A stretch of DNA of 64,000 nt from Azospirillum lipoferum 4B (GTDB lineage Bacteria > Pseudomonadota > Alphaproteobacteria > Azospirillales > Azospirillaceae). Both the position numbers and the translations under genes were made by a program. This document shows positions 1-64,000 of this stretch, one piece after another. The notes beneath the pieces were generated by a model, which ran no database searches, was not told the DNA's origin, and saw nothing but the letters and a program-made list of their open reading frames with translations. Within the stretch, counting starts at the first letter, position 1; every line of letters begins with the position of its first letter. The DNA lies in contig NC_016585.1 in assembly GCF_000283655.1 (NCBI RefSeq), positions 439,001-503,000 of the forward strand, in the 5' to 3' direction.

Positions 1-891
1 TACCCGGCCGAAGTGCCGGCGGGTGTCGAGTTCATCACCGTCGGGGTGGACGTCCAGTCCGGCACGGTGAACCCGCGGCTGGAGGCCTCCGTCTACGGTT
101 GGGGCCGCGGGCTGGAGGTCTGGCTGATCGGCCATTTCGTCCTGGCCGGCGATCCGGCCAAGGGCGAGGTGTGGGCGGCGCTGGACGAGGGCGTGCTGCT
201 GCGCCGCTACCGCAAGCCGGACGGCACCACGCTGGACGTGCGGGCCAGCTGCATCGACTCGGGCGGCCATCACACGCAGGAGGTCTACGCCTTCGCCAAC
301 AAGCGCCGCTCCCGGCGGGTGTGGGCGATCAAGGGCCGGTCGGAAAGCCGGGGCCAGCGGGGCAGGGTGTGGCCGCGCAAGCCGTCCAGCAAGCTGGGCC
401 ATGTCTGGTACATGATCGGCGGCAACGCCGCGCGGGACTGGGCCTATGGCAGCCTGGCGGTGGACAAGGCCGGGCCGCGCCATGTGCATTTTCCGCAAGC
501 CGCCATCGACGGCGCCCGCGAGCTGGACGACGAGTTCTTCGCCCAGCTGACCCGCGAGAAGCTGATCGTTCCGCGCGGCCAGCAATACACGGTGTGGCAG
601 AAGCCGGCCGAGGCCCATGAGGCCGGGGTGTGCTTCGTCTACGCCTATGCCGCGGTGTGCGGCCTGCAGGCCCTGTCCGGCAAATACGTCAAGCTGGGCG
701 AGGCCGACATCGAGGCGGCACCGGCTGAAGCCGGCGATACGGCCGGCGAGACCATGACGGAATCGACTCCGGCCGACGCCATCGCCGCGGCGGTGGAGCG
801 GGCGCGCCGGCTGAGCCGGCCGGCCGCAGCCGTCCAACCGGCGGCACCGACGCCGCCGGCCTCGACCGACAAAGGGGAACTCTACCTATGA
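1..891 (+). CDS. Phage terminase large subunit (GpA-like), 5' partial
   Basis: This is the C-terminal 296 residues of a lambda GpA-type large terminase, the motor and nuclease that packages phage DNA into proheads; the ATPase half lies before the window. The visible part is the nuclease domain. It starts just before a GVDVQSG segment, whose Asp is the usual metal ligand, and a CIDSGGHH segment follows at about residue 85. A low-complexity Ala/Pro tail ends the protein. The frame is open from base 1 and the GTG at 13 is internal, so the true start is upstream. The stop overlaps the next start by 4 bases (ATGA), as in a translationally coupled head operon. Family assignment rests on these motifs plus the following gpW-portal-protease order. 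Confidence 0.88.
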   Translation, partial: YPAEVPAGVEFITVGVDVQSGTVNPRLEASVYGWGRGLEVWLIGHFVLAGDPAKGEVWAALDEGVLLRRYRKPDGTTLDVRASCIDSGGHHTQEVYAFANKRRSRRVWAIKGRSESRGQRGRVWPRKPSSKLGHVWYMIGGNAARDWAYGSLAVDKAGPRHVHFPQAAIDGARELDDEFFAQLTREKLIVPRGQQYTVWQKPAEAHEAGVCFVYAYAAVCGLQALSGKYVKLGEADIEAAPAEAGDTAGETMTESTPADAIAAAVERARRLSRPAAAVQPAAPTPPASTDKGELYL

Positions 892-1121
892 CCGACGTCA
901 CCATCCTGGAGGCGTGGCTCGCCGACGCGCGGGCCGCGCACCATGCCCTGCGGATCGGCCAGCAGAAGGTCAGCGTGCGCTTCGGCGACCGCGTGGTCGA
1001 ATACGCCCCGGCCAACGCCACCCAGCTCGCCAGCTACATCGCCTCGCTGGAGCGCCAGATCGCCGCGGCGAAGGGCCGGCGCGGTCCGGCGGTGTCGCCC
1101 TATGTCCGGATGATCGGTTGA
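888..1121 (+). CDS. gpW-like head-tail connector
   Basis: This 77-residue protein has the size, position and pattern of the lambda gpW family. Such proteins bind the portal ring after DNA packaging and allow tail attachment. The visible pattern is an N-terminal helix, a basic strand with VRFGDRVVEY, a second helix (QLASYIASLERQI) and a basic tail with RRGP, which is typical of gpW. It starts in an ATGA overlap with the terminase gene and its stop overlaps the portal ATG by one base. The gene is too small to identify by sequence alone, but the order terminase-gpW-portal makes the call solid. Confidence 0.8.
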   Translation: MTDVTILEAWLADARAAHHALRIGQQKVSVRFGDRVVEYAPANATQLASYIASLERQIAAAKGRRGPAVSPYVRMIG

Positions 1122-2731
1122 TGGCCACCGCTCCCGTCATCCTCGACCAACACGGGCGGCCTATTCCGCAGGCCGAGATCCGGCGGGCTCGGGCGCAGGC
1201 AGCGATGGGCGCCTTTCTCGCCGGATCGGGCAACGCGCCCGAGCTGCGCGACTGGACGCCGGCGGCGGGCTCGCCCGATGCCGACCTCGACGGCGACCGC
1301 CAGACCATCGTCGCCCGCGCCCGCGACCTGGAGCGCAACGACGCCCTGGTCTCCGGTGCGGTCCAGTCGCTGAAGGACAGCGCCATCGGCTTCGGTCTGG
1401 ATTTCCAGTCGATGCCGGACTACCGGGCGCTGGGCATCGGCCGCGACCAGGCGCAGGACGCCGCCCGGCGGATCGAATCCATCTGGCACGAGTGGAGCGA
1501 GGACCGCGACGCCTGCGACGTCACCGGCCAGCTGCCCTTCGGCGCGATGCTGCGCCAGTCGGTGCAGTCCGACCTCGTCGCCGGCGAAAGCCTGCAACTG
1601 GCCCTGTGGCTGCCGGAGCGGCAGCGCCGGCTGGGCAGCCGCTTCGCCACCGTGATGCAGACGGTGGAGGCGGACCGGCTGTCCAACCCGCAGGACCGCA
1701 TCGGCGATCCGCGCCTGCGCGACGGTGTCGAGATCGACGGGTATGGCGCACCCGTCGCCTACCATATCCGCAGCAGCCATCCGGGCGACCTGTTCATGCC
1801 CTGGGCGATGGCGGCGGCGGAGTGGCAGCGGGTGCCGTTGCGCGGGCCGGGCGGCCGGCGGGTGGTGATCCACTCCTTCGACCAGAAGCGGCCGGGCCAG
1901 CACCGCGGCGTTTCGGTGTTCGCGCCGGTGATGACCGAGCTGAAGCAGCGCGCCCGGTTCCAGCGGGCCGAGCTGCAGGCGGCGGTGGTCAACGCGGTGA
2001 TCGCCGCGGTGCTGGAAAGCCCGGCGGACGGGCAGACGCTGCTGGACCTGTTCGGCGACGCCAACAGCTACATGGACATGCGCAACACCCAGCCGTCGGT
2101 GCAGCTCGGCATCGGCCCGGGCGGCGCCATCCCGCGGCTGCTGCCGGGCGAGTCGCTGAAGGGCTACTCGTCCAACCGCCCCAGCGCCGGGATGGACGGG
2201 TTCGTCACCACGGTCAGCCGGCTGATCGCCACCGGCATCGGCATGACCTACGAGACCTTCATGCGCGACTTCTCCAAGACCAACTACTCCAGCGCCCGCG
2301 CGTCGCTGTTGGAGGGCTGGCGCTTCGTGCTGTTCCTGCGCATGCACAAGACGCTGACCTGGTGCCGGCCGACGCTCGACCTGGTGCTGGAGGAGGCGGT
2401 GTGGCGCGGCTACATCGACCTGCCGGGCTTCTCGGAAAGCCGGGCGCGGCGGCAGGCGTGGCTGCGCGGGGTGTGGCGCGGTCCGGCGCGCGGCTGGGTG
2501 GACCCGGTGAAGGAAATCACCGCCGCGGCGATGCGGGTGCGGCTCGGCATCTCCACCCTGCGCGACGAGGCGCTGGACCAGGGCCGCGACCTCGACGACC
2601 TGCTGGACCAGATCGCGCTGGAACAGGAGGCGCTGAAGGCGCGCGGGCTGACCCTGCCCGAGGTCAACTTCATGCCCACGCCCGACCCGATTGAAAACGC
2701 CCAGCCCGAACCGGCAGCCGCCGGCGCGTAA
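1121..2731 (+). CDS. Phage portal protein (lambda gpB family)
   Basis: This 536-residue protein would form the dodecameric portal at the unique capsid vertex, through which DNA enters and leaves. Its length is almost that of lambda gpB. Family-typical segments include an N-terminal region with RARDLERND followed by a strand about avoiding internal deletions, a GESLQLALW segment, and a YSSARASLLEGWR segment near residue 390, characteristic of lambda-type portals. The frame is open further upstream, but the ATG at 1121 overlaps the gpW stop and gives a normal N-terminus, so it is chosen. The C-terminus ends in an Ala/Pro-rich tail. Confidence 0.9.
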   Translation: MATAPVILDQHGRPIPQAEIRRARAQAAMGAFLAGSGNAPELRDWTPAAGSPDADLDGDRQTIVARARDLERNDALVSGAVQSLKDSAIGFGLDFQSMPDYRALGIGRDQAQDAARRIESIWHEWSEDRDACDVTGQLPFGAMLRQSVQSDLVAGESLQLALWLPERQRRLGSRFATVMQTVEADRLSNPQDRIGDPRLRDGVEIDGYGAPVAYHIRSSHPGDLFMPWAMAAAEWQRVPLRGPGGRRVVIHSFDQKRPGQHRGVSVFAPVMTELKQRARFQRAELQAAVVNAVIAAVLESPADGQTLLDLFGDANSYMDMRNTQPSVQLGIGPGGAIPRLLPGESLKGYSSNRPSAGMDGFVTTVSRLIATGIGMTYETFMRDFSKTNYSSARASLLEGWRFVLFLRMHKTLTWCRPTLDLVLEEAVWRGYIDLPGFSESRARRQAWLRGVWRGPARGWVDPVKEITAAAMRVRLGISTLRDEALDQGRDLDDLLDQIALEQEALKARGLTLPEVNFMPTPDPIENAQPEPAAAGA

Positions 2732-2746
2732 CGGAGTCCACCCGAC

Positions 2747-3586
2747 ATGCTGAAGACGATGCAGCCCGTGCTGGTGGCCCCAGCCTGGGCCGAGACGGCG
2801 GCTGCGCGCATGGTGCAGCTGACCCGGGCCGGGGCCGAGCTGCCGGCCGGCTGCACCCGGCTGGGCGAGGTTAACGGCACGCGCCGGCCCTACGAGGTGG
2901 ACCGGGGTGTGGCGGTGGTGTCGGTCGCCGGGCTGCTGGTGCCCAAGCTGGGCTATATCGGTGCCAGCTGGGCCACCGGTTACGACGGGCTGCGCTTTCA
3001 GCTGGCGCACGCCTTCGCCGATCCGGACGTGCGCGCCGTCTGCCTCGACATCGACAGCGGCGGCGGCATCGCCCAGGGCTGTTTCGACCTGGTGGACTGG
3101 ATCGTCGCCACCAAGAAAGCCGCGGCCAAGCCGGTGGGAGCCATCTGCAGCGAAGAGGCCTATTCCGCCGCCTACGCCATCGCCTGCGCGGCCGACAGCA
3201 TCGCGGTGCCGCGCACCGGCGGCGTGGGATCGATCGGCGTCTGGCTGATGCACTGGGACTATTCCCGCATGCTGGAGGAGGCCGGGCTGAAACCGACCCT
3301 CATCCAGTCCGGCGCCCACAAGACCGACGGCCACCCCTATGCCGCGCTGCCCGACGCGGTGCGCGCCGACTGGCAGGGGCAGGTCGATGCGCTGCGCCAG
3401 CTCTTCGCCGAAACCGTCGCCCGCGCCCGCGGGCTCGACGTGGCGGCGGTCCTCGCCACCGAGGCCCGCTGTTTCGAGGGGCCGGTCGGCACTGCCGAGG
3501 CCGTGCGCCTTGGGCTGGCCGATGCGGTCCTGCCACCCGACCAGGCCTTTGCGGCTCTGGTGGATCATGTGAGGGACATCCAGTGA
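2747..3586 (+). CDS. S49-family prohead protease (lambda gpC N-terminal type)
   Basis: This 279-residue serine peptidase is of the SppA/S49 type and would cut scaffold and portal proteins during prohead maturation. The LDIDSGGG segment near residue 100, the probable nucleophile Ser140 in EEAYSAAYA, and the probable general base Lys192 in SGAHKTDG form the Ser/Lys dyad expected for S49 enzymes. In lambda the protease is fused to the Nu3 scaffold, which starts internally. Here the downstream scaffold-like protein is a separate gene whose GTG start overlaps this stop codon. Position between portal and decoration protein supports the role. Confidence 0.88.
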   Translation: MLKTMQPVLVAPAWAETAAARMVQLTRAGAELPAGCTRLGEVNGTRRPYEVDRGVAVVSVAGLLVPKLGYIGASWATGYDGLRFQLAHAFADPDVRAVCLDIDSGGGIAQGCFDLVDWIVATKKAAAKPVGAICSEEAYSAAYAIACAADSIAVPRTGGVGSIGVWLMHWDYSRMLEEAGLKPTLIQSGAHKTDGHPYAALPDAVRADWQGQVDALRQLFAETVARARGLDVAAVLATEARCFEGPVGTAEAVRLGLADAVLPPDQAFAALVDHVRDIQ

Positions 3587-4104
3587 AGACTTTCAGCTTC
3601 GCTCACCTGAACCCCTTCGGCCGCTCCAAGGCGGCGGACGGGGAGACCCAGGCGGGCACCGACAGCACGCCCAAGGCGGGCGAAGAGTCCGGTCAGCAGG
3701 ACCAGGAGGACGACAAGGAGAAGCCGGCGGACGGTGACGAACCGAAAGCCGGCAGCCAGCAGGCCGCCGCACCGAGCGAACGCGAGCGCTGCGCCGCCAT
3801 CTTCGCCGCGCCGGCCGCTGCCGGCCGCGTCCAGCTCGCCGCCCATCTGGCCTTCAACACCGACCTGACGGTCGAGGCCGCTTGCGCCGCGCTGGAGGCC
3901 GCCCCCATCGGCGCCACCGCGCCCGGCGCCTCCACCCCCACCGGCAACCCGCTGGCGCTCGCCGCCATGGACGCCCACCCCAACCCGACCGTCGGCGCCT
4001 CCACCGACACCGGCAGCCTGAGCGACGACGAGAAGGCCGCCGCCGCGGTGCTGTCGAGCATGGCCGCCGTCGGGCTCATTGCGAAGAAGGACGGCACCCG
4101 ATGA
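3583..4104 (+). CDS. Probable scaffold-like head assembly protein
   Basis: This 173-residue protein starts at a GTG overlapping the protease stop and ends overlapping the next ATG. The N-terminal 65 residues are highly charged and Gln/Asp/Glu/Lys-rich, as expected for a flexible scaffold. The rest is Ala-rich and helical, with an ERERCAAIFAAP segment near residue 67 that recurs in C-terminal parts of phage S49 proteases. I infer it plays the role of lambda Nu3, the internal scaffold, here split from the protease. There is no catalytic motif. The role comes from position and composition, not from strong similarity. Confidence 0.6.
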   Translation: MKTFSFAHLNPFGRSKAADGETQAGTDSTPKAGEESGQQDQEDDKEKPADGDEPKAGSQQAAAPSERERCAAIFAAPAAAGRVQLAAHLAFNTDLTVEAACAALEAAPIGATAPGASTPTGNPLALAAMDAHPNPTVGASTDTGSLSDDEKAAAAVLSSMAAVGLIAKKDGTR

Positions 4105-4460
4105 CCCCCGCCAGCTTCTCCTCCCAAACCAGCCAGCCGCTGCCGTCCCTGATCGCCGGCGACTTCCCGCGCGTCACCCGGCTGGTGACCATCGCCAGCG
4201 GCGCCGGCGTGCTGCCCGCCGGTGCCGTGCTCGGCCGAATCGCCGCCGGCGGCAAGTTCACCCTGTCGGCCGCCGCGTCCAGCGACGGCTCCGAAGCGGT
4301 GCGCGCGGTGCTGGCCGAGCCGGTGGACGCCAGCCTGTCCGACGTGGTTGCCGTCGTCTACCTGAGCGGCGAGTTCAACGCGGGCGAGCTGACTTTCGGC
4401 GCCGGCCATTCCGCCGCGTCGGCGGCCGACGCGCTGCGCGACCTGTCGATCTTCCTCTGA
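4101..4460 (+). CDS. Head decoration protein (lambda gpD-like)
   Basis: This 119-residue protein would trim the capsid surface at threefold axes and stabilise the expanded head. Features matching the gpD family are its size, a disordered Ser/Thr/Gln N-terminus, a LPAGAVLGRI segment, a VAVVYLSGEFN segment near the C-terminus, and its place directly before the major capsid gene. The ATG at 4101 overlaps the preceding stop; the frame is open far upstream but that part is a shadow of the scaffold gene. Confidence 0.82.
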   Translation: MTPASFSSQTSQPLPSLIAGDFPRVTRLVTIASGAGVLPAGAVLGRIAAGGKFTLSAAASSDGSEAVRAVLAEPVDASLSDVVAVVYLSGEFNAGELTFGAGHSAASAADALRDLSIFL

Positions 4461-4472
4461 GGACACCCACCC

Positions 4473-5498
4473 ATGGACATCTACTCCACCCTCGCCATGC
4501 TGGGGGTGCTGCGGTCGCTGCGCGCCAAGGCTCCCCGCTTCCTGCTGGACATGTTCTTCCCGCTGGCCAGCTTCAGCGATACCGAGAAGATCATCTTCGA
4601 CGTCGAGGTCGACGACATCGAGGTCGCTCCCTTCGTCTCGCCGCTGGCCGCCGGCCGCGTCGGCACCGACACCGGCTATGAAACCAAGATGTTCGCCCCG
4701 GCCTATGTGAAGCCGCTGCACGACATCAAGCCGGACGAGCCGCTGCGCCGGCTGGCCGGCGAACCGCTGGCCGGCAGCCTGTCGGCCGCGGCACGCGAAC
4801 AGGCGATCCTGGGGGCCAAGCTGCAGCGCCAGCTGACCCAGATTCTGCGCCGCAAGGAGGTGATGGCGGCCGAGGTCCTGCGCACCGGCAAATGCGTGGT
4901 GAAGGGCGAGAAATACCCGGAGGTGCTGGTGGACTTCCAACGCGCCGGCGACCTGTCGCTGGTGCTGTCCGCCGGCGCCCGCTGGGGCGAGGCCGGCGTG
5001 TCGCCCTATGCCGACCTGTCGGAATGGATCGACCTGGTGGGGCAGAAGTCCGGCGCCGCGGTGAATGTCGTGGTGATGGACGCCAAGGCCTGGGCGCTGT
5101 TCGAGGCCGACCCGAAGCTGGAGAAGGTGCTCGACCGCAACCTGGGGCAGGCCGCCATCGTCCAGATGGGCTTCCAGCCCGGCGTGCCCGGCACCCCGGT
5201 CTACAAGGGCCGGATCGGCATGGTTGAGCTGTACACCTACAACGACACCTACACCGAGGGCGGCGTCACCAAGCCGCTGCTGCCGGACCACACGGTGCTG
5301 CTGGGCGCCACCGGCGCCATGGAGGGCACCCAGGCCCATGGCGCCATCCTCGACCCGCGCGCCGGCTATCAGGCCCTGGAGGTCTTCCCCAAGAGCTGGA
5401 TCGAAGAGAACCCGGGCCGGCGCCTGCTGCTGAGCCAGTCGGCGCCGCTGGTCTACCCGCGGCGTCCCAACGCCTGCATGGCCGCGACGGTGAGGTGA
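4473..5498 (+). CDS. Major capsid protein (lambda gpE family)
   Basis: This 341-residue protein is the main shell subunit. It has the length of lambda gpE (341 residues) and family features: an N-terminal MDIYST segment, EKIIFDVEVDD near residue 32, a central long alpha-helical region with Arg/Lys-rich repeats, and a C-terminal ENPGRRLLLSQSAPLVYPRRPN segment typical of gpE C-termini. A 12-base gap separates it from the decoration protein gene and it has a normal ATG. Expression is expected to be the highest of the head operon. Confidence 0.92.
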   Translation: MDIYSTLAMLGVLRSLRAKAPRFLLDMFFPLASFSDTEKIIFDVEVDDIEVAPFVSPLAAGRVGTDTGYETKMFAPAYVKPLHDIKPDEPLRRLAGEPLAGSLSAAAREQAILGAKLQRQLTQILRRKEVMAAEVLRTGKCVVKGEKYPEVLVDFQRAGDLSLVLSAGARWGEAGVSPYADLSEWIDLVGQKSGAAVNVVVMDAKAWALFEADPKLEKVLDRNLGQAAIVQMGFQPGVPGTPVYKGRIGMVELYTYNDTYTEGGVTKPLLPDHTVLLGATGAMEGTQAHGAILDPRAGYQALEVFPKSWIEENPGRRLLLSQSAPLVYPRRPNACMAATVR

Positions 5499-5501
5499 TC
5501 C

Positions 5502-5831
5502 ATGGCCAAGCTGCGCCTGCTGGCCACCGTGAAGGTGGCCAAGGAGACCACGCTGCGGCCGGGGGCCGTCATCGAGGTCAAGGACCCGGAAGACGAACAG
5601 GCTGCCTCGCTGGTGGCCCGCGGCTTCGCCCGCTGGGTGAAGGCCGGCGACGGGATCGAGGAGGACGGGCTGCCGCTCGACCGCATCATCGCGGCGATCG
5701 GCCAGCTGGACCCGGCGAATGCCAAGCACTTCAGGGGCGGCAAGCCGGAGCTGAAGGCGCTGGGCGAGCTGCTGGGGGTGGACATTACCGCTGACCAGCG
5801 TGACCGGGCCTGGGCCGCCCTGCAGGGCTGA
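5502..5831 (+). CDS. Small head protein, function unknown (gpFI position)
   Basis: This 109-residue protein sits where lambda has FI, between the capsid and head-tail attachment genes. The N-terminal half is beta-rich (a KLRLLATVKV strand, then a VIEVKD strand and a VARGFARWV helix). The C-terminal half has a HFRGGKPELKAL segment and a short helical tail. I do not recognise a specific family. By position it may help head completion or packaging. It starts three bases after the capsid stop. Confidence 0.6.
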   Translation: MAKLRLLATVKVAKETTLRPGAVIEVKDPEDEQAASLVARGFARWVKAGDGIEEDGLPLDRIIAAIGQLDPANAKHFRGGKPELKALGELLGVDITADQRDRAWAALQG

Positions 5832-5837
5832 CCGGCC

Positions 5838-6140
5838 ATGGTCTTCGACGACCTCAACGCCGCCTGCATCGCCGCCTTCGGTGAGCCGGCGGTGATCCGC
5901 CGGGCCGGCCGCTCCGACGTCACCGTCATCGGCATCTTCGACCGCCGGCACTATCAGGTGGAGACGGACGACGGGCCGGTCTCCACCCTGATGACCTCGC
6001 TGGCCGTGGTCGACGCCGACATCGGCGGGCCGGTGCCCGCCGGCGCCGCCGTCGAGCTGCGCGGCCTGACCTTCACGGTGTCCGAGCCGCGGCCGGACGG
6101 GCAGGGCATGACCGTCCTGCTGCTGCGGGAGGCGCGCTGA
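5838..6140 (+). CDS. Head-tail attachment protein (lambda gpFII-like)
   Basis: This 100-residue protein has the pattern of the Phage_attach family: an acidic N-terminal segment (MVFDDLNAACIAAFGEPA), then a beta-barrel with GIFDRRHYQVE and a terminal strand pair ending in TVLLLREA. In lambda, gpFII plugs the gpW ring and gives the docking surface for the tail. The stop overlaps the next ATG by one base (TGATG). Confidence 0.75.
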   Translation: MVFDDLNAACIAAFGEPAVIRRAGRSDVTVIGIFDRRHYQVETDDGPVSTLMTSLAVVDADIGGPVPAGAAVELRGLTFTVSEPRPDGQGMTVLLLREAR

Positions 6141-6559
6141 TGCACGCCCGCACCCGCATCCGCAGCGCCATCGCCGCGGCGCTTGCCTCCATCGCTCCCG
6201 TCACCGCCAACCGGGACGATCCCTTGCCGGCCGACGCGCTGCCCTGCATCGGCCTGTTCACGCCCGACGAGGCGACCCAGGAACTCACCATGGGCAGCCG
6301 GCGCCAGATGCGGCGCATGGACCTCTATGTCGATGGCTATGTCCGCGCCGGCGCCGACCTGGACGACCAGCTCGACGCCATGGCGCTGCGCATCGAGCGG
6401 GCCATCGCCGCCGGCGGCAAGTTCGGCGGAACGCTGGACCGCATCGAGCTGCTGCGCACCGTCACCGACCGCCTGACCAGCGGCGAGCTGAAGGCCGGCG
6501 TCACCCGCCTGCAGTTCGCCGTGACCTACCAGACCAAGTTCGGCCAGCCCGACGCCTGA
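6140..6559 (+). CDS. Probable tail terminator/completion protein (gpU/gpZ-like)
   Basis: This 139-residue protein sits between the head-tail attachment gene and the tail tube gene, where lambda has Z and U. A leading helix (RTRIRSAIAAALA), a beta strand block with RRQMRRMDLYVDGYV, a helix with DDQLDAMALRIERAI and closing strands agree with the tail terminator fold, which caps the tail tube and fixes its length. Only one gene fills the Z/U slot here. A strong intrinsic terminator follows at 6587. Confidence 0.6.
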   Translation: MHARTRIRSAIAAALASIAPVTANRDDPLPADALPCIGLFTPDEATQELTMGSRRQMRRMDLYVDGYVRAGADLDDQLDAMALRIERAIAAGGKFGGTLDRIELLRTVTDRLTSGELKAGVTRLQFAVTYQTKFGQPDA

Positions 6560-6586
6560 GCCTTCCGGAGCCTCCGGAGCTTCCCC

Positions 6587-6615
6587 GCCGCCCGGATTCC
6601 GGGCGGCTTTTCTTT
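6587..6615 (+). terminator. Rho-independent terminator before tail tube gene
   Basis: A perfect 9-bp GC stem (6587-6595 with 6599-6607) with a 3-base loop is followed by TTTTCTTT. It separates head genes from the tail tube gene. Read-through by a phage antiterminator, or a second promoter, would be needed for tail expression. Confidence 0.85.
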
Positions 6616-6636
6616 GCCCGAAGGAGGGGCATTCCC

Positions 6637-7113
6637 ATGAGCGGCAACGCTGTTCAGAGCGCCGGCACGCGCCTGTTCATTTCCACCACCGCCCTGTGCA
6701 CCACCGAAGCGCAGTACAAGGCGCTCGCCTGGACCGAGGTCGAAGAGATCGAGGATATCGGCGCCTTCGGTGAGACCTTCGAGAAGGTCACCTACAAGAC
6801 GCTGGGCGATGGTGCCGTCCACAAGAAGAAGGGCACCGTCGACTATGGCTCGGGCACGCTGAAGCTGGCCCGCGTTCCGACCGGCGCCGGCCAGATCGCG
6901 ATCCGCGCCGCGGCCAAGAACCGCAAGGCGGCCTACAACATCAAGATCGAGTTCGACGACGCCCCGGACGGCGGCACGCCGACCACGATCTACCTGCGCG
7001 CCTACGTCATGTCCTACACCACCGAAATCGGCGGCAACGACAAGGTGATCGAGGCCAGCGTCGGGCTGGAAATCGACGCCGAGCCGATCGAGGTGGCGGC
7101 CGACGCGCCGTAA
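6637..7113 (+). CDS. Major tail tube protein (gpV-like)
   Basis: This 158-residue protein would stack in rings to build the tail tube. The pattern fits the phage tail tube fold: an N-terminal SAGTRLFIST strand, an EDIGAFGETFEKVTYKTLGDG loop near residues 40-60 that recurs in siphophage tube proteins, a KKGTVDYGSGTL strand and a C-terminal strand ending EIDAEPIE. It lacks the extra Ig-like domain of lambda gpV. A good Shine-Dalgarno (GAAGGAGG) lies about 10 bases before the ATG. It is flanked by hairpins on both sides (6587 and 7142). Confidence 0.82.
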   Translation: MSGNAVQSAGTRLFISTTALCTTEAQYKALAWTEVEEIEDIGAFGETFEKVTYKTLGDGAVHKKKGTVDYGSGTLKLARVPTGAGQIAIRAAAKNRKAAYNIKIEFDDAPDGGTPTTIYLRAYVMSYTTEIGGNDKVIEASVGLEIDAEPIEVAADAP

Positions 7114-7141
7114 GCGCCGGCGCCTACCTCCCACCCCTGAT

Positions 7142-7167
7142 GCCGGCAGCCCGCCCTGGCTGCCGGC
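7142..7167 (+). terminator. GC-rich hairpin between tail tube and chaperone genes
   Basis: A perfect 10-bp stem (7142-7151 with 7158-7167) and 6-base loop lies after the tube gene but has no T-tract. It may stabilise the tube mRNA 3' end or act as a weak attenuator that lowers chaperone expression relative to tube protein. Function is inferred from position. Confidence 0.45.
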
Positions 7168-7197
7168 CCTTCCCCCCGTCCACAGCGAGATCCTGCC

Positions 7198-7584
7198 ATG
7201 ACCGCCCCCAGCACGGCGCCGCGCTTCGCGCACGGCGTGATGACCATCTGCCTCGACGGCGAAGACGTCGAGCTGTTCGCCAACGTCCGCGCCAGCCGCA
7301 CCATCTGCCGCCTGTATGGCGGCCTGCAGCAGGCCTTCAGCAACACCAACGCCTTCGACTTCGACACGCTGGTGAATGTCGTCAACGCCGCGGCGGGCCG
7401 CGTCGGCAAACAGGCCGAGGCCACCGCCGAGGCGATCTTCGCCGAGGGTGTCGTCGTCGTCGCGCCGCAGGTGCTGCTGTTCCTGAATTTCCTCGCCGGC
7501 GGCGGCAAGGCGCCGAAGGTCGAGGGCGGCACCACCGAACCGAAGGTGGATGGCGAGGCCGCCGCATCGGGGGAAGCCGGCTGA
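7198..7584 (+). CDS. Tail assembly chaperone, short form (gpG-like)
   Basis: This 128-residue protein lies between tail tube and tape measure genes, the invariant place of the tail assembly chaperone pair. It has a HGVMTICLDGEDVELFANV start, a helical middle and a flexible charged tail, and no catalytic motif. In lambda, gpG and the frameshift product gpGT coat the tape measure during tail tube polymerisation. The stop at 7582 follows a run of five G residues at 7569-7573, and an overlapping open frame continues in the -1 frame. Confidence 0.7.
   Translation: MTAPSTAPRFAHGVMTICLDGEDVELFANVRASRTICRLYGGLQQAFSNTNAFDFDTLVNVVNAAAGRVGKQAEATAEAIFAEGVVVVAPQVLLFLNFLAGGGKAPKVEGGTTEPKVDGEAAASGEAG
7567..7584 (+). 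other. Candidate programmed -1 frameshift site
   Basis: The zero frame reads TCG GGG GAA GCC GGC TGA. A GGG codon inside a run of five G residues (7569-7573) can re-pair perfectly one base back, giving -1 reading GGA AGC CGG CTG into the downstream chaperone frame. The stop is only four codons later. The geometry matches lambda G/GT, though the heptamer is not the classical one. Confidence 0.5.
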
Positions 7585-7841
7585 CCTTCGCGGAGTACGT
7601 GGACCGGATGTTCCAGTACGCCACGGGCTGGCTGGGATGGTCGCGCAGCGAGGCGCTGGACGCCCCGTTCCCCGACATCCAGCTGGCCCTGGACGGGAAG
7701 GTCGATTTCCTCGCCGCCACCACTCCCGGGGCCAAGCGCCAGAGGCGCAAGCCCAAGGACACGGCGGAGCTGAAGGAGCGGGCGCGGGCCGTGTTCGGCC
7801 TGAAGCGCCCACAACAGGGCAAGGGCAGGGGCGCCGGGTGA
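7572..7841 (+). CDS. Tail assembly chaperone T region (frameshift extension)
   Basis: This 89-residue segment is in the -1 frame relative to the preceding gene. It would be made as a fusion of about 214 residues by frameshifting at 7569-7573. It begins GSRLTFAEYVDRM, has an aromatic helix (FQYATGWLGWSR) and ends in a strongly basic tail, as expected for the part of gpGT that contacts the tape measure. An independent start at GTG 7599 (GGAG four bases before) or ATG 7608 is possible. The stop lies 30 bases before the tape measure ATG. Confidence 0.6.
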   Translation, partial: GSRLTFAEYVDRMFQYATGWLGWSRSEALDAPFPDIQLALDGKVDFLAATTPGAKRQRRKPKDTAELKERARAVFGLKRPQQGKGRGAG

Positions 7842-7871
7842 CCGGCGCCCTTTTCGTTTCCGGAGACCGGC

Positions 7872-10800
7872 ATGGCTGATTTCCCCGGCATGATGGTGCC
7901 GGTCGGTGCGGACGACAGCGGCCTGCGGCGGGTGCTGTCGCAGGCGGAAGCCCGCGTCGACCGGTTCGCCGGCCGCGTCGACGGGTCCGTGCGCAAGGCT
8001 GCCGGCAGCTTCGACGCGCTGGGCCGGTCCGCGTCCGGCGTCGCCACCGCCGTGGTGGCTCTGGCCGGCGTGCAGCTCGGCGCCGGAGCCGCCGATTCCC
8101 TGGTGGAAGCCACCAAGGCCGCAATGGCGTTCCAGACCGCCATTGCCCAGGTCGGCACGCTGCTGAAGGGGGCCGATACCAGCCGCTACGCCGCCCAGGT
8201 CAAGGATCTGGCGCGGCAGTTCGGTGGGCTGCCGACCGATCAGGCCAAGGCCCTCTACGAGGTCATTTCCGCCGGCGCCTACAGTGCGGCCAATGCCATC
8301 TCGGTGCTGACCGAGGCCAACCGGCTGGCGATCGGCGGCGTCACCGACGTGCAGACCGCCGCCGATGGCCTGACCTCCGTGCTCAATTCATACGGTGCAG
8401 CGGCCGGCGGTGCGGCCAATGTCGCCGACGCCTTCTTCGCGTCCGCCGCCGCCGGCAAGACCAACATCGAGGAGCTGGCCTCCTACATCGGGCAGGTCGC
8501 CCCGATCGCGGCACAGACCGGGGTGTCGCTGGACGAGCTGATGGCCGCCGCCGCGGCGCTGACCGCCAACGGCATCAAGACCTCAACCGCCATGGACGGC
8601 ATGCGGTCGGTGATCGCCGCCGTGCTGAAGCCGTCGCAGGAAGCCACCGCGACCGCCCGCGCGCTGGGGCTGGAGTTCAACGCCGGCGCGCTGAAGGCGA
8701 AGGGCTTTGCCGGCTTCCTCCAGGAGGTGGCCGACAAGACCGGCGGCAGTTCGGAGTCGATGGCCCTGCTGTTCGGCGGTGTCGAGGCGCTGCTGCCGGT
8801 GATGGCCCTGGCCAGCCGGGAAAGCACCGCCTTCGCCGACGCGCAGCAGGAGCTGCAGAACAAGGCCGGTGCCACCGAGGCCGCCTACAGCCGCTTGGCC
8901 GAGACCGGGGAGCAGGTGGCCAGCCGCCTGCGTGCGGCGGCCGAGGTCTACCGCGTCGAGCTGGGCGACCGGCTGCTGTCCGCGGTGCAGCCGGCCATGG
9001 CCGGGCTGGCCGACAACTTCGACCGGGTGACGGCGGCGGCGGAAGCCACCGCCCTGGCTTTGGGCGCGGCCTTCGTCGCCCGCGGCATCGGGCCGGCGAT
9101 CCAGGCTGCCGGGCAGTTCGCCGCGTCCCAGGTGGCGCTGCGCAAGGAGTTGCTGACCAACACCGGCCACCTGCTGCAGAAGGAGGCCGCGCTGCGCGCC
9201 GGCGCCGCCGCGACGGTGGAGGCGGCGGCGGCCGACGTCGCCGCGGCGCAGGCTGCCCAGGCCAAGGCCCGCTCCGACCTGGCTGCCCGGGCGACGCAGT
9301 ACGAGGCGGCGGCGGCGCTCGACGCCGCCATCGGCAAGACCGCGCGCCTGGTGCAGGCCGAAGAGGCGCTGATCGCCGCCCGCAATGCGCGGGCGGCGGC
9401 CGATGCGCGGGTGGCGGAGACCACGGTCGCGCTGACCATGGCGCAGAGTGCCCAGGCCTCCGCCATCGCCGGCACCGGTGTGGCGGCCACGGTCGCCTCG
9501 CGCGGCATGGCCCTGCTGTCGGGAGCCATGGCCCTGGTGGGTGGCCCGGTGGGTGCCGCCCTGCTGGCGGGCGCCGCGGCGGTCGCGGTGTTTTCCAGCG
9601 GGATGACCGCGTCGGAAAAGGCGACGCGTCTGCACAGCGACGCGATGCGGGACTTCGACGCCGCCTTCGACCGCAGCACCGGCAAGGTGAAGACGATGAC
9701 GGAGGCGGTCGCCGCCCTGCGTCGTCAGACCCTGGAGGCTGCCCGCGACGCCGCCCTGGCGGCGGTGAAGCAGGAAGAGACCTATGCGCGTGCCGGTGCC
9801 TACAAGATCGACCGCGCCGCCTACGAGTCCGGCCTGTCGAAGGAGGACGCCGCCAAGGTCTTCGGCCCGGCCCGCGAGCTTCAGCAGCAGTTTCTCGCCG
9901 GCGCCATCGACGCCGAGGCGCTGTTCGCCGCCATCGACAAGCTGGCCAGCCAGGACGCCCGGCTGAAGCCGCTGGTCAAGGCCTTCGCGGAGTGGGCCGC
10001 CCCGCTGGCCAAGGCGAAGCAGGAGGTCAAGGAAACCGAGGCCGGGCTGGCGCTGCTGGACGGCACCGCCGACGATGCGGCCAAGGCCGTGCTCGGTGTC
10101 GGCACCGACGCGGCGACGGCGGCATCCGGCTTCCAGAGCATGGGCGGTGAGGTCGCCGGACTGACGGCGAAGCTCGCGGACCTGGTGGCGAAGTCCAAGC
10201 AGTTGGAGGTGCCGGCCGGCTACCAGCGGCGGCTGGCCGAGCTGGTCGGGCCGGAGCCGACGAACGGAGACGCCAAGGATCTCGACCTGTGGCGGCGCAA
10301 GCGCGACGCCGCCGATGCGACGCTGCGCCCGATCGTCGGCCTGGAAACCCGGGACCAGACCGCCGAGCTGGAGCGGCAGGCCAACGGGCAGCGCCTGTTG
10401 GCCGGTGCGGTCACCGACGCGGCCAAGGCGCACGCGCAGAACCGCATCGAGCTGGCCAAGGTCGCGCTGGAATACCCCGGCCTTGGGGCGGAGACGGCGA
10501 AGACTCTGCTGACGACCAAGGATTTCGGGGCGGTGCTGAAGTCGCTGCCGCTCGACCTGCAGCAGCGTTGGGCCGTGCTGCAATCGTCGTCGCAGGCGCA
10601 ACTGGCCGGGGCGGCGGCACAGGGTACGCTGCAGCTGCAGCTGCAGACCGATGCGCAGGCGCGGCTGGCCGCGGCTGCCGGCAAGGGCGAGGCAGCGACC
10701 CGGCGGGCGACGATCGAGAACCAGGTCGCGGCTGCGGCGGTTCGTGGATTGTCGGCGGCCACCCGGACCAATCTGGAGGCACAGGAGCGCTCGACCCAGC

Positions 10801-13800
10801 AGCAGCTCCGCACCGAGTCCACCCAGCCGATCCTGGCCCGGATCGAGGCCCAGAAAGCGCTGGTGGCTGCCTACGGGCAGGGGCCGCAGGCGGTGAAGGC
10901 GGCGGAGCTGGCCGAGCAGGCCCATACCCTCGCCTTGAAGGAAGGCGAAGAAGGCACCCAAAAATACAACGAGGCCAAGGCCCATTACATCGCGCTGCTG
11001 ACCCAGGCGCAGCAGCTGGAGTCGGCCGCGGCGGCCGGGCCGATGCTTCAGCGGCAGCGCGACCAGCTGGAGCTGGGACGCCAGCAGCTGCAGCTGATCG
11101 GTGCGTCGGCCGACCGGCGGGCGGTGGAGCTGGCGCGCACCCAGGCCCTGATCGACCTGCGCGAGCGCAACATCGACGCCGCCAGCCGGGAGGGGCAGGC
11201 CTATCTGGCCAACGCCGAAGCGCTCGCTCGGCAGAATTTGGCGCTGGAGCGGACCAACGCCGCCTACCAGGAGCTGGAGCAGTTCGGTGATCGCAGCTTC
11301 GACGCCATCCTGCAGAAGCTGTCCGCGGCCGGCAAGTCGACCCTGTCATGGGCCGACGCCATCGGCACCGTCAGCGTGGAGCTGCAGCAGCTCGCGCTGA
11401 AGATGGCCGTCATCAATCCGCTGAAGAACATGGCGATGGGCACCAACCTGCCCACACTGTTCGACCTGTTCGGCGGCAGCTCGCAACAGCAGCAGGGACA
11501 GTCCGGCGGCGGCTTCAGCCTGACCGGCGGCTCCAACGGGTCGGGCTCCCTCAGTCTCGGCAACCTGGTGTCGAAGGCGTCCGGCGGTTGGCTCGACCGC
11601 CAGCTCGGCGGCGGCATCGGCAGCGCCGCCAGCTGGCTCAACACCCCGGCCTATGGCGGCGGCGCGGTGCTCAACACCGGGCAGGTGGCACAGCAGGCTG
11701 CCGGGATCGGCACCGGCGCCCGCGAGCTGGCCAGCGAGGCGATGCCCCTGGCCGGGTCGCCCGGCGCCGGTGGCGTCACATACGGCGACATGCTGGGCGG
11801 CGGCATGTACGGCGTCGGCGCAATCATGAATTTCGCCAACGGCCAGGTGGTCAGCGGCATCGGCAACACGGCTGCGGCTGTCATGTCGTTCATCCCCGGC
11901 CTGCAACCCTTCGCGCCGGTCGCGGCGATTGCAGGTCAGATTCTGCAGGGATTCTTCGGCAAGAACCGCGGCGCGCCGGCGGCTGGTGCCGCGGTCGAAT
12001 ACACCGACACCCGCCAAACCGGGGCGGGGGCGGCGACGGACAATGAGGGCGACCCCCAGCAGGCCCAGCAGCTGCTCCAGAGCATCGACGCCGCCACCAA
12101 GCAGTTCATCGCGCTGACCGGCGGAAAGACCAACGGCGCGTTCGGGATCGCCGTCGAGGCGAAGGAGGGCAAGTTCCGCGTCCGCAACGGCGGTGCCGGC
12201 GGTCAGCTGGGCGAGTCCTTCGCCACGCTCGACGAGGCGGTGATCGCCGGGCTGCGCCACAACATCGAGGCTGGCCTCGTCAGCGTGTCGGCCGACGTCG
12301 CCAAGGCGGTCGCCAACAGCACCACCGACGACATCAACGAGTTCATGGCCGACGTCAACTTCGCGCAGGGCTTCCGCGTGCAGTTCGACGCCATGAACGC
12401 GGCGCTCGACCCGACGGCCAACCTGCTGAAGACCTTCACCGAGAACGCCAAGTCCATCGGCGAGGCGGTGAAGACCAACATCACCGATTGGCGCAGCAAG
12501 GCCAGCGAGCTGGGGCTGGTCACCGAGACCGAGCTGACCGCCTCCGCCCGCAAGGGCATCGAGGCGATGATGGGTCTCGGCCCGGCCACCAAGCCGCTGG
12601 TGGGCATGGCCGCGGCGACCAAGCAAGCCGAGATCGAGTTCGAACAGTTCCGGCCGGCCCTGCTGTCGCTCGGCTACACCACCGGCGAGGTGGCCGAGCT
12701 GGCGGCGCGCTACACCCGACGCCTGCAGGACAGTTACGCCGACGCGGTGGCCTATGTGCAGCGGCAGGGTGCCGTCGCCATCGAGGCGCTGATCGACCCC
12801 AACGCCAAATCCAGCGCGCTGGACCGGCTGCAGGGGCTGGGGCTCGACCGCACCGACGCGGCGGTGACCGCCCTTGCGGCCACCATCGAGGGGGTGGAGC
12901 GGGCAGCCTCCGCCGGAACGCTGACCATCGAGGCCGAGCGGGCCGCCTTGGGCCGGCTGAACAGCGCGCTCTACGACGGCACCATCACCGGCGACCAGTA
13001 CACCGGCATGGTGGGCTATCTGACCCAGGCGTGGCAGGACAGCGCCGACGCCGCCCAGACGGCGGCGGAAAAGGCCAAGGCGCTTGCCTCCTACCAGAGC
13101 GACATCGCCAGCCGGATGGTTGCGGCGCTCGGCAACAGCCGCGGTGCCGGGCTGATCGCGCTGGACGCCCAGCAGGCCGCCGCCCTGGCTGCCGCCACCG
13201 CGGCCGGCTACGACACCACCCAGCTGCGCCTGGTGCAGATGGCCGAGCGGGCGAGCCAAGCCTTCACCCTGGCCCAGCAGGACCTGCTGGACGCCTACGA
13301 CCGCGAGATCGCCGCCAAACAGCAGGTGGTCGACTCCATCCAGTCCGGCGCCATCGCCCTGCTGCAGGCCGCCCGGCAGTTCAAGGACGCCCGCGCCGCC
13401 CTGCGCGAAGGCGACGACTCGCCGCTGGCGCCGCGCCAGAAGATCCAGGAGGCAACCGACCGCTTCGACGCCGCCTATGCGGTGCTGAAGGACAGCCGCT
13501 CGACCGATGCCGACAAGGGCGCCGCCCGGCAGACCCTGCTGCAGGTCGGCCCCACCCTGGTGGCGCTGGAGAAGGCGGCCAGCGGCGGCACCGCGTCGGT
13601 GCTGTTCGACAAGGTCGACAAGGTCTTTGCCGAGCTGGGCGACACCGGCGGGCTGAGCCTCGACACCGCCACCCAGGACCTGCAGGTGGCGCAGGACCAG
13701 CTGAAGGAGCTGCAGAAGGCCCGCGCCGAGGCCGCGGCGATCGGGCAGCGCCAGCTCGGCAGCCTGTCCGGCCTGCGCGACGTCATGGACCAGAGCTATG

Positions 13801-14618
13801 CCGTCTGGCAGGCGGCGCTGACGCCGCTGATGCAGCTGACCGGCACCAACGACAACCGGCCGCACTACAGCGCGCCGGCGGCGGTGCAGTCGGCCTGGGA
13901 CGGGCTGTCGGCCGAACAGCAGCACGGCATCGCCCGCGCCATGGGTTGGGGCGGCCAGCTGGACGAGGCCTTCAATCTGTGGCTGGCCACCTCCACCCAG
14001 CGCGCAAGCACTTTCGGCGCCGACGTCACCGCCATCGCCGGCGGGGCTCGCTATGCCGCCTCCGAAACGGTGCAACGGGCATGGGATGCACTGACGGAGG
14101 CGCAACGGCTCGCAGCAGTTCGCGGCGCCGGTTACGACGGTGGGATCGACAGCGGCTTGAACGCCTGGGCGGCACTTGGCCATCGGCCCGCTTTCGAGGC
14201 GAATGTTTTGGCGCAGGCCCGGGCCGCCGGCATCCCGGGCTTTGCCACCGGCGGTATTTCCTACGGGCCGCAGCTGGCGTGGGTGTCGGAAGGCGCCCAC
14301 AGCGCCGAGGCCCATGTGCCGCTGCCGGACGGCCGGCGCATCCCGGTGGCGCTCGACCTCCGGCTGCCCGGCAGCGGCCTGGAGCCGCCGGCACCGACGG
14401 TCTCCTTCCGCCGTCCCGACCTCGATGCCGGCGGCGCCGGCGTGGCCGAGCTGCTGGAGGCGGTGGAGGGCCTGCGCGACGAGGTCCGCGCCATCGGCCG
14501 CGACGCCCTCACCCAGCGCGCCCGCATCGGCGCCGATGCCGCCGCCCTGCTGGCCCGCGTCGAGGCCGCCACCAGCGACCTGCCCAGAAAACTCGCCAAC
14601 ACCCGGAGGGCCGCCTGA
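7872..14618 (+). CDS. Tail tape measure protein
   Basis: This 2248-residue protein sets tail length and is ejected into the host envelope on infection. The N-terminal 330 residues match the phage tape measure core domain, with the ADSLVEATKAAMAFQTAIA and YEVISAGAYSAA segments. Long Ala/Gln/Arg-rich coiled-coil stretches follow, with a hydrophobic segment at about residues 540-575 (AMALVGGPVGAALLAGAA). A Gly/Ser/Gln-rich linker lies near residues 1200-1350. Near the C-terminus a 62-residue unit is repeated in tandem (bases 13884 and 14070). The last part has the FATGGISYGP segment usual at tape measure C-termini. The start has no competing upstream ATG, and the stop overlaps the next ATG. Confidence 0.93.
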   Translation: MADFPGMMVPVGADDSGLRRVLSQAEARVDRFAGRVDGSVRKAAGSFDALGRSASGVATAVVALAGVQLGAGAADSLVEATKAAMAFQTAIAQVGTLLKGADTSRYAAQVKDLARQFGGLPTDQAKALYEVISAGAYSAANAISVLTEANRLAIGGVTDVQTAADGLTSVLNSYGAAAGGAANVADAFFASAAAGKTNIEELASYIGQVAPIAAQTGVSLDELMAAAAALTANGIKTSTAMDGMRSVIAAVLKPSQEATATARALGLEFNAGALKAKGFAGFLQEVADKTGGSSESMALLFGGVEALLPVMALASRESTAFADAQQELQNKAGATEAAYSRLAETGEQVASRLRAAAEVYRVELGDRLLSAVQPAMAGLADNFDRVTAAAEATALALGAAFVARGIGPAIQAAGQFAASQVALRKELLTNTGHLLQKEAALRAGAAATVEAAAADVAAAQAAQAKARSDLAARATQYEAAAALDAAIGKTARLVQAEEALIAARNARAAADARVAETTVALTMAQSAQASAIAGTGVAATVASRGMALLSGAMALVGGPVGAALLAGAAAVAVFSSGMTASEKATRLHSDAMRDFDAAFDRSTGKVKTMTEAVAALRRQTLEAARDAALAAVKQEETYARAGAYKIDRAAYESGLSKEDAAKVFGPARELQQQFLAGAIDAEALFAAIDKLASQDARLKPLVKAFAEWAAPLAKAKQEVKETEAGLALLDGTADDAAKAVLGVGTDAATAASGFQSMGGEVAGLTAKLADLVAKSKQLEVPAGYQRRLAELVGPEPTNGDAKDLDLWRRKRDAADATLRPIVGLETRDQTAELERQANGQRLLAGAVTDAAKAHAQNRIELAKVALEYPGLGAETAKTLLTTKDFGAVLKSLPLDLQQRWAVLQSSSQAQLAGAAAQGTLQLQLQTDAQARLAAAAGKGEAATRRATIENQVAAAAVRGLSAATRTNLEAQERSTQQQLRTESTQPILARIEAQKALVAAYGQGPQAVKAAELAEQAHTLALKEGEEGTQKYNEAKAHYIALLTQAQQLESAAAAGPMLQRQRDQLELGRQQLQLIGASADRRAVELARTQALIDLRERNIDAASREGQAYLANAEALARQNLALERTNAAYQELEQFGDRSFDAILQKLSAAGKSTLSWADAIGTVSVELQQLALKMAVINPLKNMAMGTNLPTLFDLFGGSSQQQQGQSGGGFSLTGGSNGSGSLSLGNLVSKASGGWLDRQLGGGIGSAASWLNTPAYGGGAVLNTGQVAQQAAGIGTGARELASEAMPLAGSPGAGGVTYGDMLGGGMYGVGAIMNFANGQVVSGIGNTAAAVMSFIPGLQPFAPVAAIAGQILQGFFGKNRGAPAAGAAVEYTDTRQTGAGAATDNEGDPQQAQQLLQSIDAATKQFIALTGGKTNGAFGIAVEAKEGKFRVRNGGAGGQLGESFATLDEAVIAGLRHNIEAGLVSVSADVAKAVANSTTDDINEFMADVNFAQGFRVQFDAMNAALDPTANLLKTFTENAKSIGEAVKTNITDWRSKASELGLVTETELTASARKGIEAMMGLGPATKPLVGMAAATKQAEIEFEQFRPALLSLGYTTGEVAELAARYTRRLQDSYADAVAYVQRQGAVAIEALIDPNAKSSALDRLQGLGLDRTDAAVTALAATIEGVERAASAGTLTIEAERAALGRLNSALYDGTITGDQYTGMVGYLTQAWQDSADAAQTAAEKAKALASYQSDIASRMVAALGNSRGAGLIALDAQQAAALAAATAAGYDTTQLRLVQMAERASQAFTLAQQDLLDAYDREIAAKQQVVDSIQSGAIALLQAARQFKDARAALREGDDSPLAPRQKIQEATDRFDAAYAVLKDSRSTDADKGAARQTLLQVGPTLVALEKAASGGTASVLFDKVDKVFAELGDTGGLSLDTATQDLQVAQDQLKELQKARAEAAAIGQRQLGSLSGLRDVMDQSYAVWQAALTPLMQLTGTNDNRPHYSAPAAVQSAWDGLSAEQQHGIARAMGWGGQLDEAFNLWLATSTQRASTFGADVTAIAGGARYAASETVQRAWDALTEAQRLAAVRGAGYDGGIDSGLNAWAALGHRPAFEANVLAQARAAGIPGFATGGISYGPQLAWVSEGAHSAEAHVPLPDGRRIPVALDLRLPGSGLEPPAPTVSFRRPDLDAGGAGVAELLEAVEGLRDEVRAIGRDALTQRARIGADAAALLARVEAATSDLPRKLANTRRAA

Positions 14619-16192
14619 TGACGGTGCGTCTCGTCGACCTCACCCTGTTCCACCGCCCCAGCGGCCACCGCCACCGGCTGCCGCTGGCCAGCTTCCCCGG
14701 CTACCAGTCCGGCCCGGCCGACGATCCGCCCAACGTCACCTGGCTGCCGCTGGTCACCGCCGGCGCCGACGCGTCGGTGTCGATCGGCAGCCTGGGGGCG
14801 GCGGACGGGCAGGCCGAGCTGCGGATCGGCGACCTGGTGCTGCGCAACGAGGCCACCCGCAACCCGGCGCAGCGCTTCGCCACCCTGCAGGACCTCGACA
14901 GCGGGGAGTGGCTGCGCGTCGCCCTCGACGACCGGCCGCTCAACCTGCTGCTGAGCGGCGACTATGTCATCCAGTCGGTGACCGAGCGCGAGATCGAGGA
15001 CGGGGCGCCGCTGGCCGAGGCGGTGACCGTCTGGACCGCCCGGGTGGGTCAGCCCAAACCCAAGCGCACCGAGATCGCCCTGCCGATCTACGACCGGCGC
15101 CTCGACTACGACACGCCGATCCAGACCGAGCGCTACAAGGGCACCGGCGGCTATGAGGGGCCGGCCGAGCTGAAGGACACGCTGAAGGAGCTGCCGCTCG
15201 GGCACTGCCCGATGGCGCGGCCGACCTATCTCGGCATCGTCGACGGCTTCCACCGCTGGTCCGTCGGCGGCGGCAAACCGGTGCAGGACGTGCCGCGTGG
15301 CTGGTCTTCCGGTGTCGCGGTGACCAGGGAGGCCGCCGGGGTGCCGAGCGACAACGCCCACTTCACGGTCGACCTCGCCAGCGGGATCGTCACCACCACG
15401 GTGAAATATGCCGACTTCCGCGTCGAGGTGCTGGGCCGGATTTTCGGCGGGGTCTACCGCCGTTACATCGGCGAGCTGATCGCCGCCCTGGCCACCGACG
15501 CCGGGCTGGCCGGCACGGTGGACAGCGCCGGCATGGACGCCGTTCCGCGCACGGTGGGGCTGTTCCTCGCCGCCGGCGACGCCACCACCCACGCCGCCGC
15601 CTATGCCAAATTCGTCGGCAGCGTGCCGCGCGGCGGCTGGTATGTCGGCACCGCCGGCCAGCTGGTGGTGACCCGCGTTCCCCGTCCCACCGCCGCGGCG
15701 GCGGTGCGCGCCTACAGTGCCGCCGCCGGCACCACCACGGGCCTGCAGTATGTCGAGGGCCAGCACAACCCGCCGGCCAAACAGGTGGTGCTGCGCTGCG
15801 CCCACAACCCCAGCCCGTCCAGCAGCGCCGCCAGCGACGCCTCGGCGGCCGACGCCACCCGCTGGACCCAGGAGTGGGTGGAGGTGCCGTCAACGGTGGA
15901 CGAAACCATCGCCGCCGCCTGGGGCAGCGCGGCCAAGGTGGCCACCGTCGAGACCGCCCTGACCTTCAGCGCCGACGCCGCGGCCGAGCTGCCGGCCTGG
16001 GTGGCCGAGCTGTCGGCGCCGCCCACCCTTTACGAGCTGCCGGCGCTGGACGGGGCGCCCGGCGTCTGGATCGGCGACACCGTGACGGTGGAGGACGACA
16101 TCGCCGGCTTTGCCGAGGGGGCGCCGGTGGTGGTCTATGGCCGCACCGTCGCCGACCGCAGCGGCGGCGCCACCCTCTACGTGGCGCGGTGA
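14618..16192 (+). CDS. Tail tip / baseplate hub protein, function unknown
   Basis: This 524-residue protein starts at an ATG overlapping the tape measure stop (TGATG). It is beta-rich with few charged helices. The first 150 residues have strands such as GQAELRIGDLVLRNEATRN, and there is a domain around residues 240-420 with Gly/Ala/Tyr-rich strands. I do not recognise a named family. By position after the tape measure it should be part of the distal tail or hub, like lambda M/L. The frame is open long before the ATG, but that is a shadow of the tape measure gene. Confidence 0.7.
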   Translation: MTVRLVDLTLFHRPSGHRHRLPLASFPGYQSGPADDPPNVTWLPLVTAGADASVSIGSLGAADGQAELRIGDLVLRNEATRNPAQRFATLQDLDSGEWLRVALDDRPLNLLLSGDYVIQSVTEREIEDGAPLAEAVTVWTARVGQPKPKRTEIALPIYDRRLDYDTPIQTERYKGTGGYEGPAELKDTLKELPLGHCPMARPTYLGIVDGFHRWSVGGGKPVQDVPRGWSSGVAVTREAAGVPSDNAHFTVDLASGIVTTTVKYADFRVEVLGRIFGGVYRRYIGELIAALATDAGLAGTVDSAGMDAVPRTVGLFLAAGDATTHAAAYAKFVGSVPRGGWYVGTAGQLVVTRVPRPTAAAAVRAYSAAAGTTTGLQYVEGQHNPPAKQVVLRCAHNPSPSSSAASDASAADATRWTQEWVEVPSTVDETIAAAWGSAAKVATVETALTFSADAAAELPAWVAELSAPPTLYELPALDGAPGVWIGDTVTVEDDIAGFAEGAPVVVYGRTVADRSGGATLYVAR

Positions 16193-16195
16193 GCC

Positions 16196-17107
16196 ATGGC
16201 GACCGGACTGCTGGCCCATATCAACGAGCTGTCGGAACAGGATTGCGCCATCACCGGCGTTGCTGCCGACTGGGCGGCAACGGCGCCGCTCGATGCGCTG
16301 AAGACGCTGCCGCTGGTGGACGCCGCGGTGTCCACCCGGATCGGCACCCGGGATGAGCCGGTGGTGCTGGAATGGGAGTGGCCGCGGCCGATCGACCTGA
16401 CCTATGCCGGGCTCTACCGCACCAACCTGTGGAAGACCGGCCGCATCCGGCTGGAGGCGTTCAAGACCAGCGCGCGGACCTCGCTGGCCTTCAGCACGCA
16501 GTTCGCCGGCGGCATCGACCGCCTGGTGCTGCCTGGGCTCCACGATCCCAAGACGCTGCGCTTCGGCGGTGAGAACACCGTGCTGGGCCAGCTGGGCGCC
16601 CGGGAGTTCCTGCGCTACCCGACCAACATCCATGTGACGATGCCGCTGTGCAGCGCGCAGGTGCTGCGCTGGACGATCTACGGCCCGGCCTACCGGGTGA
16701 CCGGCAGCCGCTACAGCACCACCGAGCAGGCCTATCGCATCGGCTTCGGCTGGGCCGGCGACAGCCTGGCAATCGACCGCCATGTCGGTGCGTCGGCGGA
16801 GGGCTACCGCCGCGGCGGCAAGGTGACCGAGCTGGCCGGCGGCGGGGTGGCGGTGGAGCCCGGGCGCGGCCGGCGCACGGCCACTCTGGACCGCACCGTC
16901 AACGAGGCCGGCGACCGCGACCGCCTGTTCGACCTGGTCACCTTCCTCGACGCCGACCGGCCGGCGGTGTGGCTGCCGGACACCGACAGCGCCTTCGACT
17001 GCTACCGCTACGGCGGGCTTTTCCAGGTCATCGAGGACTTCAGCCAGAAGTACCTGAACGACCTGCACAGCGCCGCCACGATTTCCCTTGGTGAGGTGAC
17101 GACATGA
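16196..17107 (+). CDS. Minor tail protein, function unknown
   Basis: This 303-residue protein follows the putative hub gene by three bases and overlaps the fibre gene start by four. It is mostly beta, with several aromatic/Arg strands (VLEWEWPRPIDLTYAGLYR, then RWTIYGPAYR) and a C-terminal DCYRYGGLFQVIEDFSQKYLND segment. Such C-terminal patterns are common in distal tail proteins that dock onto the tail tube, but I cannot name the family. Function is inferred from position only. Confidence 0.65.
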   Translation: MATGLLAHINELSEQDCAITGVAADWAATAPLDALKTLPLVDAAVSTRIGTRDEPVVLEWEWPRPIDLTYAGLYRTNLWKTGRIRLEAFKTSARTSLAFSTQFAGGIDRLVLPGLHDPKTLRFGGENTVLGQLGAREFLRYPTNIHVTMPLCSAQVLRWTIYGPAYRVTGSRYSTTEQAYRIGFGWAGDSLAIDRHVGASAEGYRRGGKVTELAGGGVAVEPGRGRRTATLDRTVNEAGDRDRLFDLVTFLDADRPAVWLPDTDSAFDCYRYGGLFQVIEDFSQKYLNDLHSAATISLGEVTT

Positions 17108-18924
17108 CGACGCTGGCCACCATGCTGGCGGCGGCCTTGCGGCTGCTGGGCTACTACAACGGCAACGATTACAGCGCCGACAATCCGGGCGGCATGTCCG
17201 GTGTCGGCGGCATGGCGACCAATTGGGAACCCTGTATCCAGGACATCGGCACGGTGGCCAACGGGGTGGGGGAGGTCGCCGGCACCATCGCCGCCGCGCA
17301 ATCCACCATTGCACTGGTCTGGGATGCCGCCACCGCGGCGGCCGACCCCGGCGCCGGCAAGCTGCGCGCCACCACCGCCACTCCGGCGCTGGGCAGCTAC
17401 AGCCTGCTGGTGTCGGCCACCGACTCCGCCGGCGCCGGTATCGGCGCCATGCTGTCGGAGCTGGGCAGCAGCAGCTCGGCCACCAAGGCGCGGGCGCGGT
17501 TGGTGGCGGTTGGGGATGCCTCCAAGTACCTCGACCTGCAGGTTACAGGCGTTTCGGGCGCGGGGGCTTACCGGACGGTCGCCGTGACCTGCATCGGCGG
17601 ACCCGGTGGATTTGGCGCAGGCGATGCCATTGCGCTGGGTTGGGTGCGGTCCGGCGACAAGGGCGATGCCGGCGGCGCCACCCTTCCGGCGGGGACGCTT
17701 GCGGCGCCCGGCTTGGCAGTTTCCGGCGATAGCAACACCGGCCTTGCGCAGGTCGGTGGGGCTGACAGCTTGAGCATGGTTGGCGGCGGCGCTGAAGTTA
17801 TTCGGGCCTCTCCGAACGCAGCCAAGGTCTACGGCGCTCTGACGGTGGGTGATCGTGGCGACGGGTTTGGAAGTGCACTGACGCTTACCCCCGGGTCTGG
17901 GCCAGACTGGCACGTCTATTCAAGGGCCGGCGATGGCGCGCTGGTGGTCTTCCATCACAAAAACCGCTTGGGCACCACCGTGGCAACGGAAGTTATGGTG
18001 CTGAAAGATGGCGATATCGTCGATTTTGCGCGGCGCCCGACCGTAGGTGGCCTGCCGATTTCCGGCGGCTTCACGCCCGCCACGTTGTCGGCCTCCTACA
18101 CCGTGCTGTCTACCGACGCGGGCAAGCTGATTGAGTGCACGGCCGGTCTGACGCTGGCGCTCACCGCTGCGGCGATGGCGGGTAACGGGTTCACGTTCGC
18201 GGCGTGGAACAACAGCACCGGGGCCGTCATCGTCGATCCGAGCGGTTCGGAGCTGATCAACGGTGGCTCGACGCTGACGCTCTTGGCCGGGCAGTGGGCT
18301 ATCATCACCTGCACCGCGTCGGCGTGGAAGGCGCTGACGCAGACCACGCGATCATCATGCGTGTTGTCGTCCACCGACAAGGAAAGCGGGCTGGTCATCA
18401 CGAACGGTGGCCTGACCGCGTCGGTTGCCAGCGGTGGCGCGATGCAGTCGGGCCGCGGCACCGTGGCGTTGTCGGGGCAGAAGTATTTCGAAGTCGCCCT
18501 CGACATCGTCGCCACGTCCGGTCTTACCGCCATCGTCGGCATAGCGACCGCGGCGGCGACATTTGGGTCCACATTCGGTCTCGCGACATCCGCCAACGGC
18601 TACGGGTTTGCGAGCGACACCGGCAACAAACTCAACAACTCGTCGCAATCGGCTTACAGCTCGTCTTGGGGTACGGCCGGACATGTTGTCGGCGTCGCTT
18701 ACGATGACGTGAGTACGCCCGGCACAGTCAAAGTTTGGCTGTCCATAAATGGCGTGTGGCAGGCATCCGGTAATCCGGCGACGGGCGCCAACCCTGCCTT
18801 TTCCATCTCTGCCGCAACATTCTATCCGGCGATCACGCTCAAGAACGGCGGCCAAGCCACCGCCAGATTTACCGCGGCACAATGGTCCTACTCTGCCCCG
18901 GCTGGGTTCACTCAGATTTCGTGA
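17104..18924 (+). CDS. Tail fibre / receptor-binding protein with C-terminal SPRY-like domain
   Basis: This 606-residue protein probably contacts the host surface. The N-terminal 200 residues are Ala/Gly-rich and likely attach to the tail tip. The middle has a fibre-like repeat of short strands, including a SGDSNTGLAQVGGADSLSMV segment typical of phage fibre and tailspike head regions. The last 140 residues resemble a SPRY/B30.2 beta-sandwich: GQKYFEVALDI, then a GVAYD strand, VKVWLSINGVWQ, FYPAITL and a terminal SAPAGFTQIS. The GC content drops in the second half, as expected for a fibre tip acquired by exchange. It overlaps the preceding stop. Confidence 0.72.
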   Translation: MTTLATMLAAALRLLGYYNGNDYSADNPGGMSGVGGMATNWEPCIQDIGTVANGVGEVAGTIAAAQSTIALVWDAATAAADPGAGKLRATTATPALGSYSLLVSATDSAGAGIGAMLSELGSSSSATKARARLVAVGDASKYLDLQVTGVSGAGAYRTVAVTCIGGPGGFGAGDAIALGWVRSGDKGDAGGATLPAGTLAAPGLAVSGDSNTGLAQVGGADSLSMVGGGAEVIRASPNAAKVYGALTVGDRGDGFGSALTLTPGSGPDWHVYSRAGDGALVVFHHKNRLGTTVATEVMVLKDGDIVDFARRPTVGGLPISGGFTPATLSASYTVLSTDAGKLIECTAGLTLALTAAAMAGNGFTFAAWNNSTGAVIVDPSGSELINGGSTLTLLAGQWAIITCTASAWKALTQTTRSSCVLSSTDKESGLVITNGGLTASVASGGAMQSGRGTVALSGQKYFEVALDIVATSGLTAIVGIATAAATFGSTFGLATSANGYGFASDTGNKLNNSSQSAYSSSWGTAGHVVGVAYDDVSTPGTVKVWLSINGVWQASGNPATGANPAFSISAATFYPAITLKNGGQATARFTAAQWSYSAPAGFTQIS

Positions 18925-18932
18925 GGATGACG

Positions 18933-19406
18933 ATGATCAAGACATGCCCGCCGTACGATCCGGCGACCCATCGTCCTGTTCCGGACGCTTTCGATGAGAT
19001 GCCCGACGGGGCCGGTGGCGTCGAGCTGGTGCAGCGCATCGAGCCGATTCCCCTGGCGGAGGTGAGGGCCGCACGCAAGGAAGCACTTGCGGCATTGCGC
19101 TGGGAACGGGAATGCAGCGGCATCACGATGCCGGACGGGTCCTTCATCGCTACCGATGACCGCTCCAAGACGCTGCTCAATGGGAAGTACCGCACGGCGG
19201 AGAAGTATCCGGAGCGTCTCCACCGATGGAAGGGACCGGAAGGCGAAGTCACCCTGACCAGCGGGCAGGTGATCGCCATCGGGGATGCCGTTTCCGATTA
19301 CGTGCAAGCGTGTTTCGACCGGGAACTCGACCTGATCGCGGACATCGACGCGGCGGAAACAGCCGTTGCGGTTTGGGCTGTGGACATCGCCACCGGCTGG
19401 CCTTGA
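18933..19406 (+). CDS. DUF4376 phage protein (fibre-associated)
   Basis: This 157-residue protein has the DUF4376 pattern: a helix with ARKEALAALRWERE, then DGSFIATDDRSKTLLNGK, VTLTSGQVIAIGDAV and a terminal helix ending DIATGWP. Such proteins lie next to fibre genes in many phages and prophages and are thought to help fibre assembly or attachment. In-frame starts are GTG 18921, ATG 18927 and ATG 18933. I prefer 18933 because GAGG lies six bases before it. A short intrinsic terminator follows at 19440. Confidence 0.75.
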   Translation: MIKTCPPYDPATHRPVPDAFDEMPDGAGGVELVQRIEPIPLAEVRAARKEALAALRWERECSGITMPDGSFIATDDRSKTLLNGKYRTAEKYPERLHRWKGPEGEVTLTSGQVIAIGDAVSDYVQACFDRELDLIADIDAAETAVAVWAVDIATGWP

Positions 19407-19439
19407 CGCCGCGACAACACTCCAACCCCTGATCCACCC

Positions 19440-19462
19440 GGCCGCCAGCGAGCGGCCTTTTT
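19440..19462 (+). terminator. Short Rho-independent terminator before lysis genes
   Basis: A 6-bp GGCCGC/GCGGCC stem (19440-19445 with 19452-19457) with a 6-base loop is directly followed by TTTTT. It separates tail from lysis genes. Confidence 0.7.
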
Positions 19463-19479
19463 CATGCCTGGAGGATCCC

Positions 19480-20241
19480 ATGCGTGCCATTCCGCAAGCC
19501 GCCGTCGACCTGGTGAAGGAGGCCGAAGGCCTGCGCCTCACCGCCTACCCGGATCCCGCCACCGGCGGCGCTCCCTGGACGATCGGCTACGGCCACACCG
19601 GCCCGGACGTCCGGCCGGGCCTGCGCATCGACAAGGCGCAGGCCGAGCGGCTGTTGCAGGCCGACCTCGACACCGCCGCGGCGGTGGTCGACCGCGCCGT
19701 CACCGTGGACCTGACCGACAACCAGCGCGGGGCGCTGGTGGCTTTCGTCATGAACATCGGGGCCGGCCGGAAGGCCAAGGGCAAGGACGCCGGCAAGGAC
19801 GGGTTCGTAACTCTGAAGAGCGGCCAGCCCTCCACCCTGCTGCGCAAGCTGAACCTTGGTGACGCTGCCGGCGCCGCGGCCGAGTTCGCCAAATGGACGC
19901 GCGGCAACGGCAAGGTGATGCCCGGCCTGGTCAAGCGCCGGGCGGCCGAGGCTGCCCTGTTCCTGTCGGACGAGGTCCACCCGGTGAGCCGGGTTGCCGA
20001 GCCGGCACCGGCGATGAAGCCGATGGCCAAGTCGGTCAGCGCCGTCAGCGGTGGCGGTGCGCTCGGCCTCGCCGGCGTCGCCGTCCTGCTGGACCAGGCG
20101 CGCGACGTCTCGACCGCCATCAAGGGGCTGCTGGAGACCTTGCCGTCGGGCGCGCTGGGCTGGGCGGTGGCCGCCCTGCTGGGGCTGGCGGTGGCGGTGA
20201 TGCTCTACCGGCGCTGGGACGACCAGCGCAAGGCGGCCTGA
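19480..20241 (+). CDS. GH24 lysozyme (endolysin) with C-terminal membrane anchor
   Basis: This 253-residue protein would cut peptidoglycan at host lysis. The first 165 residues are a T4-type lysozyme domain with Glu16 in EAEGLR, Asp25 in AYPD and Thr34 in the WTIGYGHT segment, the Glu-Asp-Thr triad spacing of GH24. There is no N-terminal signal-arrest segment. Instead the C-terminus has one strong hydrophobic helix (ALGWAVAALLGLAVAVML, about residues 225-242) followed by a basic tail. No separate holin gene is visible, so the anchor may carry that role or fix the enzyme in the membrane. ATG 19480 has GGAGGA four bases before. The stop overlaps the next ATG. Confidence 0.85.
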   Translation: MRAIPQAAVDLVKEAEGLRLTAYPDPATGGAPWTIGYGHTGPDVRPGLRIDKAQAERLLQADLDTAAAVVDRAVTVDLTDNQRGALVAFVMNIGAGRKAKGKDAGKDGFVTLKSGQPSTLLRKLNLGDAAGAAAEFAKWTRGNGKVMPGLVKRRAAEAALFLSDEVHPVSRVAEPAPAMKPMAKSVSAVSGGGALGLAGVAVLLDQARDVSTAIKGLLETLPSGALGWAVAALLGLAVAVMLYRRWDDQRKAA

Positions 20242-20486
20242 TGCTGGCCTTCCTCACCACGGGCTGGGGCCGGGTGGCCGCCGGCCTGATCCTCGCCAGC
20301 CTGGTGCTGGCGGGGATCGCCACCTTCGGCGCGCTTCAGCGCCAAGCCGGGCGGCAGGACGCCGTCCTCGAGTCGACCACGCAGGCACTCCGGAACGCAG
20401 AGGTGCGCCATGGGATTGAGGATGATCTGCGCCAGCATCCTGCTGGCGCTGCTGAACGGCTGCACGACCGGTGGAGCCGGGACTGA
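20241..20486 (+). CDS. Probable inner-membrane spanin (Rz-like)
   Basis: This 81-residue protein starts in a TGATG overlap with the lysozyme stop. It has one N-terminal transmembrane helix (VAAGLILASLVLAGIATF, residues about 12-29), then a charged helical periplasmic part (QAGRQDAVLESTTQALRNAE) ending in RLHDRWSRD. That is the layout of Rz-type spanins, which join inner and outer membranes at the last step of lysis. A lipoprotein frame is embedded in and extends beyond its 3' end, as for Rz1. Family assignment is by architecture and context. Confidence 0.65.
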   Translation: MLAFLTTGWGRVAAGLILASLVLAGIATFGALQRQAGRQDAVLESTTQALRNAEVRHGIEDDLRQHPAGAAERLHDRWSRD

Positions 20487-20627
20487 GGAGGGCTGTGCCG
20501 CCTTTTGCCGATCTACACCAGCCGGGTCGATATGTTCAACGATGCTACGGCCGAACAACTGCTGACGCACAAACTGACTCATGCCCGGTTGTGCGGCGGG
20601 ATACCTCTGACCGAAGTCGGCTTTTGA
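20410..20627 (+). pseudogene. Outer-membrane spanin (Rz1-like lipoprotein) with frameshift
   Basis: A small frame from ATG 20410 encodes a lipoprotein signal with lipobox LLNGC (Cys18), followed by TTGGAGTEEGCAAF. It then derails and stops at 20563. In the -1 frame from about 20505 the reading continues as PIYTSRVDMFNDATAEQLL through THARLCGG to a stop at 20625. The two parts together look like one Rz1-type o-spanin of about 72 residues, so I infer a one-base frameshift near the TTTT at 20503-20506. It is embedded in the end of the i-spanin gene, as usual for Rz/Rz1. It could be a natural mutation, a sequencing error or, less likely, programmed. Confidence 0.55.
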
Positions 20628-20712
20628 CTGCAACCGCTGTGCGTACAAATTCATTGCTCGTTGCCCACTCGATGTGTAGGAGAGCAACGCGATCATTTAT
20701 AAAGAGGGAATC

Positions 20713-21894
20713 ATGTCTGAGGATGAGAAGCAAGTTCCCGGACGGGTTGCGGCAGAGGACTATAGACGGCAAAGGCAGGAGGCAGATTACGGTCGTGATA
20801 GCTTCGCAAAAGAAGCTCGGGAGGGTTTTCATGAGTACATGAAGACAGGTCGCGATCGGATGATCAAGCTTGCTCGACCCTATACATCCAGTGAGCAAGA
20901 AGCAGAGGCCCTTGCCGACAAAGTTATGAAAGAGGTAACAACAGCTGATATTTCACAGTACGACGACCCTACGGGGAGCCGAGTAATCAAAGACATCGTT
21001 AGCAAAATTGATAAGGCTTGTGCTGAATGCAAAATACCCATGCGTGAGGGCGTTGTTGTGGGCGTCTCCGTAACAAGTGGGTTGCACGCCTACCAGAGCG
21101 AGGTGCTGGCGACCGATGCTAGCATTATCGATTTTGCTATTCCGTTCCTTTCGTTCTGCAACCAAGTAGCAATTCTAGTGACCAGATTGCTGTCACACTC
21201 GCGAAGTGAGGATGAAAAAGTCATAAACTGTGATCCTGAGTGTGTACGCGTTCTTTTGGCCAATGATAACATTATGCTCGCAATATGGAGTGAATTAATC
21301 GCCCATTACGCAATAGAAGGTCAGATGATGAAGTTACCAAGATTGCCTATCGACAATGAAAGGTTATCCACCAGAGTGAGTATACTATATTCGATGGAGC
21401 TTTTTGCTGTGGCTCATGAATATGGACATCACGTTCTGATGCATGGTGTGGTGGAAAGCTCCAGCCCGTCGGGCGACGGGACTGCTATGGAGCATGACGC
21501 CGACACCTTCGCACGGATGATCTCAATGGTGATCGGATGCCTTAGCGAACCACCAAATGCATTCGCAACGTCGGGAGTTGGTGCGGTGCTGATGCTTGGA
21601 GCACTCGAATTAGTGCGACGGGCTAGGCACGTACTCGAGACAGGTAATACCGCGTTTCCTCCCCGTAAGATCCATCCGCCCTTTCATGAGCGCATCATCC
21701 GCATTGGAGAATTCGATAGCTTTGCGCCCGAGGAGTTCCATGAACAGTATTCTGCTATGAGAAAAGATTTTTTTGACATCGTGCAAGTGATCTGGGCTGC
21801 TGTTGAACCCGTAATGCTGGGTATGCATCATGTGGGTGGGGTGAAGTTGTCCCCCCGCGAAGAGGCTCGCGTGGACTGGCTTTCTCTCATCTGA
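20713..21894 (+). CDS. Prophage cargo gluzincin metalloprotease (Lit/M48-like)
   Basis: This 393-residue protein is clearly more AT-rich than its neighbours, typical of a recently gained cargo gene. A zinc site is visible: HEYGH at residues 235-239, then ExxAD at 260-264. A hydrophobic helix (GVGAVLMLGALELV, 288-301) and HPPFHERI at 321-328 follow. The same order occurs in M48 peptidases and in Lit, the e14 prophage exclusion protease (peptidase family U49). The N-terminal 110 residues are charged and helical, and a hydrophobic stretch lies at 137-160. There is no signal peptide, so the protein is probably cytoplasmic. GAGGG lies four bases before the ATG. Function as a phage exclusion factor is inferred from location and architecture. 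Confidence 0.65.
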   Translation: MSEDEKQVPGRVAAEDYRRQRQEADYGRDSFAKEAREGFHEYMKTGRDRMIKLARPYTSSEQEAEALADKVMKEVTTADISQYDDPTGSRVIKDIVSKIDKACAECKIPMREGVVVGVSVTSGLHAYQSEVLATDASIIDFAIPFLSFCNQVAILVTRLLSHSRSEDEKVINCDPECVRVLLANDNIMLAIWSELIAHYAIEGQMMKLPRLPIDNERLSTRVSILYSMELFAVAHEYGHHVLMHGVVESSSPSGDGTAMEHDADTFARMISMVIGCLSEPPNAFATSGVGAVLMLGALELVRRARHVLETGNTAFPPRKIHPPFHERIIRIGEFDSFAPEEFHEQYSAMRKDFFDIVQVIWAAVEPVMLGMHHVGGVKLSPREEARVDWLSLI

Positions 21895-22450
21895 ATGGCA
21901 CCTATTTGTGCAGTTTGGCTTCAGTGCCTTTAGGAAGGTGCTTCCTTGCTGAAGGCTTTGGAGCTCTCTGACACAGAAAGTGCGGTTGCAACGATGTCAC
22001 CGCGTGCACAAAATTCCGTAATCTTATACCTGTCAGGTTAACATATTTGCGTAATAATATGTTATGTTTTGGGAGATGATTGAAATTCACAATAAAATAT
22101 TAGTGAGCATATTTTTTTAAATTCGACAAATAAAGCGGTGATAATGTAAGCTCTTCTATATTATTTACTTTACGCTTCTCTGCGGAGAAGTATGCATAAA
22201 ACTATGCGAATTCGTCGAACAGTTCTCAGTGATGTGAGGAAAATTCTTATTTCTTTAAAGTTCCCGTCAAATGCTCGTCTGGCAGGTTGAGACCGTTGAT
22301 TTTGCTTAGCTTCGGACCAGTCCTAATCAGCGCTCTTAGTAAGAAAACCGTATCCTAAGGGACTGTGGAACCATATGCAAAACGGGCGGCCGCTTCACCG
22401 CGACCGCCCATCAAAGGAAAAGACGTATATCTTCCTTGTCTAACCCATTG
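21895..22450. other. AT-rich non-coding right end of prophage
   Basis: About 0.55 kb of AT-rich DNA after the metalloprotease gene contains no convincing gene on either strand. It holds a small hairpin (CTTCTC/GAGAAG, 22175-22190), the palindrome TATGCATA at 22191-22198 and several A/T runs. GC content returns to the host level by about 22,480. I infer the right prophage boundary lies here, but no att repeat can be shown because the left end is outside the window. Confidence 0.5.
22384..22409. terminator. Hairpin at prophage/host transition
   Basis: A 10-bp stem with one mismatch (22384-22393 with 22400-22409) and a 6-base loop. On the minus strand it is followed by GTTTTGC, so it could act as a weak terminator in that direction; on the plus strand there is no T-tract. 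Confidence 0.35.
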
Positions 22451-22963
22451 AAAATTCTAGTTTTCTGCAGATTGTTTCAATCTGTCATAGCCGCGCGCGC
22501 CATGGTCATGTCCTGCCCGGACGCCGGAAATAGCCGCTTCGGTAGGGATCTGCCCATGGCGTATGAAGGGGCACCGGCCTGTCCCTGACCGTTTCGCCGA
22601 CCCGCCTTACTTGCCTCAAAAGCTGCGGGCGGTCCGCCAAGCGCGGCAACCGCCGGGGCAACGGAGCGGTGCATACGCAGATACTATCCTTTTGGACAGC
22701 TGCGGTATCCCTCAGGATGCGCCCGCGACGGCGGCAAAGCCCCTACAGTATTAGGGTCGATCCGGGAGGGGTTCCATGTTGCAGGACGATGCCGTGACGG
22801 CCGGTTCTCTGGCCATCTCCGCCACGTTCCTGCCACTGACGCTGGCCGCATCCGGCAGGCAAGACAAGCAATCAAGAACCTGCCGGGTGCGGACCGGGCG
22901 GCGGTGCATCATGCCGCCATCGCCCCCGCCCTGCGGCGATTCCCAACGGGAAGGAAATCCACC
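22451..22963. other. Intergenic stretch without supported genes
   Basis: About 0.5 kb of host-like GC-rich DNA. Short open frames on both strands have no recognisable protein character. One plus frame from ATG 22776 has a purine-rich GGGAGGGG before it, but its product is low-complexity and overlaps the next gene. I see no RNA gene or repeat. Confidence 0.4.
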
Positions 22964-23227
22964 ATGGTCTCTCGCATGGCTCGGATCGTTCATATGGGAA
23001 AACTGGGCGGCTATGCGGCTCTTCTGGAGGGCACGCTGCTTGAACTGGACGGCCGTCTGCTCTGGCCTTCGACGGGGGCGCTGAGCGAGGCGATGCGGCG
23101 CGCCGGCATCCAGCCGTCGGACCTGATCCTCGACACCCGCTCGCCCGTCGGGGCCATGACCTCCGTGACGGTCAACGGATCGGCGGCCGGACTGCTCCGC
23201 TCCGGCGCTCTGGCGATGGCGGCGTGA
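22964..23227 (+). CDS. Small hypothetical protein
   Basis: This 87-residue protein starts at ATG 22964 with AAGGAAA seven bases upstream. It is moderately hydrophobic, with segments GKLGGYAALLEGTLLELDG and GALSEAMRRAGIQPSDLIL and a C-terminus ending GALAMAA. I do not recognise a family. Its 3' end overlaps the convergent DUF3108 gene by 56 bases, so one of the two reading frames may be annotated too long. Support is the ribosome site and a balanced amino-acid composition. Confidence 0.45.
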   Translation: MVSRMARIVHMGKLGGYAALLEGTLLELDGRLLWPSTGALSEAMRRAGIQPSDLILDTRSPVGAMTSVTVNGSAAGLLRSGALAMAA

Positions 23228-24053
23228 CGCCGGTCAGGTGGGCGACCACGCTGCCGAAATCGCTGTCCGTCTCCAGCCGCACCGGCAGGGGCGGATAGCC
23301 GGCGGCGACCGGGGCCAGCCACAGATCCACCGGCGGCCGGTCGGCCGGGTTGCTCCGCTGCCAGAAGCGGCCGGTCGGGCCCGACTTGCCATATCCCGCC
23401 ACCGGCTTGTAGCTGACCCGGCATTGCTGGGCGACCCCGGAGAAGACCGAATACCGTGACGGATCGACGATCCGCCGCCCCACCTCGGTGAACATCATGT
23501 CATAGCGGCGGCGGCCGTCGAACACCGGCAGCGAGCGGTCGCAATGCTGGCTCGCCCCCACCGCGAGCAGCAGGTCGAGCACGGCGGACAGCGGGTCCAG
23601 CGTACCGCGCTGCAGGGCGGGCGGCACCGGCTCGCGGTCGTCGGTCTCCGGCGGGGGAGTGACGGTGGCGGATACATCGCCCTGCGGCCCGTAGGTCAGC
23701 GTTACGGAGCGCGGCTCCCCGCGGAACTGGCTGGATTGCCGGTGGCTGGCCGGCCTCAGGTCCTCGCCCTGGCGGTGGCCGTCGCTCTGCGATTCCGTCT
23801 TCCAGCTGAACAGGCGGCCGATGGTGCCCCCGGTCACCGCCGACACCGCGATCCGGTAGCGGTCGCCGGTCACCTCCAGCGTCGCATCCACGTCCAGTGC
23901 GGTGACGCCGCCGACGAACACGCGGTAGGTCGCCCTCACCGGCTCTGCCATGGCCGCCGGTGCGGCGAGTGTCAGCAGGGGGAGCGACAGGCCGGCGGCC
24001 AGCAGGGCCGTTCCGAAACGGTCGGGGAGGCGGTGAGGGCTGGGATGGGGCAC
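23172..24053 (-). CDS. DUF3108-type exported protein
   Basis: This 293-residue protein has an N-terminal signal peptide (LLAAGLSLPLLTLAAPAAMA, cleavage after about residue 36). The mature part has the DUF3108 pattern: RATYRVFVGGVTALDVDATLEV at the start, a SWKTESQSDGHRQGEDLRP segment and a later DRSLPVFDGRRRYDM segment followed by CRVSYKPVAGY. Proteins of this type are periplasmic beta-barrel-like proteins of unknown function, seen widely in alphaproteobacteria. The gene stands alone and converges with the small gene at 22964. Confidence 0.8.
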   Translation of the reverse strand: MPHPSPHRLPDRFGTALLAAGLSLPLLTLAAPAAMAEPVRATYRVFVGGVTALDVDATLEVTGDRYRIAVSAVTGGTIGRLFSWKTESQSDGHRQGEDLRPASHRQSSQFRGEPRSVTLTYGPQGDVSATVTPPPETDDREPVPPALQRGTLDPLSAVLDLLLAVGASQHCDRSLPVFDGRRRYDMMFTEVGRRIVDPSRYSVFSGVAQQCRVSYKPVAGYGKSGPTGRFWQRSNPADRPPVDLWLAPVAAGYPPLPVRLETDSDFGSVVAHLTGVTPPSPERRSGAVRPPIR

Positions 24054-24241
24054 GGTCCGGGGCTCCTGCGGGCGGCGAAATCTTTTTTAAGATGGTGATG
24101 AATCTGGTGCTTGACACCCGGCAGGGAAGGCCGTAGAAACCCGCCCACCGCAGCGGCGGGGCCGACGACAGACGGTCGCGACGCTCCCGGGAAAGTCAGC
24201 CGGATCGGTTGAACGGAACGGGGCAAAGAGTTTCAGGGTTC

Positions 24242-24316
24242 GGGCGCGTAGCTCAGCGGGAGAGCATTCGCTTCACACGCGAAGGGTCACAGGTTCAATC
24301 CCTGTCGCGCCCACCA
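24242..24316 (+). tRNA. tRNA-Val (anticodon CAC)
   Basis: A complete cloverleaf of 75 bases: acceptor GGGCGCG (24242-24248) pairs with CGCGCCC (24306-24312), the D-arm has GCTCAGCGGGAGAGC, the anticodon arm is TTCGC-TTCACAC-GCGAA with anticodon CAC, and the T-arm is ACAGG-TTCAATC-CCTGT. The 3' CCA is encoded (24314-24316). CAC reads the valine codon GUG, common in this genome. No phage gene or duplicated 3' end is seen next to it. Confidence 0.97.
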
Positions 24317-24323
24317 TCAAAAA

Positions 24324-24352
24324 GGCTTCGGACGAAAGTCCGGAGCCTTTTC
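24324..24352 (+). terminator. Rho-independent terminator after tRNA-Val
   Basis: A 10-bp stem (24324-24333 with 24338-24347, one G-T pair) with a GAAA tetraloop is followed by TTTTCCTTTCC. It lies 7 bases after the tRNA. Confidence 0.92.
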
Positions 24353-24546
24353 CTTTCCCGGCCATTCTGCCAGGGGCGCAGCCGCTGCAAGCGGTGAGGC
24401 GCGGCGGAGCCACAGGAAAAACGCGCATTATATAATTCTTATATAGCGGGCGAATCCGCGGTCGATTGACGCAGATCAGCCCCGTTTGCGTTGCAATACG
24501 GTAGATAGGGTCATTCCCTGTCACCCGTTTCGGAAAGCCTCACCTC

Positions 24547-24711
24547 ATGGACGATACCCGCATCGCTCTGCTCTCTGTTGCCCTGCTCGTCGTGGTCCTC
24601 GCCATCATCATCGGCTCGGTGGTTTTCGTCCCGTCCTTCACCGCCCTGCTCGCCACGCTGCTGGCCTGGGCGAACCTGGCCTATCTGGTCGGCATCACCA
24701 TCAAGCGCTGA
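24547..24711 (+). CDS. Small two-helix membrane protein
   Basis: This 54-residue frame starts at ATG 24547 and encodes a short polar N-terminus (MDDTRI), a strong hydrophobic helix (LLVVVLAIIIGSVVFV) and a second one (LLATLLAWANLAYLVG), ending in TIKR. The composition is that of a real small membrane protein rather than noise. It lies upstream of panC on the same strand. No family is recognised. It is shorter than many gene callers accept. Confidence 0.5.
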   Translation: MDDTRIALLSVALLVVVLAIIIGSVVFVPSFTALLATLLAWANLAYLVGITIKR

Positions 24712-24851
24712 TGTTCCAGGGTCGACGCGGCGGGGAAGGGGATGCCTTCGCCGCCGCTTCGGCAACAGTCTGTCTTAGGGAAAGCTTTTCTGGACAGGAA
24801 CGGTCCGACGCGTTATCCAGCCCGCGAATTCGACGCGCAAGGACCGCCGCC

Positions 24852-25733
24852 ATGACGTTGACCGCCGCCCAGACCTCCAGCGACCTGCCGATCCTGAGGA
24901 CGGTCGAGGATCTGCGAGCACAGGTCGCGGCCTGGCGTGCGCAGGGGCTGACCGTCGCCCTGGTGCCGACGATGGGGGCACTGCATGACGGGCATCTGGG
25001 CCTTGTGCGGCGCGGGCGGGAATTGGCCGACCGGGTGGTCGCCAGCGTCTTCGTCAACCCGACCCAGTTCGCTCCGCATGAGGATTTCGACCGCTATCCT
25101 CGTGACGAGGCCGGCGATTCCGCCAAGCTCCTGTCGGCGGGCTGCCACACTCTGTACGCCCCCACCGTACGCGCCATGTATCCGGAGGGGTTTGCCACCG
25201 CCATCTCGGTCGGTGGCCCGGCGGAGGGGCTGTGCGGTGCCTTCCGGCCGCAGATGTTCGGTGGCGTCGCCCTGGTGGTGACCAAGCTGTTCCTGCAGGC
25301 CCTGCCCGATGTCGCGGTGTTCGGCGAGAAGGACTATCAGCAGCTGATGGTGATCCGCCGCTTCACCCGCGATCTCGACATCCCCGTCCGCGTCGAAGGA
25401 CTGCCGACGGTGCGCGAGGTCGATGGGCTCGCCATGTCCTCCCGCAATGCCTATCTCAGCGCCGAAGAGCGCGCACGCGCTCCGGAGCTGCACCGGGCAC
25501 TGACCGCGGCGGCCGAGGCTCTGGCCCGCGGGGCCGAGGCCGAGGGTGTTCTAACCGGGATCCGCAGCCGCATCTCCGAGGCTGGATTCGGCGCCATCGA
25601 CTATGTCGAGCTGCGCGATGCCGCGACGCTGGAGCCGGTGACCGCCGTCGTCCGCCCGGCCCGTCTCCTGGCCGCCGCCTGGATGGGCAAGGCCCGGTTG
25701 ATCGACAACGTACCGGTTGCGCCCGCCGGCTGA
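24852..25733 (+). CDS. panC: Pantothenate synthetase
   Basis: This 293-residue enzyme joins pantoate and beta-alanine with ATP to make pantothenate, the precursor of coenzyme A, in the cytoplasm. Family signatures are clear: PTMGALHDGHL (the HxGH nucleotide motif), FVNPTQF, YPRD, the GEKDYQQL motif and the KMSKS-like SSRNAYL segment. Length is usual for PanC. The ATG at 24852 gives a short polar extension before LRTVEDL; the frame is open further upstream but that part is not protein-like. panB is not next to it. Confidence 0.96.
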   Translation: MTLTAAQTSSDLPILRTVEDLRAQVAAWRAQGLTVALVPTMGALHDGHLGLVRRGRELADRVVASVFVNPTQFAPHEDFDRYPRDEAGDSAKLLSAGCHTLYAPTVRAMYPEGFATAISVGGPAEGLCGAFRPQMFGGVALVVTKLFLQALPDVAVFGEKDYQQLMVIRRFTRDLDIPVRVEGLPTVREVDGLAMSSRNAYLSAEERARAPELHRALTAAAEALARGAEAEGVLTGIRSRISEAGFGAIDYVELRDAATLEPVTAVVRPARLLAAAWMGKARLIDNVPVAPAG

Positions 25734-25806
25734 TCGGGCGGATTGTTTCCTGCACGGTTCGATCGGCATTTGACCGGCCTTTGTTGCAGGCTTAGAATCG
25801 CCGGCG

Positions 25807-26304
25807 ATGGGACTTTTGACCCCCGTGATCGGGGGCGGAAAGGCGATCTTGCGGCTCGTCCGTCGCAACCGGCATGGGGAAACGGTGTCCCTGATGCCGC
25901 TGGTTCTGTTCGGCCTGCTGCTGCTGCTGGCAGCACTCGGCACCACGGGTGCCGTGGTGGCAAGCAAGAACCGCGCACCTGCGCCCCAGGCACAGCCGGG
26001 GGGCGACAAGAAATACGCCGCCCTGCCGATGATGACCTTCACCTTGGGGGGAGGCGGCGCGCGGATGGTCGACGTCAAGGTTCTGCTTGAGATCGACCGG
26101 ACGGTGGACGGCAAGGTCGCCGATCCCTTCGTCCCCCGCATCTCCGACCAACTGTCCGACCGCATGCGCCAGATCGACCCGCAACAGCTGACGGGCGCCG
26201 ATGGGGCGAAGCTGATGAAGAGCACGATCGCCGGTGTGCTCGACCGCGAATTGCGCGGCGTGCGGGTGAAGGAGATTCTGCTGGACCGGATGGTGGTGCG
26301 GTAG
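25807..26304 (+). CDS. FliL-like membrane protein (orphan)
   Basis: This 165-residue protein has a short basic cytoplasmic N-terminus, one transmembrane helix (LMPLVLFGLLLLLAALGTTGAVV, about residues 29-51), a linker, and a periplasmic domain with LPMMTFTLGG, VDVKVLLEID and the C-terminal helix-strand ending RGVRVKEILLDRMVVR. That is the layout of FliL, the stator-associated protein of the flagellar basal body. No flagellar gene is nearby. A second protein of the same layout is encoded at 32926-33426 on the other strand. Role is therefore uncertain: flagellar accessory or a stomatin-like stator helper. Confidence 0.7.
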   Translation: MGLLTPVIGGGKAILRLVRRNRHGETVSLMPLVLFGLLLLLAALGTTGAVVASKNRAPAPQAQPGGDKKYAALPMMTFTLGGGGARMVDVKVLLEIDRTVDGKVADPFVPRISDQLSDRMRQIDPQQLTGADGAKLMKSTIAGVLDRELRGVRVKEILLDRMVVR

Positions 26305-26340
26305 AAAAGGGCGGGGCAGGCGCCGCGAGGACGCCCGCCC
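26305..26340 (-). terminator. Terminator of the DAHP synthase gene
   Basis: On the minus strand a GGGCGGG/CCCGCCC stem (26334-26340 with 26309-26315) is followed by TTTTCTAC. It lies just after the DAHP synthase stop and also between two convergent genes. Confidence 0.6.
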
Positions 26341-26361
26341 GCTCCAATCACTCTGCCCCTA

Positions 26362-27753
26362 TCACTCGGCCGCCACGGCGGCGCGGCGCTGGGCGTCGCG
26401 CGACTGGCGGCCTTCCTTCAGCTTTTCAGCCAGCAGGAAGGCCAGCTCCAGCGACTGGCTGGCGTTCAGGCGCGGGTCGCAGGCGGTGTGGTAGCGGAGC
26501 GCCAGATTGTGGTCGGTGATCGCCTGGGCGCCGCCGGTGCACTCCGTCACGTCCTGGCCGGTCAGCTCGAAATGCACGCCGCCGGCATGGGTGCCTTCGG
26601 CCTGATGCACCTCGAAGAAGCCGCGCGCCTCGGCCAGCACGCGGTCCACGGGCCGGGTCTTGTAGCCCGTGGTCGACTTCACCGTGTTGCCATGCATCGG
26701 GTCGCAGGACCACACCACCGTGCGGCCTTCGCGCTGAACCTTGCGCAGCAGCGGCGGGAACTTCTCCGCCACCTTGTCGGAGCCCATGCGCACGATCAGC
26801 GTCAGGCGCCCGGCCTCGTTGGTCGGGTTCAGGATGTCGATCAGGCGGATCAGCTCGTCCGGGTCGGTGGTCGGGCCGCATTTCAGGCCGATCGGGTTCT
26901 TCACCCCGCGCAGGAACTCGACATGGGCGCCGTCGGGTTGGCGGGTGCGGTCGCCGATCCACAGCATGTGGGCGGACACGTCGTACCAGTCGCCGGTGGT
27001 GCTGTCGACGCGGGTCAGCGCCTGCTCGAACGGCAGCAGCAGCGCCTCGTGGCTGGTGAAGAAGTCGGTCTCGCGGATCTGCGGCGTCGTCTCCGCGGTG
27101 ATGCCGCAGGCGGCCATGAAGGCCAGCGCCTCGTCCAGGCGGGTGGCCAGCTCCTGGAAATGCTCGCCGGCCGGCGACTTCTCGACGAAGCTCAGCGTCC
27201 ACTGATGGACCTTGTGCAGGTCGGCGTAACCGCCCTGGGCGAAGGCGCGCAGCAGGTTCAGCGTCGCGGCGGCCTGGGTGTAGGCCTGCATCATGCGCTC
27301 CGGATCGGGAACGCGGGCCTCGCTGGTGAAATCGAAGCCGTTGATGATGTCGCCGCGGTAGGACGGCAGCTCGACCCCGCCGATGTCTTCCATGTCGGCC
27401 GACCGCGGCTTGGCGAACTGGCCGGCCATGCGGCCGACCTTGATGACCGGGATCGAGGCGCCGAAGGTCAGCACCACGGCCATCTGCAGCAGGACGCGGA
27501 AGGTATCGCGGATGTTGTTGGGGTGGAACTCGGCGAAGCTCTCGGCGCAGTCGCCGCCCTGCAGCAGGAAGGCCTGGCCGGCAGCGGCCTCGGCCAGCTT
27601 GGCCTTCAGCCGGCGGGCTTCGCCAGCAAAGACCAGCGGCGGATAGGAGGACAGACGTTGCTCGACCGCCTCGACCTTGGACTGGTCGGGATAAGTCGGC
27701 AACTGCTTCGCCGGTTTCGTCTTCCAACTGGCGGGTGTCCAACGCTCGACCAT
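26362..27753 (-). CDS. Class II DAHP synthase
   Basis: This 463-residue enzyme condenses phosphoenolpyruvate and erythrose 4-phosphate, the first step of the shikimate pathway to aromatic amino acids. It is of the plant-like class [21 protein letters not shown] at the N-terminus, [12 protein letters not shown], the metal-site Cys in [16 protein letters not shown], a [11 protein letters not shown] motif and CDPMHGNT. Length is usual for the class. ATG 27753 begins [10 protein letters not shown], the conserved start; the frame is open 46 codons further up but that part is not conserved in character. It is transcribed alone, with a good hairpin after it. Confidence 0.96.
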
Positions 27754-28058
27754 GACGCGCCTGCTCTTCCTTGACGATTGCGGAACGGGGGCCGGGCGGG
27801 CGGCGAACGACCGGCGGCGAATCCCGTTGGGGGGTACTCTATAGCGCGACTCGCGGTAACTTTTCCACAGTTTCGGCCCGGCTGCCGGCAATGCTGTGCC
27901 GCGGCACCCGACGCTCCGCCACCGGGAGTGATTTCAGATGAAAGGAAGTTCGCGTCGGCGCCGCTGGCGGCGGGGGCTTGCGCCCTTTATACATCGGGGC
28001 AACCGGTCACCGCCCCCCGATCATTGGCCTCAATCATTGCCCGAGAGGAGCCATTTTG
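27754..28058. other. Divergent intergenic region
   Basis: About 300 bases between the divergent DAHP synthase and AmpG-like genes. It must hold promoters for both. A GAGAGGAG ribosome site for the AmpG-like gene lies at 28043-28050. I see no clear operator, riboswitch or leader peptide. Confidence 0.4.
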
Positions 28059-29423
28059 GTGAAAGCGACATCCTGGCGGGCAAATCGCCTGTCCTCCTGG
28101 GGGCAGGCCCTGGCGGTCTACCGCGACCCGCGCGTGCTGGCGATCCTGTTCCTGGGCTTTGCCGAAGGGCTGCCGCTGGCGCTGACCGGGGCCACGCTGA
28201 GTGTCTGGCTGACCGAGGAAGGCGTCAGCCGGACCAACATCGGCCTGTTCGCGCTGGTCACCATGCCCTATGCGCTGAAGTTCCTGTGGGCGCCGCTGAT
28301 CGACCGCATGAGGCTGCCGGTGATGACGCGGCTGTTCGGGCGGCGGCGCGGCTGGGCGCTGACGGCACAGGCAGCGCTGATCGCGGCATTGCTGGGGCTG
28401 GGCACCACCGATCCCGGACAGGATCTGTGGTGGACCGCCCTGTGCGCGGTGCTGGTCGCCTTCTGCTCGGCCAGCCAGGACATCGTCGTCGACGCCTACC
28501 GCGTCGAGGTGCTGGAGGAGCACCAGCAGGGCGCCGGTGCCGCGGTGCTGGTGCTGGGCTATCGTTTCGGCCTGATGGCGGCAGGGGCGGGCGCCCTGTT
28601 CATTGCGGAGGCCTATGGCTGGCGCACGGCCTATGAGGCGATGGCGGCGCTGGTGCTGGTGGGGATGGCGACCATCCTGCTGTGCCGCGAACCGAAGGAG
28701 CCGCCGCCCAGCGCCCGCGAAAGGCTGATCGCCGAGTGGCTGGCGCGCCGGCCGCACCTGTCGGGCCGCAGCGCGGTGGCGCTCGCCTGGCTCTATGGCG
28801 CAGTGGTGGCGCCCTTCCTGCAGTTCATGGAGCGGCGCGCCTGGGTGCTGATCCTGGCCTTCATCGCCAGCTACAAGCTGGGGGAGGTGCTGGCCGGCCA
28901 GATGTCGTCGACCTTCTACATCAGCCTGGGATTCACGAAGTCGGAGATCGCCACGGTCGGCAAGCTGTTCGGCCTGTGGGCGACCATCGCCGGCGGGCTG
29001 CTGGGCGGGCTTCTGGTCGGCAAGGTCGGGGTGCTGCGCGGCCTGATGATCGGCGGCATCCTGCAGATGGTGTCGAACCTGGGCTATGTCCTGCTGGCCT
29101 GGACCGGCCATGACGTCTCGATCCTGGCGGTGACGGTGGTGATCGACAATGTCTGCGGCGGCATCGCCACCGCGGCCTTCGTCGCCTATCTGTCGGGGCT
29201 GTGCAACGTCGCCTACACGGCGACCCAGTACGCGCTGCTGTCGAGCTTCTACAAGCTGGGCGGCGACCTGTTCGGCGCCTCGTCCGGCTGGCTGGCGGAG
29301 CGGATGGACTGGATCGGCTTCTTTTTGCTGTCGATGGCCGGCGCCCTGCCGGCGCTGTGCCTGCTGGTCTGGCTGATGGGTCTGCACCGCCGGGACCGGG
29401 AGAGCGCCGTCCCCGCGCAGTAA
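28059..29423 (+). CDS. AmpG-like MFS permease
   Basis: This 454-residue inner-membrane protein has about 12 to 14 transmembrane helices and the AmpG subfamily pattern: an early GFAEGLPLALTGATLSVWLTEEG segment in helix 1, KFLWAPLIDR after helix 2, a GRRRGW loop and a later ATQYALLSSFYKLGGD segment. AmpG permeases import anhydromuropeptides from peptidoglycan turnover for recycling and, in some bacteria, for beta-lactamase control. The GTG at 28059 is chosen for a strong GAGGAG nine bases before. TTG 28056 is an alternative. A GC-rich palindrome follows the stop. Confidence 0.85.
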   Translation: MKATSWRANRLSSWGQALAVYRDPRVLAILFLGFAEGLPLALTGATLSVWLTEEGVSRTNIGLFALVTMPYALKFLWAPLIDRMRLPVMTRLFGRRRGWALTAQAALIAALLGLGTTDPGQDLWWTALCAVLVAFCSASQDIVVDAYRVEVLEEHQQGAGAAVLVLGYRFGLMAAGAGALFIAEAYGWRTAYEAMAALVLVGMATILLCREPKEPPPSARERLIAEWLARRPHLSGRSAVALAWLYGAVVAPFLQFMERRAWVLILAFIASYKLGEVLAGQMSSTFYISLGFTKSEIATVGKLFGLWATIAGGLLGGLLVGKVGVLRGLMIGGILQMVSNLGYVLLAWTGHDVSILAVTVVIDNVCGGIATAAFVAYLSGLCNVAYTATQYALLSSFYKLGGDLFGASSGWLAERMDWIGFFLLSMAGALPALCLLVWLMGLHRRDRESAVPAQ

Positions 29424-29469
29424 CTGGCACTATGGTTTACAGCTCCAGCAGGCACGCTCCATCACGGAT

Positions 29470-29588
29470 GCCCTTCTCCCCTTGCGGGAGAAGGGTTGGG
29501 ATGAGGGGGGCGACGGCCGCAGCCCGCTGGGAGTTATGGATTTGCGACCCCTCACCCCAACCCCTCTCCCGCGAGGGGAGAGGGGCTT
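29470..29588. repeat. GC-rich intergenic palindrome, type A, copy 1
   Basis: Two inverted arms lie between convergent genes. One starts CCCTTCTCCCCTTGCGGGAG and runs into a GGGTTGGGATGAGGGG segment. The other reads CCCTCACCCCAACCCCTCTC and ends in GCGAGGGGAGAGGGGC. The same arms recur at 35024, 44659 and 62626. Each arm is itself a hairpin, so the unit could end transcription from both sides. Confidence 0.85.
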
Positions 29589-29616
29589 TCTCGGCATGCG
29601 CCGCTCAAGGGAGTGG

Positions 29617-30519
29617 TCAGCCCCCGGTGGTGGTCTTGGTCTTGCCGGCGCCCGGCCCGGCGCCCAGGTCGGCGCCGGTGATCGGATCGGCGTCGGGCTT
29701 GGACATGGTGCGGGCGGCCACCGCGTTGACCGCGGCCATTTCGGATGCGGCCAGCTTGACCGTCGGGTTGCCGTCGCCGCCGTTGACCGGGGCGTCGGTT
29801 CCCTTGATGTCCACGAACTCCCACTGGGTGCCCTGGTTCCAGGGGCCGCGCATGTCGCCTTCGCCCTGGCTCATGTTGTAGTACTTGTCGGTATATTCCG
29901 GCTTGCCCGGCAGCTTGCCCGGCGGGAAGTTGTTGTCGATGGCGTACAGCGCCTTCTCGAAGCTCTTCTGGTGGGCGACTTCGCGGGTCATCAGGAAGCC
30001 CAGCGCATCCTTCACGCCCGGATCGTTGGTGACGTTGATCAGGCGCTCGTAGATGATCTTGGCGCGCGCTTCCGCCGCGATGTTGGAACGCAGGTCGGCC
30101 GTCGGCTCGCCGATGCTGTCGATGTAGCCGCCGGTCCACAGCTGTCCGGCCGAGTTCACCAGGGCCGGGCCGCCGCCATACAGAAGCGACAGGGTGTGGC
30201 TGCCGTTGCCCTGGGTGATGTTGGCATAGAGGTCGGTGGTTTCCTCCGCCCCCTCGGCCAGCTTGCCCTTGGCGCCCTTGGTCAGCATGGCGACGATGGA
30301 GCCGATCACTTCCAGGTGGCTCAGTTCCTCGGTCGCGATGTCGATCAGCATGTCCTTGCGGCCCGGATCCTCGTCGGCGAGACCCTGGGTGAAGTAGCGC
30401 ATGGCCGCGGCGAGTTCACCCTGCGGGCCGCCGAACTGTTCCAGCATCAGGCTGGCGAGCACCGGGTTGGGCTCCGACACGCGCACCGTGTACATGAGCT
30501 TTTTGTTGTGCATGAACAT
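29617..30519 (-). CDS. Manganese catalase
   Basis: This 300-residue cytoplasmic enzyme would break down hydrogen peroxide with a di-manganese centre. The four-helix ferritin-like core carries the expected ligands: Glu35 in GGPQGELAAAM, Glu65 and His68 in ATEELSHLE, Glu150 in AAEARAKI and His183 in TREVAHQKS. The MRYFTQG segment after the first ligand is a strong family mark. Length is usual. The C-terminus is a flexible Gly/Thr-rich tail. It stands alone, followed by the palindrome at 29470. Confidence 0.93.
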   Translation of the reverse strand: MFMHNKKLMYTVRVSEPNPVLASLMLEQFGGPQGELAAAMRYFTQGLADEDPGRKDMLIDIATEELSHLEVIGSIVAMLTKGAKGKLAEGAEETTDLYANITQGNGSHTLSLLYGGGPALVNSAGQLWTGGYIDSIGEPTADLRSNIAAEARAKIIYERLINVTNDPGVKDALGFLMTREVAHQKSFEKALYAIDNNFPPGKLPGKPEYTDKYYNMSQGEGDMRGPWNQGTQWEFVDIKGTDAPVNGGDGNPTVKLAASEMAAVNAVAARTMSKPDADPITGADLGAGPGAGKTKTTTGG

Positions 30520-30802
30520 GCGAGGGACTCCTCCTGCGTCTGATGGCCCGCCTGGCGGGGGCCGAGGATCGGAGAAATCCGGACCGGCCCATCGCCGGGG
30601 ATGCAGGGGAAACCAGCAGGAGGGGCCGTTCCGGATCGCTCACCCGTCCTCAACCGGGAGACTTTGGAAGCGTTCCAGAAGATCGTCCTGCGCCGGCGTA
30701 TTATATCGACCGGTGTGTACTGGCTGGGCTGGAAGGGGCGTGGGAGACGGGGACCGGCATTCTGCCGGCCTCCGCCATCCTTTAACCGCTCTGCGGCAAG
30801 CC

Positions 30803-31285
30803 TTACTTGGCCTGCGCGCGGCAGGCGTCGAGTGCCGAAATCGCCTTGCGGGTGTCGTCGAGATAATAGGTGTAGGCGTAATCGTCGCTCTTCCCATCCA
30901 TCTCCATGTACAGTTCATTGCCGTTCATCAGCGCGTTGATCGCGGTGGCGGAGGCGGGCAGGCCGACGGCGGCCATCGTGCTGTCGACGGCGACGCCCTG
31001 GACCTTCTCGCTCCATGACTTGTCGACCGCCAGGGAGATGGACAGCGTCTCCTTCTCCTTCAGTTTCCAACCGGTGTCCCGGAACACCATCACCATGGCC
31101 TGTCCCTGGTTGGTGTAGGCAAGCCCCACGCCGGCGGTGTCCTTGCTGTCCGTCTTCCATTCCTGGGAGATCGCGCAGTCCTTGTCGAGCTGCACGGTCC
31201 AAACGCCGATCTTCGTGTCGGCCTGGGCCGTTGCGACCGACGCCAGGACAGCCATGCCGGCGAACGCCGCCAAAATTCCGCGCAT
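30803..31285 (-). CDS. Small exported protein, IalB-like pattern
   Basis: This 160-residue protein has a signal peptide (MRGILAAFAGMAVLASVATAQA). The mature part is a small beta-rich domain with one Cys pair: WTVQLDKDCAISQEW near the start and a C-terminal DDTRKAISALDACRAQ. The ALMNGNELYMEM segment also occurs, in near-identical form, in the larger exported protein at 47304. This layout is reminiscent of invasion-associated locus B type proteins, but the match is only at pattern level. I do not assign a function. Confidence 0.7.
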   Translation of the reverse strand: MRGILAAFAGMAVLASVATAQADTKIGVWTVQLDKDCAISQEWKTDSKDTAGVGLAYTNQGQAMVMVFRDTGWKLKEKETLSISLAVDKSWSEKVQGVAVDSTMAAVGLPASATAINALMNGNELYMEMDGKSDDYAYTYYLDDTRKAISALDACRAQAK

Positions 31286-31382
31286 TTGCAAACAAACTCC
31301 CGATAAAGTCTTATATCGGGGCACTTTAGGAATTGCATTCGAGAGAAGTCCAGCCTCTTCGCCGGTCTGCCGCCGGGGAAGG

Positions 31383-31428
31383 AAAATCAGCGCCCCGGCC
31401 TTGCATTCGGATGCAGGGACCGGGGCGC
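31383..31428 (-). terminator. Terminator of the glutathione reductase gene
   Basis: On the minus strand a perfect GCGCCCCGG/CCGGGGCGC stem (31420-31428 with 31390-31398), with an inner TGCAT/ATGCA stem, is followed by TGATTTTCC. It lies just after the gor stop. Confidence 0.8.
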
Positions 31429-31436
31429 CGGGCCGC

Positions 31437-32804
31437 TCAGATCTTCTTTTCCGGCTCCGCCTTTTCGCGCATCAGCACGAATTCCTCCGAGGTGGAGGGA
31501 TGGAGCGCGATGGTTCGGTCGAAGTCGCGCTTGGTGGCGCCGCAGTTCAGCGCGATGGCCAGCGGCTGCATCATTTCCGGCGCGTCCATGCCCATCATGT
31601 GGCAACCCAGCACGCGCTGGCTCTCGCCGTCGACCACCAGCTTCATCAGCACCCGCTCGTCCCGGCCGGACAGGGTATGCTTCATCGGGCGGAAGCCGGC
31701 CTTGTAGATGTCGACCTGCGGGTATCTGGCGCGGGCCTGCATCTCCGTCAGCCCGACGGTGCCGAGCGGCGGCAGCGAGAACACCGCGGTCGGCACATTG
31801 TCGTAGCCGATATGCATGGGGTTGTCGTTGAACAGCGTCTCGGCCAGCGCACGGCCCTCGGCGATGGCGATGGGGGTCAGCGCCATGCGGTCGGTGACGT
31901 CGCCGATGGCATAGATGCTGTCCACGCTGGTGCGCGACCAGTCGTCGACCGGAATCGCGCCGGCCTCGTTCAGCGTGATGCCGACCTCTTCCAGGCCGAG
32001 ATTCTTCGTGTTGGGGCGCCGGCCGGTGGCGGCCATAACCAGCCCCGCCGAATGCTCGCGGCCCATATGGTCGGTCAGGGTATAGCCGCCGGCCCCCTTT
32101 TCCAGCTTTACCGGCTTGCAGCGCGAAACGATGTTGATGCCGCGCTTGCGCATCTCCTGCGCCAGGGCGACGCGGATGTCGTCGTCGAACCCGTTCAGCA
32201 ACTCGTCGCCGCGGATCATCAGCGTCACTTCGGAGCCCAGCCCGCGGAAGATGCTGGCGAATTCCACGGCGATGTAGCCGCCGCCGACGATCAGCACGGA
32301 ATGGGGGAGCTTTTCGAGGTGAAGCGCCTCGTTGGAGGTCGCGGCGAGCTCGATCCCCTCGATCGGCGGCAGCGACGGCCAGCCGCCGGTGGCGATCAGG
32401 ATGTTGCGGGCGGTGTAGCGCTTGCCGTCGACCTCCACCGTATGGCGGTCGACGATCCGGCCGAACCCCTCATACAGGGTCACGCCGGAGTTCTTCAGCA
32501 TGGTGATGTAGATGCCGTTCAACCGGTCGATCTCGCGGTCCTTGCGCGAGATCAGCGTTTCCCAGTCGAAGGCCGGCGTGTGGGAGTTCCAGCCATAGCC
32601 GCAGGAATCCTCGAAACCGTCGCGGAACTGGGCGGCGTAGACCAGCAGCTTCTTCGGCACGCAGCCGCGGATCACGCAGGTGCCGCCGACGCGGCTGCCT
32701 TCGCAGATCGCGACCTTCGCGCCGTAGGACGCGGCGCGCCGGCTTGCGGCGACGCCCCCGGACCCCGCCCCGATGGTGAAGAGGTCGAAATCGAACTCGG
32801 CCAC
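31437..32804 (-). CDS. gor: Glutathione reductase
   Basis: This 455-residue flavoenzyme reduces oxidised glutathione with NADPH. Visible are the FAD motif IGAGSGGVAASRRAA near the N-terminus, the redox Cys pair C43/C48 in GGTCVIRGCVPKK, the second nucleotide motif VGGGYIAVEFA, the FAD segment YAIGDVTDR and the C-terminal interface motif HPSTSEEF with the catalytic His. The GTG at 32804 is preferred because GGAAGGAG lies six bases before; an upstream TTG has none. It is transcribed alone with a strong terminator. Confidence 0.95.
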   Translation of the reverse strand: MAEFDFDLFTIGAGSGGVAASRRAASYGAKVAICEGSRVGGTCVIRGCVPKKLLVYAAQFRDGFEDSCGYGWNSHTPAFDWETLISRKDREIDRLNGIYITMLKNSGVTLYEGFGRIVDRHTVEVDGKRYTARNILIATGGWPSLPPIEGIELAATSNEALHLEKLPHSVLIVGGGYIAVEFASIFRGLGSEVTLMIRGDELLNGFDDDIRVALAQEMRKRGINIVSRCKPVKLEKGAGGYTLTDHMGREHSAGLVMAATGRRPNTKNLGLEEVGITLNEAGAIPVDDWSRTSVDSIYAIGDVTDRMALTPIAIAEGRALAETLFNDNPMHIGYDNVPTAVFSLPPLGTVGLTEMQARARYPQVDIYKAGFRPMKHTLSGRDERVLMKLVVDGESQRVLGCHMMGMDAPEMMQPLAIALNCGATKRDFDRTIALHPSTSEEFVLMREKAEPEKKI

Positions 32805-32925
32805 GGCCGTCTCCTTCCGCAACTTGACGCTTGAACGCCACGAACGGGTCCCGCGAACGGTCGCGGGCCTGCCGGATGTGGTCGGGCAGGATATGGGGAG
32901 GCGAGGGGCGTTGGGAAGCGCGCCG

Positions 32926-33426
32926 TCAGCGCAGCAGCATATCCTGGATCAGCACTTGCCGAAGCTTCAGCGGCCGCATGGTCTTGTTGGCGACGTGGCG
33001 CAGCGCATCCTTGATATAGACCGGCCCGTCGGCGCCGCGCAGTTCGGCCGGATCGGCCTCCAGCAGGCGCCGGCTGATGGCGTCGGCGATGCGCGGCAGG
33101 TGCGGGGTGACCGTTTCCAGCGGCGTCGCCGGGTCGAACTCCAGCACCGCGCGCAGCCGCAATTCCTGCAGGCGGCGGCCGTCGTTCAGGGTGAGGGTCA
33201 GGGTGGGCAGGACGGCATAGACCGCCGGGGCCGGAGCGGCGTCGATTCGGTGCGCGGCGAAGGCGCCCTGGGCGGGGGCCGGGCGCAGCAGCAGCGCACC
33301 GCCGACCCCGGCGCCGGCGAAGGCGAGCATCAATCCGATCAGCACCAGAACGATCCGGTTCCCCGTCCCATCGAAGGAGGGCAGGGCGGGCGAAGCCGAT
33401 TCGGCGGTCGCGGTCGTGTTCGCCAT
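32926..33426 (-). CDS. FliL-like membrane protein (second orphan)
   Basis: This 166-residue protein has a polar N-terminus, one transmembrane helix (IVLVLIGLMLAFAGAGVGGALLL, about residues 23-45) and a periplasmic domain with LPTLTLTLNDGRRLQELRLRAVLEFD and a C-terminal LKLRQVLIQDMLLR. This is the same plan as the protein at 25807 and as FliL of the flagellar motor. The two are only distantly alike. No flagellar or stator genes are adjacent. ATG 33426 is chosen; a longer TTG-started frame has no ribosome site. Confidence 0.65.
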   Translation of the reverse strand: MANTTATAESASPALPSFDGTGNRIVLVLIGLMLAFAGAGVGGALLLRPAPAQGAFAAHRIDAAPAPAVYAVLPTLTLTLNDGRRLQELRLRAVLEFDPATPLETVTPHLPRIADAISRRLLEADPAELRGADGPVYIKDALRHVANKTMRPLKLRQVLIQDMLLR

Positions 33427-33823
33427 TCCGTGCAGCCGCCCTGTTGCGATCGAAGCCTGTAGGACGACTTTAAAAGCGCGGAAGTGGCAGGTCAAATAAT
33501 GGTATTTGATCTGGTTTTTCTATGAATACGGCAGGCGAAGGGCGCCAACGATTGCGGCAGCAGCGGGGTGATTTCATGAGCATTTGACCTGTATGCCAGG
33601 AATGCCGGCAGCGGAATTCCCGTCGGAAAATGCAACTCTGCCATCCGTTACCGGTTGGCAGGATGGGAAGCCTCTTCCCCCGCCTGCCCGGGGCGTATAA
33701 TGCTGGGATTCCAACACAACCGGCCGGCTGTCCTGTCCGGCGGCCGGGCCATCCAGAACGAAGCGTCGCAATGCCATGCGCAGACACCGGCGGGGACAGG
33801 GACGAAAGGCGAGGGTTACCGGT
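33427..33823. other. Divergent intergenic region
   Basis: About 400 bases between divergent genes, with a short AT-richer patch at 33490-33525. It must contain promoters for both genes. I see no riboswitch, repeat or tRNA in it; short frames on both strands are not protein-like. Confidence 0.4.
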
Positions 33824-35017
33824 ATGAGCAGCACCGACAACCGATCAGTTGGCAGCCGGGCAGCGGGAAGCGGGATGGCCGGCAAAGGGCCGACCGCCCT
33901 CAACCCGACCTCCGCCCAGGTCCCCGACTGGACGGACACCTATTTCCGCCGCACCAGGGAAGCGGTGGGCAAGTTCGGCGACAAGACCGTGACCTACGCC
34001 ATCTTCATGCGGCGTCCGGTGGTCTGCGCCCCGCGCCTGGCGGTGGACTGGCTGGAGGCGGTGGCGCGCGAGCGCAACACGACGTTCCAGATCGAGCTGA
34101 ACTACCCCGAGGGAAAATGGGTCGGCGCCGGCGAGCCGATCATGTATGTCACCGGCTCCTTCTATCATCTGGTCGATTGCGAGACGATCCTCCTGCAGAA
34201 GCTGGGGCCGGCAAGCGTCGCGGCCTACAACGCCTTCACCATGTGCGCCGACCTGCCGAAGGTCGCCTTCCTTGCCATGGATGCGCGCCACTGCGCCGGG
34301 ACGGAAATGGCGGAGATGATGGCCTATGCCGCCTCCGTCGGCTCGGACCGGGCCAAGCGCAAGGTCGGGGCCAAGGGCTTCATCGGCAATGCCACCGACG
34401 CCACCGCCCCCTATTTCGGGCAGGAGAAGGGGATGGGCACCATGCCCCATGCCCTGATCGGCTATGCCGGCTCGACCGTGCGCGCGGCGGAGATGTTCCA
34501 CGAGACCTTCCCCGACCTGTCGCTGACCGTGCTGGTCGATTATTTCGGCCGCGAGATCACCGACGGGCTGGAGGTCTGCCGCCGCTTCCCGCAGCTCGCC
34601 GCCCAGGGCAAGCTGGCGCTGCGGCTCGACACCTCCGGCGGGCGCTTCGTCGAGGGGCTGGACCCGCCCGGCTCCTACGCCGTGCTGGAGCGCCATGCGC
34701 CGCACGCCATCCGCGGCTATCGCGACGAGACGCAGCTGCGCTACCTGATCGGCACCGGCGTGTCGGCGGCGGCGATCCATTACGTGCGCGAAAGGCTGGA
34801 CGAGGCCGGCTTCCCGGCGGTGAAGATCGTCGCCAGCAGCGGCTTCGGCCCGGCCAAGTGCCGCCTGATGGCGGAGGCCAACGCCCCGGTGGACGTGATC
34901 GGCACCGGCAGCTACCTGCCCGAACGCTGGACCGAGACCTACGCCACCGCCGACATCATCGAGTATGACGGCGAACGCCGCGTGAAGGTCGGCCGCGAGT
35001 TCCTGTTCCGGCGTTAG
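33824..35017 (+). CDS. Nicotinate phosphoribosyltransferase-like enzyme
   Basis: This 397-residue protein belongs to the NAPRTase-like barrel family. Recognisable parts are DTYFRRTREAV near the N-terminus, the YPEGKWVGAGEPIMYVTGSF segment, a GTMPHALIGYAGS motif, RLDTSGGRFVEG and the phosphate-binding SSGFGPAKC near the C-terminus. The likely reaction joins nicotinate and PRPP to give nicotinate mononucleotide for NAD salvage. This subgroup is divergent from E. coli PncB, so the exact substrate is less certain. ATG 33824 follows GAGGG by eight bases. Confidence 0.82.
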   Translation: MSSTDNRSVGSRAAGSGMAGKGPTALNPTSAQVPDWTDTYFRRTREAVGKFGDKTVTYAIFMRRPVVCAPRLAVDWLEAVARERNTTFQIELNYPEGKWVGAGEPIMYVTGSFYHLVDCETILLQKLGPASVAAYNAFTMCADLPKVAFLAMDARHCAGTEMAEMMAYAASVGSDRAKRKVGAKGFIGNATDATAPYFGQEKGMGTMPHALIGYAGSTVRAAEMFHETFPDLSLTVLVDYFGREITDGLEVCRRFPQLAAQGKLALRLDTSGGRFVEGLDPPGSYAVLERHAPHAIRGYRDETQLRYLIGTGVSAAAIHYVRERLDEAGFPAVKIVASSGFGPAKCRLMAEANAPVDVIGTGSYLPERWTETYATADIIEYDGERRVKVGREFLFRR

Positions 35018-35023
35018 GTTGCG

Positions 35024-35189
35024 GATAATCCTCCCTCTCCCGCCCCGGGAGAGGGAAGGGGCCCAAGCGGAGCTTGGGAAGGGTGAGGGGTGATCCAAGG
35101 ATCAGGTCCATGTTCGGATAGCCCCTCACCCTCCCCACGCCTGACGGCGCGGGTCCCCTCCCTCTCCCGGGGCGGGAGAGGGCGTTATC
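35024..35189. repeat. GC-rich intergenic palindrome, type A, copy 2
   Basis: Outer arms read GATAATCCTCCCTCTCCCGC and, inverted at the far end, GCGGGAGAGGGCGTTATC. Inner parts carry GGGTGAGGGG and CCCCTCACCC. It fills the space between two convergent genes and would fold as a long hairpin, a plausible two-way terminator. Confidence 0.85.
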
Positions 35190-35191
35190 CT

Positions 35192-36511
35192 TCACCCCAG
35201 ACGCTTAGCGATCAGCGGCCCCCGCTCCGGTGCGGCGTCCGTCACCGTGACCGACGCCTTCAGGCGGCGTTCCGCCTCCTCGGCCTGCGCCTCCGTGCGG
35301 GCGTGCAGGATCGCCAGCGGCCGCTCTCCGGGACCCACCGCGTCGCCCAGCCCGGCGACGTCGTCGAAGCCGACGGCGAAGTCGATGGCGTCGGTGGTCT
35401 TGGTCCGGCCACCTCCCAGCGCCACCACCGCCATGCCGACTCCGCGGGTGTCGATGGCGCCGACGAAGCCGGCGCGCTCGGCGAAGACCGGGCGGACGAT
35501 GGGCGCGCTTTCCAGATGGCGGTCCGGCTGCTCCAGCAAATCGGCCGGTCCGCCCAGCGCCGCCACCATGCGGGCGAAGCGCTCCGCTGCCGCGCCGCTG
35601 GCGATGGAGCGGTCGGCCATGACCCGTCCCGCCGCGGCGTCCGGCGCCAGCCCGGCAAGCGCCAGCAGATCCGCTGCCAGCGCCGCCGTCACTTCATAGA
35701 GCCGCGGGTCGGCCGCCTCGCCGCGCAGGATGGCGAGGCATTCGCGCATCTCCAGCGCGTTGCCGGCGCTGCGGCCCAGCACCTCGTTCATGTCGGTCAG
35801 CAGGGCGACCGCCGGCAGGCCGGCGCCCATCGACACGGTGACGATGCTGTCCGCCAGCGCCTCGGCATCCTCGAATCGCTGCATGAAGGCGCCGGTGCCG
35901 AACTTCACGTCCATCACCAGCGCGTCCAGCCCGGCGGCGAGCTTCTTCGACAGGATCGACGCGGTGATGAGGTCGAGCGACTCCACCGTCGCCGTCACGT
36001 CGCGGATGGCGTAAAGGCGCTTGTCGGCCGGGGCGATGTCGTCGGTGGCGCCGATCACCGCGCAGCCGACCTCCTTCACCACCTGGCGCAGCAGCTCGTT
36101 GTCTGGCTTGGCGCGGTAGCCGGGGATGCTCTCGAACTTGTCGAGCGTGCCGCCGGTGTGGCCAAGGCCGCGGCCCGACACCATCGGCACGAATCCGCCG
36201 CAGGCGGCCAGCATCGGCGCCAGGATCAGGCTGACCTTGTCGCCGACGCCGCCGGTGGAATGCTTGTCGATCACCGGGCCGGGCAGGCCCAGCGACTTCC
36301 ACTCCATCACCGTGCCGGAATCGCGCATTGCGCGGGTCAGCGCCACCCGCTCGTCCAGGCTCATGCCGCGGAAGAAGACGGCCATGGCGAAGGCCGCGGC
36401 CTGGGATTCCGAAACGCGGCCGTCGGTGATGCCGCGGACGAAGTCCTGGATGGTGGCGGCGTCGAGCGGCTGGCCGTCGCGCTTGGCGCGGACGATCTCT
36501 TGTGGAAGCAT
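35192..36511 (-). CDS. deoA: Thymidine phosphorylase
   Basis: This 439-residue enzyme splits thymidine with phosphate into thymine and deoxyribose 1-phosphate. Family signatures are KHSTGGVGDKVSLILAPM, MVSGRGLGHTGGTLDK and VDVKFGTGAFM-like MDVKFGTGAFM, in the usual order, and the full length is normal. It is the last gene of a minus-strand nucleoside operon (permeases, cdd, phosphorylase, deoC, deoA), three bases after deoC. Confidence 0.96.
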   Translation of the reverse strand: MLPQEIVRAKRDGQPLDAATIQDFVRGITDGRVSESQAAAFAMAVFFRGMSLDERVALTRAMRDSGTVMEWKSLGLPGPVIDKHSTGGVGDKVSLILAPMLAACGGFVPMVSGRGLGHTGGTLDKFESIPGYRAKPDNELLRQVVKEVGCAVIGATDDIAPADKRLYAIRDVTATVESLDLITASILSKKLAAGLDALVMDVKFGTGAFMQRFEDAEALADSIVTVSMGAGLPAVALLTDMNEVLGRSAGNALEMRECLAILRGEAADPRLYEVTAALAADLLALAGLAPDAAAGRVMADRSIASGAAAERFARMVAALGGPADLLEQPDRHLESAPIVRPVFAERAGFVGAIDTRGVGMAVVALGGGRTKTTDAIDFAVGFDDVAGLGDAVGPGERPLAILHARTEAQAEEAERRLKASVTVTDAAPERGPLIAKRLG

Positions 36512-36514
36512 TGC

Positions 36515-37342
36515 TCAGTACCCTCCCGCCGGGGCCGCTTCGCGCTCGCCTTCCCGCTTTCCATGCCCGGCGGCTGCCAGCAGCGCGTCGAGCAGGCTGG
36601 AGGCGCCGAAGCGGAAGGTCTGCGGCGTCGCCCAGCCCTCGCCCAGGATTTGGTCGGCCAGCGCCAGATAGCGCGCCGCTTCCGCCGCGTCGCGGATGCC
36701 GCCGGAGGCCTTGAAGCCGACCGTCTTGCCCGATTCATAGATGCTGTCGAGCATCACCGCCGCCGCCGGCAGGGTGGCGGCCGGCTGCGTCTTGCCGGTG
36801 GAGGTCTTGAGGAAATCGGCACCGGCGGCGATGGCGTCACGCGCCGCCCAGGCCAGCAGCTCGGCGTCGGGGAAGGCGCCCGATTCCAGGATGACCTTCA
36901 TCAGGGCCTTGTCGGCGCAGGCCTCGCGGCAGGCTTTCACGACATTCATCGGCTGGGTGCGGGCGCCGTCGATGAAGGCCTTGTAGGGCAGAACCACGTC
37001 GATCTCGTCGGCCCCGTCGGCGATGGCGCGCCGGGTTTCCGCCGCCACCGACGATGCGTCGGCCTCGCCGGTTGGGAAATTCACCACGGTGGCGATTTTC
37101 ACCGGCGTGCCCTCCAGCGCCTTGCGGGCGGTGGGCACGAAGCGCGCCCAGACGCAGACCGCGGCGACCGGCCCGACGGGCGTCACGGCACGGGCGCAGA
37201 GAGCCTCCACCACCCGGTCGCTGTCGTCGCCGTTCAGGCTGGTGAGGTCGAGCATGCCCACGGCCCGGCGCGCCAGATCGGCGTCGGACGGGGCGTTCGC
37301 GCTGGCGTCGAGCGCGCTTTGCAGGTCGGCAGACAGTTTCAT
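36515..37342 (-). CDS. deoC: Deoxyribose-phosphate aldolase
   Basis: This 275-residue barrel enzyme cleaves deoxyribose 5-phosphate to acetaldehyde and glyceraldehyde 3-phosphate. The Schiff-base Lys179 is in FLKTSTGK, a second conserved Lys is in VGFKASGGI, and the MKVILESG strand is present. The N-terminal extension makes it similar to the longer E. coli-type enzymes. The start overlaps the purine nucleoside phosphorylase stop by four bases, and only three bases separate it from deoA. Confidence 0.95.
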   Translation of the reverse strand: MKLSADLQSALDASANAPSDADLARRAVGMLDLTSLNGDDSDRVVEALCARAVTPVGPVAAVCVWARFVPTARKALEGTPVKIATVVNFPTGEADASSVAAETRRAIADGADEIDVVLPYKAFIDGARTQPMNVVKACREACADKALMKVILESGAFPDAELLAWAARDAIAAGADFLKTSTGKTQPAATLPAAAVMLDSIYESGKTVGFKASGGIRDAAEAARYLALADQILGEGWATPQTFRFGASSLLDALLAAAGHGKREGEREAAPAGGY

Positions 37343-38172
37343 GACCGGGACCCGTCCTTTTCATGCAGGCGTTCGAGGAAACCGACCAGCAGGCGTTCCA
37401 GGTCGGCGGCTGCCGCCGATGCGGCGGTCAGGGTCTGGCGATGGTCGACCGGTCCGTCGCCGAGCCCGACACCCAGGTTGGTGACGACGGCGCATCCGAC
37501 GACCCGCAGGCCGCAATGGCGCGCGACGATGCATTCCGGGACGGTGGACATGCCGACCGCGTCGGCGCCCAGCAGCTTCATCATCCGCACCTCGGCCGGC
37601 GTCTCGAAGGACGGGCCGGGATAGGCGGCATAGACGCCCTCCGCCAGATCGATGGCGAGCCCGGCGGCGACATCCTTCAGCAGGCCGCGAAGCTCCGGGT
37701 CCCAGGCGTCGGTCATGCTGGGGAAGCGCTCGCCGAAGGCCTCGTCGTTCGGGCCGGTCAGCGGGTTGGCGCCCAGCAGGTTCAGATGGTCGCTGATCGC
37801 CATCAGCCGGCCGGGTCCGACCTCCAGCCGCAGCGAACCGACGGCGGCGGTCAGAACCAGCGTGTCGCAGCCGGCCAGCTTCAGCGCCCGCACCGCGGTT
37901 TTCAGCGCGTCGAAACCATTGCCCTCATAGGCGTGGACGCGGCCCTGCATGCAGGCGACCTCCACCCCGCCGAGTTGCCCGACCACCAGCCGCCCGGCAT
38001 GGCCGGACACGCTGGGAACGGGGAAGCCGGCGATGTCGGTGTAGGGGATGGCGACCGCATCGGCGATGCGGTCGGCGATGCCGCCCAGGCCGGAGCCCAG
38101 CACGATGCCGACCCGCGGCCGGTGGCCGGAGGCACGGTGAAGGATGTCCGCGGCGGCGCGGGCTGCGGTCAT
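37339..38172 (-). CDS. Purine nucleoside phosphorylase (trimeric PNP type)
   Basis: This 277-residue enzyme splits purine nucleosides with phosphate. It matches the PNP/MTAP class II family: RVGIVLGSGLGGIADRI, the GRVHAYEG motif with conserved His, LVLTAAVGSL, a NLLGANPLTGPN segment, YAAYPGPSFETPAEVRM and VGMSTVPECIVARHCG. Its place between cdd and deoC makes a complete salvage route from purine and pyrimidine nucleosides to bases and pentose phosphate. It overlaps deoC. Confidence 0.94.
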   Translation of the reverse strand: MTAARAAADILHRASGHRPRVGIVLGSGLGGIADRIADAVAIPYTDIAGFPVPSVSGHAGRLVVGQLGGVEVACMQGRVHAYEGNGFDALKTAVRALKLAGCDTLVLTAAVGSLRLEVGPGRLMAISDHLNLLGANPLTGPNDEAFGERFPSMTDAWDPELRGLLKDVAAGLAIDLAEGVYAAYPGPSFETPAEVRMMKLLGADAVGMSTVPECIVARHCGLRVVGCAVVTNLGVGLGDGPVDHRQTLTAASAAAADLERLLVGFLERLHEKDGSRS

Positions 38173-38187
38173 GTCGGGAAACTCCGC

Positions 38188-38607
38188 TCAGAAGGCTAAA
38201 TTGGTGGGGCCGAAGGATTCCGGCAACAGGGTTTCCAGCGGGAAGGTCCGCCGCAGCCCGGCCGGGTCGCAGATGTGGATCGGCGTTTCCAGTGTGGCGA
38301 ATTCGCGGATGCGCTGGCGGCAGCCGCCGCAGGGGGTGCAGATTTCCTCCGCTCCCGCCTCGCCGCCCATCACGGCGATGGCGCGGATGCGGCGGTCGCC
38401 GGCGGTCACCATGGCGCCGATGGCGCTCGATTCCGCGCATTGGCCCTGCGGATAGGCCGCGTTCTCCACATTGCAGCCGGCGAAGATGCGCCCCGATTCG
38501 CCGAGGATGGCCGCACCCACCTTGAACTTGGAATAGGGGGCGTGGGCGTTCTCGCGGGCGACGCGGGCCGCTTCGATCAGGCGTGCCAGCTCGGGCGTGT
38601 CGGTCAT
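38188..38607 (-). CDS. cdd: Cytidine deaminase
   Basis: This 139-residue zinc enzyme deaminates cytidine and deoxycytidine to uridine forms. The catalytic CAE triplet is at residues 57-59 (QCAESSAIG) and the other zinc ligands Cys93 and Cys96 are in TPCGGCRQ; it is the small homotetrameric type. The start ATG at 38607 is chosen because it gives the usual MTDTPELARLIEAAR beginning. It overlaps the end region of the upstream permease gene closely, consistent with one operon. Confidence 0.95.
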   Translation of the reverse strand: MTDTPELARLIEAARVARENAHAPYSKFKVGAAILGESGRIFAGCNVENAAYPQGQCAESSAIGAMVTAGDRRIRAIAVMGGEAGAEEICTPCGGCRQRIREFATLETPIHICDPAGLRRTFPLETLLPESFGPTNLAF

Positions 38608-38611
38608 GGCC

Positions 38612-39586
38612 TCAGCGCTCCTTGACATAGGGGATGCCGCTCGCCTTCGGGGCGATGGCCTTGCCGACGAAGCCGGCCAGCAGCAGCACGGTCAGCACAT
38701 AGGGCAGCATCTGGATGAACTGCACCGGAATGACCCCGATCACCGGCAGCTCGACGCCCTGCAACCGCACCTGCACCGCGTCGGTGAAGGCGAACAGCAG
38801 GCAGGCGAACAGGGTCGGCCCCGGCCGCCATTTGCCGAAGATCAGCGCCGCCAGCGCCAGATAGCCCTTGCCGGCGGTCATGTCGCGGACGAAGCCGGCG
38901 CCATGGCCGGTGGACAGGTAGGCCCCCGCCATGCCGGTCAGCACGCCGGTCACCAGCAGCGCCTGATAGCGCAGCGTCGCCACCGACAGGCCGGCGGTGT
39001 CGACCGCCGCCGGATTCTCGCCCACCGCCCGCAGCCGCAGCCCGAAGCGGGAGCGGTGGAGCACCCAATGGGTGGCGATCACCAGGACCAGCGTCACCCA
39101 GATCAGGATGTTGTTGCCGTTGAACAGCTCGCGATAGATCGGCCCCAGCACCGGCACGCCGGCCAGCGCGTCCACTCCCGGCAGATCGACCGCGGGGATG
39201 CGCGCCTGGTTGGGCAGAAGCGGGGTCTGGCCGCCCTGATGGAACCAGGCATAGGCCAGCGTCGGCGCCAGCCCGGCGACCAGGATGTTGATCGCCATGC
39301 CCGACACCACCTGATTGCCGTTGTGGGTGATGCAGGCGAAGCCATGGACCATCGCCAGCGTCACCCCCGCGGCGATGCCCGCCAGCAGCCCGAGCCAGGG
39401 GTTGAGGGTTGCCGAGGCGACGGCGGCGGAGAAGAAGGCGCCGGCCAGCATCTTGCCTTCCAGCCCAATGTCGACCACGCCGGCCCGCTCGCAATACATG
39501 CCGGCGAAGGCCGCCAGCACCAGCGGCGTCGCCACCCGGACGGTGGCGCCCAGCAGCTGCAACGCCAGAAGAAGCGCGTCCTCCAT
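38612..39586 (-). CDS. Nucleoside-type ABC transporter permease 2
   Basis: This 324-residue inner-membrane protein has about nine hydrophobic helices and the BPD_transp_2 pattern of BMP-family nucleoside importers (YufQ/NupC-like): APLVLAAFAGMYCERAGVVDIGLEGKML near the N-terminus and a GAGFVRDMTAGKGYLALAALIFGKWRP segment that is highly characteristic. It is paired with the permease gene just upstream, three bases away. Its linkage to cdd, PNP, deoC and deoA implies nucleosides as substrates. Confidence 0.92.
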   Translation of the reverse strand: MEDALLLALQLLGATVRVATPLVLAAFAGMYCERAGVVDIGLEGKMLAGAFFSAAVASATLNPWLGLLAGIAAGVTLAMVHGFACITHNGNQVVSGMAINILVAGLAPTLAYAWFHQGGQTPLLPNQARIPAVDLPGVDALAGVPVLGPIYRELFNGNNILIWVTLVLVIATHWVLHRSRFGLRLRAVGENPAAVDTAGLSVATLRYQALLVTGVLTGMAGAYLSTGHGAGFVRDMTAGKGYLALAALIFGKWRPGPTLFACLLFAFTDAVQVRLQGVELPVIGVIPVQFIQMLPYVLTVLLLAGFVGKAIAPKASGIPYVKER

Positions 39587-39589
39587 CGC

Positions 39590-40729
39590 TCAGCTCCTCC
39601 CCGTCTCGACCGCGGCGGCGCCGCGGCGGCGGAACAGCGCCTCCACCTGCGGCTTGAACAGGTTTTCCATCGCACCCGCGAACAGGATGACCAGACCCTG
39701 GATCACCATCACCAACTCGCGGTTGATCGAGGGGTATTCGAAGGACAGCTGGCCGCCGCCCTGCGCCAGAACCCCGAACAGCAAGGCCGCCAGAATGATC
39801 CCGACCGGATGGTTGCGTCCCATCAGCGCCACGGCGATGCCGACGAAGCCGACACCGCCGGTGAAGTTCAGGATCACCCGGTGCTGCACGCCCAGGATCT
39901 CGTTCACGCCGACGAAGCCGGCAAGCGCGCCGGAAATCAGCATGGCGATGACGATGTTGCGGGCCGGCGAGATGCCGGCATAGACCGCCGCCCGCTCGTT
40001 CCGGCCCACCGTGCGCAGCTCGTAGCCCCAGCGGGTCCGGCGCAGGAACAGATGGAACAGAAGGCAGCAGGCCAGCGCCCACAGGAAGGACAGGTTCAGC
40101 GGCGAGGCCGGAATCGTGATGCCGATCCAGCCCAGCGCCCGGTCCATCGACGGCAGCCAGACGCCGGGATCGAACTCCCGTGTTTCCGGCGACTGGCTGC
40201 CGGGGCGGATCAGCACGTCCACCAGCAGCCAGGTCATGATCGACGCGGCGATGAAGTTGAACATGATCGTCGTGATGACGATGTGGCTGCCGCGCTTGGC
40301 CTGCAGCCAGGCCGGGATGAAGGCCCAGGCGGCGCCGAACAGGGCCGACGCCAGGATCGCCAGCAGCGCCACCACCGGCCAGGGCCAGCCGGTCAGCGCC
40401 AGCGCCACCAGCCCGGCGCCGAGCCCGCCCAGATAGGCCTGCCCCTCGCCGCCGATGTTGAACAGCCCGCAATGGAAGGCAATGGCCACCGCCAGCCCGG
40501 TGAAGATGTAGCTGGTGGTGTAATAAAGGGTGTAGCCGATGGCCTCCGGGTAACCCAGAGCCTCCGTCACCAACAGCGACAGCACGTCCACCGGATTCTC
40601 GCCGATCACCAGGATCACCAGCCCCGACAGCACGAAGGCCGCGACGAGGTTGAGAACCGGCAGCAGCGCATACCCGACCCAGCCCGGCACGGCGCCCGGC
40701 TGCCCCTTCCCCGACCCGCTCAGCAGCAC
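39590..40729 (-). CDS. Nucleoside-type ABC transporter permease 1
   Basis: This 379-residue inner-membrane protein is the larger permease of a BMP-type nucleoside importer. It has about ten hydrophobic helices and family segments AIAFHCGLFNIGGEGQAYLGG, GSHIVITTIMFNFIA and GYELRTVGRNERAAVYAGI. The GTG at 40729 is preferred because AGGAG lies six bases before; a TTG 15 codons earlier has no such site. It opens the minus-strand operon. The usual ATPase and lipoprotein genes are not next to it, since a divergent gene follows upstream. Confidence 0.92.
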   Translation of the reverse strand: MLLSGSGKGQPGAVPGWVGYALLPVLNLVAAFVLSGLVILVIGENPVDVLSLLVTEALGYPEAIGYTLYYTTSYIFTGLAVAIAFHCGLFNIGGEGQAYLGGLGAGLVALALTGWPWPVVALLAILASALFGAAWAFIPAWLQAKRGSHIVITTIMFNFIAASIMTWLLVDVLIRPGSQSPETREFDPGVWLPSMDRALGWIGITIPASPLNLSFLWALACCLLFHLFLRRTRWGYELRTVGRNERAAVYAGISPARNIVIAMLISGALAGFVGVNEILGVQHRVILNFTGGVGFVGIAVALMGRNHPVGIILAALLFGVLAQGGGQLSFEYPSINRELVMVIQGLVILFAGAMENLFKPQVEALFRRRGAAAVETGRS

Positions 40730-40915
40730 CGGCGTCTCCTGGATTGCCCCTTGCCTGGGAGTCTTAACCGGCAACCCCGCCGCTGACCAAGCATTTCGTC
40801 ACGCCGAAAAGCCAAGAGGGGCGAGGACTTGGAAGCGTCACAAAAGTCTTGCCGCAGCGCAGCATTCTGGCATGCTTCTTACCCATATGGAAATTATGGT
40901 TATGGAGCATGCCCG

Positions 40916-41248
40916 ATGCCGCTCGACCTGCCGCAGACCTTCCGCCACCATGTCTTCTGTTGCGCTCAGCAGCGCCCGCCCGGCCATCCGCGCGGCAGCT
41001 GTGCCGCCAAGGGGGCGCATCCGCTGTGGCAGCGGCTGGACCAGAAAATCCAGGGCAAGGGCCTGACGGATGTGGGCATGGCGATGACGGGCTGCCTCGG
41101 CTTCTGCTCCGCCGGGCCGCTGATGGTGGTGTATCCGGAGGGCATCTGGTATCGCCCGGAAACACCGGAGGACATCGACGAGATCGTCGAGTCGCATCTG
41201 GTCGGGGACACGCCGGTGGAGCGGTTGGTGATGGTGCTGACGCGGTGA
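40916..41248 (+). CDS. Thioredoxin-like [2Fe-2S] ferredoxin
   Basis: This 110-residue protein matches the Shethna-type (2Fe-2S) ferredoxin family with a thioredoxin-like fold. Cluster ligands are expected in HHVFCCAQQRPPGHPRGSC (first pair) and in TGCLGFCSAGP (second pair), then MVVYPEGIWY and a C-terminal IVESHLV helix. Such proteins serve as electron carriers or iron-sulphur protection proteins, for example beside nitrogen fixation genes; no nif gene is visible here. ATG 40916 is chosen because it gives the short family start; the open frame extends further up without character. Confidence 0.88.
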   Translation: MPLDLPQTFRHHVFCCAQQRPPGHPRGSCAAKGAHPLWQRLDQKIQGKGLTDVGMAMTGCLGFCSAGPLMVVYPEGIWYRPETPEDIDEIVESHLVGDTPVERLVMVLTR

Positions 41249-41263
41249 GGCGGAGGCTTCGGA

Positions 41264-41372
41264 TGCCCCCACCTAACCTCCCCCGCTGGGCGGGGGAGGG
41301 ACTGCCGCAGCCTTCCCGAACAAGCACTTGTCCCCTCCCCCGCCCAGCGGGGGAGGGTTAGGGAGGGGGCAC
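41264..41372. repeat. GC-rich intergenic palindrome, type B, copy 1
   Basis: Outer arms start TGCCCCCACCTAACC and end GGTTAGGGAGGGGGCA, each followed or preceded by a CCCCCGCTGGGCGGGGG hairpin. The whole unit is an imperfect inverted repeat of about 105 bases. Related copies are at 51704 and 54411. Confidence 0.85.
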
Positions 41373-41491
41373 CGTCAGCCGACGCTTAACAAAATCCCAC
41401 GCCTATCAGACCTGCGGTTGCGGCATTGGGACGCGGGCGGATTTGCCCATATTGTGGGCAACCTCCGCCATTGCCCGTCCGAACCGATCCC

Positions 41492-42406
41492 ATGACCGAC
41501 GCCGAAACCGCCGACCTGCTGCCTGCCGAGGCCGATTCGGTTCCCTATGCCGTCGGCTGCTTCCTGGCCGCGATCCTGCTGTTCGCGGCGATGGACACGC
41601 TGATCAAGTTCCTGACCGCCGGCTACCCGGTGCCGCAGTTGATGTTCGTGCGCTCGCTGGTCGCCTTCCTGCTGGTGGGCGGCTACACCCTGTGGCGCGG
41701 CGGCGGAATCGCGGCGATGCGGACGCAGCGGCCCTGGGGGCATGTCTGGCGCGCCTTCGCCGGGCTGATCTCCATGGGATGCTTCTTCTATGCGTTCCGG
41801 GAACTGCCGCTGGCCGATGTCTATGTGCTGAGCTTCGCCGGGCCGCTGTTCATCACCGCGCTGTCCGCCCCGCTGCTGGGGGAGCCGGTGGGTTGGCGGC
41901 GCTGGGTGGCGGTGGTGGTCGGGTTTGGCGGCGTGGTGGTGATGGCGCAGCCGTCGGCCGGGGCGCCGCTGGTGCCGGTGCTGGTCGGGCTGTGCGCCGC
42001 GCTGTTCTATGCGCTGGCGGCGCTGGCCGTGCGCGGCCTGTCGCGGACCGAGACCAGCGCGTCGATCGTGCTCTATCTGCTGCTGACGACGACGGTGGTC
42101 AGCGGCGCGCTGACGGTTCCCGTCTGGATCGCGCCGACCGCCGACGCGCTGGGTCTTATGGCGCTGGTCGGGGTGCTGGGTGCGGGGGCGCAGGTGCTGC
42201 TGACCCAGGCCTTCCGCCGCGCGCCGCCGGCGGTGGTGGCGCCCTTCGAATATACCGGCATGGTCTGGGCCAGCCTGTTCGGCTGGATGGTGTTCGGCGA
42301 CCTGCCGACCGCGCCGGTGCTGCTCGGTGCCATGGTCATCATCGGCAGCGGGCTCTATATCCTGCATCGTGAAACCATGGTGGCGCGCCGCCGGCTGGGT
42401 TCTTGA
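41492..42406 (+). CDS. EamA/DMT-family transporter
   Basis: This 304-residue inner-membrane protein has ten hydrophobic helices in two EamA repeats. Typical parts are AAILLFAAMDTLIKFL in helix 1, VRSLVAFLLVGG, ELPLADVYVLSFAGPLFITALSAPLLGE, and in the second half QAFRRAPPAVVAPFEYTGMVWASLFGWMVFGD. Members export metabolites or drugs; the substrate cannot be read from sequence. ATG 41492 gives a short polar N-terminus. It lies just before the TPP riboswitch, and a TTGACA promoter element overlaps its stop. Confidence 0.87.
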   Translation: MTDAETADLLPAEADSVPYAVGCFLAAILLFAAMDTLIKFLTAGYPVPQLMFVRSLVAFLLVGGYTLWRGGGIAAMRTQRPWGHVWRAFAGLISMGCFFYAFRELPLADVYVLSFAGPLFITALSAPLLGEPVGWRRWVAVVVGFGGVVVMAQPSAGAPLVPVLVGLCAALFYALAALAVRGLSRTETSASIVLYLLLTTTVVSGALTVPVWIAPTADALGLMALVGVLGAGAQVLLTQAFRRAPPAVVAPFEYTGMVWASLFGWMVFGDLPTAPVLLGAMVIIGSGLYILHRETMVARRRLGS

Positions 42407-42430
42407 CAGGACAGGGCCGGCGGCGACACT
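42403..42430 (+). promoter_or_regulatory. Candidate promoter of the TPP-controlled operon
   Basis: A perfect -35 box TTGACA (42403-42408) overlaps the stop of the preceding gene. A poor -10 match (GACACT, 42425-42430) follows at 16 bases. Transcription from here would start just before the riboswitch. Confidence 0.4.
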
Positions 42431-42445
42431 CTCGCCGCCTGTTCA

Positions 42446-42541
42446 CGGCTGGGGTGCCTGTGCGGATGCCGGATCGGCGGATGCGCGGGCTGAGACAACA
42501 CCCATCGAACCTGATCCGGGTCATGCCGGCGAAGGGAGCCG
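42446..42541 (+). promoter_or_regulatory. TPP riboswitch (THI element)
   Basis: The conserved parts of the thiamine pyrophosphate aptamer are all present in order: GGGGTGCC at 42451, GGGCTGAGA near 42488, an ACACCC segment, GAACCTGATCCGGGTCATGC (42508-42527) and CCGGCGAAGGGAG. P1 is closed by CGGCT (42446-42450) with AGCCG (42537-42541). About 85 bases separate it from the start codon. No T-tract terminator is seen. A CCCCTCC at 42577-42583 could pair with the GAGGAG ribosome site at 42611, so translational control is likely. It leads the ABC transporter operon that follows. Confidence 0.93.
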
Positions 42542-42625
42542 ACCGGAACCCGACGGACCGGCCGTAAATGCCCCGTCCCCTCCGCGTCGCTCCGCTTGCC
42601 GGCGCGTGTTGAGGAGTTTTCGGTC

Positions 42626-43762
42626 ATGCGGCGTGCGCTTCCCCTTCTGATCGGCCTGCTGGCCGCATCCTCCTGTCTGTCGTCCGCCGCCCGCGCCGAC
42701 GACACGCTGTCCTTTCCGGTGCTGGTGCCGCTGACCGGCTTCCTGTCGCTGGAGGGCACCAGCCAGCGCAACGGTGCCGTCCTGGCGCTGAAGCAGACCC
42801 CGGCCGGGATCGCCATCGCCTCCGAAGTCGTCGACACCGGCACCTCGCCCGAGGCGGCGGTGACGGCGCTGGAGCGCGCGGCCGGCAGCGGCACGGTCGG
42901 GGCGGTCGCCGCCAGCATGCTCGGCACCCAGATGCTGGCGATGCTGCCGCTGGCGCAGGAGCTGAAGCTGCCGCTGGTCACCGTCTCGGGCACCGCCTCG
43001 ATCACCGAGCAGGGCAACCCCTGGGTCTTCCGCTTCTTCCCCGGCGATGCCGTGACCAAGGCCGCCCATGCCCGCTATGTGGTGGAGGAGCTGGGCAAGC
43101 GGCAGCCGGCCGTCATCTACCAGACCACCGCCTATGGCCAGAGCGGCAAGACCCATCTCGACGCCGCCTTCAAGGCTCTGGGCGTCACCCCCGTCTTCGA
43201 GGAGGGGGTGGACCCCGCCGCCAAGGACCTGCTGCCGGTGTTGACCAAGGCGCTGGCCGCCAAGCCCGACGTGCTGGTGCTGCATCTGCATTCCGGCCCG
43301 ACCGCGTTGCTGCTGCGGCAGGCGGCGTCCAGCGGGGTGGCGGTGCCCATCGTCGCCGGCTCCGCCATGCATCAGCCGAGCACCGCCGCCCTGCTGGAAC
43401 CGGCGGAGCTGAAGGGCGTCTGTGCCGAGACCGCGGCCTCGCCCATCTCCGGCGGCACGCCGGAGGTCAAGGCCTTTACCGATGCCTACCGCACCGTCTT
43501 CGGCAAGGAGCCGGATGCCTTCGCGCTCGGCCAGTATGATGGCATGACCATGGTGCTGGAGGCGGTGAAGGCCGGCGCCCGCGGCCCCGACGCGATCCGC
43601 AAGGCTCTGTCGTCGGAGACCTTCAAGGGCCTCGCCATGACCTACAAGTCCGACGGCAAGGGCAACATGGCCCATTCCGCCGTCATCGTCTGCTATGACG
43701 GGACCAGCCGCGTGCCGGTGCTGGCGAAGCGCTACGACGACCCCGCACTCGCGGCGAAGTGA
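42626..43762 (+). CDS. LIV-type ABC transporter periplasmic binding protein, TPP-regulated
   Basis: This 378-residue protein is of the type I periplasmic binding family (Peripla_BP_6, LivJ-like). It has a signal peptide (MRRALPLLIGLLAASSCLSS, cleavage near ARA-DD), then FPVLVPLTGFLSLEGTSQRNGAVLAL, a PLVTVSGTASIT segment in the ligand cleft, and GQYDGMTMVLEAVKAG near the C-terminus. It is the first gene after a TPP riboswitch, so its ligand is probably thiamine or a thiamine precursor, not a branched amino acid. GAGGAG lies nine bases before ATG 42626. A permease gene follows four bases after the stop. Confidence 0.88.
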   Translation: MRRALPLLIGLLAASSCLSSAARADDTLSFPVLVPLTGFLSLEGTSQRNGAVLALKQTPAGIAIASEVVDTGTSPEAAVTALERAAGSGTVGAVAASMLGTQMLAMLPLAQELKLPLVTVSGTASITEQGNPWVFRFFPGDAVTKAAHARYVVEELGKRQPAVIYQTTAYGQSGKTHLDAAFKALGVTPVFEEGVDPAAKDLLPVLTKALAAKPDVLVLHLHSGPTALLLRQAASSGVAVPIVAGSAMHQPSTAALLEPAELKGVCAETAASPISGGTPEVKAFTDAYRTVFGKEPDAFALGQYDGMTMVLEAVKAGARGPDAIRKALSSETFKGLAMTYKSDGKGNMAHSAVIVCYDGTSRVPVLAKRYDDPALAAK

Positions 43763-43766
43763 GCGG

Positions 43767-44639
43767 ATGGCGGCGCTTCAACTGCTGGTCAACGGGGTGG
43801 CGCTGGGGGCGGCCTATGCGCTGGTGGCGCTGGGATTCGTGCTGGTGCTGAACGCCACCTCGGCGGTGAATTTCGCCCAGGGCGATCTGGTCATGGCCGG
43901 CGGGCTGCTGGCGGTGGCGCTGGCGCCCCTGATCCCGCTGCCGGGCATCGCCCTGCTGCCGGTGGTGCTGGCGCTGATGGCGGGACTGGGGCTGCTGCTG
44001 GCGCTGGCGGCCTATCTGCCGCTGCGCCGCCGGCCGCCGGTGTCGGTCTTCATCAGCACCATCGCCATCGGCATCATCCTGCAGAACGGCGCCGCCATCC
44101 TGTTCGGGCCGGAGCCGCGCGCTGCGCCGCCGCTGCTCGGCGACGACACCCTTTCCATAGGCGGGCTGGCGGTGCCGGAGCAGTCGCTCGCCATCGTCGC
44201 GGTGGCGGCGTTGCTGATCGGCGCGCAGCAATGGGTGTTCGCCCGCACGCAGCTTGGACGCCGGCTGCGCGCCACGGCGCAGGACCCGGAGATGGCGCGG
44301 GCCTGCGGCGTGCCGGTCACGGCGATGATCCTGGTGACCTTCGCCATCGGTGCCGCCTGTGCCGGGGCGGCGGGGCTGCTGCTCGCCAACCGCTATTTCG
44401 TCACGCCGACCGCGGGCGGGGACCTGATTTTGAAGGCCTACATCGCGGTAACCATCGGTGGCTGGGGGTCGGTGCCGGGGGCTGTGGTGGGGGCGCTGCT
44501 GATCGCGCTGTTCGAGGTGGGGGTGTCGTCGGTGCTGTCCTACCCAGTGGCGCTGGGAGCGCTGTACCTGACGCTGCTGGCGATCCTGGTGTTGCGGCCG
44601 CAAGGCCTGTTCGGCGAAGCGGTGCGCCGCCGTGGCTGA
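43767..44639 (+). CDS. LIV-type ABC transporter permease (LivH-like)
   Basis: This 290-residue inner-membrane protein has eight hydrophobic helices and the LivH pattern: LLVNGVALGAAYALVALGFVLVLNATSAVNFAQGDLVM at the N-terminus, RRLRATAQDPEMARACGVPV, and GAACAGAAGLLLAN followed by a AYIAVTIGGWGSVPGAVVGALL segment. It is the second gene of the TPP-controlled operon. Its end overlaps the GTG at 44632 of the next open frame by eight bases, but that downstream gene probably starts later, after an inserted palindrome. Confidence 0.92.
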   Translation: MAALQLLVNGVALGAAYALVALGFVLVLNATSAVNFAQGDLVMAGGLLAVALAPLIPLPGIALLPVVLALMAGLGLLLALAAYLPLRRRPPVSVFISTIAIGIILQNGAAILFGPEPRAAPPLLGDDTLSIGGLAVPEQSLAIVAVAALLIGAQQWVFARTQLGRRLRATAQDPEMARACGVPVTAMILVTFAIGAACAGAAGLLLANRYFVTPTAGGDLILKAYIAVTIGGWGSVPGAVVGALLIALFEVGVSSVLSYPVALGALYLTLLAILVLRPQGLFGEAVRRRG

Positions 44640-44658
44640 GCCGCGTCCCCCGGTGAAG

Positions 44659-44770
44659 ATTCCCTCTCCCCCCCGGGGAGAGGGTCAGGGTGAGGGGGAT
44701 TCGTTTGCCGAACGATCCTCGCGGCGCGTCCCCCTCACCCCAACCCTCTCCCCGGGGGGGAGAGGGAGTA
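44659..44770. repeat. GC-rich palindrome, type A, copy 3 (inside an open frame)
   Basis: Arms ATTCCCTCTCCCCCCCGGGG and CCGGGGGGGAGAGGGAGTA are inverted, with GGGTGAGGGGGA and CCCCTCACCC inside. Unlike the other copies it lies within an operon, between a permease gene and the fused permease-ATPase gene, and is fully open in the coding frame. Its right end supplies the GGGAG that precedes GTG 44779. Confidence 0.85.
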
Positions 44771-44778
44771 GTGTCGGG

Positions 44779-46479
44779 GTGGAGAAGCTTGCGCTGCTCG
44801 CCGGCGCCCTCGCCCTGCTGGTCTACGCGTTCGCCTTCGCCTCTCCCTATGGGCTGCGCGTGCTGACAGTTGCCGGTGTCTATGCGCTGGCGACCTTCGG
44901 GTTCCAGATCGTCTTCGGGCTCGGCGGCGCGTTGTCGCTCGCCCAGGGCGCCTTCTTCGGTGTCGGCGCCTATGTGACGGGCATTCTCGGCAGCCGCTAT
45001 GGGTTGGGCTTCGAGGCGACCTTTCCGCTGTCGATGCTGGTGCCGCTCCTGCTGGCGCTGCCGGTCGGGCTGGCGGTGCTGCGGCTGGAATCCCACTATT
45101 TCGCCCTGGCGACGTTGGGCATCGCGCAGGTTCTGCATTTGCTGGCGGTCAACCTGCCGGAGCTGACCGGCGGCTCCAACGGGCTGGCCGGGGTGCCGGC
45201 GGTGGTGCTGTTCGGCTGGACGGTGCCGCGCGGGCTGCCGATGGCGGCGCTGGTCTGGGGGCTGGTGGCGCTCGGCGGGCTGGTGGGGTGGCGGCTGGCG
45301 CGCGGGCGGCTCGGACGGTCGCTGACCATGCTGCGCGACGATCCGCTGGCGGCGGGAACGCTGGGGCTCGACGTCGGGCGGCTGCGGCTGGCGGCCTTCG
45401 GCATCAGCGCCCTGTTCGCCGGTGCGGCCGGAGCGCTGGCGGTCCACACCCAGCGCGTCGTCTCGCCGGAGGTGCTGGAGTTCCCGGTCATGGTCTCCAT
45501 CCTCACCATCGCCATCGTCGGCGGGCGGGGGCGGATGGCCGGCGCGGTGCTGGGTGCCGTGCTGCTGCTGCATCTGCCGGAATGGTTCCGCTTTCTGGAG
45601 CGCGGCTATCTGGTCGTCTATGGCGCGGCGTTGCTGCTGACCGTGCTGCTGGCGCCCGACGGGCTGACCGGACTGCTCGACCGTGCCGCCGGCCGCCTGT
45701 TCGGCCGTCCGGCCCGTGCCCTGCCGGAGGCGCGCGAACCGCCGCCGCCCGTTGCCATAGACGGGATGACGGTGGAGGAACTGGTCAAGTCCTTCGGCGG
45801 CGTGCGGGCGGTGGACGGCGTTTCGCTGGAGTTGCGGCCGGGCGGCATCACCGGGCTGATCGGCCCCAACGGGTCGGGCAAGACGACGGTCATCAACCTG
45901 CTGTCGGGGCTGGAGCGGCCGGATGCCGGGCGGGTGTGGCTCGGCGGACGGGACGTCACCGGTGCCCGCGCCGACCGTCTGGCCCGTGCCGGGCTGGCCC
46001 GCAGCTTCCAGGCGGCGATCCTGCCGGAAGGGGCCGGCGTGCTGGACGCAGTGGCCGCCGCCCGCCTTGCCGTCGATCCCGACGCGGCGACGGCGGAGGC
46101 GCATGCCCGCTGGGCGCTCGACCGGCTGGGAGTCGGCGAGCTTGCCGGGCAGGGCTGCGACGGGTTGCCGGCGGCGCTGCGGCGGCGGGTGGAACTGGCC
46201 CGCGCCCTGGTCCGCCGGCCCGCCGTGCTGCTGCTGGACGAGCCCGCCGCCGGGCTGACCGACGGCGAGAAGGCGGAACTTGCCGCCCTGCTGCGCGAAC
46301 TGGCGGGGGAGGGGATGGCGGTCCTGCTGGTGGAGCATGACATGGGCTTCCTGTTGCCCTTGGCCGGCCGGGTGCTGTGCCTCGACCGTGGGCAGGTGAT
46401 CTATGACGGCCTGGCCGATGGGGTGCGCCGGGATGCGACGGTGGCGGCGGCCTATCTCGGCCGGGCAGGAACCGCATGA
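44779..46479 (+). CDS. Fused LIV-type permease and ATPase (LivM-LivG)
   Basis: This 566-residue protein joins two transporter parts. Residues about 1-310 are a LivM-type permease (GGALSLAQGAFFGVGAYVTGIL, RLESHYFALATLGIAQ and NGLAGVPAVVLFG segments). Residues about 330-566 are an ATPase with Walker A GPNGSGKTT (about 362-370) and Walker B VLLLDEPAAG (about 483-492). The signature motif reads LPAAL instead of the usual LSxGQ. The frame is open from GTG 44632, which would add 49 residues coded by a palindromic repeat. I prefer GTG 44779, ten bases after a GGAG at the repeat's right end. It is the third gene of the TPP-controlled operon. Confidence 0.86.
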   Translation: MEKLALLAGALALLVYAFAFASPYGLRVLTVAGVYALATFGFQIVFGLGGALSLAQGAFFGVGAYVTGILGSRYGLGFEATFPLSMLVPLLLALPVGLAVLRLESHYFALATLGIAQVLHLLAVNLPELTGGSNGLAGVPAVVLFGWTVPRGLPMAALVWGLVALGGLVGWRLARGRLGRSLTMLRDDPLAAGTLGLDVGRLRLAAFGISALFAGAAGALAVHTQRVVSPEVLEFPVMVSILTIAIVGGRGRMAGAVLGAVLLLHLPEWFRFLERGYLVVYGAALLLTVLLAPDGLTGLLDRAAGRLFGRPARALPEAREPPPPVAIDGMTVEELVKSFGGVRAVDGVSLELRPGGITGLIGPNGSGKTTVINLLSGLERPDAGRVWLGGRDVTGARADRLARAGLARSFQAAILPEGAGVLDAVAAARLAVDPDAATAEAHARWALDRLGVGELAGQGCDGLPAALRRRVELARALVRRPAVLLLDEPAAGLTDGEKAELAALLRELAGEGMAVLLVEHDMGFLLPLAGRVLCLDRGQVIYDGLADGVRRDATVAAAYLGRAGTA

Positions 46480-47177
46480 GCGCGCTGCTGTCCATCCGCG
46501 GCATGACCGCCGGCTATGGCGGGGCGACGGCGCTCAATGGTGTTTCGCTGAGCGTCGCGGCGGGGGAGACGGTGGCGCTGCTCGGTGCCAACGGGGCGGG
46601 AAAGTCGACGCTGCTGAAGGCGCTGCTCGGCCTCGTGCCGGCGCAGGGGGAGCTGCGCTTCGACGGCGGCGACCTTGGGCCGCTGGCGACGGAGGTGCGG
46701 GTCCGGCGCGGCATTGGCTATGTGCCGGAGGGGCGGCGGGTCTTCCCCGGCATGAGCGTGCGCGACAATCTGGAGGTCGCCGGCCTGCCCGCCGCCCGCG
46801 ACCGCGCGCAGGATGTCGAGCGCGTCTTCGCCCTGTTCCCCGATCTGGCGGTCAAGAGCCGGGACAGCGCCTGGCGCCTGTCCGGCGGCCAGCAGCAGAT
46901 GCTGAGCCTCGGCCGCGCGCTGATGGGCCGGCCGCACCTGCTGCTGCTGGACGAACCGTCGCTCGGCCTGTCGCCCAAGCTGGCCGACGAGGTGTTCGCC
47001 GCGGTCGGCCGCATCGCCGCCGCCGGCACCGCCGTGTTGCTGGCCGAACAGAGTGCGGCGCGCGCCCTGACGGTCGCCCCGCGCGCCGTCCTGCTGCGGT
47101 TGGGGCGCGTGGTGGGGGACGGGCCGGTGGCGTCGCTGTCGGATAAGGTGCTGCGCGAGGCCTTCTTCGGCGTTTAG
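46476..47177 (+). CDS. LIV-type ABC transporter ATPase (LivF-like)
   Basis: This 233-residue ATPase is the second motor subunit of the TPP-controlled transporter. It has Walker A GANGAGKST, the Q-loop region YVPEGRRVFPGMSV characteristic of LivF, an intact LSGGQQQMLSLGRAL signature, Walker B LLLLDEPSLGL and the switch region AEQSA. It starts in an ATGA overlap with the fused gene. With an intact signature here and a degenerate one in its partner, only one of the two ATP sites may be fully active. Confidence 0.93.
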   Translation: MSALLSIRGMTAGYGGATALNGVSLSVAAGETVALLGANGAGKSTLLKALLGLVPAQGELRFDGGDLGPLATEVRVRRGIGYVPEGRRVFPGMSVRDNLEVAGLPAARDRAQDVERVFALFPDLAVKSRDSAWRLSGGQQQMLSLGRALMGRPHLLLLDEPSLGLSPKLADEVFAAVGRIAAAGTAVLLAEQSAARALTVAPRAVLLRLGRVVGDGPVASLSDKVLREAFFGV

Positions 47178-47195
47178 CGCAAATCCCCTGCGTGT

Positions 47196-47228
47196 CCTGT
47201 GCAACAGGTGTCTGTCTCCTGCAACAGG
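47196..47228. repeat. Two similar short palindromic units
   Basis: CCTGTGCAACAGG (47196-47208) and CCTGCAACAGG (47218-47228) lie 22 bases apart, start to start, about two helical turns, in front of the exported protein gene at 47304. This spacing could suit a DNA-binding protein. No regulator is known for it. Confidence 0.4.
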
Positions 47229-47303
47229 ATGGGCGGTTGGGCTTGCGGATGGGGGCGGGCACGGATAGCTTCGCCGCCGCAACCATCTATGGATTACCTC
47301 GTC

Positions 47304-48623
47304 ATGACCGCCCGTTCCGTCGCTTCGCTGTCCGCGCTTCTCCTGCTGGGTGTGGCGTCGGCTCCGGCGATGGCCGAACTGGTGCCGGTCGAGCCGAGCG
47401 TTCCGCCCGCCGTCTATTACGGCCTGCCGACGCCCGAGGCCGAGATCGTGGTCCCCGGTGCCCCGGCGCAGGATGCCAGGCCCGGCGACAAGCCGGCCGA
47501 GAAACAGGGAACCGCAGCGCCGGCGAAGCCGGAGGGCCCCGGCGAACTGATCGAAAGCTGGGATGGCGGCGCCGCCAAGAAGAAGGACGGCAGCTTCGCC
47601 TATTGCGTGGCCGAGGGGGAATTCACCTCCGGCCATGTGCTGATGTTCGCCCGCAGTCCGCAGGGGGAGACCAACATCGGCATCGGCATCCCCGGCGCCG
47701 ACCTGCCCAAGGGCGGCGAATGGCCGGTCACCATCGAGGTCGACAAGAAGCTGAAACGCGAACGGATCGCCATCGCCTCGCAGCCGGACATGCTGGTGGT
47801 CTCCAACGGCAAGGACGAGGAACTGGTCAATGCCCTGATGGGCGGGAACGAACTGGTGGTGTCGTCGGCCACCGACCGCATCGCCTTCAAGCTGTCCGGC
47901 ACCAAGAAGGTGCTGGGCGACCTGAGGACCTGCGTCGACAAGGGCGGCAACGTTCCGCCGATCAAGGTCGCCGCGGGCCGCCCGGCGGAGAAGAAGAACC
48001 GTCTGCCGGAAGGGCTGGACAGCCTGCTGACCGCGGCCGGCGTGCATGATGCCGAACTGGTGCCGATGGACAAGATCCCGCAGGAGCGCCGCCCGGCCGA
48101 CGTCGCCTGGCGCTTCGGCCCCATCGTCGGCGGCATCCGGGAACGCGCGGTGGGTGAGGACGCCAGGATCGACGAACTGTCGGACGGCTTCGCCGATGCC
48201 ATGAAGCAGCGGTGCGAAGGCACCCCGACCGTCAGCCTGAACCCGTCCGAACAGGCCGGTTCGGTCTGGCTGCGCACCGGCTCGGTCGATTGCGCCATGC
48301 CCCAGGGCACGCTGCACGTCACGCTGAACTTCCTGCTGTCGCAGCGCCGCCTGTTCACCGTGATCTTCCACGAGGCGGCCGAACCGGACTTCGCGCTGGC
48401 CGACAAGGTGCGCGACAACCTCGCCCATGTCCTGCGCCGCGCCGGCACCGCTCCGGCCACGGCACCGGGGGACGCCGCATCCGTCACACCGCCCGCCACT
48501 CCGCCGGCCACACCGCCCGCCGCACCGCCGGCAGCCGAGGCCGCTCCCCCCGCCGCATCTCAGGCGGGCTCCGCTCCTCCCACGGTGAAACCGCAGGCGA
48601 AGCCGCAGCCGGGCAAGCCCTGA
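47304..48623 (+). CDS. Exported protein with IalB-like domain
   Basis: This 439-residue protein has a signal peptide (SVASLSALLLLGVASAPAMA). A Pro/Ala-rich linker is followed by a beta-rich domain at about residues 85-220 that shares ALMGGNEL, an aspartate-rich strand pattern and a terminal LRTC with the exported protein at 30803. A second domain with a Cys pair (KQRCEGTPT and VDCAMPQGTLHVT) follows, then an 80-residue Pro/Ala/Thr-rich tail, unlikely to be folded. I do not recognise a function. ATG 47289 is an alternative start five codons upstream. Probably periplasmic or envelope-associated. Confidence 0.7.
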   Translation: MTARSVASLSALLLLGVASAPAMAELVPVEPSVPPAVYYGLPTPEAEIVVPGAPAQDARPGDKPAEKQGTAAPAKPEGPGELIESWDGGAAKKKDGSFAYCVAEGEFTSGHVLMFARSPQGETNIGIGIPGADLPKGGEWPVTIEVDKKLKRERIAIASQPDMLVVSNGKDEELVNALMGGNELVVSSATDRIAFKLSGTKKVLGDLRTCVDKGGNVPPIKVAAGRPAEKKNRLPEGLDSLLTAAGVHDAELVPMDKIPQERRPADVAWRFGPIVGGIRERAVGEDARIDELSDGFADAMKQRCEGTPTVSLNPSEQAGSVWLRTGSVDCAMPQGTLHVTLNFLLSQRRLFTVIFHEAAEPDFALADKVRDNLAHVLRRAGTAPATAPGDAASVTPPATPPATPPAAPPAAEAAPPAASQAGSAPPTVKPQAKPQPGKP

Positions 48624-48796
48624 CGCCTCTTGGGGCTGGCCTGCCGCCGCCGGCTTCCCGTGCCGCCGCTTTCCGGAAATGTACTGAACATGGCTTTCTG
48701 CGGTCGGGACTTCACGGGAAGTCGTCGACCGTCGATGGCTGGCGCGGCCGCCATGTGCTCCGCGTACAAAACAATCCGCTATCACCATTGTATGCG

Positions 48797-48826
48797 TTGA
48801 CCGGCCGGGCGGGGCGGGCGTACTTT
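48797..48826 (+). promoter_or_regulatory. Candidate promoter of the uptake/catabolic operon
   Basis: TTGACC (48797-48802) and TACTTT (48821-48826) are 18 bases apart. The -10 element overlaps the left half of the palindrome at 48824, as expected for a repressed promoter. The -10 match is weak. Confidence 0.4.
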
Positions 48827-48843
48827 TAACCAGCCGGTTAAAA
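48824..48843. promoter_or_regulatory. Palindromic operator, probable TetR-family site
   Basis: TTTTAACC (48824-48831) and GGTTAAAA (48836-48843) are perfect inverted repeats around AGCC. The size and symmetry suit a TetR-family dimer, and the pattern resembles TTGACCA-NN-TGGTCAA, the known site of RutR. The TetR gene at 56692 closes the same gene cluster, so it is the likely ligand-responsive repressor. Confidence 0.65.
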
Positions 48844-48893
48844 CATTGCGGCCGCTCCCTCGGCTGCCTGAGCCCGCCGGCCGGAGAAGACGC

Positions 48894-49703
48894 ATGGAAC
48901 GTCGCTCACGCTCGGGCGCAGCGCTGCGCCTGCTCAATTCCGACTGGGTCCGCCCCATCCTGCTGATGGTCATCCTGCTGGTTCTGTGGGATCTGTCGGT
49001 CCGGCTGTTCGGGGTGCCCGCCTATCTGGTGCCGAAGCCCGGCGATGTCGTGCTGGCGATGATCGATGAATGGCCGCGGCTGCTGTCCGAATCCGTCCCG
49101 ACCTTCACGGCGACGCTGGGCGGCTTTGCGCTGTCGGTCCTGTTCGGCATTCCCATCGCGATGCTGATCGCCGGATCGCGCACGGTGGAGGCCTATGTCT
49201 ACCCGCTGCTGGTCTTCTCGCAGTCGATCCCCAAGGTCGCCATCGCGCCGCTGTTCGTGGTGTGGTTCGGCTTCGGCCTGATGCCGAAGGTGATCGCCGC
49301 CTTCCTGCTGGGCTTCTTTCCCGTCGTCGTCTCGGCGGTGCAGGGCTTCAAGTCGGTGGATGGCGAGATGATGGATCTGGCCCGCTCGATGAAGGCGTCG
49401 CGGCTGCAGACCTTCCGGATGGTCAGCCTGCCGCATGCGCTGCCGGCGATCTTCGCGGGCCTGAAGGTCTCCATCACCCTGGCGGTGGTGGGGGCGGTGG
49501 TCGGCGAATTCGTCGGCTCCAACTCCGGCATCGGCTTCGTCCTGCAACGCTCCATCGGCAATTTCGAACTGCCCTTGATGTTCGCGGCGCTGACCGTGCT
49601 GGCATTGATGGGCGTGCTGCTGTTCTGGGTCATCGACGTGCTGGAACGCTTCGCCATCCCCTGGCATGCCAGCCAGCGCGACAAGTTCAGCCCCACCGTC
49701 TGA
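48894..49703 (+). CDS. NitT/TauT-type ABC transporter permease
   Basis: This 269-residue inner-membrane protein has about six hydrophobic helices and the BPD_transp_1 pattern: LVLWDLSVRLFGVPAYLVPKP at the N-terminus, SIPKVAIAPLFVVWFGFG, and the EAA-type loop with GFKSVDGEMMDLARSMKASRLQTF. This is close in type to SsuC, TauC and ThiX permeases. GGAGAAG precedes ATG 48894. It is the first gene of an eight-gene plus-strand cluster ending with a TetR regulator. Confidence 0.9.
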   Translation: MERRSRSGAALRLLNSDWVRPILLMVILLVLWDLSVRLFGVPAYLVPKPGDVVLAMIDEWPRLLSESVPTFTATLGGFALSVLFGIPIAMLIAGSRTVEAYVYPLLVFSQSIPKVAIAPLFVVWFGFGLMPKVIAAFLLGFFPVVVSAVQGFKSVDGEMMDLARSMKASRLQTFRMVSLPHALPAIFAGLKVSITLAVVGAVVGEFVGSNSGIGFVLQRSIGNFELPLMFAALTVLALMGVLLFWVIDVLERFAIPWHASQRDKFSPTV

Positions 49704-49796
49704 CGTCAGTCCAAAACCCGATTCACCGACAAGAACCCCGACGCCGCACAGCGCCGGCCGACGGGGCGATCCACCACCCATGGGAGGACACCGGTC

Positions 49797-50816
49797 GTGA
49801 TGAAGAAAACCATCGTCGCGGCGCTCTGCGCCTTTGCCGCCTCCACCTTGCCGGCGCAGGCCGCCGACAAGGTGACGCTGATGCTGAACTGGTACGTCTA
49901 CGGCGAACACGCGCCCTTCTATTACGGCAAGGACAAGGGCTTGTACGAGGCCGAAGGCATCGACCTGGAAATCCAGGAGGGCCGCGGCTCGGCGATCACC
50001 ACCCAACTGGTCGCTGCCAAGGGCGTCACCTTCGGCTATGTCGACGTGCCGACCATGATCAAGGCCGCGGTGAAGGGCGCGCCGGTGACCTCGCCGGGCG
50101 TGCTGCTGCAGACCAGCCCGATGTCGGCGATGGGCTTCAGCGACAAGAACATCCGCAAGCCGGAAGACATCAAGAACCGCATCGTCGCCATGACGCCGGG
50201 CGACAGCATGTCCCAGATCTGGCCGCTGTTCCTGAAGAAGACCGGCCTGAAGGAGCGTGACTTCGAAGTGGTGTCGGGCGACGCCCAGACCAAGCTGAAC
50301 GCCGTCATCAACGGACAGGCCGATTTGCTGCTGGGCTATGTCATGGACCAGAGCATGAAGATCAAGGACGCCACCGGCAAGTCGGTGACGCCGATCCGCT
50401 TCGCCGATTACGGCGTCAACATGGTCTCGTCGGGCATCATCGCCAACACCGACACGCTGAAGGACAACCCCGACCTCGTCCGCCGCTTCATGGCCGCCAC
50501 CACCAAGGCGGTGGAGGAGGCGGAGAAGGCGCCGAAGGAGGCCGCGGCTGCAATCCTGAAGGCCAACCCCAAGGGCGGCAAGCCCGACACCCTGCAGGAG
50601 GGCTTCGAGCTGACCATCCCGCTCTACCGCACCAAGGAGACGCAGGGCATGCGGCCCTTCCAGGTCACCGACGCCAACATGAAGGAGACGGTGGAGCTGC
50701 TGGTCGAATATGGCGGGCTGGACGCCTCGGCCAAGGAGAACCCCAAGCGCTTCTACACCCGCGACTTCCTGCCGGCCGACCCCGCGGCGAAGGCGATGAA
50801 CGCCGCCGCCAAGTGA
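49797..50816 (+). CDS. NMT1/THI5-like periplasmic binding protein
   Basis: This 339-residue protein has a signal peptide (KKTIVAALCAFAASTLPAQA). The mature part has the NMT1/THI5-like pattern: VTLMLNWYVYGEHAPFYYGKDKGLYEAEG, then EIQEGRGSAITTQLVAAKGV and a FGYVDVPTMIKAAVKGAPV segment. Proteins of this kind bind pyrimidine precursors of thiamine, sulphonates or nitrate. The catabolic genes that follow argue against a thiamine role here. GGGAGGA lies eight bases before GTG 49797; ATG 49800 is the alternative. Confidence 0.88.
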   Translation: MMKKTIVAALCAFAASTLPAQAADKVTLMLNWYVYGEHAPFYYGKDKGLYEAEGIDLEIQEGRGSAITTQLVAAKGVTFGYVDVPTMIKAAVKGAPVTSPGVLLQTSPMSAMGFSDKNIRKPEDIKNRIVAMTPGDSMSQIWPLFLKKTGLKERDFEVVSGDAQTKLNAVINGQADLLLGYVMDQSMKIKDATGKSVTPIRFADYGVNMVSSGIIANTDTLKDNPDLVRRFMAATTKAVEEAEKAPKEAAAAILKANPKGGKPDTLQEGFELTIPLYRTKETQGMRPFQVTDANMKETVELLVEYGGLDASAKENPKRFYTRDFLPADPAAKAMNAAAK

Positions 50817-50865
50817 CCGACCCGTGGTGACTGACCGGCCCCCCGCAAGGCACGACGAGGAGAGC

Positions 50866-51690
50866 ATGGCACAGCCTCAGTTGAAACTGGTGGGCGAGGC
50901 GGAAACGCAGCGCCTGTCCGGCGCGCCGCTGATCCGCATCGACGGCGTGAGCAAGACCTACCGCAGCCGCGACGGCGAGGTGCCGTCGCTCCACCCCATC
51001 AGCTTCGACGTGCGGCCGGGGGAGTTCCTGGTGGTGGTCGGCCCGTCCGGCTGCGGCAAGTCCACCCTGCTGAAGATGCTGGCCGGGCTGCTGCCGGTCA
51101 CCAGCGGCACCATCAGCATCGAAGGCGACGTGGTGACCGAGCCGCACGACGACACCGGCATCGTCTTCCAGAGCCCGACCCTGCTGGCCTGGAGGTCGGT
51201 GCTGCGCAACATCATGCTGCCGGTGGAAATCCGCCGCCTGCCGCGGGAGCGCTACCTGGAGCGCGCGCACAAGCTGATCGGGATGACCGGGCTGACGGGG
51301 TTCGAGAACAAATACCCCTGGCAGCTGTCGGGCGGCATGCAGCAGCGCGCCGCCCTGTGCCGGGCGCTGGTGCACGACCCGAAGATCCTGCTGATGGACG
51401 AGCCGTTCGGCGCGCTCGACGCCATGACCAGGGAGCGGATGAATGTCGAGCTGCAGCGCATCCAGTTCGAGACCGGCAAGACGGTGATCCTGATCACCCA
51501 CTCCATCCCCGAAGCGGTGTTCCTGGCCGACCGGGTGATGGTGATGTCGGAACGCCCCGGCACCATCGCCGCCACCTACGAGGTCCCGCTGGAGCGCCCG
51601 CGGACGCTGGACGTCATGGGCGACCCGGTTTTCATCCAGCTGACCCAAACCATTCGCAAGCATTTCGCGGCGCAGGGGCATCTGGATTAG
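50866..51690 (+). CDS. NitT/TauT-type ABC transporter ATPase
   Basis: This 274-residue ATPase drives the importer encoded just upstream. It has Walker A GPSGCGKST, Q-loop GIVFQSPTLLAWRSVLRNI typical of the TauB/SsuB/ThiZ group, signature LSGGMQQRAAL, Walker B ILLMDEPFGALD and switch ILITHS. ATG 50866 with GAGG five bases before is preferred over GTG 50824. A type B palindrome separates it from the enolase-type gene. Confidence 0.93.
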   Translation: MAQPQLKLVGEAETQRLSGAPLIRIDGVSKTYRSRDGEVPSLHPISFDVRPGEFLVVVGPSGCGKSTLLKMLAGLLPVTSGTISIEGDVVTEPHDDTGIVFQSPTLLAWRSVLRNIMLPVEIRRLPRERYLERAHKLIGMTGLTGFENKYPWQLSGGMQQRAALCRALVHDPKILLMDEPFGALDAMTRERMNVELQRIQFETGKTVILITHSIPEAVFLADRVMVMSERPGTIAATYEVPLERPRTLDVMGDPVFIQLTQTIRKHFAAQGHLD

Positions 51691-51703
51691 GCGCCGGCTG
51701 CGA

Positions 51704-51854
51704 TTGCCCCCTCCCTAACCCTCTCCCGCCCTCGGTCGGCCGAAGGCCGATCCGATCGCGGGAGAGGGAACTCCGCCACCTTGCGAATCCTCCCCTCTCC
51801 CGCGAAGCGGGGGAGGGAGGGACCCGCGGCGAAGCCGTGGGAGGGAGGGGGCAT
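51704..51854. repeat. GC-rich intergenic palindrome, type B, copy 2
   Basis: It starts TGCCCCCTCCCTAACCCTC and ends with GAGGGAGGGGGCA. Inside are a TCGGTCGGCCGAAGGCCGA hairpin and a CGCGAAGCGGGGGAGGG segment. It lies between the ATPase gene and the enolase-type gene of one cluster, so it does not necessarily end transcription. Confidence 0.8.
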
Positions 51855-51882
51855 GCCCCATCACCACGAAAGACTCTCAACC

Positions 51883-53247
51883 ATGCCCGCCCCCCGTCTC
51901 CGCATCCGCGCCATCGAGCTGTACGAGCGGCCGGTCCGTTTCGTGAAGCCGTTCCGCTTCGGCGCGGTGACGGTGGAGGCCGCCCCGCAGGCCTTCGTCC
52001 GCGCCCTGGTCGACGTGGAGGGGCAGGGCGAGGCCTGGGGGGCGACCGCCGAGATGATGATGCCGAAATGGTTCGACAAGCGGCGCGACCGCAGCCCGGC
52101 CCAGACGGTGGACGGCCTGCGCCGCTCGCTGATCGAAGCGCGCGACGCCTATCTGTCCGACGACCGGCTCGACACCGCCTTCGGTCATCACGCCGCCTAC
52201 AGCCCGGCGCTGGAGCCGAAGCTGGCCGCCGCCTTCGGGCCGGCGCAGATCGACAAGGCGGTGTTCGACGGGCTGCTGCGGGTGCTGGGCCTGAATGCAT
52301 TCGACGGGCTGGGCGGCAATGCCGCCGGGCTGGATGCACGGCTGACGCCCGATCTCGCCGGCTGCGATCTGGACGGCTTCCTGCGGGACCTCTCCCCGCT
52401 TGCCGAGGTGGAACTGCGTCACACCGTCGGCCTGCTGGACAAACCCGACGACTTGCGTGCCCTGCTGGAGCGCTCACCGCTGCGCTGGTTCAAGATCAAG
52501 CTGGGCGGCGACGTTTCCGCCGACATCGACCGGATTGGCGAACTGTCGGCCGTGCTGGAGAGGGCCGTTCCAGGCTACCGCGCCACGTTGGACGGCAATG
52601 AGCAATACCGCGATGCCGGTCATGTCGCGGAGCTTCTCGACCGGTTGGACGCTGCCCCGGCGCTGGCCGGTTTCCGCAACGCACTCGCCTATCTGGAGCA
52701 GCCCATCGCACGGGAGACGGCGCTTGCCCGGCCGCTGGGCGCGGTTGCGGAGCGGGCGCCGGTCATCATCGACGAGTCCGACGACGGCTATGACGCCTTT
52801 CCGCGCGCCCGCGCCATGGGCTATCGCGGCGTGTCGTCCAAATCCTGCAAGGGCCTCTACAAGGCGATGCTCAACCGCGCCCGCTGTGGGGCGTGGGGGC
52901 CGCCGCACTTCATCTCCGCGGAGGATCTGACCTGCCAAGCCGGGCTGTCGGTGCAGCAGGACACCGCCCTGGTCGCCTTCCTCGGAATCCCGCACGCCGA
53001 ACGCAACGGCCACCAGTATGGCGAGGGCTTCGGCAGCGAGGCGGAGGCCGACGCCTTCCTCGCCGCGCATCCCGGCTTCTACGCCCGCGACGCCGACGGG
53101 ACGGTCAGGCTCGCCACCGGCACCGGGCGGCTGCCGACGGCGCCGCTGTCCGGCCCCGGCTTCGCTCATATCGCCGACCCCGACTGGTCCGGCCTGTCGC
53201 CCCTTTCAAACCCGACATCAGCGCTTTCCGAAGGAGTTCCGCCATGA
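51883..53247 (+). CDS. Enolase-superfamily enzyme (mandelate racemase/muconate lactonising type)
   Basis: This 454-residue protein has the enolase superfamily layout. The KxK base pair is Lys204/Lys206 in WFKIKLGG. Metal ligands are expected at Asp237 (TLDGNEQ), Glu272 (YLEQP) and Asp297 or Glu298 (IIDESDD). Lys320/Lys323 in SSKSCKG may be the opposite base. Such enzymes take a proton next to a carboxylate, for example to dehydrate sugar acids. The exact substrate is unknown. ATG 51883 is used; the frame upstream runs through the palindrome. The stop overlaps the next ATG by four bases. Confidence 0.85.
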   Translation: MPAPRLRIRAIELYERPVRFVKPFRFGAVTVEAAPQAFVRALVDVEGQGEAWGATAEMMMPKWFDKRRDRSPAQTVDGLRRSLIEARDAYLSDDRLDTAFGHHAAYSPALEPKLAAAFGPAQIDKAVFDGLLRVLGLNAFDGLGGNAAGLDARLTPDLAGCDLDGFLRDLSPLAEVELRHTVGLLDKPDDLRALLERSPLRWFKIKLGGDVSADIDRIGELSAVLERAVPGYRATLDGNEQYRDAGHVAELLDRLDAAPALAGFRNALAYLEQPIARETALARPLGAVAERAPVIIDESDDGYDAFPRARAMGYRGVSSKSCKGLYKAMLNRARCGAWGPPHFISAEDLTCQAGLSVQQDTALVAFLGIPHAERNGHQYGEGFGSEAEADAFLAAHPGFYARDADGTVRLATGTGRLPTAPLSGPGFAHIADPDWSGLSPLSNPTSALSEGVPP

Positions 53248-54395
53248 GCACCAAGCGCCTTGGCCTCATCATGCACGGCGTCACCGGGCGGATGGGCATG
53301 AACCAGCACCTGATCCGCTCGATCCTGGCGATCCGCGCCCAGGGCGGCGTGGCCCTGTCCGACGGCACGCGCGTCATGCCCGACCCGATCCTGGTCGGCC
53401 GCAATGCCGAGAAGATGCAGGAACTGGCCCACCGCCACGGCATCGAGCGCTGGAGCGACAATCTCGACGCCGCACTGGAAAACCGCGACGACGTAATCTT
53501 CTTCGATGCCGGCACCACCCAGATGCGCCCGACCCTGCTGGAAAAGGCGATCCGCGCCGGCAAGCATGTCTATTGCGAAAAGCCCATCGCCACCAACCTG
53601 GACGAGGCGCTGCGCGTCGTCCGTCTGGCGGCGGAGGCCGGGGTGAAGAACGGCACGGTGCAGGACAAGCTGTTCCTGCCGGGGCTGGAAAAGCTGCGCA
53701 TGCTGCGCGACAGCGGCTTCTTCGGCCGCATGCTGTCGGTGCGCGGCGAGTTCGGCTATTGGGTGTTCGAGGGCGACTGGCAGCCGGCGCAGCGCCCGTC
53801 CTGGAACTACCGCGAGGAGGATGGCGGCGGCATCATCCTCGACATGATCTGCCACTGGCGCTATGTGCTCGACAATCTGTTCGGGCAGGTGAAGAGCATC
53901 TCCTGCCTGGGCGCCACCCACATTCCGGAACGCTGGGACGAGACGGGCAAGCCCTACAAGGCCACCGCCGACGACGCCGCCTATGCGATGTTCGAGCTTG
54001 AGGGCGGGGTTATCGCCACCATCAACTCCTCCTGGTGCACGCGGGTCTATCGCGACGATCTGGTGACCTTCCAGGTCGACGGCACCAACGGCTCGGCGGT
54101 CGCCGGCCTGACCGACTGCGTGATCCAGCCGCGCCAGGGCACGCCGCGCCCGGTTTGGAACCCCGACCAGAAGCAGACCATCGACTTCTACGACACCTGG
54201 CAGCCGGTGCCGGACAACGCCGTGTTCGACAACGGCTTCAAAGTGCAGTGGGAGTCCTTCATCCGCCATGTGGTGGAGGATGCGCCGTACCGGCACGGCC
54301 TGATCGAAGGCGCCAAGGGCGTCCAGCTGGTGGAATGCGCGCTGCAGAGCTGGCGCGAGCGCCGCTGGGTGGATGTGCCGGCCATCGAGGGGTGA
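53244..54395 (+). CDS. Gfo/Idh/MocA-family oxidoreductase
   Basis: This 383-residue protein has an N-terminal nucleotide-binding fold (LIMHGVTGRMGMNQHL) and the family EKP motif at residues 112-114 (YCEKPIATN), which places the catalytic Lys. A GFFGRMLSVRGEFGYWVFEG segment and DMICHWRYVLDNL follow in the substrate domain. These enzymes oxidise or reduce sugars and cyclitols with NAD(P). GAAGGAG lies six bases before ATG 53244, which overlaps the stop of the enolase-type gene, so the two are coupled. Confidence 0.88.
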   Translation: MSTKRLGLIMHGVTGRMGMNQHLIRSILAIRAQGGVALSDGTRVMPDPILVGRNAEKMQELAHRHGIERWSDNLDAALENRDDVIFFDAGTTQMRPTLLEKAIRAGKHVYCEKPIATNLDEALRVVRLAAEAGVKNGTVQDKLFLPGLEKLRMLRDSGFFGRMLSVRGEFGYWVFEGDWQPAQRPSWNYREEDGGGIILDMICHWRYVLDNLFGQVKSISCLGATHIPERWDETGKPYKATADDAAYAMFELEGGVIATINSSWCTRVYRDDLVTFQVDGTNGSAVAGLTDCVIQPRQGTPRPVWNPDQKQTIDFYDTWQPVPDNAVFDNGFKVQWESFIRHVVEDAPYRHGLIEGAKGVQLVECALQSWRERRWVDVPAIEG

Positions 54396-54410
54396 GGCGT
54401 CGGCTGACGA

Positions 54411-54548
54411 TGCCCCCTCCCTAACCCTCCCCCGCTATCGGACGGACCTTCGGTCCGCCGAGGGCGGGAGAGGGGACTGCCGCTGAACTCCCGCGAAGCT
54501 CCTACCCCCTCTCCCACCGAAGGTGGGGGAGGGATGGGGAGGGGGCAC
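54411..54548. repeat. GC-rich intergenic palindrome, type B, copy 3
   Basis: It starts TGCCCCCTCCCTAACCCTCC and ends GGGATGGGGAGGGGGCA, with an inner GGACGGACCTTCGGTCCGCC hairpin. Same type as the copies at 41264 and 51704. It lies inside the catabolic cluster. Confidence 0.8.
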
Positions 54549-54579
54549 GCGGCGACGACCTACCCAGGAACCCCATCCC

Positions 54580-55740
54580 ATGCCCACCATCCACCTCCCC
54601 CGTCCCGACCGCAGCATCGAGACCTACACCCTCTCCCCGCCGCGCGGCTTTCCCGCCCGCACCGAGCGGCCGCTGACCCGCATCGCCTTCGCCGCCGCCC
54701 ATATGGTCGCCGACCCGCTGGCGGAGGGTGATCCATGGCTGGCCCCGGCCATCGACTGGGACCGGACCATCGCCTTCCGCGAGCATCTGTGGGATCTCGG
54801 TCTCGGCGTCGCCGAGGCGATGGACACGGCGCAGCGCGGCATGGGGCTGGACTGGCCGACCTCGCTGGAGCTGATCCGCCGCTCACTGTCGGCCGCCAAG
54901 GCGCGCGGTGGGGTGATCGCCTGCGGCGCCGGCACCGACCATCTGCCGCCGGAAAACGCCCGCGGCATCGACGACGTCATCCGCGCCTATGAGGAGCAGG
55001 TCGAGGCCATCGAGGATCTCGACGGCAGCATCATTCTGATGGCGTCGCGTGCGCTGGCCCGCGTCGCCAAGGGGCCGGAGGATTACGTCCGCGTCTATGG
55101 CCGCATCCTGTCGCAGGTGAAGCGGCCGGTGATCCTGCATTGGCTGGGCGACATGTTCGACCCGGCGCTGGCCGGCTATTGGGGCACCAAGGATATCGAC
55201 GCGGCGATGGACACCGCGCTGTCGATCATCGGCGACTTCGCGTCCAAGGTCGACGGCATCAAGGTCTCGCTGCTCGACAAGGACAAGGAGATCGCCATGC
55301 GGCGGCGCCTGCCAAGTAGTGTCCGCATGTATACCGGCGACGACTTCAACTATGCGGAGCTGATCGAGGGCGACGGGCAGCATCATTCCGACGCGCTGCT
55401 CGGCATCTTCGACGCCATCGCGCCGGCCGCAGCATCGGCACTCGCCCATCTGGCCGACGGCGACCAGGCGGCGTTCCACGACATCCTCGCCCCCACCGTT
55501 CCGCTGTCGCGCCACATCTTCAAGGCGCCGACCCGCTTCTACAAGACCGGCGTCGTCTTCATGGCCTATCTGAACGGCCATCAGGACCACTTCACCATGG
55601 TCGGCGGGCAGGAGAGCACGCGCTCCACCTTGCATCTGGCGGAGCTGTTCCGGCTGGCCGACAAGGCCGGGCTGCTGTCCGATCCTGACCGGGCGGCGCA
55701 GCGGATGGCGGCGGTGCTGGCGGTGCGGGGGATTTCGTGA
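54580..55740 (+). CDS. DUF993 / dihydrodipicolinate synthase-like protein
   Basis: This 386-residue protein has the DUF993 pattern, a TIM-barrel group loosely related to dihydrodipicolinate synthase. Visible parts are LTRIAFAAAHMVADP, GTDHLPPENARGIDDVI, RPVILHWLGDMFDPALAGYWG and DGIKVSLLDKDKE, where the Lys in GIKVS is the best candidate for Schiff-base formation, then a MYTGDDFNY segment. I infer an aldolase or related lyase acting late in the pathway. It overlaps the next gene start by one base. Confidence 0.8.
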   Translation: MPTIHLPRPDRSIETYTLSPPRGFPARTERPLTRIAFAAAHMVADPLAEGDPWLAPAIDWDRTIAFREHLWDLGLGVAEAMDTAQRGMGLDWPTSLELIRRSLSAAKARGGVIACGAGTDHLPPENARGIDDVIRAYEEQVEAIEDLDGSIILMASRALARVAKGPEDYVRVYGRILSQVKRPVILHWLGDMFDPALAGYWGTKDIDAAMDTALSIIGDFASKVDGIKVSLLDKDKEIAMRRRLPSSVRMYTGDDFNYAELIEGDGQHHSDALLGIFDAIAPAAASALAHLADGDQAAFHDILAPTVPLSRHIFKAPTRFYKTGVVFMAYLNGHQDHFTMVGGQESTRSTLHLAELFRLADKAGLLSDPDRAAQRMAAVLAVRGIS

Positions 55741-56621
55741 TGCCCGATTTCAAGACAAGAGACTTCTCCGGAGATCATCGCTGGCTGTCGATCAACACCG
55801 CGACGGTCCGCAAGCAGGGCGATCTGGTTGAGATCCTCGACGCCTGCACCCGCCGCGGCATCCGCGCGGTTGCGCCCTGGCGCGATCAGGTGGCGGCGGT
55901 CGGGCTCGACGCTGCGGTGCGGGCGGTGCGGACGGGGGAACTGGCGCTGTCCGGCTATTGCCGCGGCGGCATGTTCCCGGCCGACCCGTCGAAGGCGGCG
56001 GAGGTCCGCGACGACAACCGGCGCGCGGTGGACGAGGCGGCGGCGCTGGGGGCGGTGTGCCTCGTGCTGGTGGTCGGCGGACTGCCGCAATATTCCCGCC
56101 CCGGATCGCCGGCCAGCAAGGACTTGGCCCTCGCCCGCTCGCAGGTGGAGGACGGCATCGCCGAACTGCTGGATTATGCCCGCGAGGCCGGCATGCCGCT
56201 GGCCATCGAGCCGCTGCACCCGATGTATGCCGCCGACCGCGCCTGCGTGAACACGATGGCCCAGGCGCTCGACCTCTGCGACCGGCTGGATCCGGGGCGG
56301 TCGGGGGCGCTGGGGGTGGCGGTCGACGTTTATCATGTCTGGTGGGATCCGCAGCTGGAGGCGCAGATCCGCCGTGCCGGAAGGGAACGGCTGCTGGCCT
56401 TCCATGTCTGCGACTGGCTGGTGCCGACCACCGACCTGCTGCTCGACCGCGGCATGATGGGCGACGGCGTCATCGACATTCCGCGCATCCGCGGCTGGGT
56501 GGAGGAAAGCGGCTTCACCGGCTTTTCGGAGGTGGAGATCTTTTCGCAAGGCAACTGGTGGGAAAAGCCGATGGGCGAGGTGCTGGACACCTGCATCGAG
56601 CGGCACCGCAGCGTGGTTTGA
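55740..56621 (+). CDS. Sugar phosphate isomerase/epimerase-like protein
   Basis: This 293-residue protein fits the xylose isomerase-like TIM barrel (AP endonuclease 2 family). It has LSINTATVRKQGDLVEILDAC, LAIEPLHPMYAADRACVN with Glu/His metal ligands, VAVDVYHVWWDP with Asp/His, LAFHVCDW and a terminal GFSEVEIFSQGNWW with Glu. These are the usual ligand positions of the family. With the enolase-type, Gfo/Idh and DUF993 proteins it fits a sugar-acid or cyclitol route. ATG 55740 overlaps the previous stop. Confidence 0.86.
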   Translation: MPDFKTRDFSGDHRWLSINTATVRKQGDLVEILDACTRRGIRAVAPWRDQVAAVGLDAAVRAVRTGELALSGYCRGGMFPADPSKAAEVRDDNRRAVDEAAALGAVCLVLVVGGLPQYSRPGSPASKDLALARSQVEDGIAELLDYAREAGMPLAIEPLHPMYAADRACVNTMAQALDLCDRLDPGRSGALGVAVDVYHVWWDPQLEAQIRRAGRERLLAFHVCDWLVPTTDLLLDRGMMGDGVIDIPRIRGWVEESGFTGFSEVEIFSQGNWWEKPMGEVLDTCIERHRSVV

Positions 56622-56691
56622 ATTCGCCGGCCGACGCTCTACCATCGGGGAAGACCGCAACCTACCCGTATCGCAGGAGCCGGCTTCCCGC

Positions 56692-57381
56692 ATGGACAGC
56701 CTGACCGACGCACCCGAGCCGGTGCAGCCCGCACCGACGCCGAACAGAGCTGCCACGCCGGCCAAGGCGACCCGCGATCCGGAAGGGACGCGGGCCCGCA
56801 TCATGGCCGCCGCGACGGAGGAGTTCGCACGCTACGGCCTGGGCGGCGCCCGCATCGACCGCATCGCCGAGCAGGCCGGCACCAACAAGCGCATGCTCTA
56901 CTACCATGTCGGCAACAAGGAGGAGCTGTATCTGGCGGTCCTCGAAGGCGCCTATGCCCATATCCGCGCCACCGAACGCACGCTGAACCTGGAGAAGCTG
57001 GCCCCGCCCGAGGCCATCGCGCGGCTGATCGAATTCACCTGGCAGTATTTCATCGATCACCCCGAATTCATGGCGCTGCTGAACATCGAGAACCTGCACC
57101 GGGCGGAGTTGCTGAAGACCTCCGCCCATGTCCAGTCGATGCATTCGCCCTTCGTCCAGATGATCGCCGACGTGCTGGCGCGCGGGGTGGAGCAGGGGGT
57201 GTTCCGGGCCGGGGTGGATCCGGTGCAGCTCTATATCTCCATCGCCGGACTGTCCTATTTCTACCTGTCCAACGTCCACACGCTGTCGGTCATCTTCGGC
57301 CGCGACCTGCTGGCCGAACCGGCGCGGGAGGAGCGGCTCGGCCATATGGTGGAACTGGTCCTGAAGGCATTGCGGCCCTGA
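56692..57381 (+). CDS. TetR-family regulator
   Basis: This 229-residue protein has a disordered Pro/Ala-rich N-terminus, then a TetR DNA-binding domain (RIMAAATEEFARYGLGGARI, then DRIAEQAGTNKRMLYYHVGN, about residues 35-85), and a helical ligand domain with EFMALLNIENLHRAELL and YISIAGLSYFYLSNVHT. It is the last gene of the cluster and probably represses it by binding the palindrome at 48824. The ligand is presumably the transported compound or an intermediate. Confidence 0.9.
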   Translation: MDSLTDAPEPVQPAPTPNRAATPAKATRDPEGTRARIMAAATEEFARYGLGGARIDRIAEQAGTNKRMLYYHVGNKEELYLAVLEGAYAHIRATERTLNLEKLAPPEAIARLIEFTWQYFIDHPEFMALLNIENLHRAELLKTSAHVQSMHSPFVQMIADVLARGVEQGVFRAGVDPVQLYISIAGLSYFYLSNVHTLSVIFGRDLLAEPAREERLGHMVELVLKALRP

Positions 57382-57415
57382 CCGCCGGTGGCGGCGAATG
57401 CAGTGTCTGCGGCGA

Positions 57416-58252
57416 TCAGTGCGAGACGAGCACGGGAACCCGAAGATCCTCCAATATTCCCCGCGTGGCGCCGCCCAGGACGAAATCCCTCATCCGGGAA
57501 TGGCCGAAGCCTCCCATCACCAGCAGCCCCGCGCCCACATCGCGGACATGCGCCTGCAGGATGTCCGCGATGGGTCGGTCGTCGCCCTGCAGCCGGGACG
57601 GCTGGGCCTCGATGTCGTGATCGGCCAGATACTCCGCCAGCCGTTCGCCCGCATGGTCGTCCGCCAGAGGCTTCTCACCGGCCACCGTGACGATGCTGAC
57701 CGTTCCGGCGCGGCGCAGGAATGGATGGGCATCGGATACGGCCCGCGCGGCGGCACTCCCGCCGTCCCAGGCGATCACCACATGGTCCGGGGCCTCGGTC
57801 GGCGCCGTTTCCGGAACCAGAAGGGTGGGGCGGCCGGACCCGAAGATCACGGCTTCTGCGGTCAGGCGCGGCAGTCCGTCGCGCCGGCCCAAGCCGAACA
57901 GGACGATGTCGTGATAGCGCGCCTGACGGGCGATGACGTCGCCGAACTCCGCTGGATAGCGCTCGGCCTCCAGGCTGCGCAGCGGGATCCCCAGCGGGTC
58001 CAGCTCGGCCCTCATGGCGTCGATCAGCGCCGCCGACCGCGCGCGGCTTCCGGCCTTCGCCTCCCGGATCATCGCGGGCACGTTGATGGCCAGGGAGCCC
58101 AGGATGCTGGACGGGTTCGGCAGGTCGATGTTGCAGGCGAGAGCGCAGACATCCGCCTGCAGGTGACCGGCATACATCGCCACCTGCCGGGCGATGCTGT
58201 CGGGATTGCCGTCGGGATAGGTGTGAAGGGGAACGAGCATCCGCAGTTTCAT
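57416..58252 (-). CDS. Tandem universal stress protein
   Basis: This 278-residue protein has two Usp-like halves. The first begins MKLRMLVPLHTYPDG and the second near residue 155 with HVVIAWDGGSAAARAV. The second half carries the nucleotide-binding pattern GGFGHSRMRDFVLGGATRGIL, typical of ATP-binding Usp proteins; the first half lacks it. ATG 58252 has GGGAGGA six bases before. It converges with the TetR gene. Such proteins respond to stress or energy limitation; no target is known. Confidence 0.87.
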   Translation of the reverse strand: MKLRMLVPLHTYPDGNPDSIARQVAMYAGHLQADVCALACNIDLPNPSSILGSLAINVPAMIREAKAGSRARSAALIDAMRAELDPLGIPLRSLEAERYPAEFGDVIARQARYHDIVLFGLGRRDGLPRLTAEAVIFGSGRPTLLVPETAPTEAPDHVVIAWDGGSAAARAVSDAHPFLRRAGTVSIVTVAGEKPLADDHAGERLAEYLADHDIEAQPSRLQGDDRPIADILQAHVRDVGAGLLVMGGFGHSRMRDFVLGGATRGILEDLRVPVLVSH

Positions 58253-58382
58253 GTCGCGTCCTCCCAAAGCAGGCGGCGTCGGCCGTTATCGGGGCGCTCC
58301 TGGTTGAACCGGTGCCATTCCACAAGGAAAGCAGATCTCCGCGGAATCCGCCTTGACCTGCGTCAACCCATGTCCTTCGGGG

Positions 58383-60170
58383 CTAACCGTCCAGGGCGGC
58401 GAGGTCGGCCGGCAGGCCGGGATCGAACAGGCTGTCGTGGCCGCTGCGGATGCGCAGCTCCAGCGCCGCGGTCTCGGGCAGCAGGCGGTTCGCGAAGACG
58501 CGGGCGAGCCCGATCCGCCCGTCCAGATAGGCCCGGTCGTAGCCCTCCGGCCGCCGTGCCGCCGCCGTCGCCATCAGCCCCCACATCCAGCCATAGGTCA
58601 CCAGTGCCATCAGTCTCAGCGTGTCCGTCGCCGCTGCCGCCGGGGCGAGGGGGCTGTGTGACCCCGCCTCCGCCAGCCACGCCACCGTTCCGCGCAGCCG
58701 CTCCGCCGCGTCGCGCAGCGGGCCGGCGATGTCGCGGGTGAGCGGTTCGGCCTCCAGCTCCCTCGCCGCCGCGTCGATGGCCGCAAACAGGCGGGCGACC
58801 GGCCGGCCGCCATGCAGAGTCAGCTTGCGCTGCACGAGGTCGAGCGCCTGGACGCCGTTGGTCCCCTCGTAAATCTGCGTCGCCCGCACGTCGCGGACCA
58901 GCTGCTCCACCCCGTTGTCGCGGATATAGCCGTGGCCGCCCATGACCTGCTGGGCCAGCACCGCCGCTTCGAAGCCGAAATCGGTGCCGGCCGCCTTGAT
59001 GACCGGCGTCAGCAGGGCCGCCCAGTCCTCCGCCTCCTCCACCACGGCGGGGTCGCCGGAGTGATGGGCGCGGTCCATCCACAGGGCGGTCCAGGCGGCC
59101 AGCGCCCGGCCGGCGTCGGTCAGCGCGCGGGCGGTCAGCACCATCCGCCGCACGTCGGGCAGGTGGATGATCGCATCGGCAGGCCGGTCGGGATTGCGCG
59201 GCCCGTCGGGAGCCCGTCCCTGCTCGCGCTCGCGCGCATAGGCCAGGGCGGACTGCGCGGCGCACTCGCCGACGCCGATTCCCTGGATGCCGACGAACAG
59301 CCTCTCGTGGTTCATCATGGTGAACATGGCCGGCAGGCCGCGGTGCGGCTGCCCGACCATCCAGCCCACCGCCCCTTCGTATGAGACCACGCAGGTGGGC
59401 GAGGCGTGCAGGCCCATCTTCTGCTCCGACGACAGCACCGCCCAGCCGTTGCGGGATCCGTCCGGCAAACGCTTCGGCACCAGGAACAGGCTGATCCCCC
59501 GCGTGCCCGGCGGCGCATCGGGCAGGCGGGCCAGCACCAGATGGACGAGATTGTCGGTCAGGTCGTGGTCGGCCGACGAGATGAACATCTTCTGGCCCGT
59601 CAGGCGATGACTGCCGTCCGCCGCCGGCTCGGCCCGCGTGCGCAGCAGGCCGAGGTCGGTGCCGGCGTGGGGCTCGGTCAGGGCCATCGCCCCGGTCCAG
59701 TCGCCGGAGATCATCCGCGGCAGATACACGTCCTTCAGCGCCTCTTCGGCATGCGCCGCGATGGCGCGGATGGCGCCCTGGGTCAGGCCGGGCACGATGC
59801 TGAAGGCGAGGTTGGCGCCGCACACCATCTCCGTCACCAGCGTGTCGAGCAGCGCCGGCATGCCCTGTCCGCCATAGGCGGGATCGCCGGCCAGCCCGTT
59901 CCAGCCGCCCTCCCGCCATGCGCGGTAGGCGTCGGCGAAGCCGGCGGGCATGCGCACGCCGTCCGCCTCGACGCGCACCCCCTCCTCGTCGCCTGAGCGG
60001 TTGAGGGGGAACAGGACCTCCGCGGCGATGCGTCCGGCTTGTGCCAGCACGTCGTCGAACAGGTCGCCCGACATGTCCTCCCAGCCGGCATCCGCCAGCA
60101 CGGCGGGCGCATGGAGCACCTCATGGACCAGGAAGCGCATGGATTGAAGCGGCGGCTGATACACGGCCAT
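58383..60170 (-). CDS. Acyl-CoA dehydrogenase (FadE-like)
   Basis: This 595-residue flavoenzyme would catalyse the first step of fatty acid beta-oxidation. It has the extended form with an N-terminal helix segment and an extra C-terminal domain. Recognisable parts are MALTEPHAGTDLGLLRT, ITGQKMFISSADHD-like LTGQKMFISSADH, HERLFVGIQGIGVGE, QQVMGGHGYIRDNGVEQLVRD and QIYEGTNGVQALDLV with the catalytic Glu. It follows the FadN-like gene by 11 bases on the same strand. Confidence 0.93.
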   Translation of the reverse strand: MAVYQPPLQSMRFLVHEVLHAPAVLADAGWEDMSGDLFDDVLAQAGRIAAEVLFPLNRSGDEEGVRVEADGVRMPAGFADAYRAWREGGWNGLAGDPAYGGQGMPALLDTLVTEMVCGANLAFSIVPGLTQGAIRAIAAHAEEALKDVYLPRMISGDWTGAMALTEPHAGTDLGLLRTRAEPAADGSHRLTGQKMFISSADHDLTDNLVHLVLARLPDAPPGTRGISLFLVPKRLPDGSRNGWAVLSSEQKMGLHASPTCVVSYEGAVGWMVGQPHRGLPAMFTMMNHERLFVGIQGIGVGECAAQSALAYAREREQGRAPDGPRNPDRPADAIIHLPDVRRMVLTARALTDAGRALAAWTALWMDRAHHSGDPAVVEEAEDWAALLTPVIKAAGTDFGFEAAVLAQQVMGGHGYIRDNGVEQLVRDVRATQIYEGTNGVQALDLVQRKLTLHGGRPVARLFAAIDAAARELEAEPLTRDIAGPLRDAAERLRGTVAWLAEAGSHSPLAPAAAATDTLRLMALVTYGWMWGLMATAAARRPEGYDRAYLDGRIGLARVFANRLLPETAALELRIRSGHDSLFDPGLPADLAALDG

Positions 60171-60181
60171 GATGGTGCTCC

Positions 60182-62488
60182 TCAGTTCCGCAGGGGTTTG
60201 CCGGTGTCCAGCATGTGCCGGATGCGGGCGCGGGTGGCCGGTTCCCGGATCAGGGCGGACAGCGCCTCACGCTCCAACGCGGCGAGTGTGTCCTCATCGA
60301 CCGGAGTCTGCGGCCCAGCCTCGGATCCGCCGCAGCACACGCCGGCCAGCCAGTCCGCGACCAGTTCGTCATGGGGGCTGGCCCGCCCGTCCAGCCGCCA
60401 GCCCCGGACGATGGCCTGCAACGCCTCCCGCCCCGCCGGTCCGGGGAGGGTGACGGAGCCCACGCAGGGCGGGCGGTAGCCTTCGGCCAACGCCAGCGCC
60501 TTCGCCTTGGCGTCGCCGAGCAGCCGGTCGCGGCCCATGGTGATGCCGTCCTCCGGCCGCAGATAGCCGAGCGTCCGCGCCTCCAGCGCCGAACCGGTGA
60601 TGCGGGCTCCGGCGATGGTCCCGAATGCCGCCTGAGACGTTCCCTTCGGACCGGCGGGCCGGTCGGACCTGCGGCCCCAGCGCAGCAGCAGTTCCGCCGT
60701 ACCGCGCCAGCCCGGAATGATGCCGACCTTCAACTCGACCAGCCCGATATAGGTCTCGGCATGGGCCTGGATGGCATCGCAATGCAGCAGCACCTCGCAG
60801 CCGCCGCCGACCGCCAGACCGGCCGGCGCGCCGACCACCGGGATGGCGGCATGCTTCAGCGCACGGAAGGCCGCCTGCCCCTGCTCGACGAAGCGTTCCA
60901 GCGCGGCGAAGTCCTCCGCCTCCAACCGCTCGACGAAATAGCCGAGGTTGGCCCCGGCGGAGAAGGCGCGCGGGTTGTCGTTGTAGAGGACCAGGGCGCG
61001 GAACTCCGCCGGCACCCGCTCCGCCGCCTCCGCGACCGTGGCGAGGATGCGCTGGTCGATGGCGTTCATCTTGGTGTGGAACTCCAGACAGGCGACGCCG
61101 TCGCCCAAATCCCAGACCGACGCCGAGCCGTTGCCGGCGAAGCGCGGCCCGCGCTCCTTCATCTCGGCAAGGTCGAGCACGCCCGGCGGGCGGCGGACGG
61201 GCGTCCAGGCGCCGGTGGTGGTTCGGGTCTCCCGCCCGGCATCGGCGCGGCGGTGGAAGCCGCCCTCAACCGCGGCGGCGGCGAGAAGCGGCGGCACCTC
61301 GCGCCCCTCCGCCGCCAGCCGGTCGGCGATGGCGGCGCAGCCCACCCGGTCGGCCAGCGCGAACGGCCCCTCGGCCCAGCCATAGCCGAGCCGCATGGCG
61401 GTGTCGATGGCCGCCACGTCGTCGGCGATCTCCCCCGCCACGGCGGCGGTGTAGGCGATGCTGTTGGACAAAACCGCCCAGGCATAGCGTCCGGCCGCAT
61501 CCTCCTGCCGGATCAGCGCCGCCAGATCGCGGTTGGCGGTGGCGTCCACCTGCGGGCGGTACTCCCCGGTGGCGAGGTCCAGCGCCTCGCGCGCCTTGCT
61601 ACCGGGGGCGAGACGGTAGAAGCCGCCCTTGGCCTTGCGGCCGATCCGTCCCTCGGCAATCAGGCGGCGGATCAGTGGCTCTGCGGTCAAATCGTGGTGG
61701 TGATGGGCATCGGCGGCGGGCAGGGCGCCCAGCAGGCTGCCCCACACCAGCGGCACCAGATCGATGCCGACGAGGTCCAGCAGCCCGAAGATCGCCGTGC
61801 GCGGCACGCCGAATGGCGCACCGGCCATGGCATCCGCCTGTTCCACCGTCAGGCCGTGGCGCAGCGCCTCGATGGCGGCGACCGACATCCAATGGCAGCC
61901 CAACCGGTTGGCGATGAAGGCCGGCGTGTCGCGGCAATCCACCACGGTCTTGCCCAGCACGGTCTCCGCCGCATCGCGGACCAGTGCGGCGGTCTCCGGC
62001 GCGGTGTCCGGGCCGGCGACCAGCTCCATCAGCCGCATGTGGCGCGGCGGGTTGAAGAAATGGGTGATGACGAAGTCGCGGCGGAAGGCCTCCGACGCCC
62101 CCTCCGTCAACTGCGCCAGCGGGATGGTGGAGGTGTTGGAGGACACCACCGCTCCCGGCTTGCGCAGCGCATCGAGCCGGGCGAACAGCCGGCGCTTGAC
62201 TACCGGATCCTCCACCACGGCCTCGACGATCCAATCGGCGTCGGCGACGGCGTCCAGATCGTCCTCGATGCTGCCGACGCTGACCAATTCAGCGGCGGAC
62301 GGGTCCATGAAGCCCTGCGCCTTCAGCTGCCGTTCCAGGCCGGCACGGGCCGGGGCGGTGCGGTCGTCTTCAGGGCCGGCGACGTCGAGCAGCACAACCG
62401 GCACGCCGCCGTTGGCGAATTGCGCGGCGATGCCCGATCCCATGGAGCCGGCGCCGATCACCGCGACCTTGCGGATCGCCCTTTTCAT
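60182..62488 (-). CDS. 3-hydroxyacyl-CoA dehydrogenase/enoyl-CoA hydratase (FadN-like)
   Basis: This 768-residue enzyme joins two steps of beta-oxidation. The dehydrogenase part comes first: AVIGAGSMGSGIAAQFA at the NAD site, SSNTSTIPLAQLTEG, and the catalytic His in THFFNPPRHM. The hydratase part comes last: FSAGANLGYF, LAVGGGCEVLLHCD and GLVELKVGIIPGWRG with both usual Glu residues. This order is that of B. subtilis FadN, opposite to E. coli FadB. ATG 62488 begins the usual KRAIRKVAVIG start. No thiolase gene is in the window. Confidence 0.93.
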   Translation of the reverse strand: MKRAIRKVAVIGAGSMGSGIAAQFANGGVPVVLLDVAGPEDDRTAPARAGLERQLKAQGFMDPSAAELVSVGSIEDDLDAVADADWIVEAVVEDPVVKRRLFARLDALRKPGAVVSSNTSTIPLAQLTEGASEAFRRDFVITHFFNPPRHMRLMELVAGPDTAPETAALVRDAAETVLGKTVVDCRDTPAFIANRLGCHWMSVAAIEALRHGLTVEQADAMAGAPFGVPRTAIFGLLDLVGIDLVPLVWGSLLGALPAADAHHHHDLTAEPLIRRLIAEGRIGRKAKGGFYRLAPGSKAREALDLATGEYRPQVDATANRDLAALIRQEDAAGRYAWAVLSNSIAYTAAVAGEIADDVAAIDTAMRLGYGWAEGPFALADRVGCAAIADRLAAEGREVPPLLAAAAVEGGFHRRADAGRETRTTTGAWTPVRRPPGVLDLAEMKERGPRFAGNGSASVWDLGDGVACLEFHTKMNAIDQRILATVAEAAERVPAEFRALVLYNDNPRAFSAGANLGYFVERLEAEDFAALERFVEQGQAAFRALKHAAIPVVGAPAGLAVGGGCEVLLHCDAIQAHAETYIGLVELKVGIIPGWRGTAELLLRWGRRSDRPAGPKGTSQAAFGTIAGARITGSALEARTLGYLRPEDGITMGRDRLLGDAKAKALALAEGYRPPCVGSVTLPGPAGREALQAIVRGWRLDGRASPHDELVADWLAGVCCGGSEAGPQTPVDEDTLAALEREALSALIREPATRARIRHMLDTGKPLRN

Positions 62489-63025
62489 CACGCGCGCTCC
62501 GGGAGAGTGGCGGGCAAGCGGGTGCTGCCCGCGGCGAAGGCGTGGTTCATCGCATTGGGTCCTTGAGTGCAAGGGGGTAGGTTGGGCGATCGCATTGAAC
62601 GTCGAACAGTCACGCATCCATATCGGATGCCCTTCTCCCCTTGCGGGGCGGGATGAGGGGTGCTGCCCGGCCGAAGGCCGATGCAAATCAGGCTTGCAAC
62701 CCCTCACCCCAACCCCTCTCCCACAAGGGGCTACGGCATTCACACATTTCGCATTTGCGAAAAGATGTGCAACTTGACATTGAGAAAAGCCCCTCTCCCC
62801 TTGCGGGAGAGGGGTTGGGGTGAGGGGCGGAAACTTGATTTCCACGGGCTTTCAGCCGGTCGCACCCCTCATCCCAACCCTTCTCCCGCGAGGGGAGAAG
62901 GGCCTTCACCGCCTGTGGTTGCCGTCATTTCGCAGAGGCGAGATGTGTGAATGCCATAGCCCACAAGGGGAGAAGGGCTTTCGCAGCGCGTGAACATCAA
63001 ACGCGATATCCACCGATAAAGACGC
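62489..63025. other. Long intergenic region filled by palindromes
   Basis: About 540 bases between two minus-strand genes. Most is the nested palindrome at 62626-62975. I see no gene in it. The region before the FadN-like gene (62489-62600) should hold its promoter. Confidence 0.6.
62626..62975. repeat. Nested type A palindromes (copy 4 and more)
   Basis: At least two type A units are placed inside each other. One arm pair is the GGGGCTACGGCATTCACACA segment near 62737 and, inverted, TGTGTGAATGCCATAGCCC near 62945. Between them lies a complete inner unit (CCCCTCTCCCCTTGCGGGAG to GCGAGGGGAGAAGGGC). This shows duplication or insertion of one copy into another. Confidence 0.75.
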
Positions 63026-64000
63026 TCAGGCGCTGTGGGACTTGCGCAGTTCGCGCTTCAGCAGCTTGCCGGCGGTGTTGCGGGGCAAGGTATCGAGGAA
63101 CTCGATCCGCTTGGGCACCTTGAAATGGGCCAGATGTTGGCGGACATGGGCGACCAGCTCCTCCTCCGTCGCGGTCTGGCCATCGCGCAGCACGACGAAG
63201 GCGCTGATCGCCTCGATCCATTTCGGGTCGGGCAGGGCGACCACCGCCACCTCCGCCACCGCCGGATGGGTGTAGATCGCTTCCTCCACCTCGCGGCTGG
63301 CGACCAGGACGCCGCCGGTGTTGATGACGTCCTTGATGCGGTCGACGATAAAGAGATAGCCCTCCTCGTCGAAATAGCCGACGTCGCCGGAATGGAACCA
63401 GCCGCCGGTGAAGGCCTCCGCCGTTTCCTGCTCCTTGCCCCAATAGCCGACCATCAGCTGGGGGGAACGGTGGACGATCTCGCCATGGGTGCCCGGCGGC
63501 ACATCGTTCATGTCGGGATCGACGACCCGCGTCTCGACATTCAGCACCGGACGCCCGGCGGAGGCGGGGCGCGCCTCATGCTCCTCCGGCCGCAGGACGG
63601 TGGCGAGCGGCCCGATCTCGCTCTGGCCATAGCAGTTGAAGGCCTGGGCGTTGGGCAGGCGCTGGCGCAACTCCTGCAGCACCGGCACCGGCATGATCGA
63701 GGCGCCGTAATAGAGCTTGCGAAGCGAGGACAGGTCGTGCGCGTCGAAATCGGCATGGCGCAGCAGCCCGACCCACACCGTCGGCGGCGCGAAGAAGGAG
63801 GTGATGCCGTGGCGCTCGATCAGCTCCAGGCAGCGCTTCAGCGCCGGGGCCTGGATCAGCCGTGTCGTCGTCCCGATCAGCAGCTGCGGCATGACGAACA
63901 CATGCATCTGCGCCGAATGATAGAGCGGCAAGGCGGCCAGCGAGCGGTCGTCCTGGTCCAGGCGGCAGCTGTAGATGCAGCTCTGATACTCCGCCAGCAG
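63026..64000 (-). CDS. Fatty-acid acyl-CoA synthetase, 5' partial
   Basis: This is the C-terminal 324 residues of an AMP-forming acyl-CoA ligase; the start lies beyond the right end. Visible parts are PLYHSAQMHVF, FFAPPTVWVGLL, YYGASIMPV, the AMP motif NCYGQSEIGP, GWFHSGDVGYFDEEGYLFIVDR, a KDVINTGG hinge and the C-terminal PRNTAGKLLKRELR with the catalytic Lys. It activates fatty acids to acyl-CoA for the two beta-oxidation enzymes encoded downstream on the same strand. Confidence 0.92.
   Translation of the reverse strand: MLAEYQSCIYSCRLDQDDRSLAALPLYHSAQMHVFVMPQLLIGTTTRLIQAPALKRCLELIERHGITSFFAPPTVWVGLLRHADFDAHDLSSLRKLYYGASIMPVPVLQELRQRLPNAQAFNCYGQSEIGPLATVLRPEEHEARPASAGRPVLNVETRVVDPDMNDVPPGTHGEIVHRSPQLMVGYWGKEQETAEAFTGGWFHSGDVGYFDEEGYLFIVDRIKDVINTGGVLVASREVEEAIYTHPAVAEVAVVALPDPKWIEAISAFVVLRDGQTATEEELVAHVRQHLAHFKVPKRIEFLDTLPRNTAGKLLKRELRKSHSA

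Follow-up and report, generated by a model that had tools for sequence, protein, structure and literature searches.

The window, i.e. the whole 64-kb stretch of Azospirillum lipoferum 4B DNA that was analysed, carries a four-gene transporter operon preceded by an RNA element. The first gene (42626..43762, + strand) encodes a substrate-binding protein with the type I periplasmic binding fold (Peripla_BP_6, PF13458), as assigned by Pfam, AlphaFold and Foldseek. It is followed by a LivH-type permease (BPD_transp_2 by Pfam; 43767..44639, +), a protein fusing a LivM-type permease to a LivG-type ATPase (BPD_transp_2 and ABC_tran by Pfam; 44632..46479, +), and a LivF-type ATPase (ABC_tran by Pfam and NCBIfam; 46476..47177, +). 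For the fusion gene, the GTG at 44779 seems a likelier start than the ORF start at 44632, because the alignments with most orthologues begin only at about residue 50-73 and the first stretch of the ORF is a 39-nt inverted repeat. The LIV/HAAT subunit set is complete by Pfam (PF13458, two PF02653 domains, and two PF00005 ATPases), as a preliminary description of this DNA, made from the sequence, had proposed for the four genes. Every subunit scores far below the NCBIfam LivK-, LivH-, LivM-, LivG-, and LivF-type cut-offs, the binding protein reaching 48 bits with the LivJ/LivK-type model against a cut-off of 477. Located 22 nt 3' of the operon, an ORF call (47199..48623, +) predicts a protein without known function that returns no match in Pfam or NCBIfam; its cluster is present in 17 of 80 related loci, and it is possibly co-transcribed with the importer. 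No thiamin synthesis gene was found among the identified neighbours of the operon in the window, which agrees with the same description.

The riboswitch aptamer and its leader

Upstream of the binding-protein gene, cmscan reports a full-length match with the TPP riboswitch family RF00059 at 42440-42554 (+ strand, model positions 1-105 of 105). Its score of 64.5 bits exceeds the gathering cut-off of 54.3 (E 2.3e-10 with the full 64 kb searched), and it is the sole TPP match above cut-off in the window. The aptamer (THI element), taken to its last paired base, spans 42440..42542 (+), leaving 83 nt before the ATG at 42626. A THI element in front of the four importer genes had already been noticed from the sequence; the covariance model bears this out with a good score, and the coordinates then given for element and operon are correct to within a few bases. 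Covariation was analysed on 32 aptamers, one from the window and 31 from relatives. A single structure fits them all, with 85.6% of cells paired as against 35-56% when the partners are slid, although helix 1 (P1) is paired in only 58.8% of cells. Ten of the 23 pairs are changed on both sides, a number equalled in 6 of 500 shuffles; further pair types amount to 20 and are not above the shuffles (mean 22.1). At the level of sequence and covariation, the RF00059 element in front of this LIV-class importer is confirmed as a real TPP riboswitch aptamer.

The leader from the aptamer to the start codon (42543..42625, +) contains the Shine-Dalgarno sequence GAGGAG at 42611-42616 and no terminator-like site. 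The case for an anti-Shine-Dalgarno platform gained nothing from a survey of 56 leaders: segments complementary to the Shine-Dalgarno are no commoner than in shuffles, 56% of which did equally well on average, so these segments provide no evidence for such a platform. At five loci (L039, L042, L044, L047, and L057) the aptamer pattern stops 7-12 nt before the start codon, and the aptamer's own GGAG is therefore likely to be the Shine-Dalgarno sequence there.

Conservation of the element and fold of the binding protein

Of 80 related loci, 58 have the element in front of the same binding protein; 57 of them were recognised by a THI-element regular expression and one (L066) by Rfam. Seventeen of these 58 were scored with the covariance model: 14 exceed the RF00059 cut-off and three fall below it (53.4, 53.0, and 47.0 bits). 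No element is seen at 20 of the 80 loci, among them L036, which offers just 233 nt of upstream sequence. The element lies before orthologous genes in the Azospirillum loci and well beyond them. An even draw across the class identifies the binding protein in 31 of 385 Alphaproteobacteria; among the 24 loci newly met in this draw, 15 have a TPP element over cut-off and seven show none. Since 20/80 and 7/24 loci show no element, the importer can evidently serve without it. In a tree of 81 rows, the element label requires 2 changes, as compared with a shuffled mean of 18.1. No relative of the binding protein was found in the viral collection.

The neighbourhoods of the 80 loci were clustered from ORFs called with a crude script, some of which were then named from Pfam matches or by eye. 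No thiamin gene was recognised near the operon among these identified ORFs. Of the loci without the element, L033 adjoins sulphite reductase and sirohaem genes, L035 adjoins weakly AurF-like proteins and an alcohol dehydrogenase (the latter by eye), and L043 adjoins RecQ; a gamma-glutamyltransferase (by eye) also lies beside a locus of this kind. The neighbourhood was discarded as a clue to the ligand, as the varied neighbours of the element-free loci point to no single compound.

The AlphaFold model of the binding protein (pLDDT 91.3) exhibits the type I (LIV) fold. Among the 50 Foldseek matches listed, the best is 3td9 (query TM-score 0.76), with a range of 0.61-0.83 over those 50. The Asp of the G-D-G loop in 3td9, 4gnr, and 3ipc aligns with Ser246, which is invariant in 58/58 rows of relatives. 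Gly100 is likewise invariant (58/58), and the Ser that solved proteins hold at 99 or 100 is absent in all 58 rows. In LivJ/LivK, the Ser serves the ligand carboxylate and the acid serves the ammonium group. The replacement of the Asp by Ser246, together with the missing binding-loop Ser, therefore argues, as far as aligned residues allow, against ordinary amino-acid binding. The lost residues by themselves give no pointer to a vitamin B1 compound, because rows without the element lost them too. The natural Anabaena protein 4obb has an Asn at the position of Ser246 and is titled as a 2-oxo acid complex, and its Asn-to-Asp mutant is likewise titled as a ligand complex. His249 is conserved in 44/44 rows with the element (one of the 44 being undetermined) and changed in 6/14 rows without it.

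The resemblance to known systems is partial. ThiBPQ is also a TPP-controlled, binding-protein-dependent ABC importer. However, ThiB is a type II binding protein, whereas the binding protein described here has the type I LIV fold and no match with ThiB (TIGR01276) at E 0.001. The ThiXYZ system (NMT1/THI5-type, for HMP precursors), another ABC importer under TPP control that occurs in many of the genomes carrying the present one, comprises a PF09084 binding protein and a PF00528-type permease instead of PF13458 and PF02653. LivJ/K-HMGF (HAAT) shares the subunit families and the fold, with a binding protein, two permease domains, and two ATPases, but the present operon has a TPP riboswitch in front, its second permease is fused to an ATPase, and its binding protein has neither the acid nor the Ser of the aligned LIV-type proteins. 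Finally, the LIV-type proteins 4ey3, 4evq, and 4f8j have the same fold and, judging from their titles, show that ring compounds that are not amino acids (here aromatic acids) can be ligands of the class; their identity to the binding protein is only 16-22%, and we know of no riboswitch linked to proteins of this type.

Literature searches on the importer and on LuxE/LuxC brought up no description of a TPP-controlled LIV-type importer, in keeping with the earlier remark that none figures among the well-described TPP-controlled transporters, although a prior listing in RegPrecise or in Rodionov et al. 2002 is possible. None appears in the accessible portions of PMC3766115, PMC2211319, PMC12442306, PMC9870897, PMC4448311, and PMC12236431. 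Sun et al. 2013 counted 19 transporter orthologues, given in the supplement, and their Alphaproteobacteria are Caulobacterales, Rhodobacterales, and Rhizobiales (PMC3766115).

Thiamin gene content and the candidate ligands

Thirty related genomes were surveyed for thiamin genes, absences being judged by known families. ThiL is present in 30/30, TenA in 29/30, and ThiC in 28/30. Neither thiamin pyrophosphokinase (TPK) nor, over strict cut-offs, ThiK or ThiB is found in any of the 30; the ThiB and ThiK cut-offs are each passed by only 1 of 14 control genomes, and weak matches occur in 15/30 (ThiB) and 26/30 (ThiK). The thiazole kinase ThiM exceeds its cut-off in a single genome of the 30, one without the element before its importer, and in 3 of the 31 binding-protein genomes of the class draw, two of them with the element. 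Sixteen genomes with the element before this importer were surveyed for TPP elements; in 12 of them another one lies upstream of a ThiXYZ-type system (identified mostly by eye), so these already possess a precursor importer. Across the 385 genomes, an expected avoidance of TPK or ThiM by the importer was not retained: the overlaps of the binding protein with TPK (0/26, Fisher P 0.25) and with ThiM (3/42, Fisher P 1.0) do not differ from chance. TPK is rare in Alphaproteobacteria anyway.

The best explanation, which we consider probable, is that a LIV/HAAT-class importer has turned into a vitamin-B1-related uptake system that TPP would switch off. With abundant TPP, the leader RNA would bind it and less of the binding protein, permeases, and ATPases would be produced; under TPP shortage, the importer would be made and a B1 vitamer brought in. 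The aptamer, its conserved place in front of the binding-protein gene, the operon's genes, the fold, the loss of the amino-acid residues, and the thiamin genes of the relatives are results of computation, whereas the ligand, the expression platform, and the direction of control are inferred. Points against this explanation are that no thiamin gene was recognised in the flanks read, that some loci show no element, that ThiXYZ-type systems already stand behind TPP elements in many of the genomes, and that an OPRTase-like gene lies near some of the operons. The preliminary description had proposed the import of thiamin, a thiamin phosphate, or a pyrimidine or thiazole precursor. The good covariance-model score, the element before orthologous genes, the complete importer, and the residues at odds with amino-acid binding lend this proposal partial support, except for its thiazole part, which is disfavoured by ThiM exceeding its cut-off in only 1/30 and 3/31 genomes. 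Based on the thiamin gene content of the related genomes, a pyrimidine-type precursor (HMP or a relative untouched by ThiXYZ) ranks as the most likely vitamer, thiamin or a thiamin phosphate as the next, and a thiazole as the least likely.

As to the individual ligands, a pyrimidine-type precursor such as HMP, aminopyrimidine, FAMP, or an oxidised pyrimidine is put forward tentatively. Pyrimidine precursors are usable via TenA and ThiD, and TenA is nearly ubiquitous in these genomes. Both genomes without a ThiC match, the SAR116 genome G030 and the MAG G031, carry the element before the importer, and the other TPP element of G030 (51.9 bits, below cut-off) lies upstream of TenA and a gene identified by eye as NMT1-like. 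However, these two genomes may be incomplete, and the ThiXYZ-type importers would already meet the need for precursors in 12/16 genomes. That same system covers the pyrimidine precursors and leaves thiamin uncovered, which, together with the universal ThiL, the near-universal TenA, and the lack of ThiB over its strict cut-off, makes thiamin or its phosphates TMP and TPP a possible, somewhat less probable, ligand. TMP would enter directly at ThiL, whereas for thiamin either a kinase that escaped recognition or cleavage by TenA would be required; no route is recognised for the free compound, since TPK and, over its strict cut-off, ThiK are not found in the 30 genomes. A further point against this ligand is genome G032, where a TPP element also stands upstream of a gene that looks ThiB-like by eye. 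Thiamin and its phosphates are nonetheless rated a little nearer to the pyrimidines than in the first gene tallies, as the cut-offs for ThiB and ThiK turned out to be stringent. Hydroxyethylthiazole or its carboxylate is a most improbable ligand: carboxythiazole is known as an exogenous precursor (PMC5899164), but ThiM is confined to the few genomes given above, the single one of the 30 having no element before its importer and two of the three from the class draw having it. These three vitamer readings refine the best explanation, and their odds were chosen to sum to its own.

Outside B1 uptake, the operon might encode an amino-acid or amide importer of the usual kind that has acquired a TPP element, perhaps to supply an amino acid for thiazole synthesis. 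All its components belong to the LIV/HAAT class, and in one public record, that of the A. ramasamyi operon, the permeases are annotated as branched-chain amino acid permeases; yet the acid and Ser of aligned LIV-type proteins are gone from all 58 rows and the subunits lie far under the NCBIfam Liv-type cut-offs, which renders this reading unlikely. Import of a pyrimidine outside B1 metabolism (orotate, uracil), with an indirect link to TPP, is more doubtful still. A phosphoribosyltransferase gene (OPRTase by eye) lies nearby on the same strand at 17 of 110 loci, directly 3' of the ATPase in L059, L061, L062, and L071, and could indicate another pyrimidine, but most members have the element and few the OPRTase-like gene, which was seen in no Azospirillum locus and may simply be a housekeeping copy.

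Possible implications for vitamin B1 uptake

The presence of a TPP switch before a LIV-class importer in Azospirillum and many relatives suggests, from genome comparison, an undescribed uptake of vitamin B1 or its building blocks. A wider and rather doubtful extension is that Alphaproteobacteria possess a second, undescribed B1 salvage route, in which the TPP-controlled LIV-class importer would take up vitamers left by ThiBPQ and ThiXYZ (thiamin phosphates, oxidised pyrimidines), beside a LuxE-LuxC-ABC-SDR cluster in some of these genomes. This cluster, itself TPP-controlled, could turn a carboxylated thiamin fragment back into its alcohol by reduction. About 8% of Alphaproteobacteria (31/385, even draw) have the binding protein. 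Should it carry a B1 vitamer, what soil, plant-associated, and marine bacteria can take up is mis-assigned, forecasts of which organisms are B1 auxotrophs and of how the vitamin is exchanged would have to be revised, and a vitamin would join the ligand range of the LIV class.

The riboswitch and the importer operon

The Rfam covariance model of the TPP riboswitch (RF00059) places a complete aptamer at 42440-42554 on the forward strand. It scores 64.5 bits, the cut-off being 54.3, and is the sole TPP match above that threshold in the 64-kb window. Its final paired base (42542) lies 83 nt ahead of the ATG of a binding-protein gene (42626-43762), followed on the same strand by a LivH-type permease (43767-44639), an ORF fusing a LivM-type permease with an ATPase (44632-46479) and a LivF-type ATPase (46476-47177), the four ORFs being spaced by at most 4 nt or overlapping. 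Upstream of the riboswitch, an EamA-type (DMT) permease gene on the same strand ends at 42406; no thiamin synthesis gene is recognised around the operon. The start region of the fused ORF contains a 39-nt, REP-like inverted repeat (44661-44767; arms 95% complementary, 29 nt apart). This repeat is translated as part of the long ORF and is probably the sign of a wrongly set start, the GTG at 44779 being likelier. Azospirillum sp. B21 (L001, 8016-8209) is the closest genome; there, collinearity with the window ends at 44641, between the two permease genes, and the sequence continues with window 35019-31429 reversed, thereby parting the importer genes; this break near the inverted repeat is either an inversion or a misassembly. 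The operon is followed at 48846-51690 by another ABC importer, whose binding protein is of the NMT1/THI5 type and shares 26% identity with a TPP-controlled counterpart at another locus (L176); the Rfam scan of the whole window reports no TPP element over the cut-off for this importer.

The available excerpts of two papers name thiB(P), thiXYZ, thiV and omr as TPP-controlled importers (PMC2211319) and thiT, thiBPQ, thiXYZ, cytX and ykoCDEF as B1 transporters (PMC12236431), and no TPP-controlled LIV-type importer was found in the passages returned by full-text literature searching. The A. ramasamyi record annotates the importer permeases as amino-acid permeases and shows no riboswitch, its gene table carrying no RNA features.

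Conservation of the element

Among 80 of the 119 binding-protein relatives in the genome collection, the THI-element pattern precedes the gene in 57. Rfam analysis of the 23 pattern-negative loci adds one element (L066, 63.5 bits; the pattern-positive control L040 scores 55.1 bits). Two loci (L049, L064) are truncated on their upstream side, and 20 have no element by either method, including L036 with just 233 nt upstream of the match. The covariance model, run on 17 element-bearing loci, exceeds the cut-off in 14 and falls below it in L065 (53.4 bits), L048 (53.0) and L055 (47.0); the remaining 41 are assigned by pattern only. An even draw of Alphaproteobacteria contains the binding protein in 31 of 385 genomes. 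Loci were obtained for 30, six of them from genomes already in the relative set (pattern in 6/6); the 24 new ones comprise 15 with a TPP match over the cut-off, two (L147, L148) with a variant core pattern only, and seven with neither.

On an 81-row tree (59 element-bearing rows, 20 element-less and 2 undetermined) whose deep forks have modest support, the element label needs 2 changes, compared with 18.1 in shuffles. Fifteen element-less rows fall with betaproteobacterial MAGs and Acidisphaera in one poorly resolved region adjoining the Azospirillum clade. In the remaining five, the binding protein has no importer genes next to it and lies beside a gamma-glutamyltransferase-like gene (named by eye). 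The structure is preserved in 32 aptamers (the window's and 31 chosen from the 58 element-bearing loci): 85.6% of cells are paired, versus 35-56% after sliding, and 10 of 23 pairs show changes on both sides, most clearly C-G to U-A in 14 aptamers. Further pair types are not more numerous than in shuffles, and helix 1 is paired in just 58.8% of cells, which counts against conservation of the structure.

Close orthologues (84-96% identity) occur on four plasmids of 0.4-1.5 Mb, from A. oryzae, A. ramasamyi, Azospirillum sp. B510 and A. thermophilum, the next records of the plasmid collection being at ~30%. The viral collection holds no binding-protein relative; the record nearest to the whole window by 31-letter words (32% shared) is given as a virus, although the window's sequence looks like an Azospirillum replicon.

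A TPP riboswitch also precedes a LuxE-LuxC cluster in G002, G004 and G038 (58.9, 70.6 and 65.8 bits), three of the 17 genomes in which TPP elements were sought, at L173 2514-8639 (reverse strand), L174 about 1222-7251 (forward) and L175 3383-9401 (reverse). Its order is LuxE, LuxC, ABC ATPase, permease, NMT1-type binding protein and short-chain dehydrogenase (named partly by Pfam, the rest by eye). The cluster places carboxylate-to-alcohol reduction parts next to importer genes and perhaps salvages an oxidised thiamin fragment; the literature passages searched yielded no paper on it.

The putative ligand site of the binding protein

The AlphaFold model of the binding protein (mean pLDDT 91.3) has PDB entry 3td9 as its top Foldseek match (24% identity), followed by amino-acid, urea and aromatic-acid binders; none of the 50 matches listed names thiamin in its title. 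HMMER alignments place Asp opposite Ser246 in 3td9, 4gnr and 3ipc, Asn in the Anabaena protein 4obb, titled a 2-oxo acid complex, and Asp in its mutant (4nqr/4nv3 group), titled a complex with a ligand whose name is truncated at the letter v. Opposite Gly100 stands Ser in 3td9, 4gnr and 4obb/4nqr, and opposite Leu99 Ser in 3ipc. In the LIV literature, these Asp and Ser residues bind the ammonium and the carboxylate of an amino acid ligand. Since all 58 aligned rows, 14 of them from element-less loci, have Ser at 246 and Gly at 100, with Leu, Phe or Tyr at 99, the amino-acid signature is lost throughout the family. The nearby His249 is kept in 44/44 element-bearing rows (one undetermined) and replaced by Ser or Ala in 6 of the 14 element-less ones; this position thus relaxes where TPP control is lost, and His249 may be tied to the ligand.

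Probable mode of control and likely vitamer

As in other TPP riboswitches, control would be of the off type: TPP binding to the leader RNA would lower importer expression, and the importer would be made when TPP is low. The window leader has no terminator-like site, and anti-SD segments are no more frequent than in shuffles. Just 7-12 nt separate the end of the aptamer pattern from the start codon in L039, L042, L044, L047 and L057, which makes the aptamer's own 3' strand the likely ribosome site; translational control is the simplest reading for these loci.

Against a B1 compound as ligand, no thiamin gene is recognised adjacent, and at least a quarter of relatives lack the element (20/80, 7/24). 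A pyrimidine other than a B1 precursor is a possible alternative: 17 of 110 loci (L041, L048, L049, L052, L053, L055, L056, L058, L059, L061-L065, L071, L078 and L170; 30 of the 110 span just 2.7-4.1 kb, six of these being from genomes already counted) carry an OPRTase-like gene on the same strand, downstream of the importer or of the binding protein, and in L059, L061, L062 and L071 it directly follows the ATPase. This gene occurs both with and without the TPP element.

Gene content was surveyed in 30 genomes related to the window's own, 29 with the element before the binding protein and that of L070 without; 25 belong to Azospirillum or Skermanella or nest within Azospirillum, and hence are not independent. 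ThiL is found in 30, TenA in 29, ThiC in 28 and TPK in none. ThiM passes its cut-off only in the L070 genome (weak matches in 10 more), and ThiB and ThiK in none (weak matches in 15 and 26), under strict cut-offs each passed by 1 of 14 control genomes. In the class draw, ThiM and the binding protein coincide in three genomes, two of them (G338, G415) with the element. Most surveyed hosts lack a known kinase for thiazole; from this gene content, a vitamer usable via known routes is therefore a pyrimidine precursor or a thiamin phosphate. A TPP element also precedes a ThiXYZ-type system in 12 of the 16 element-bearing genomes examined for TPP elements (mostly named by eye, a few by Pfam; that of G030 scores 51.9 bits, below the cut-off) and, in G032, a ThiB-like gene (named by eye). 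That the LIV-type importer occurs in addition to ThiXYZ suggests that it carries a different vitamer.
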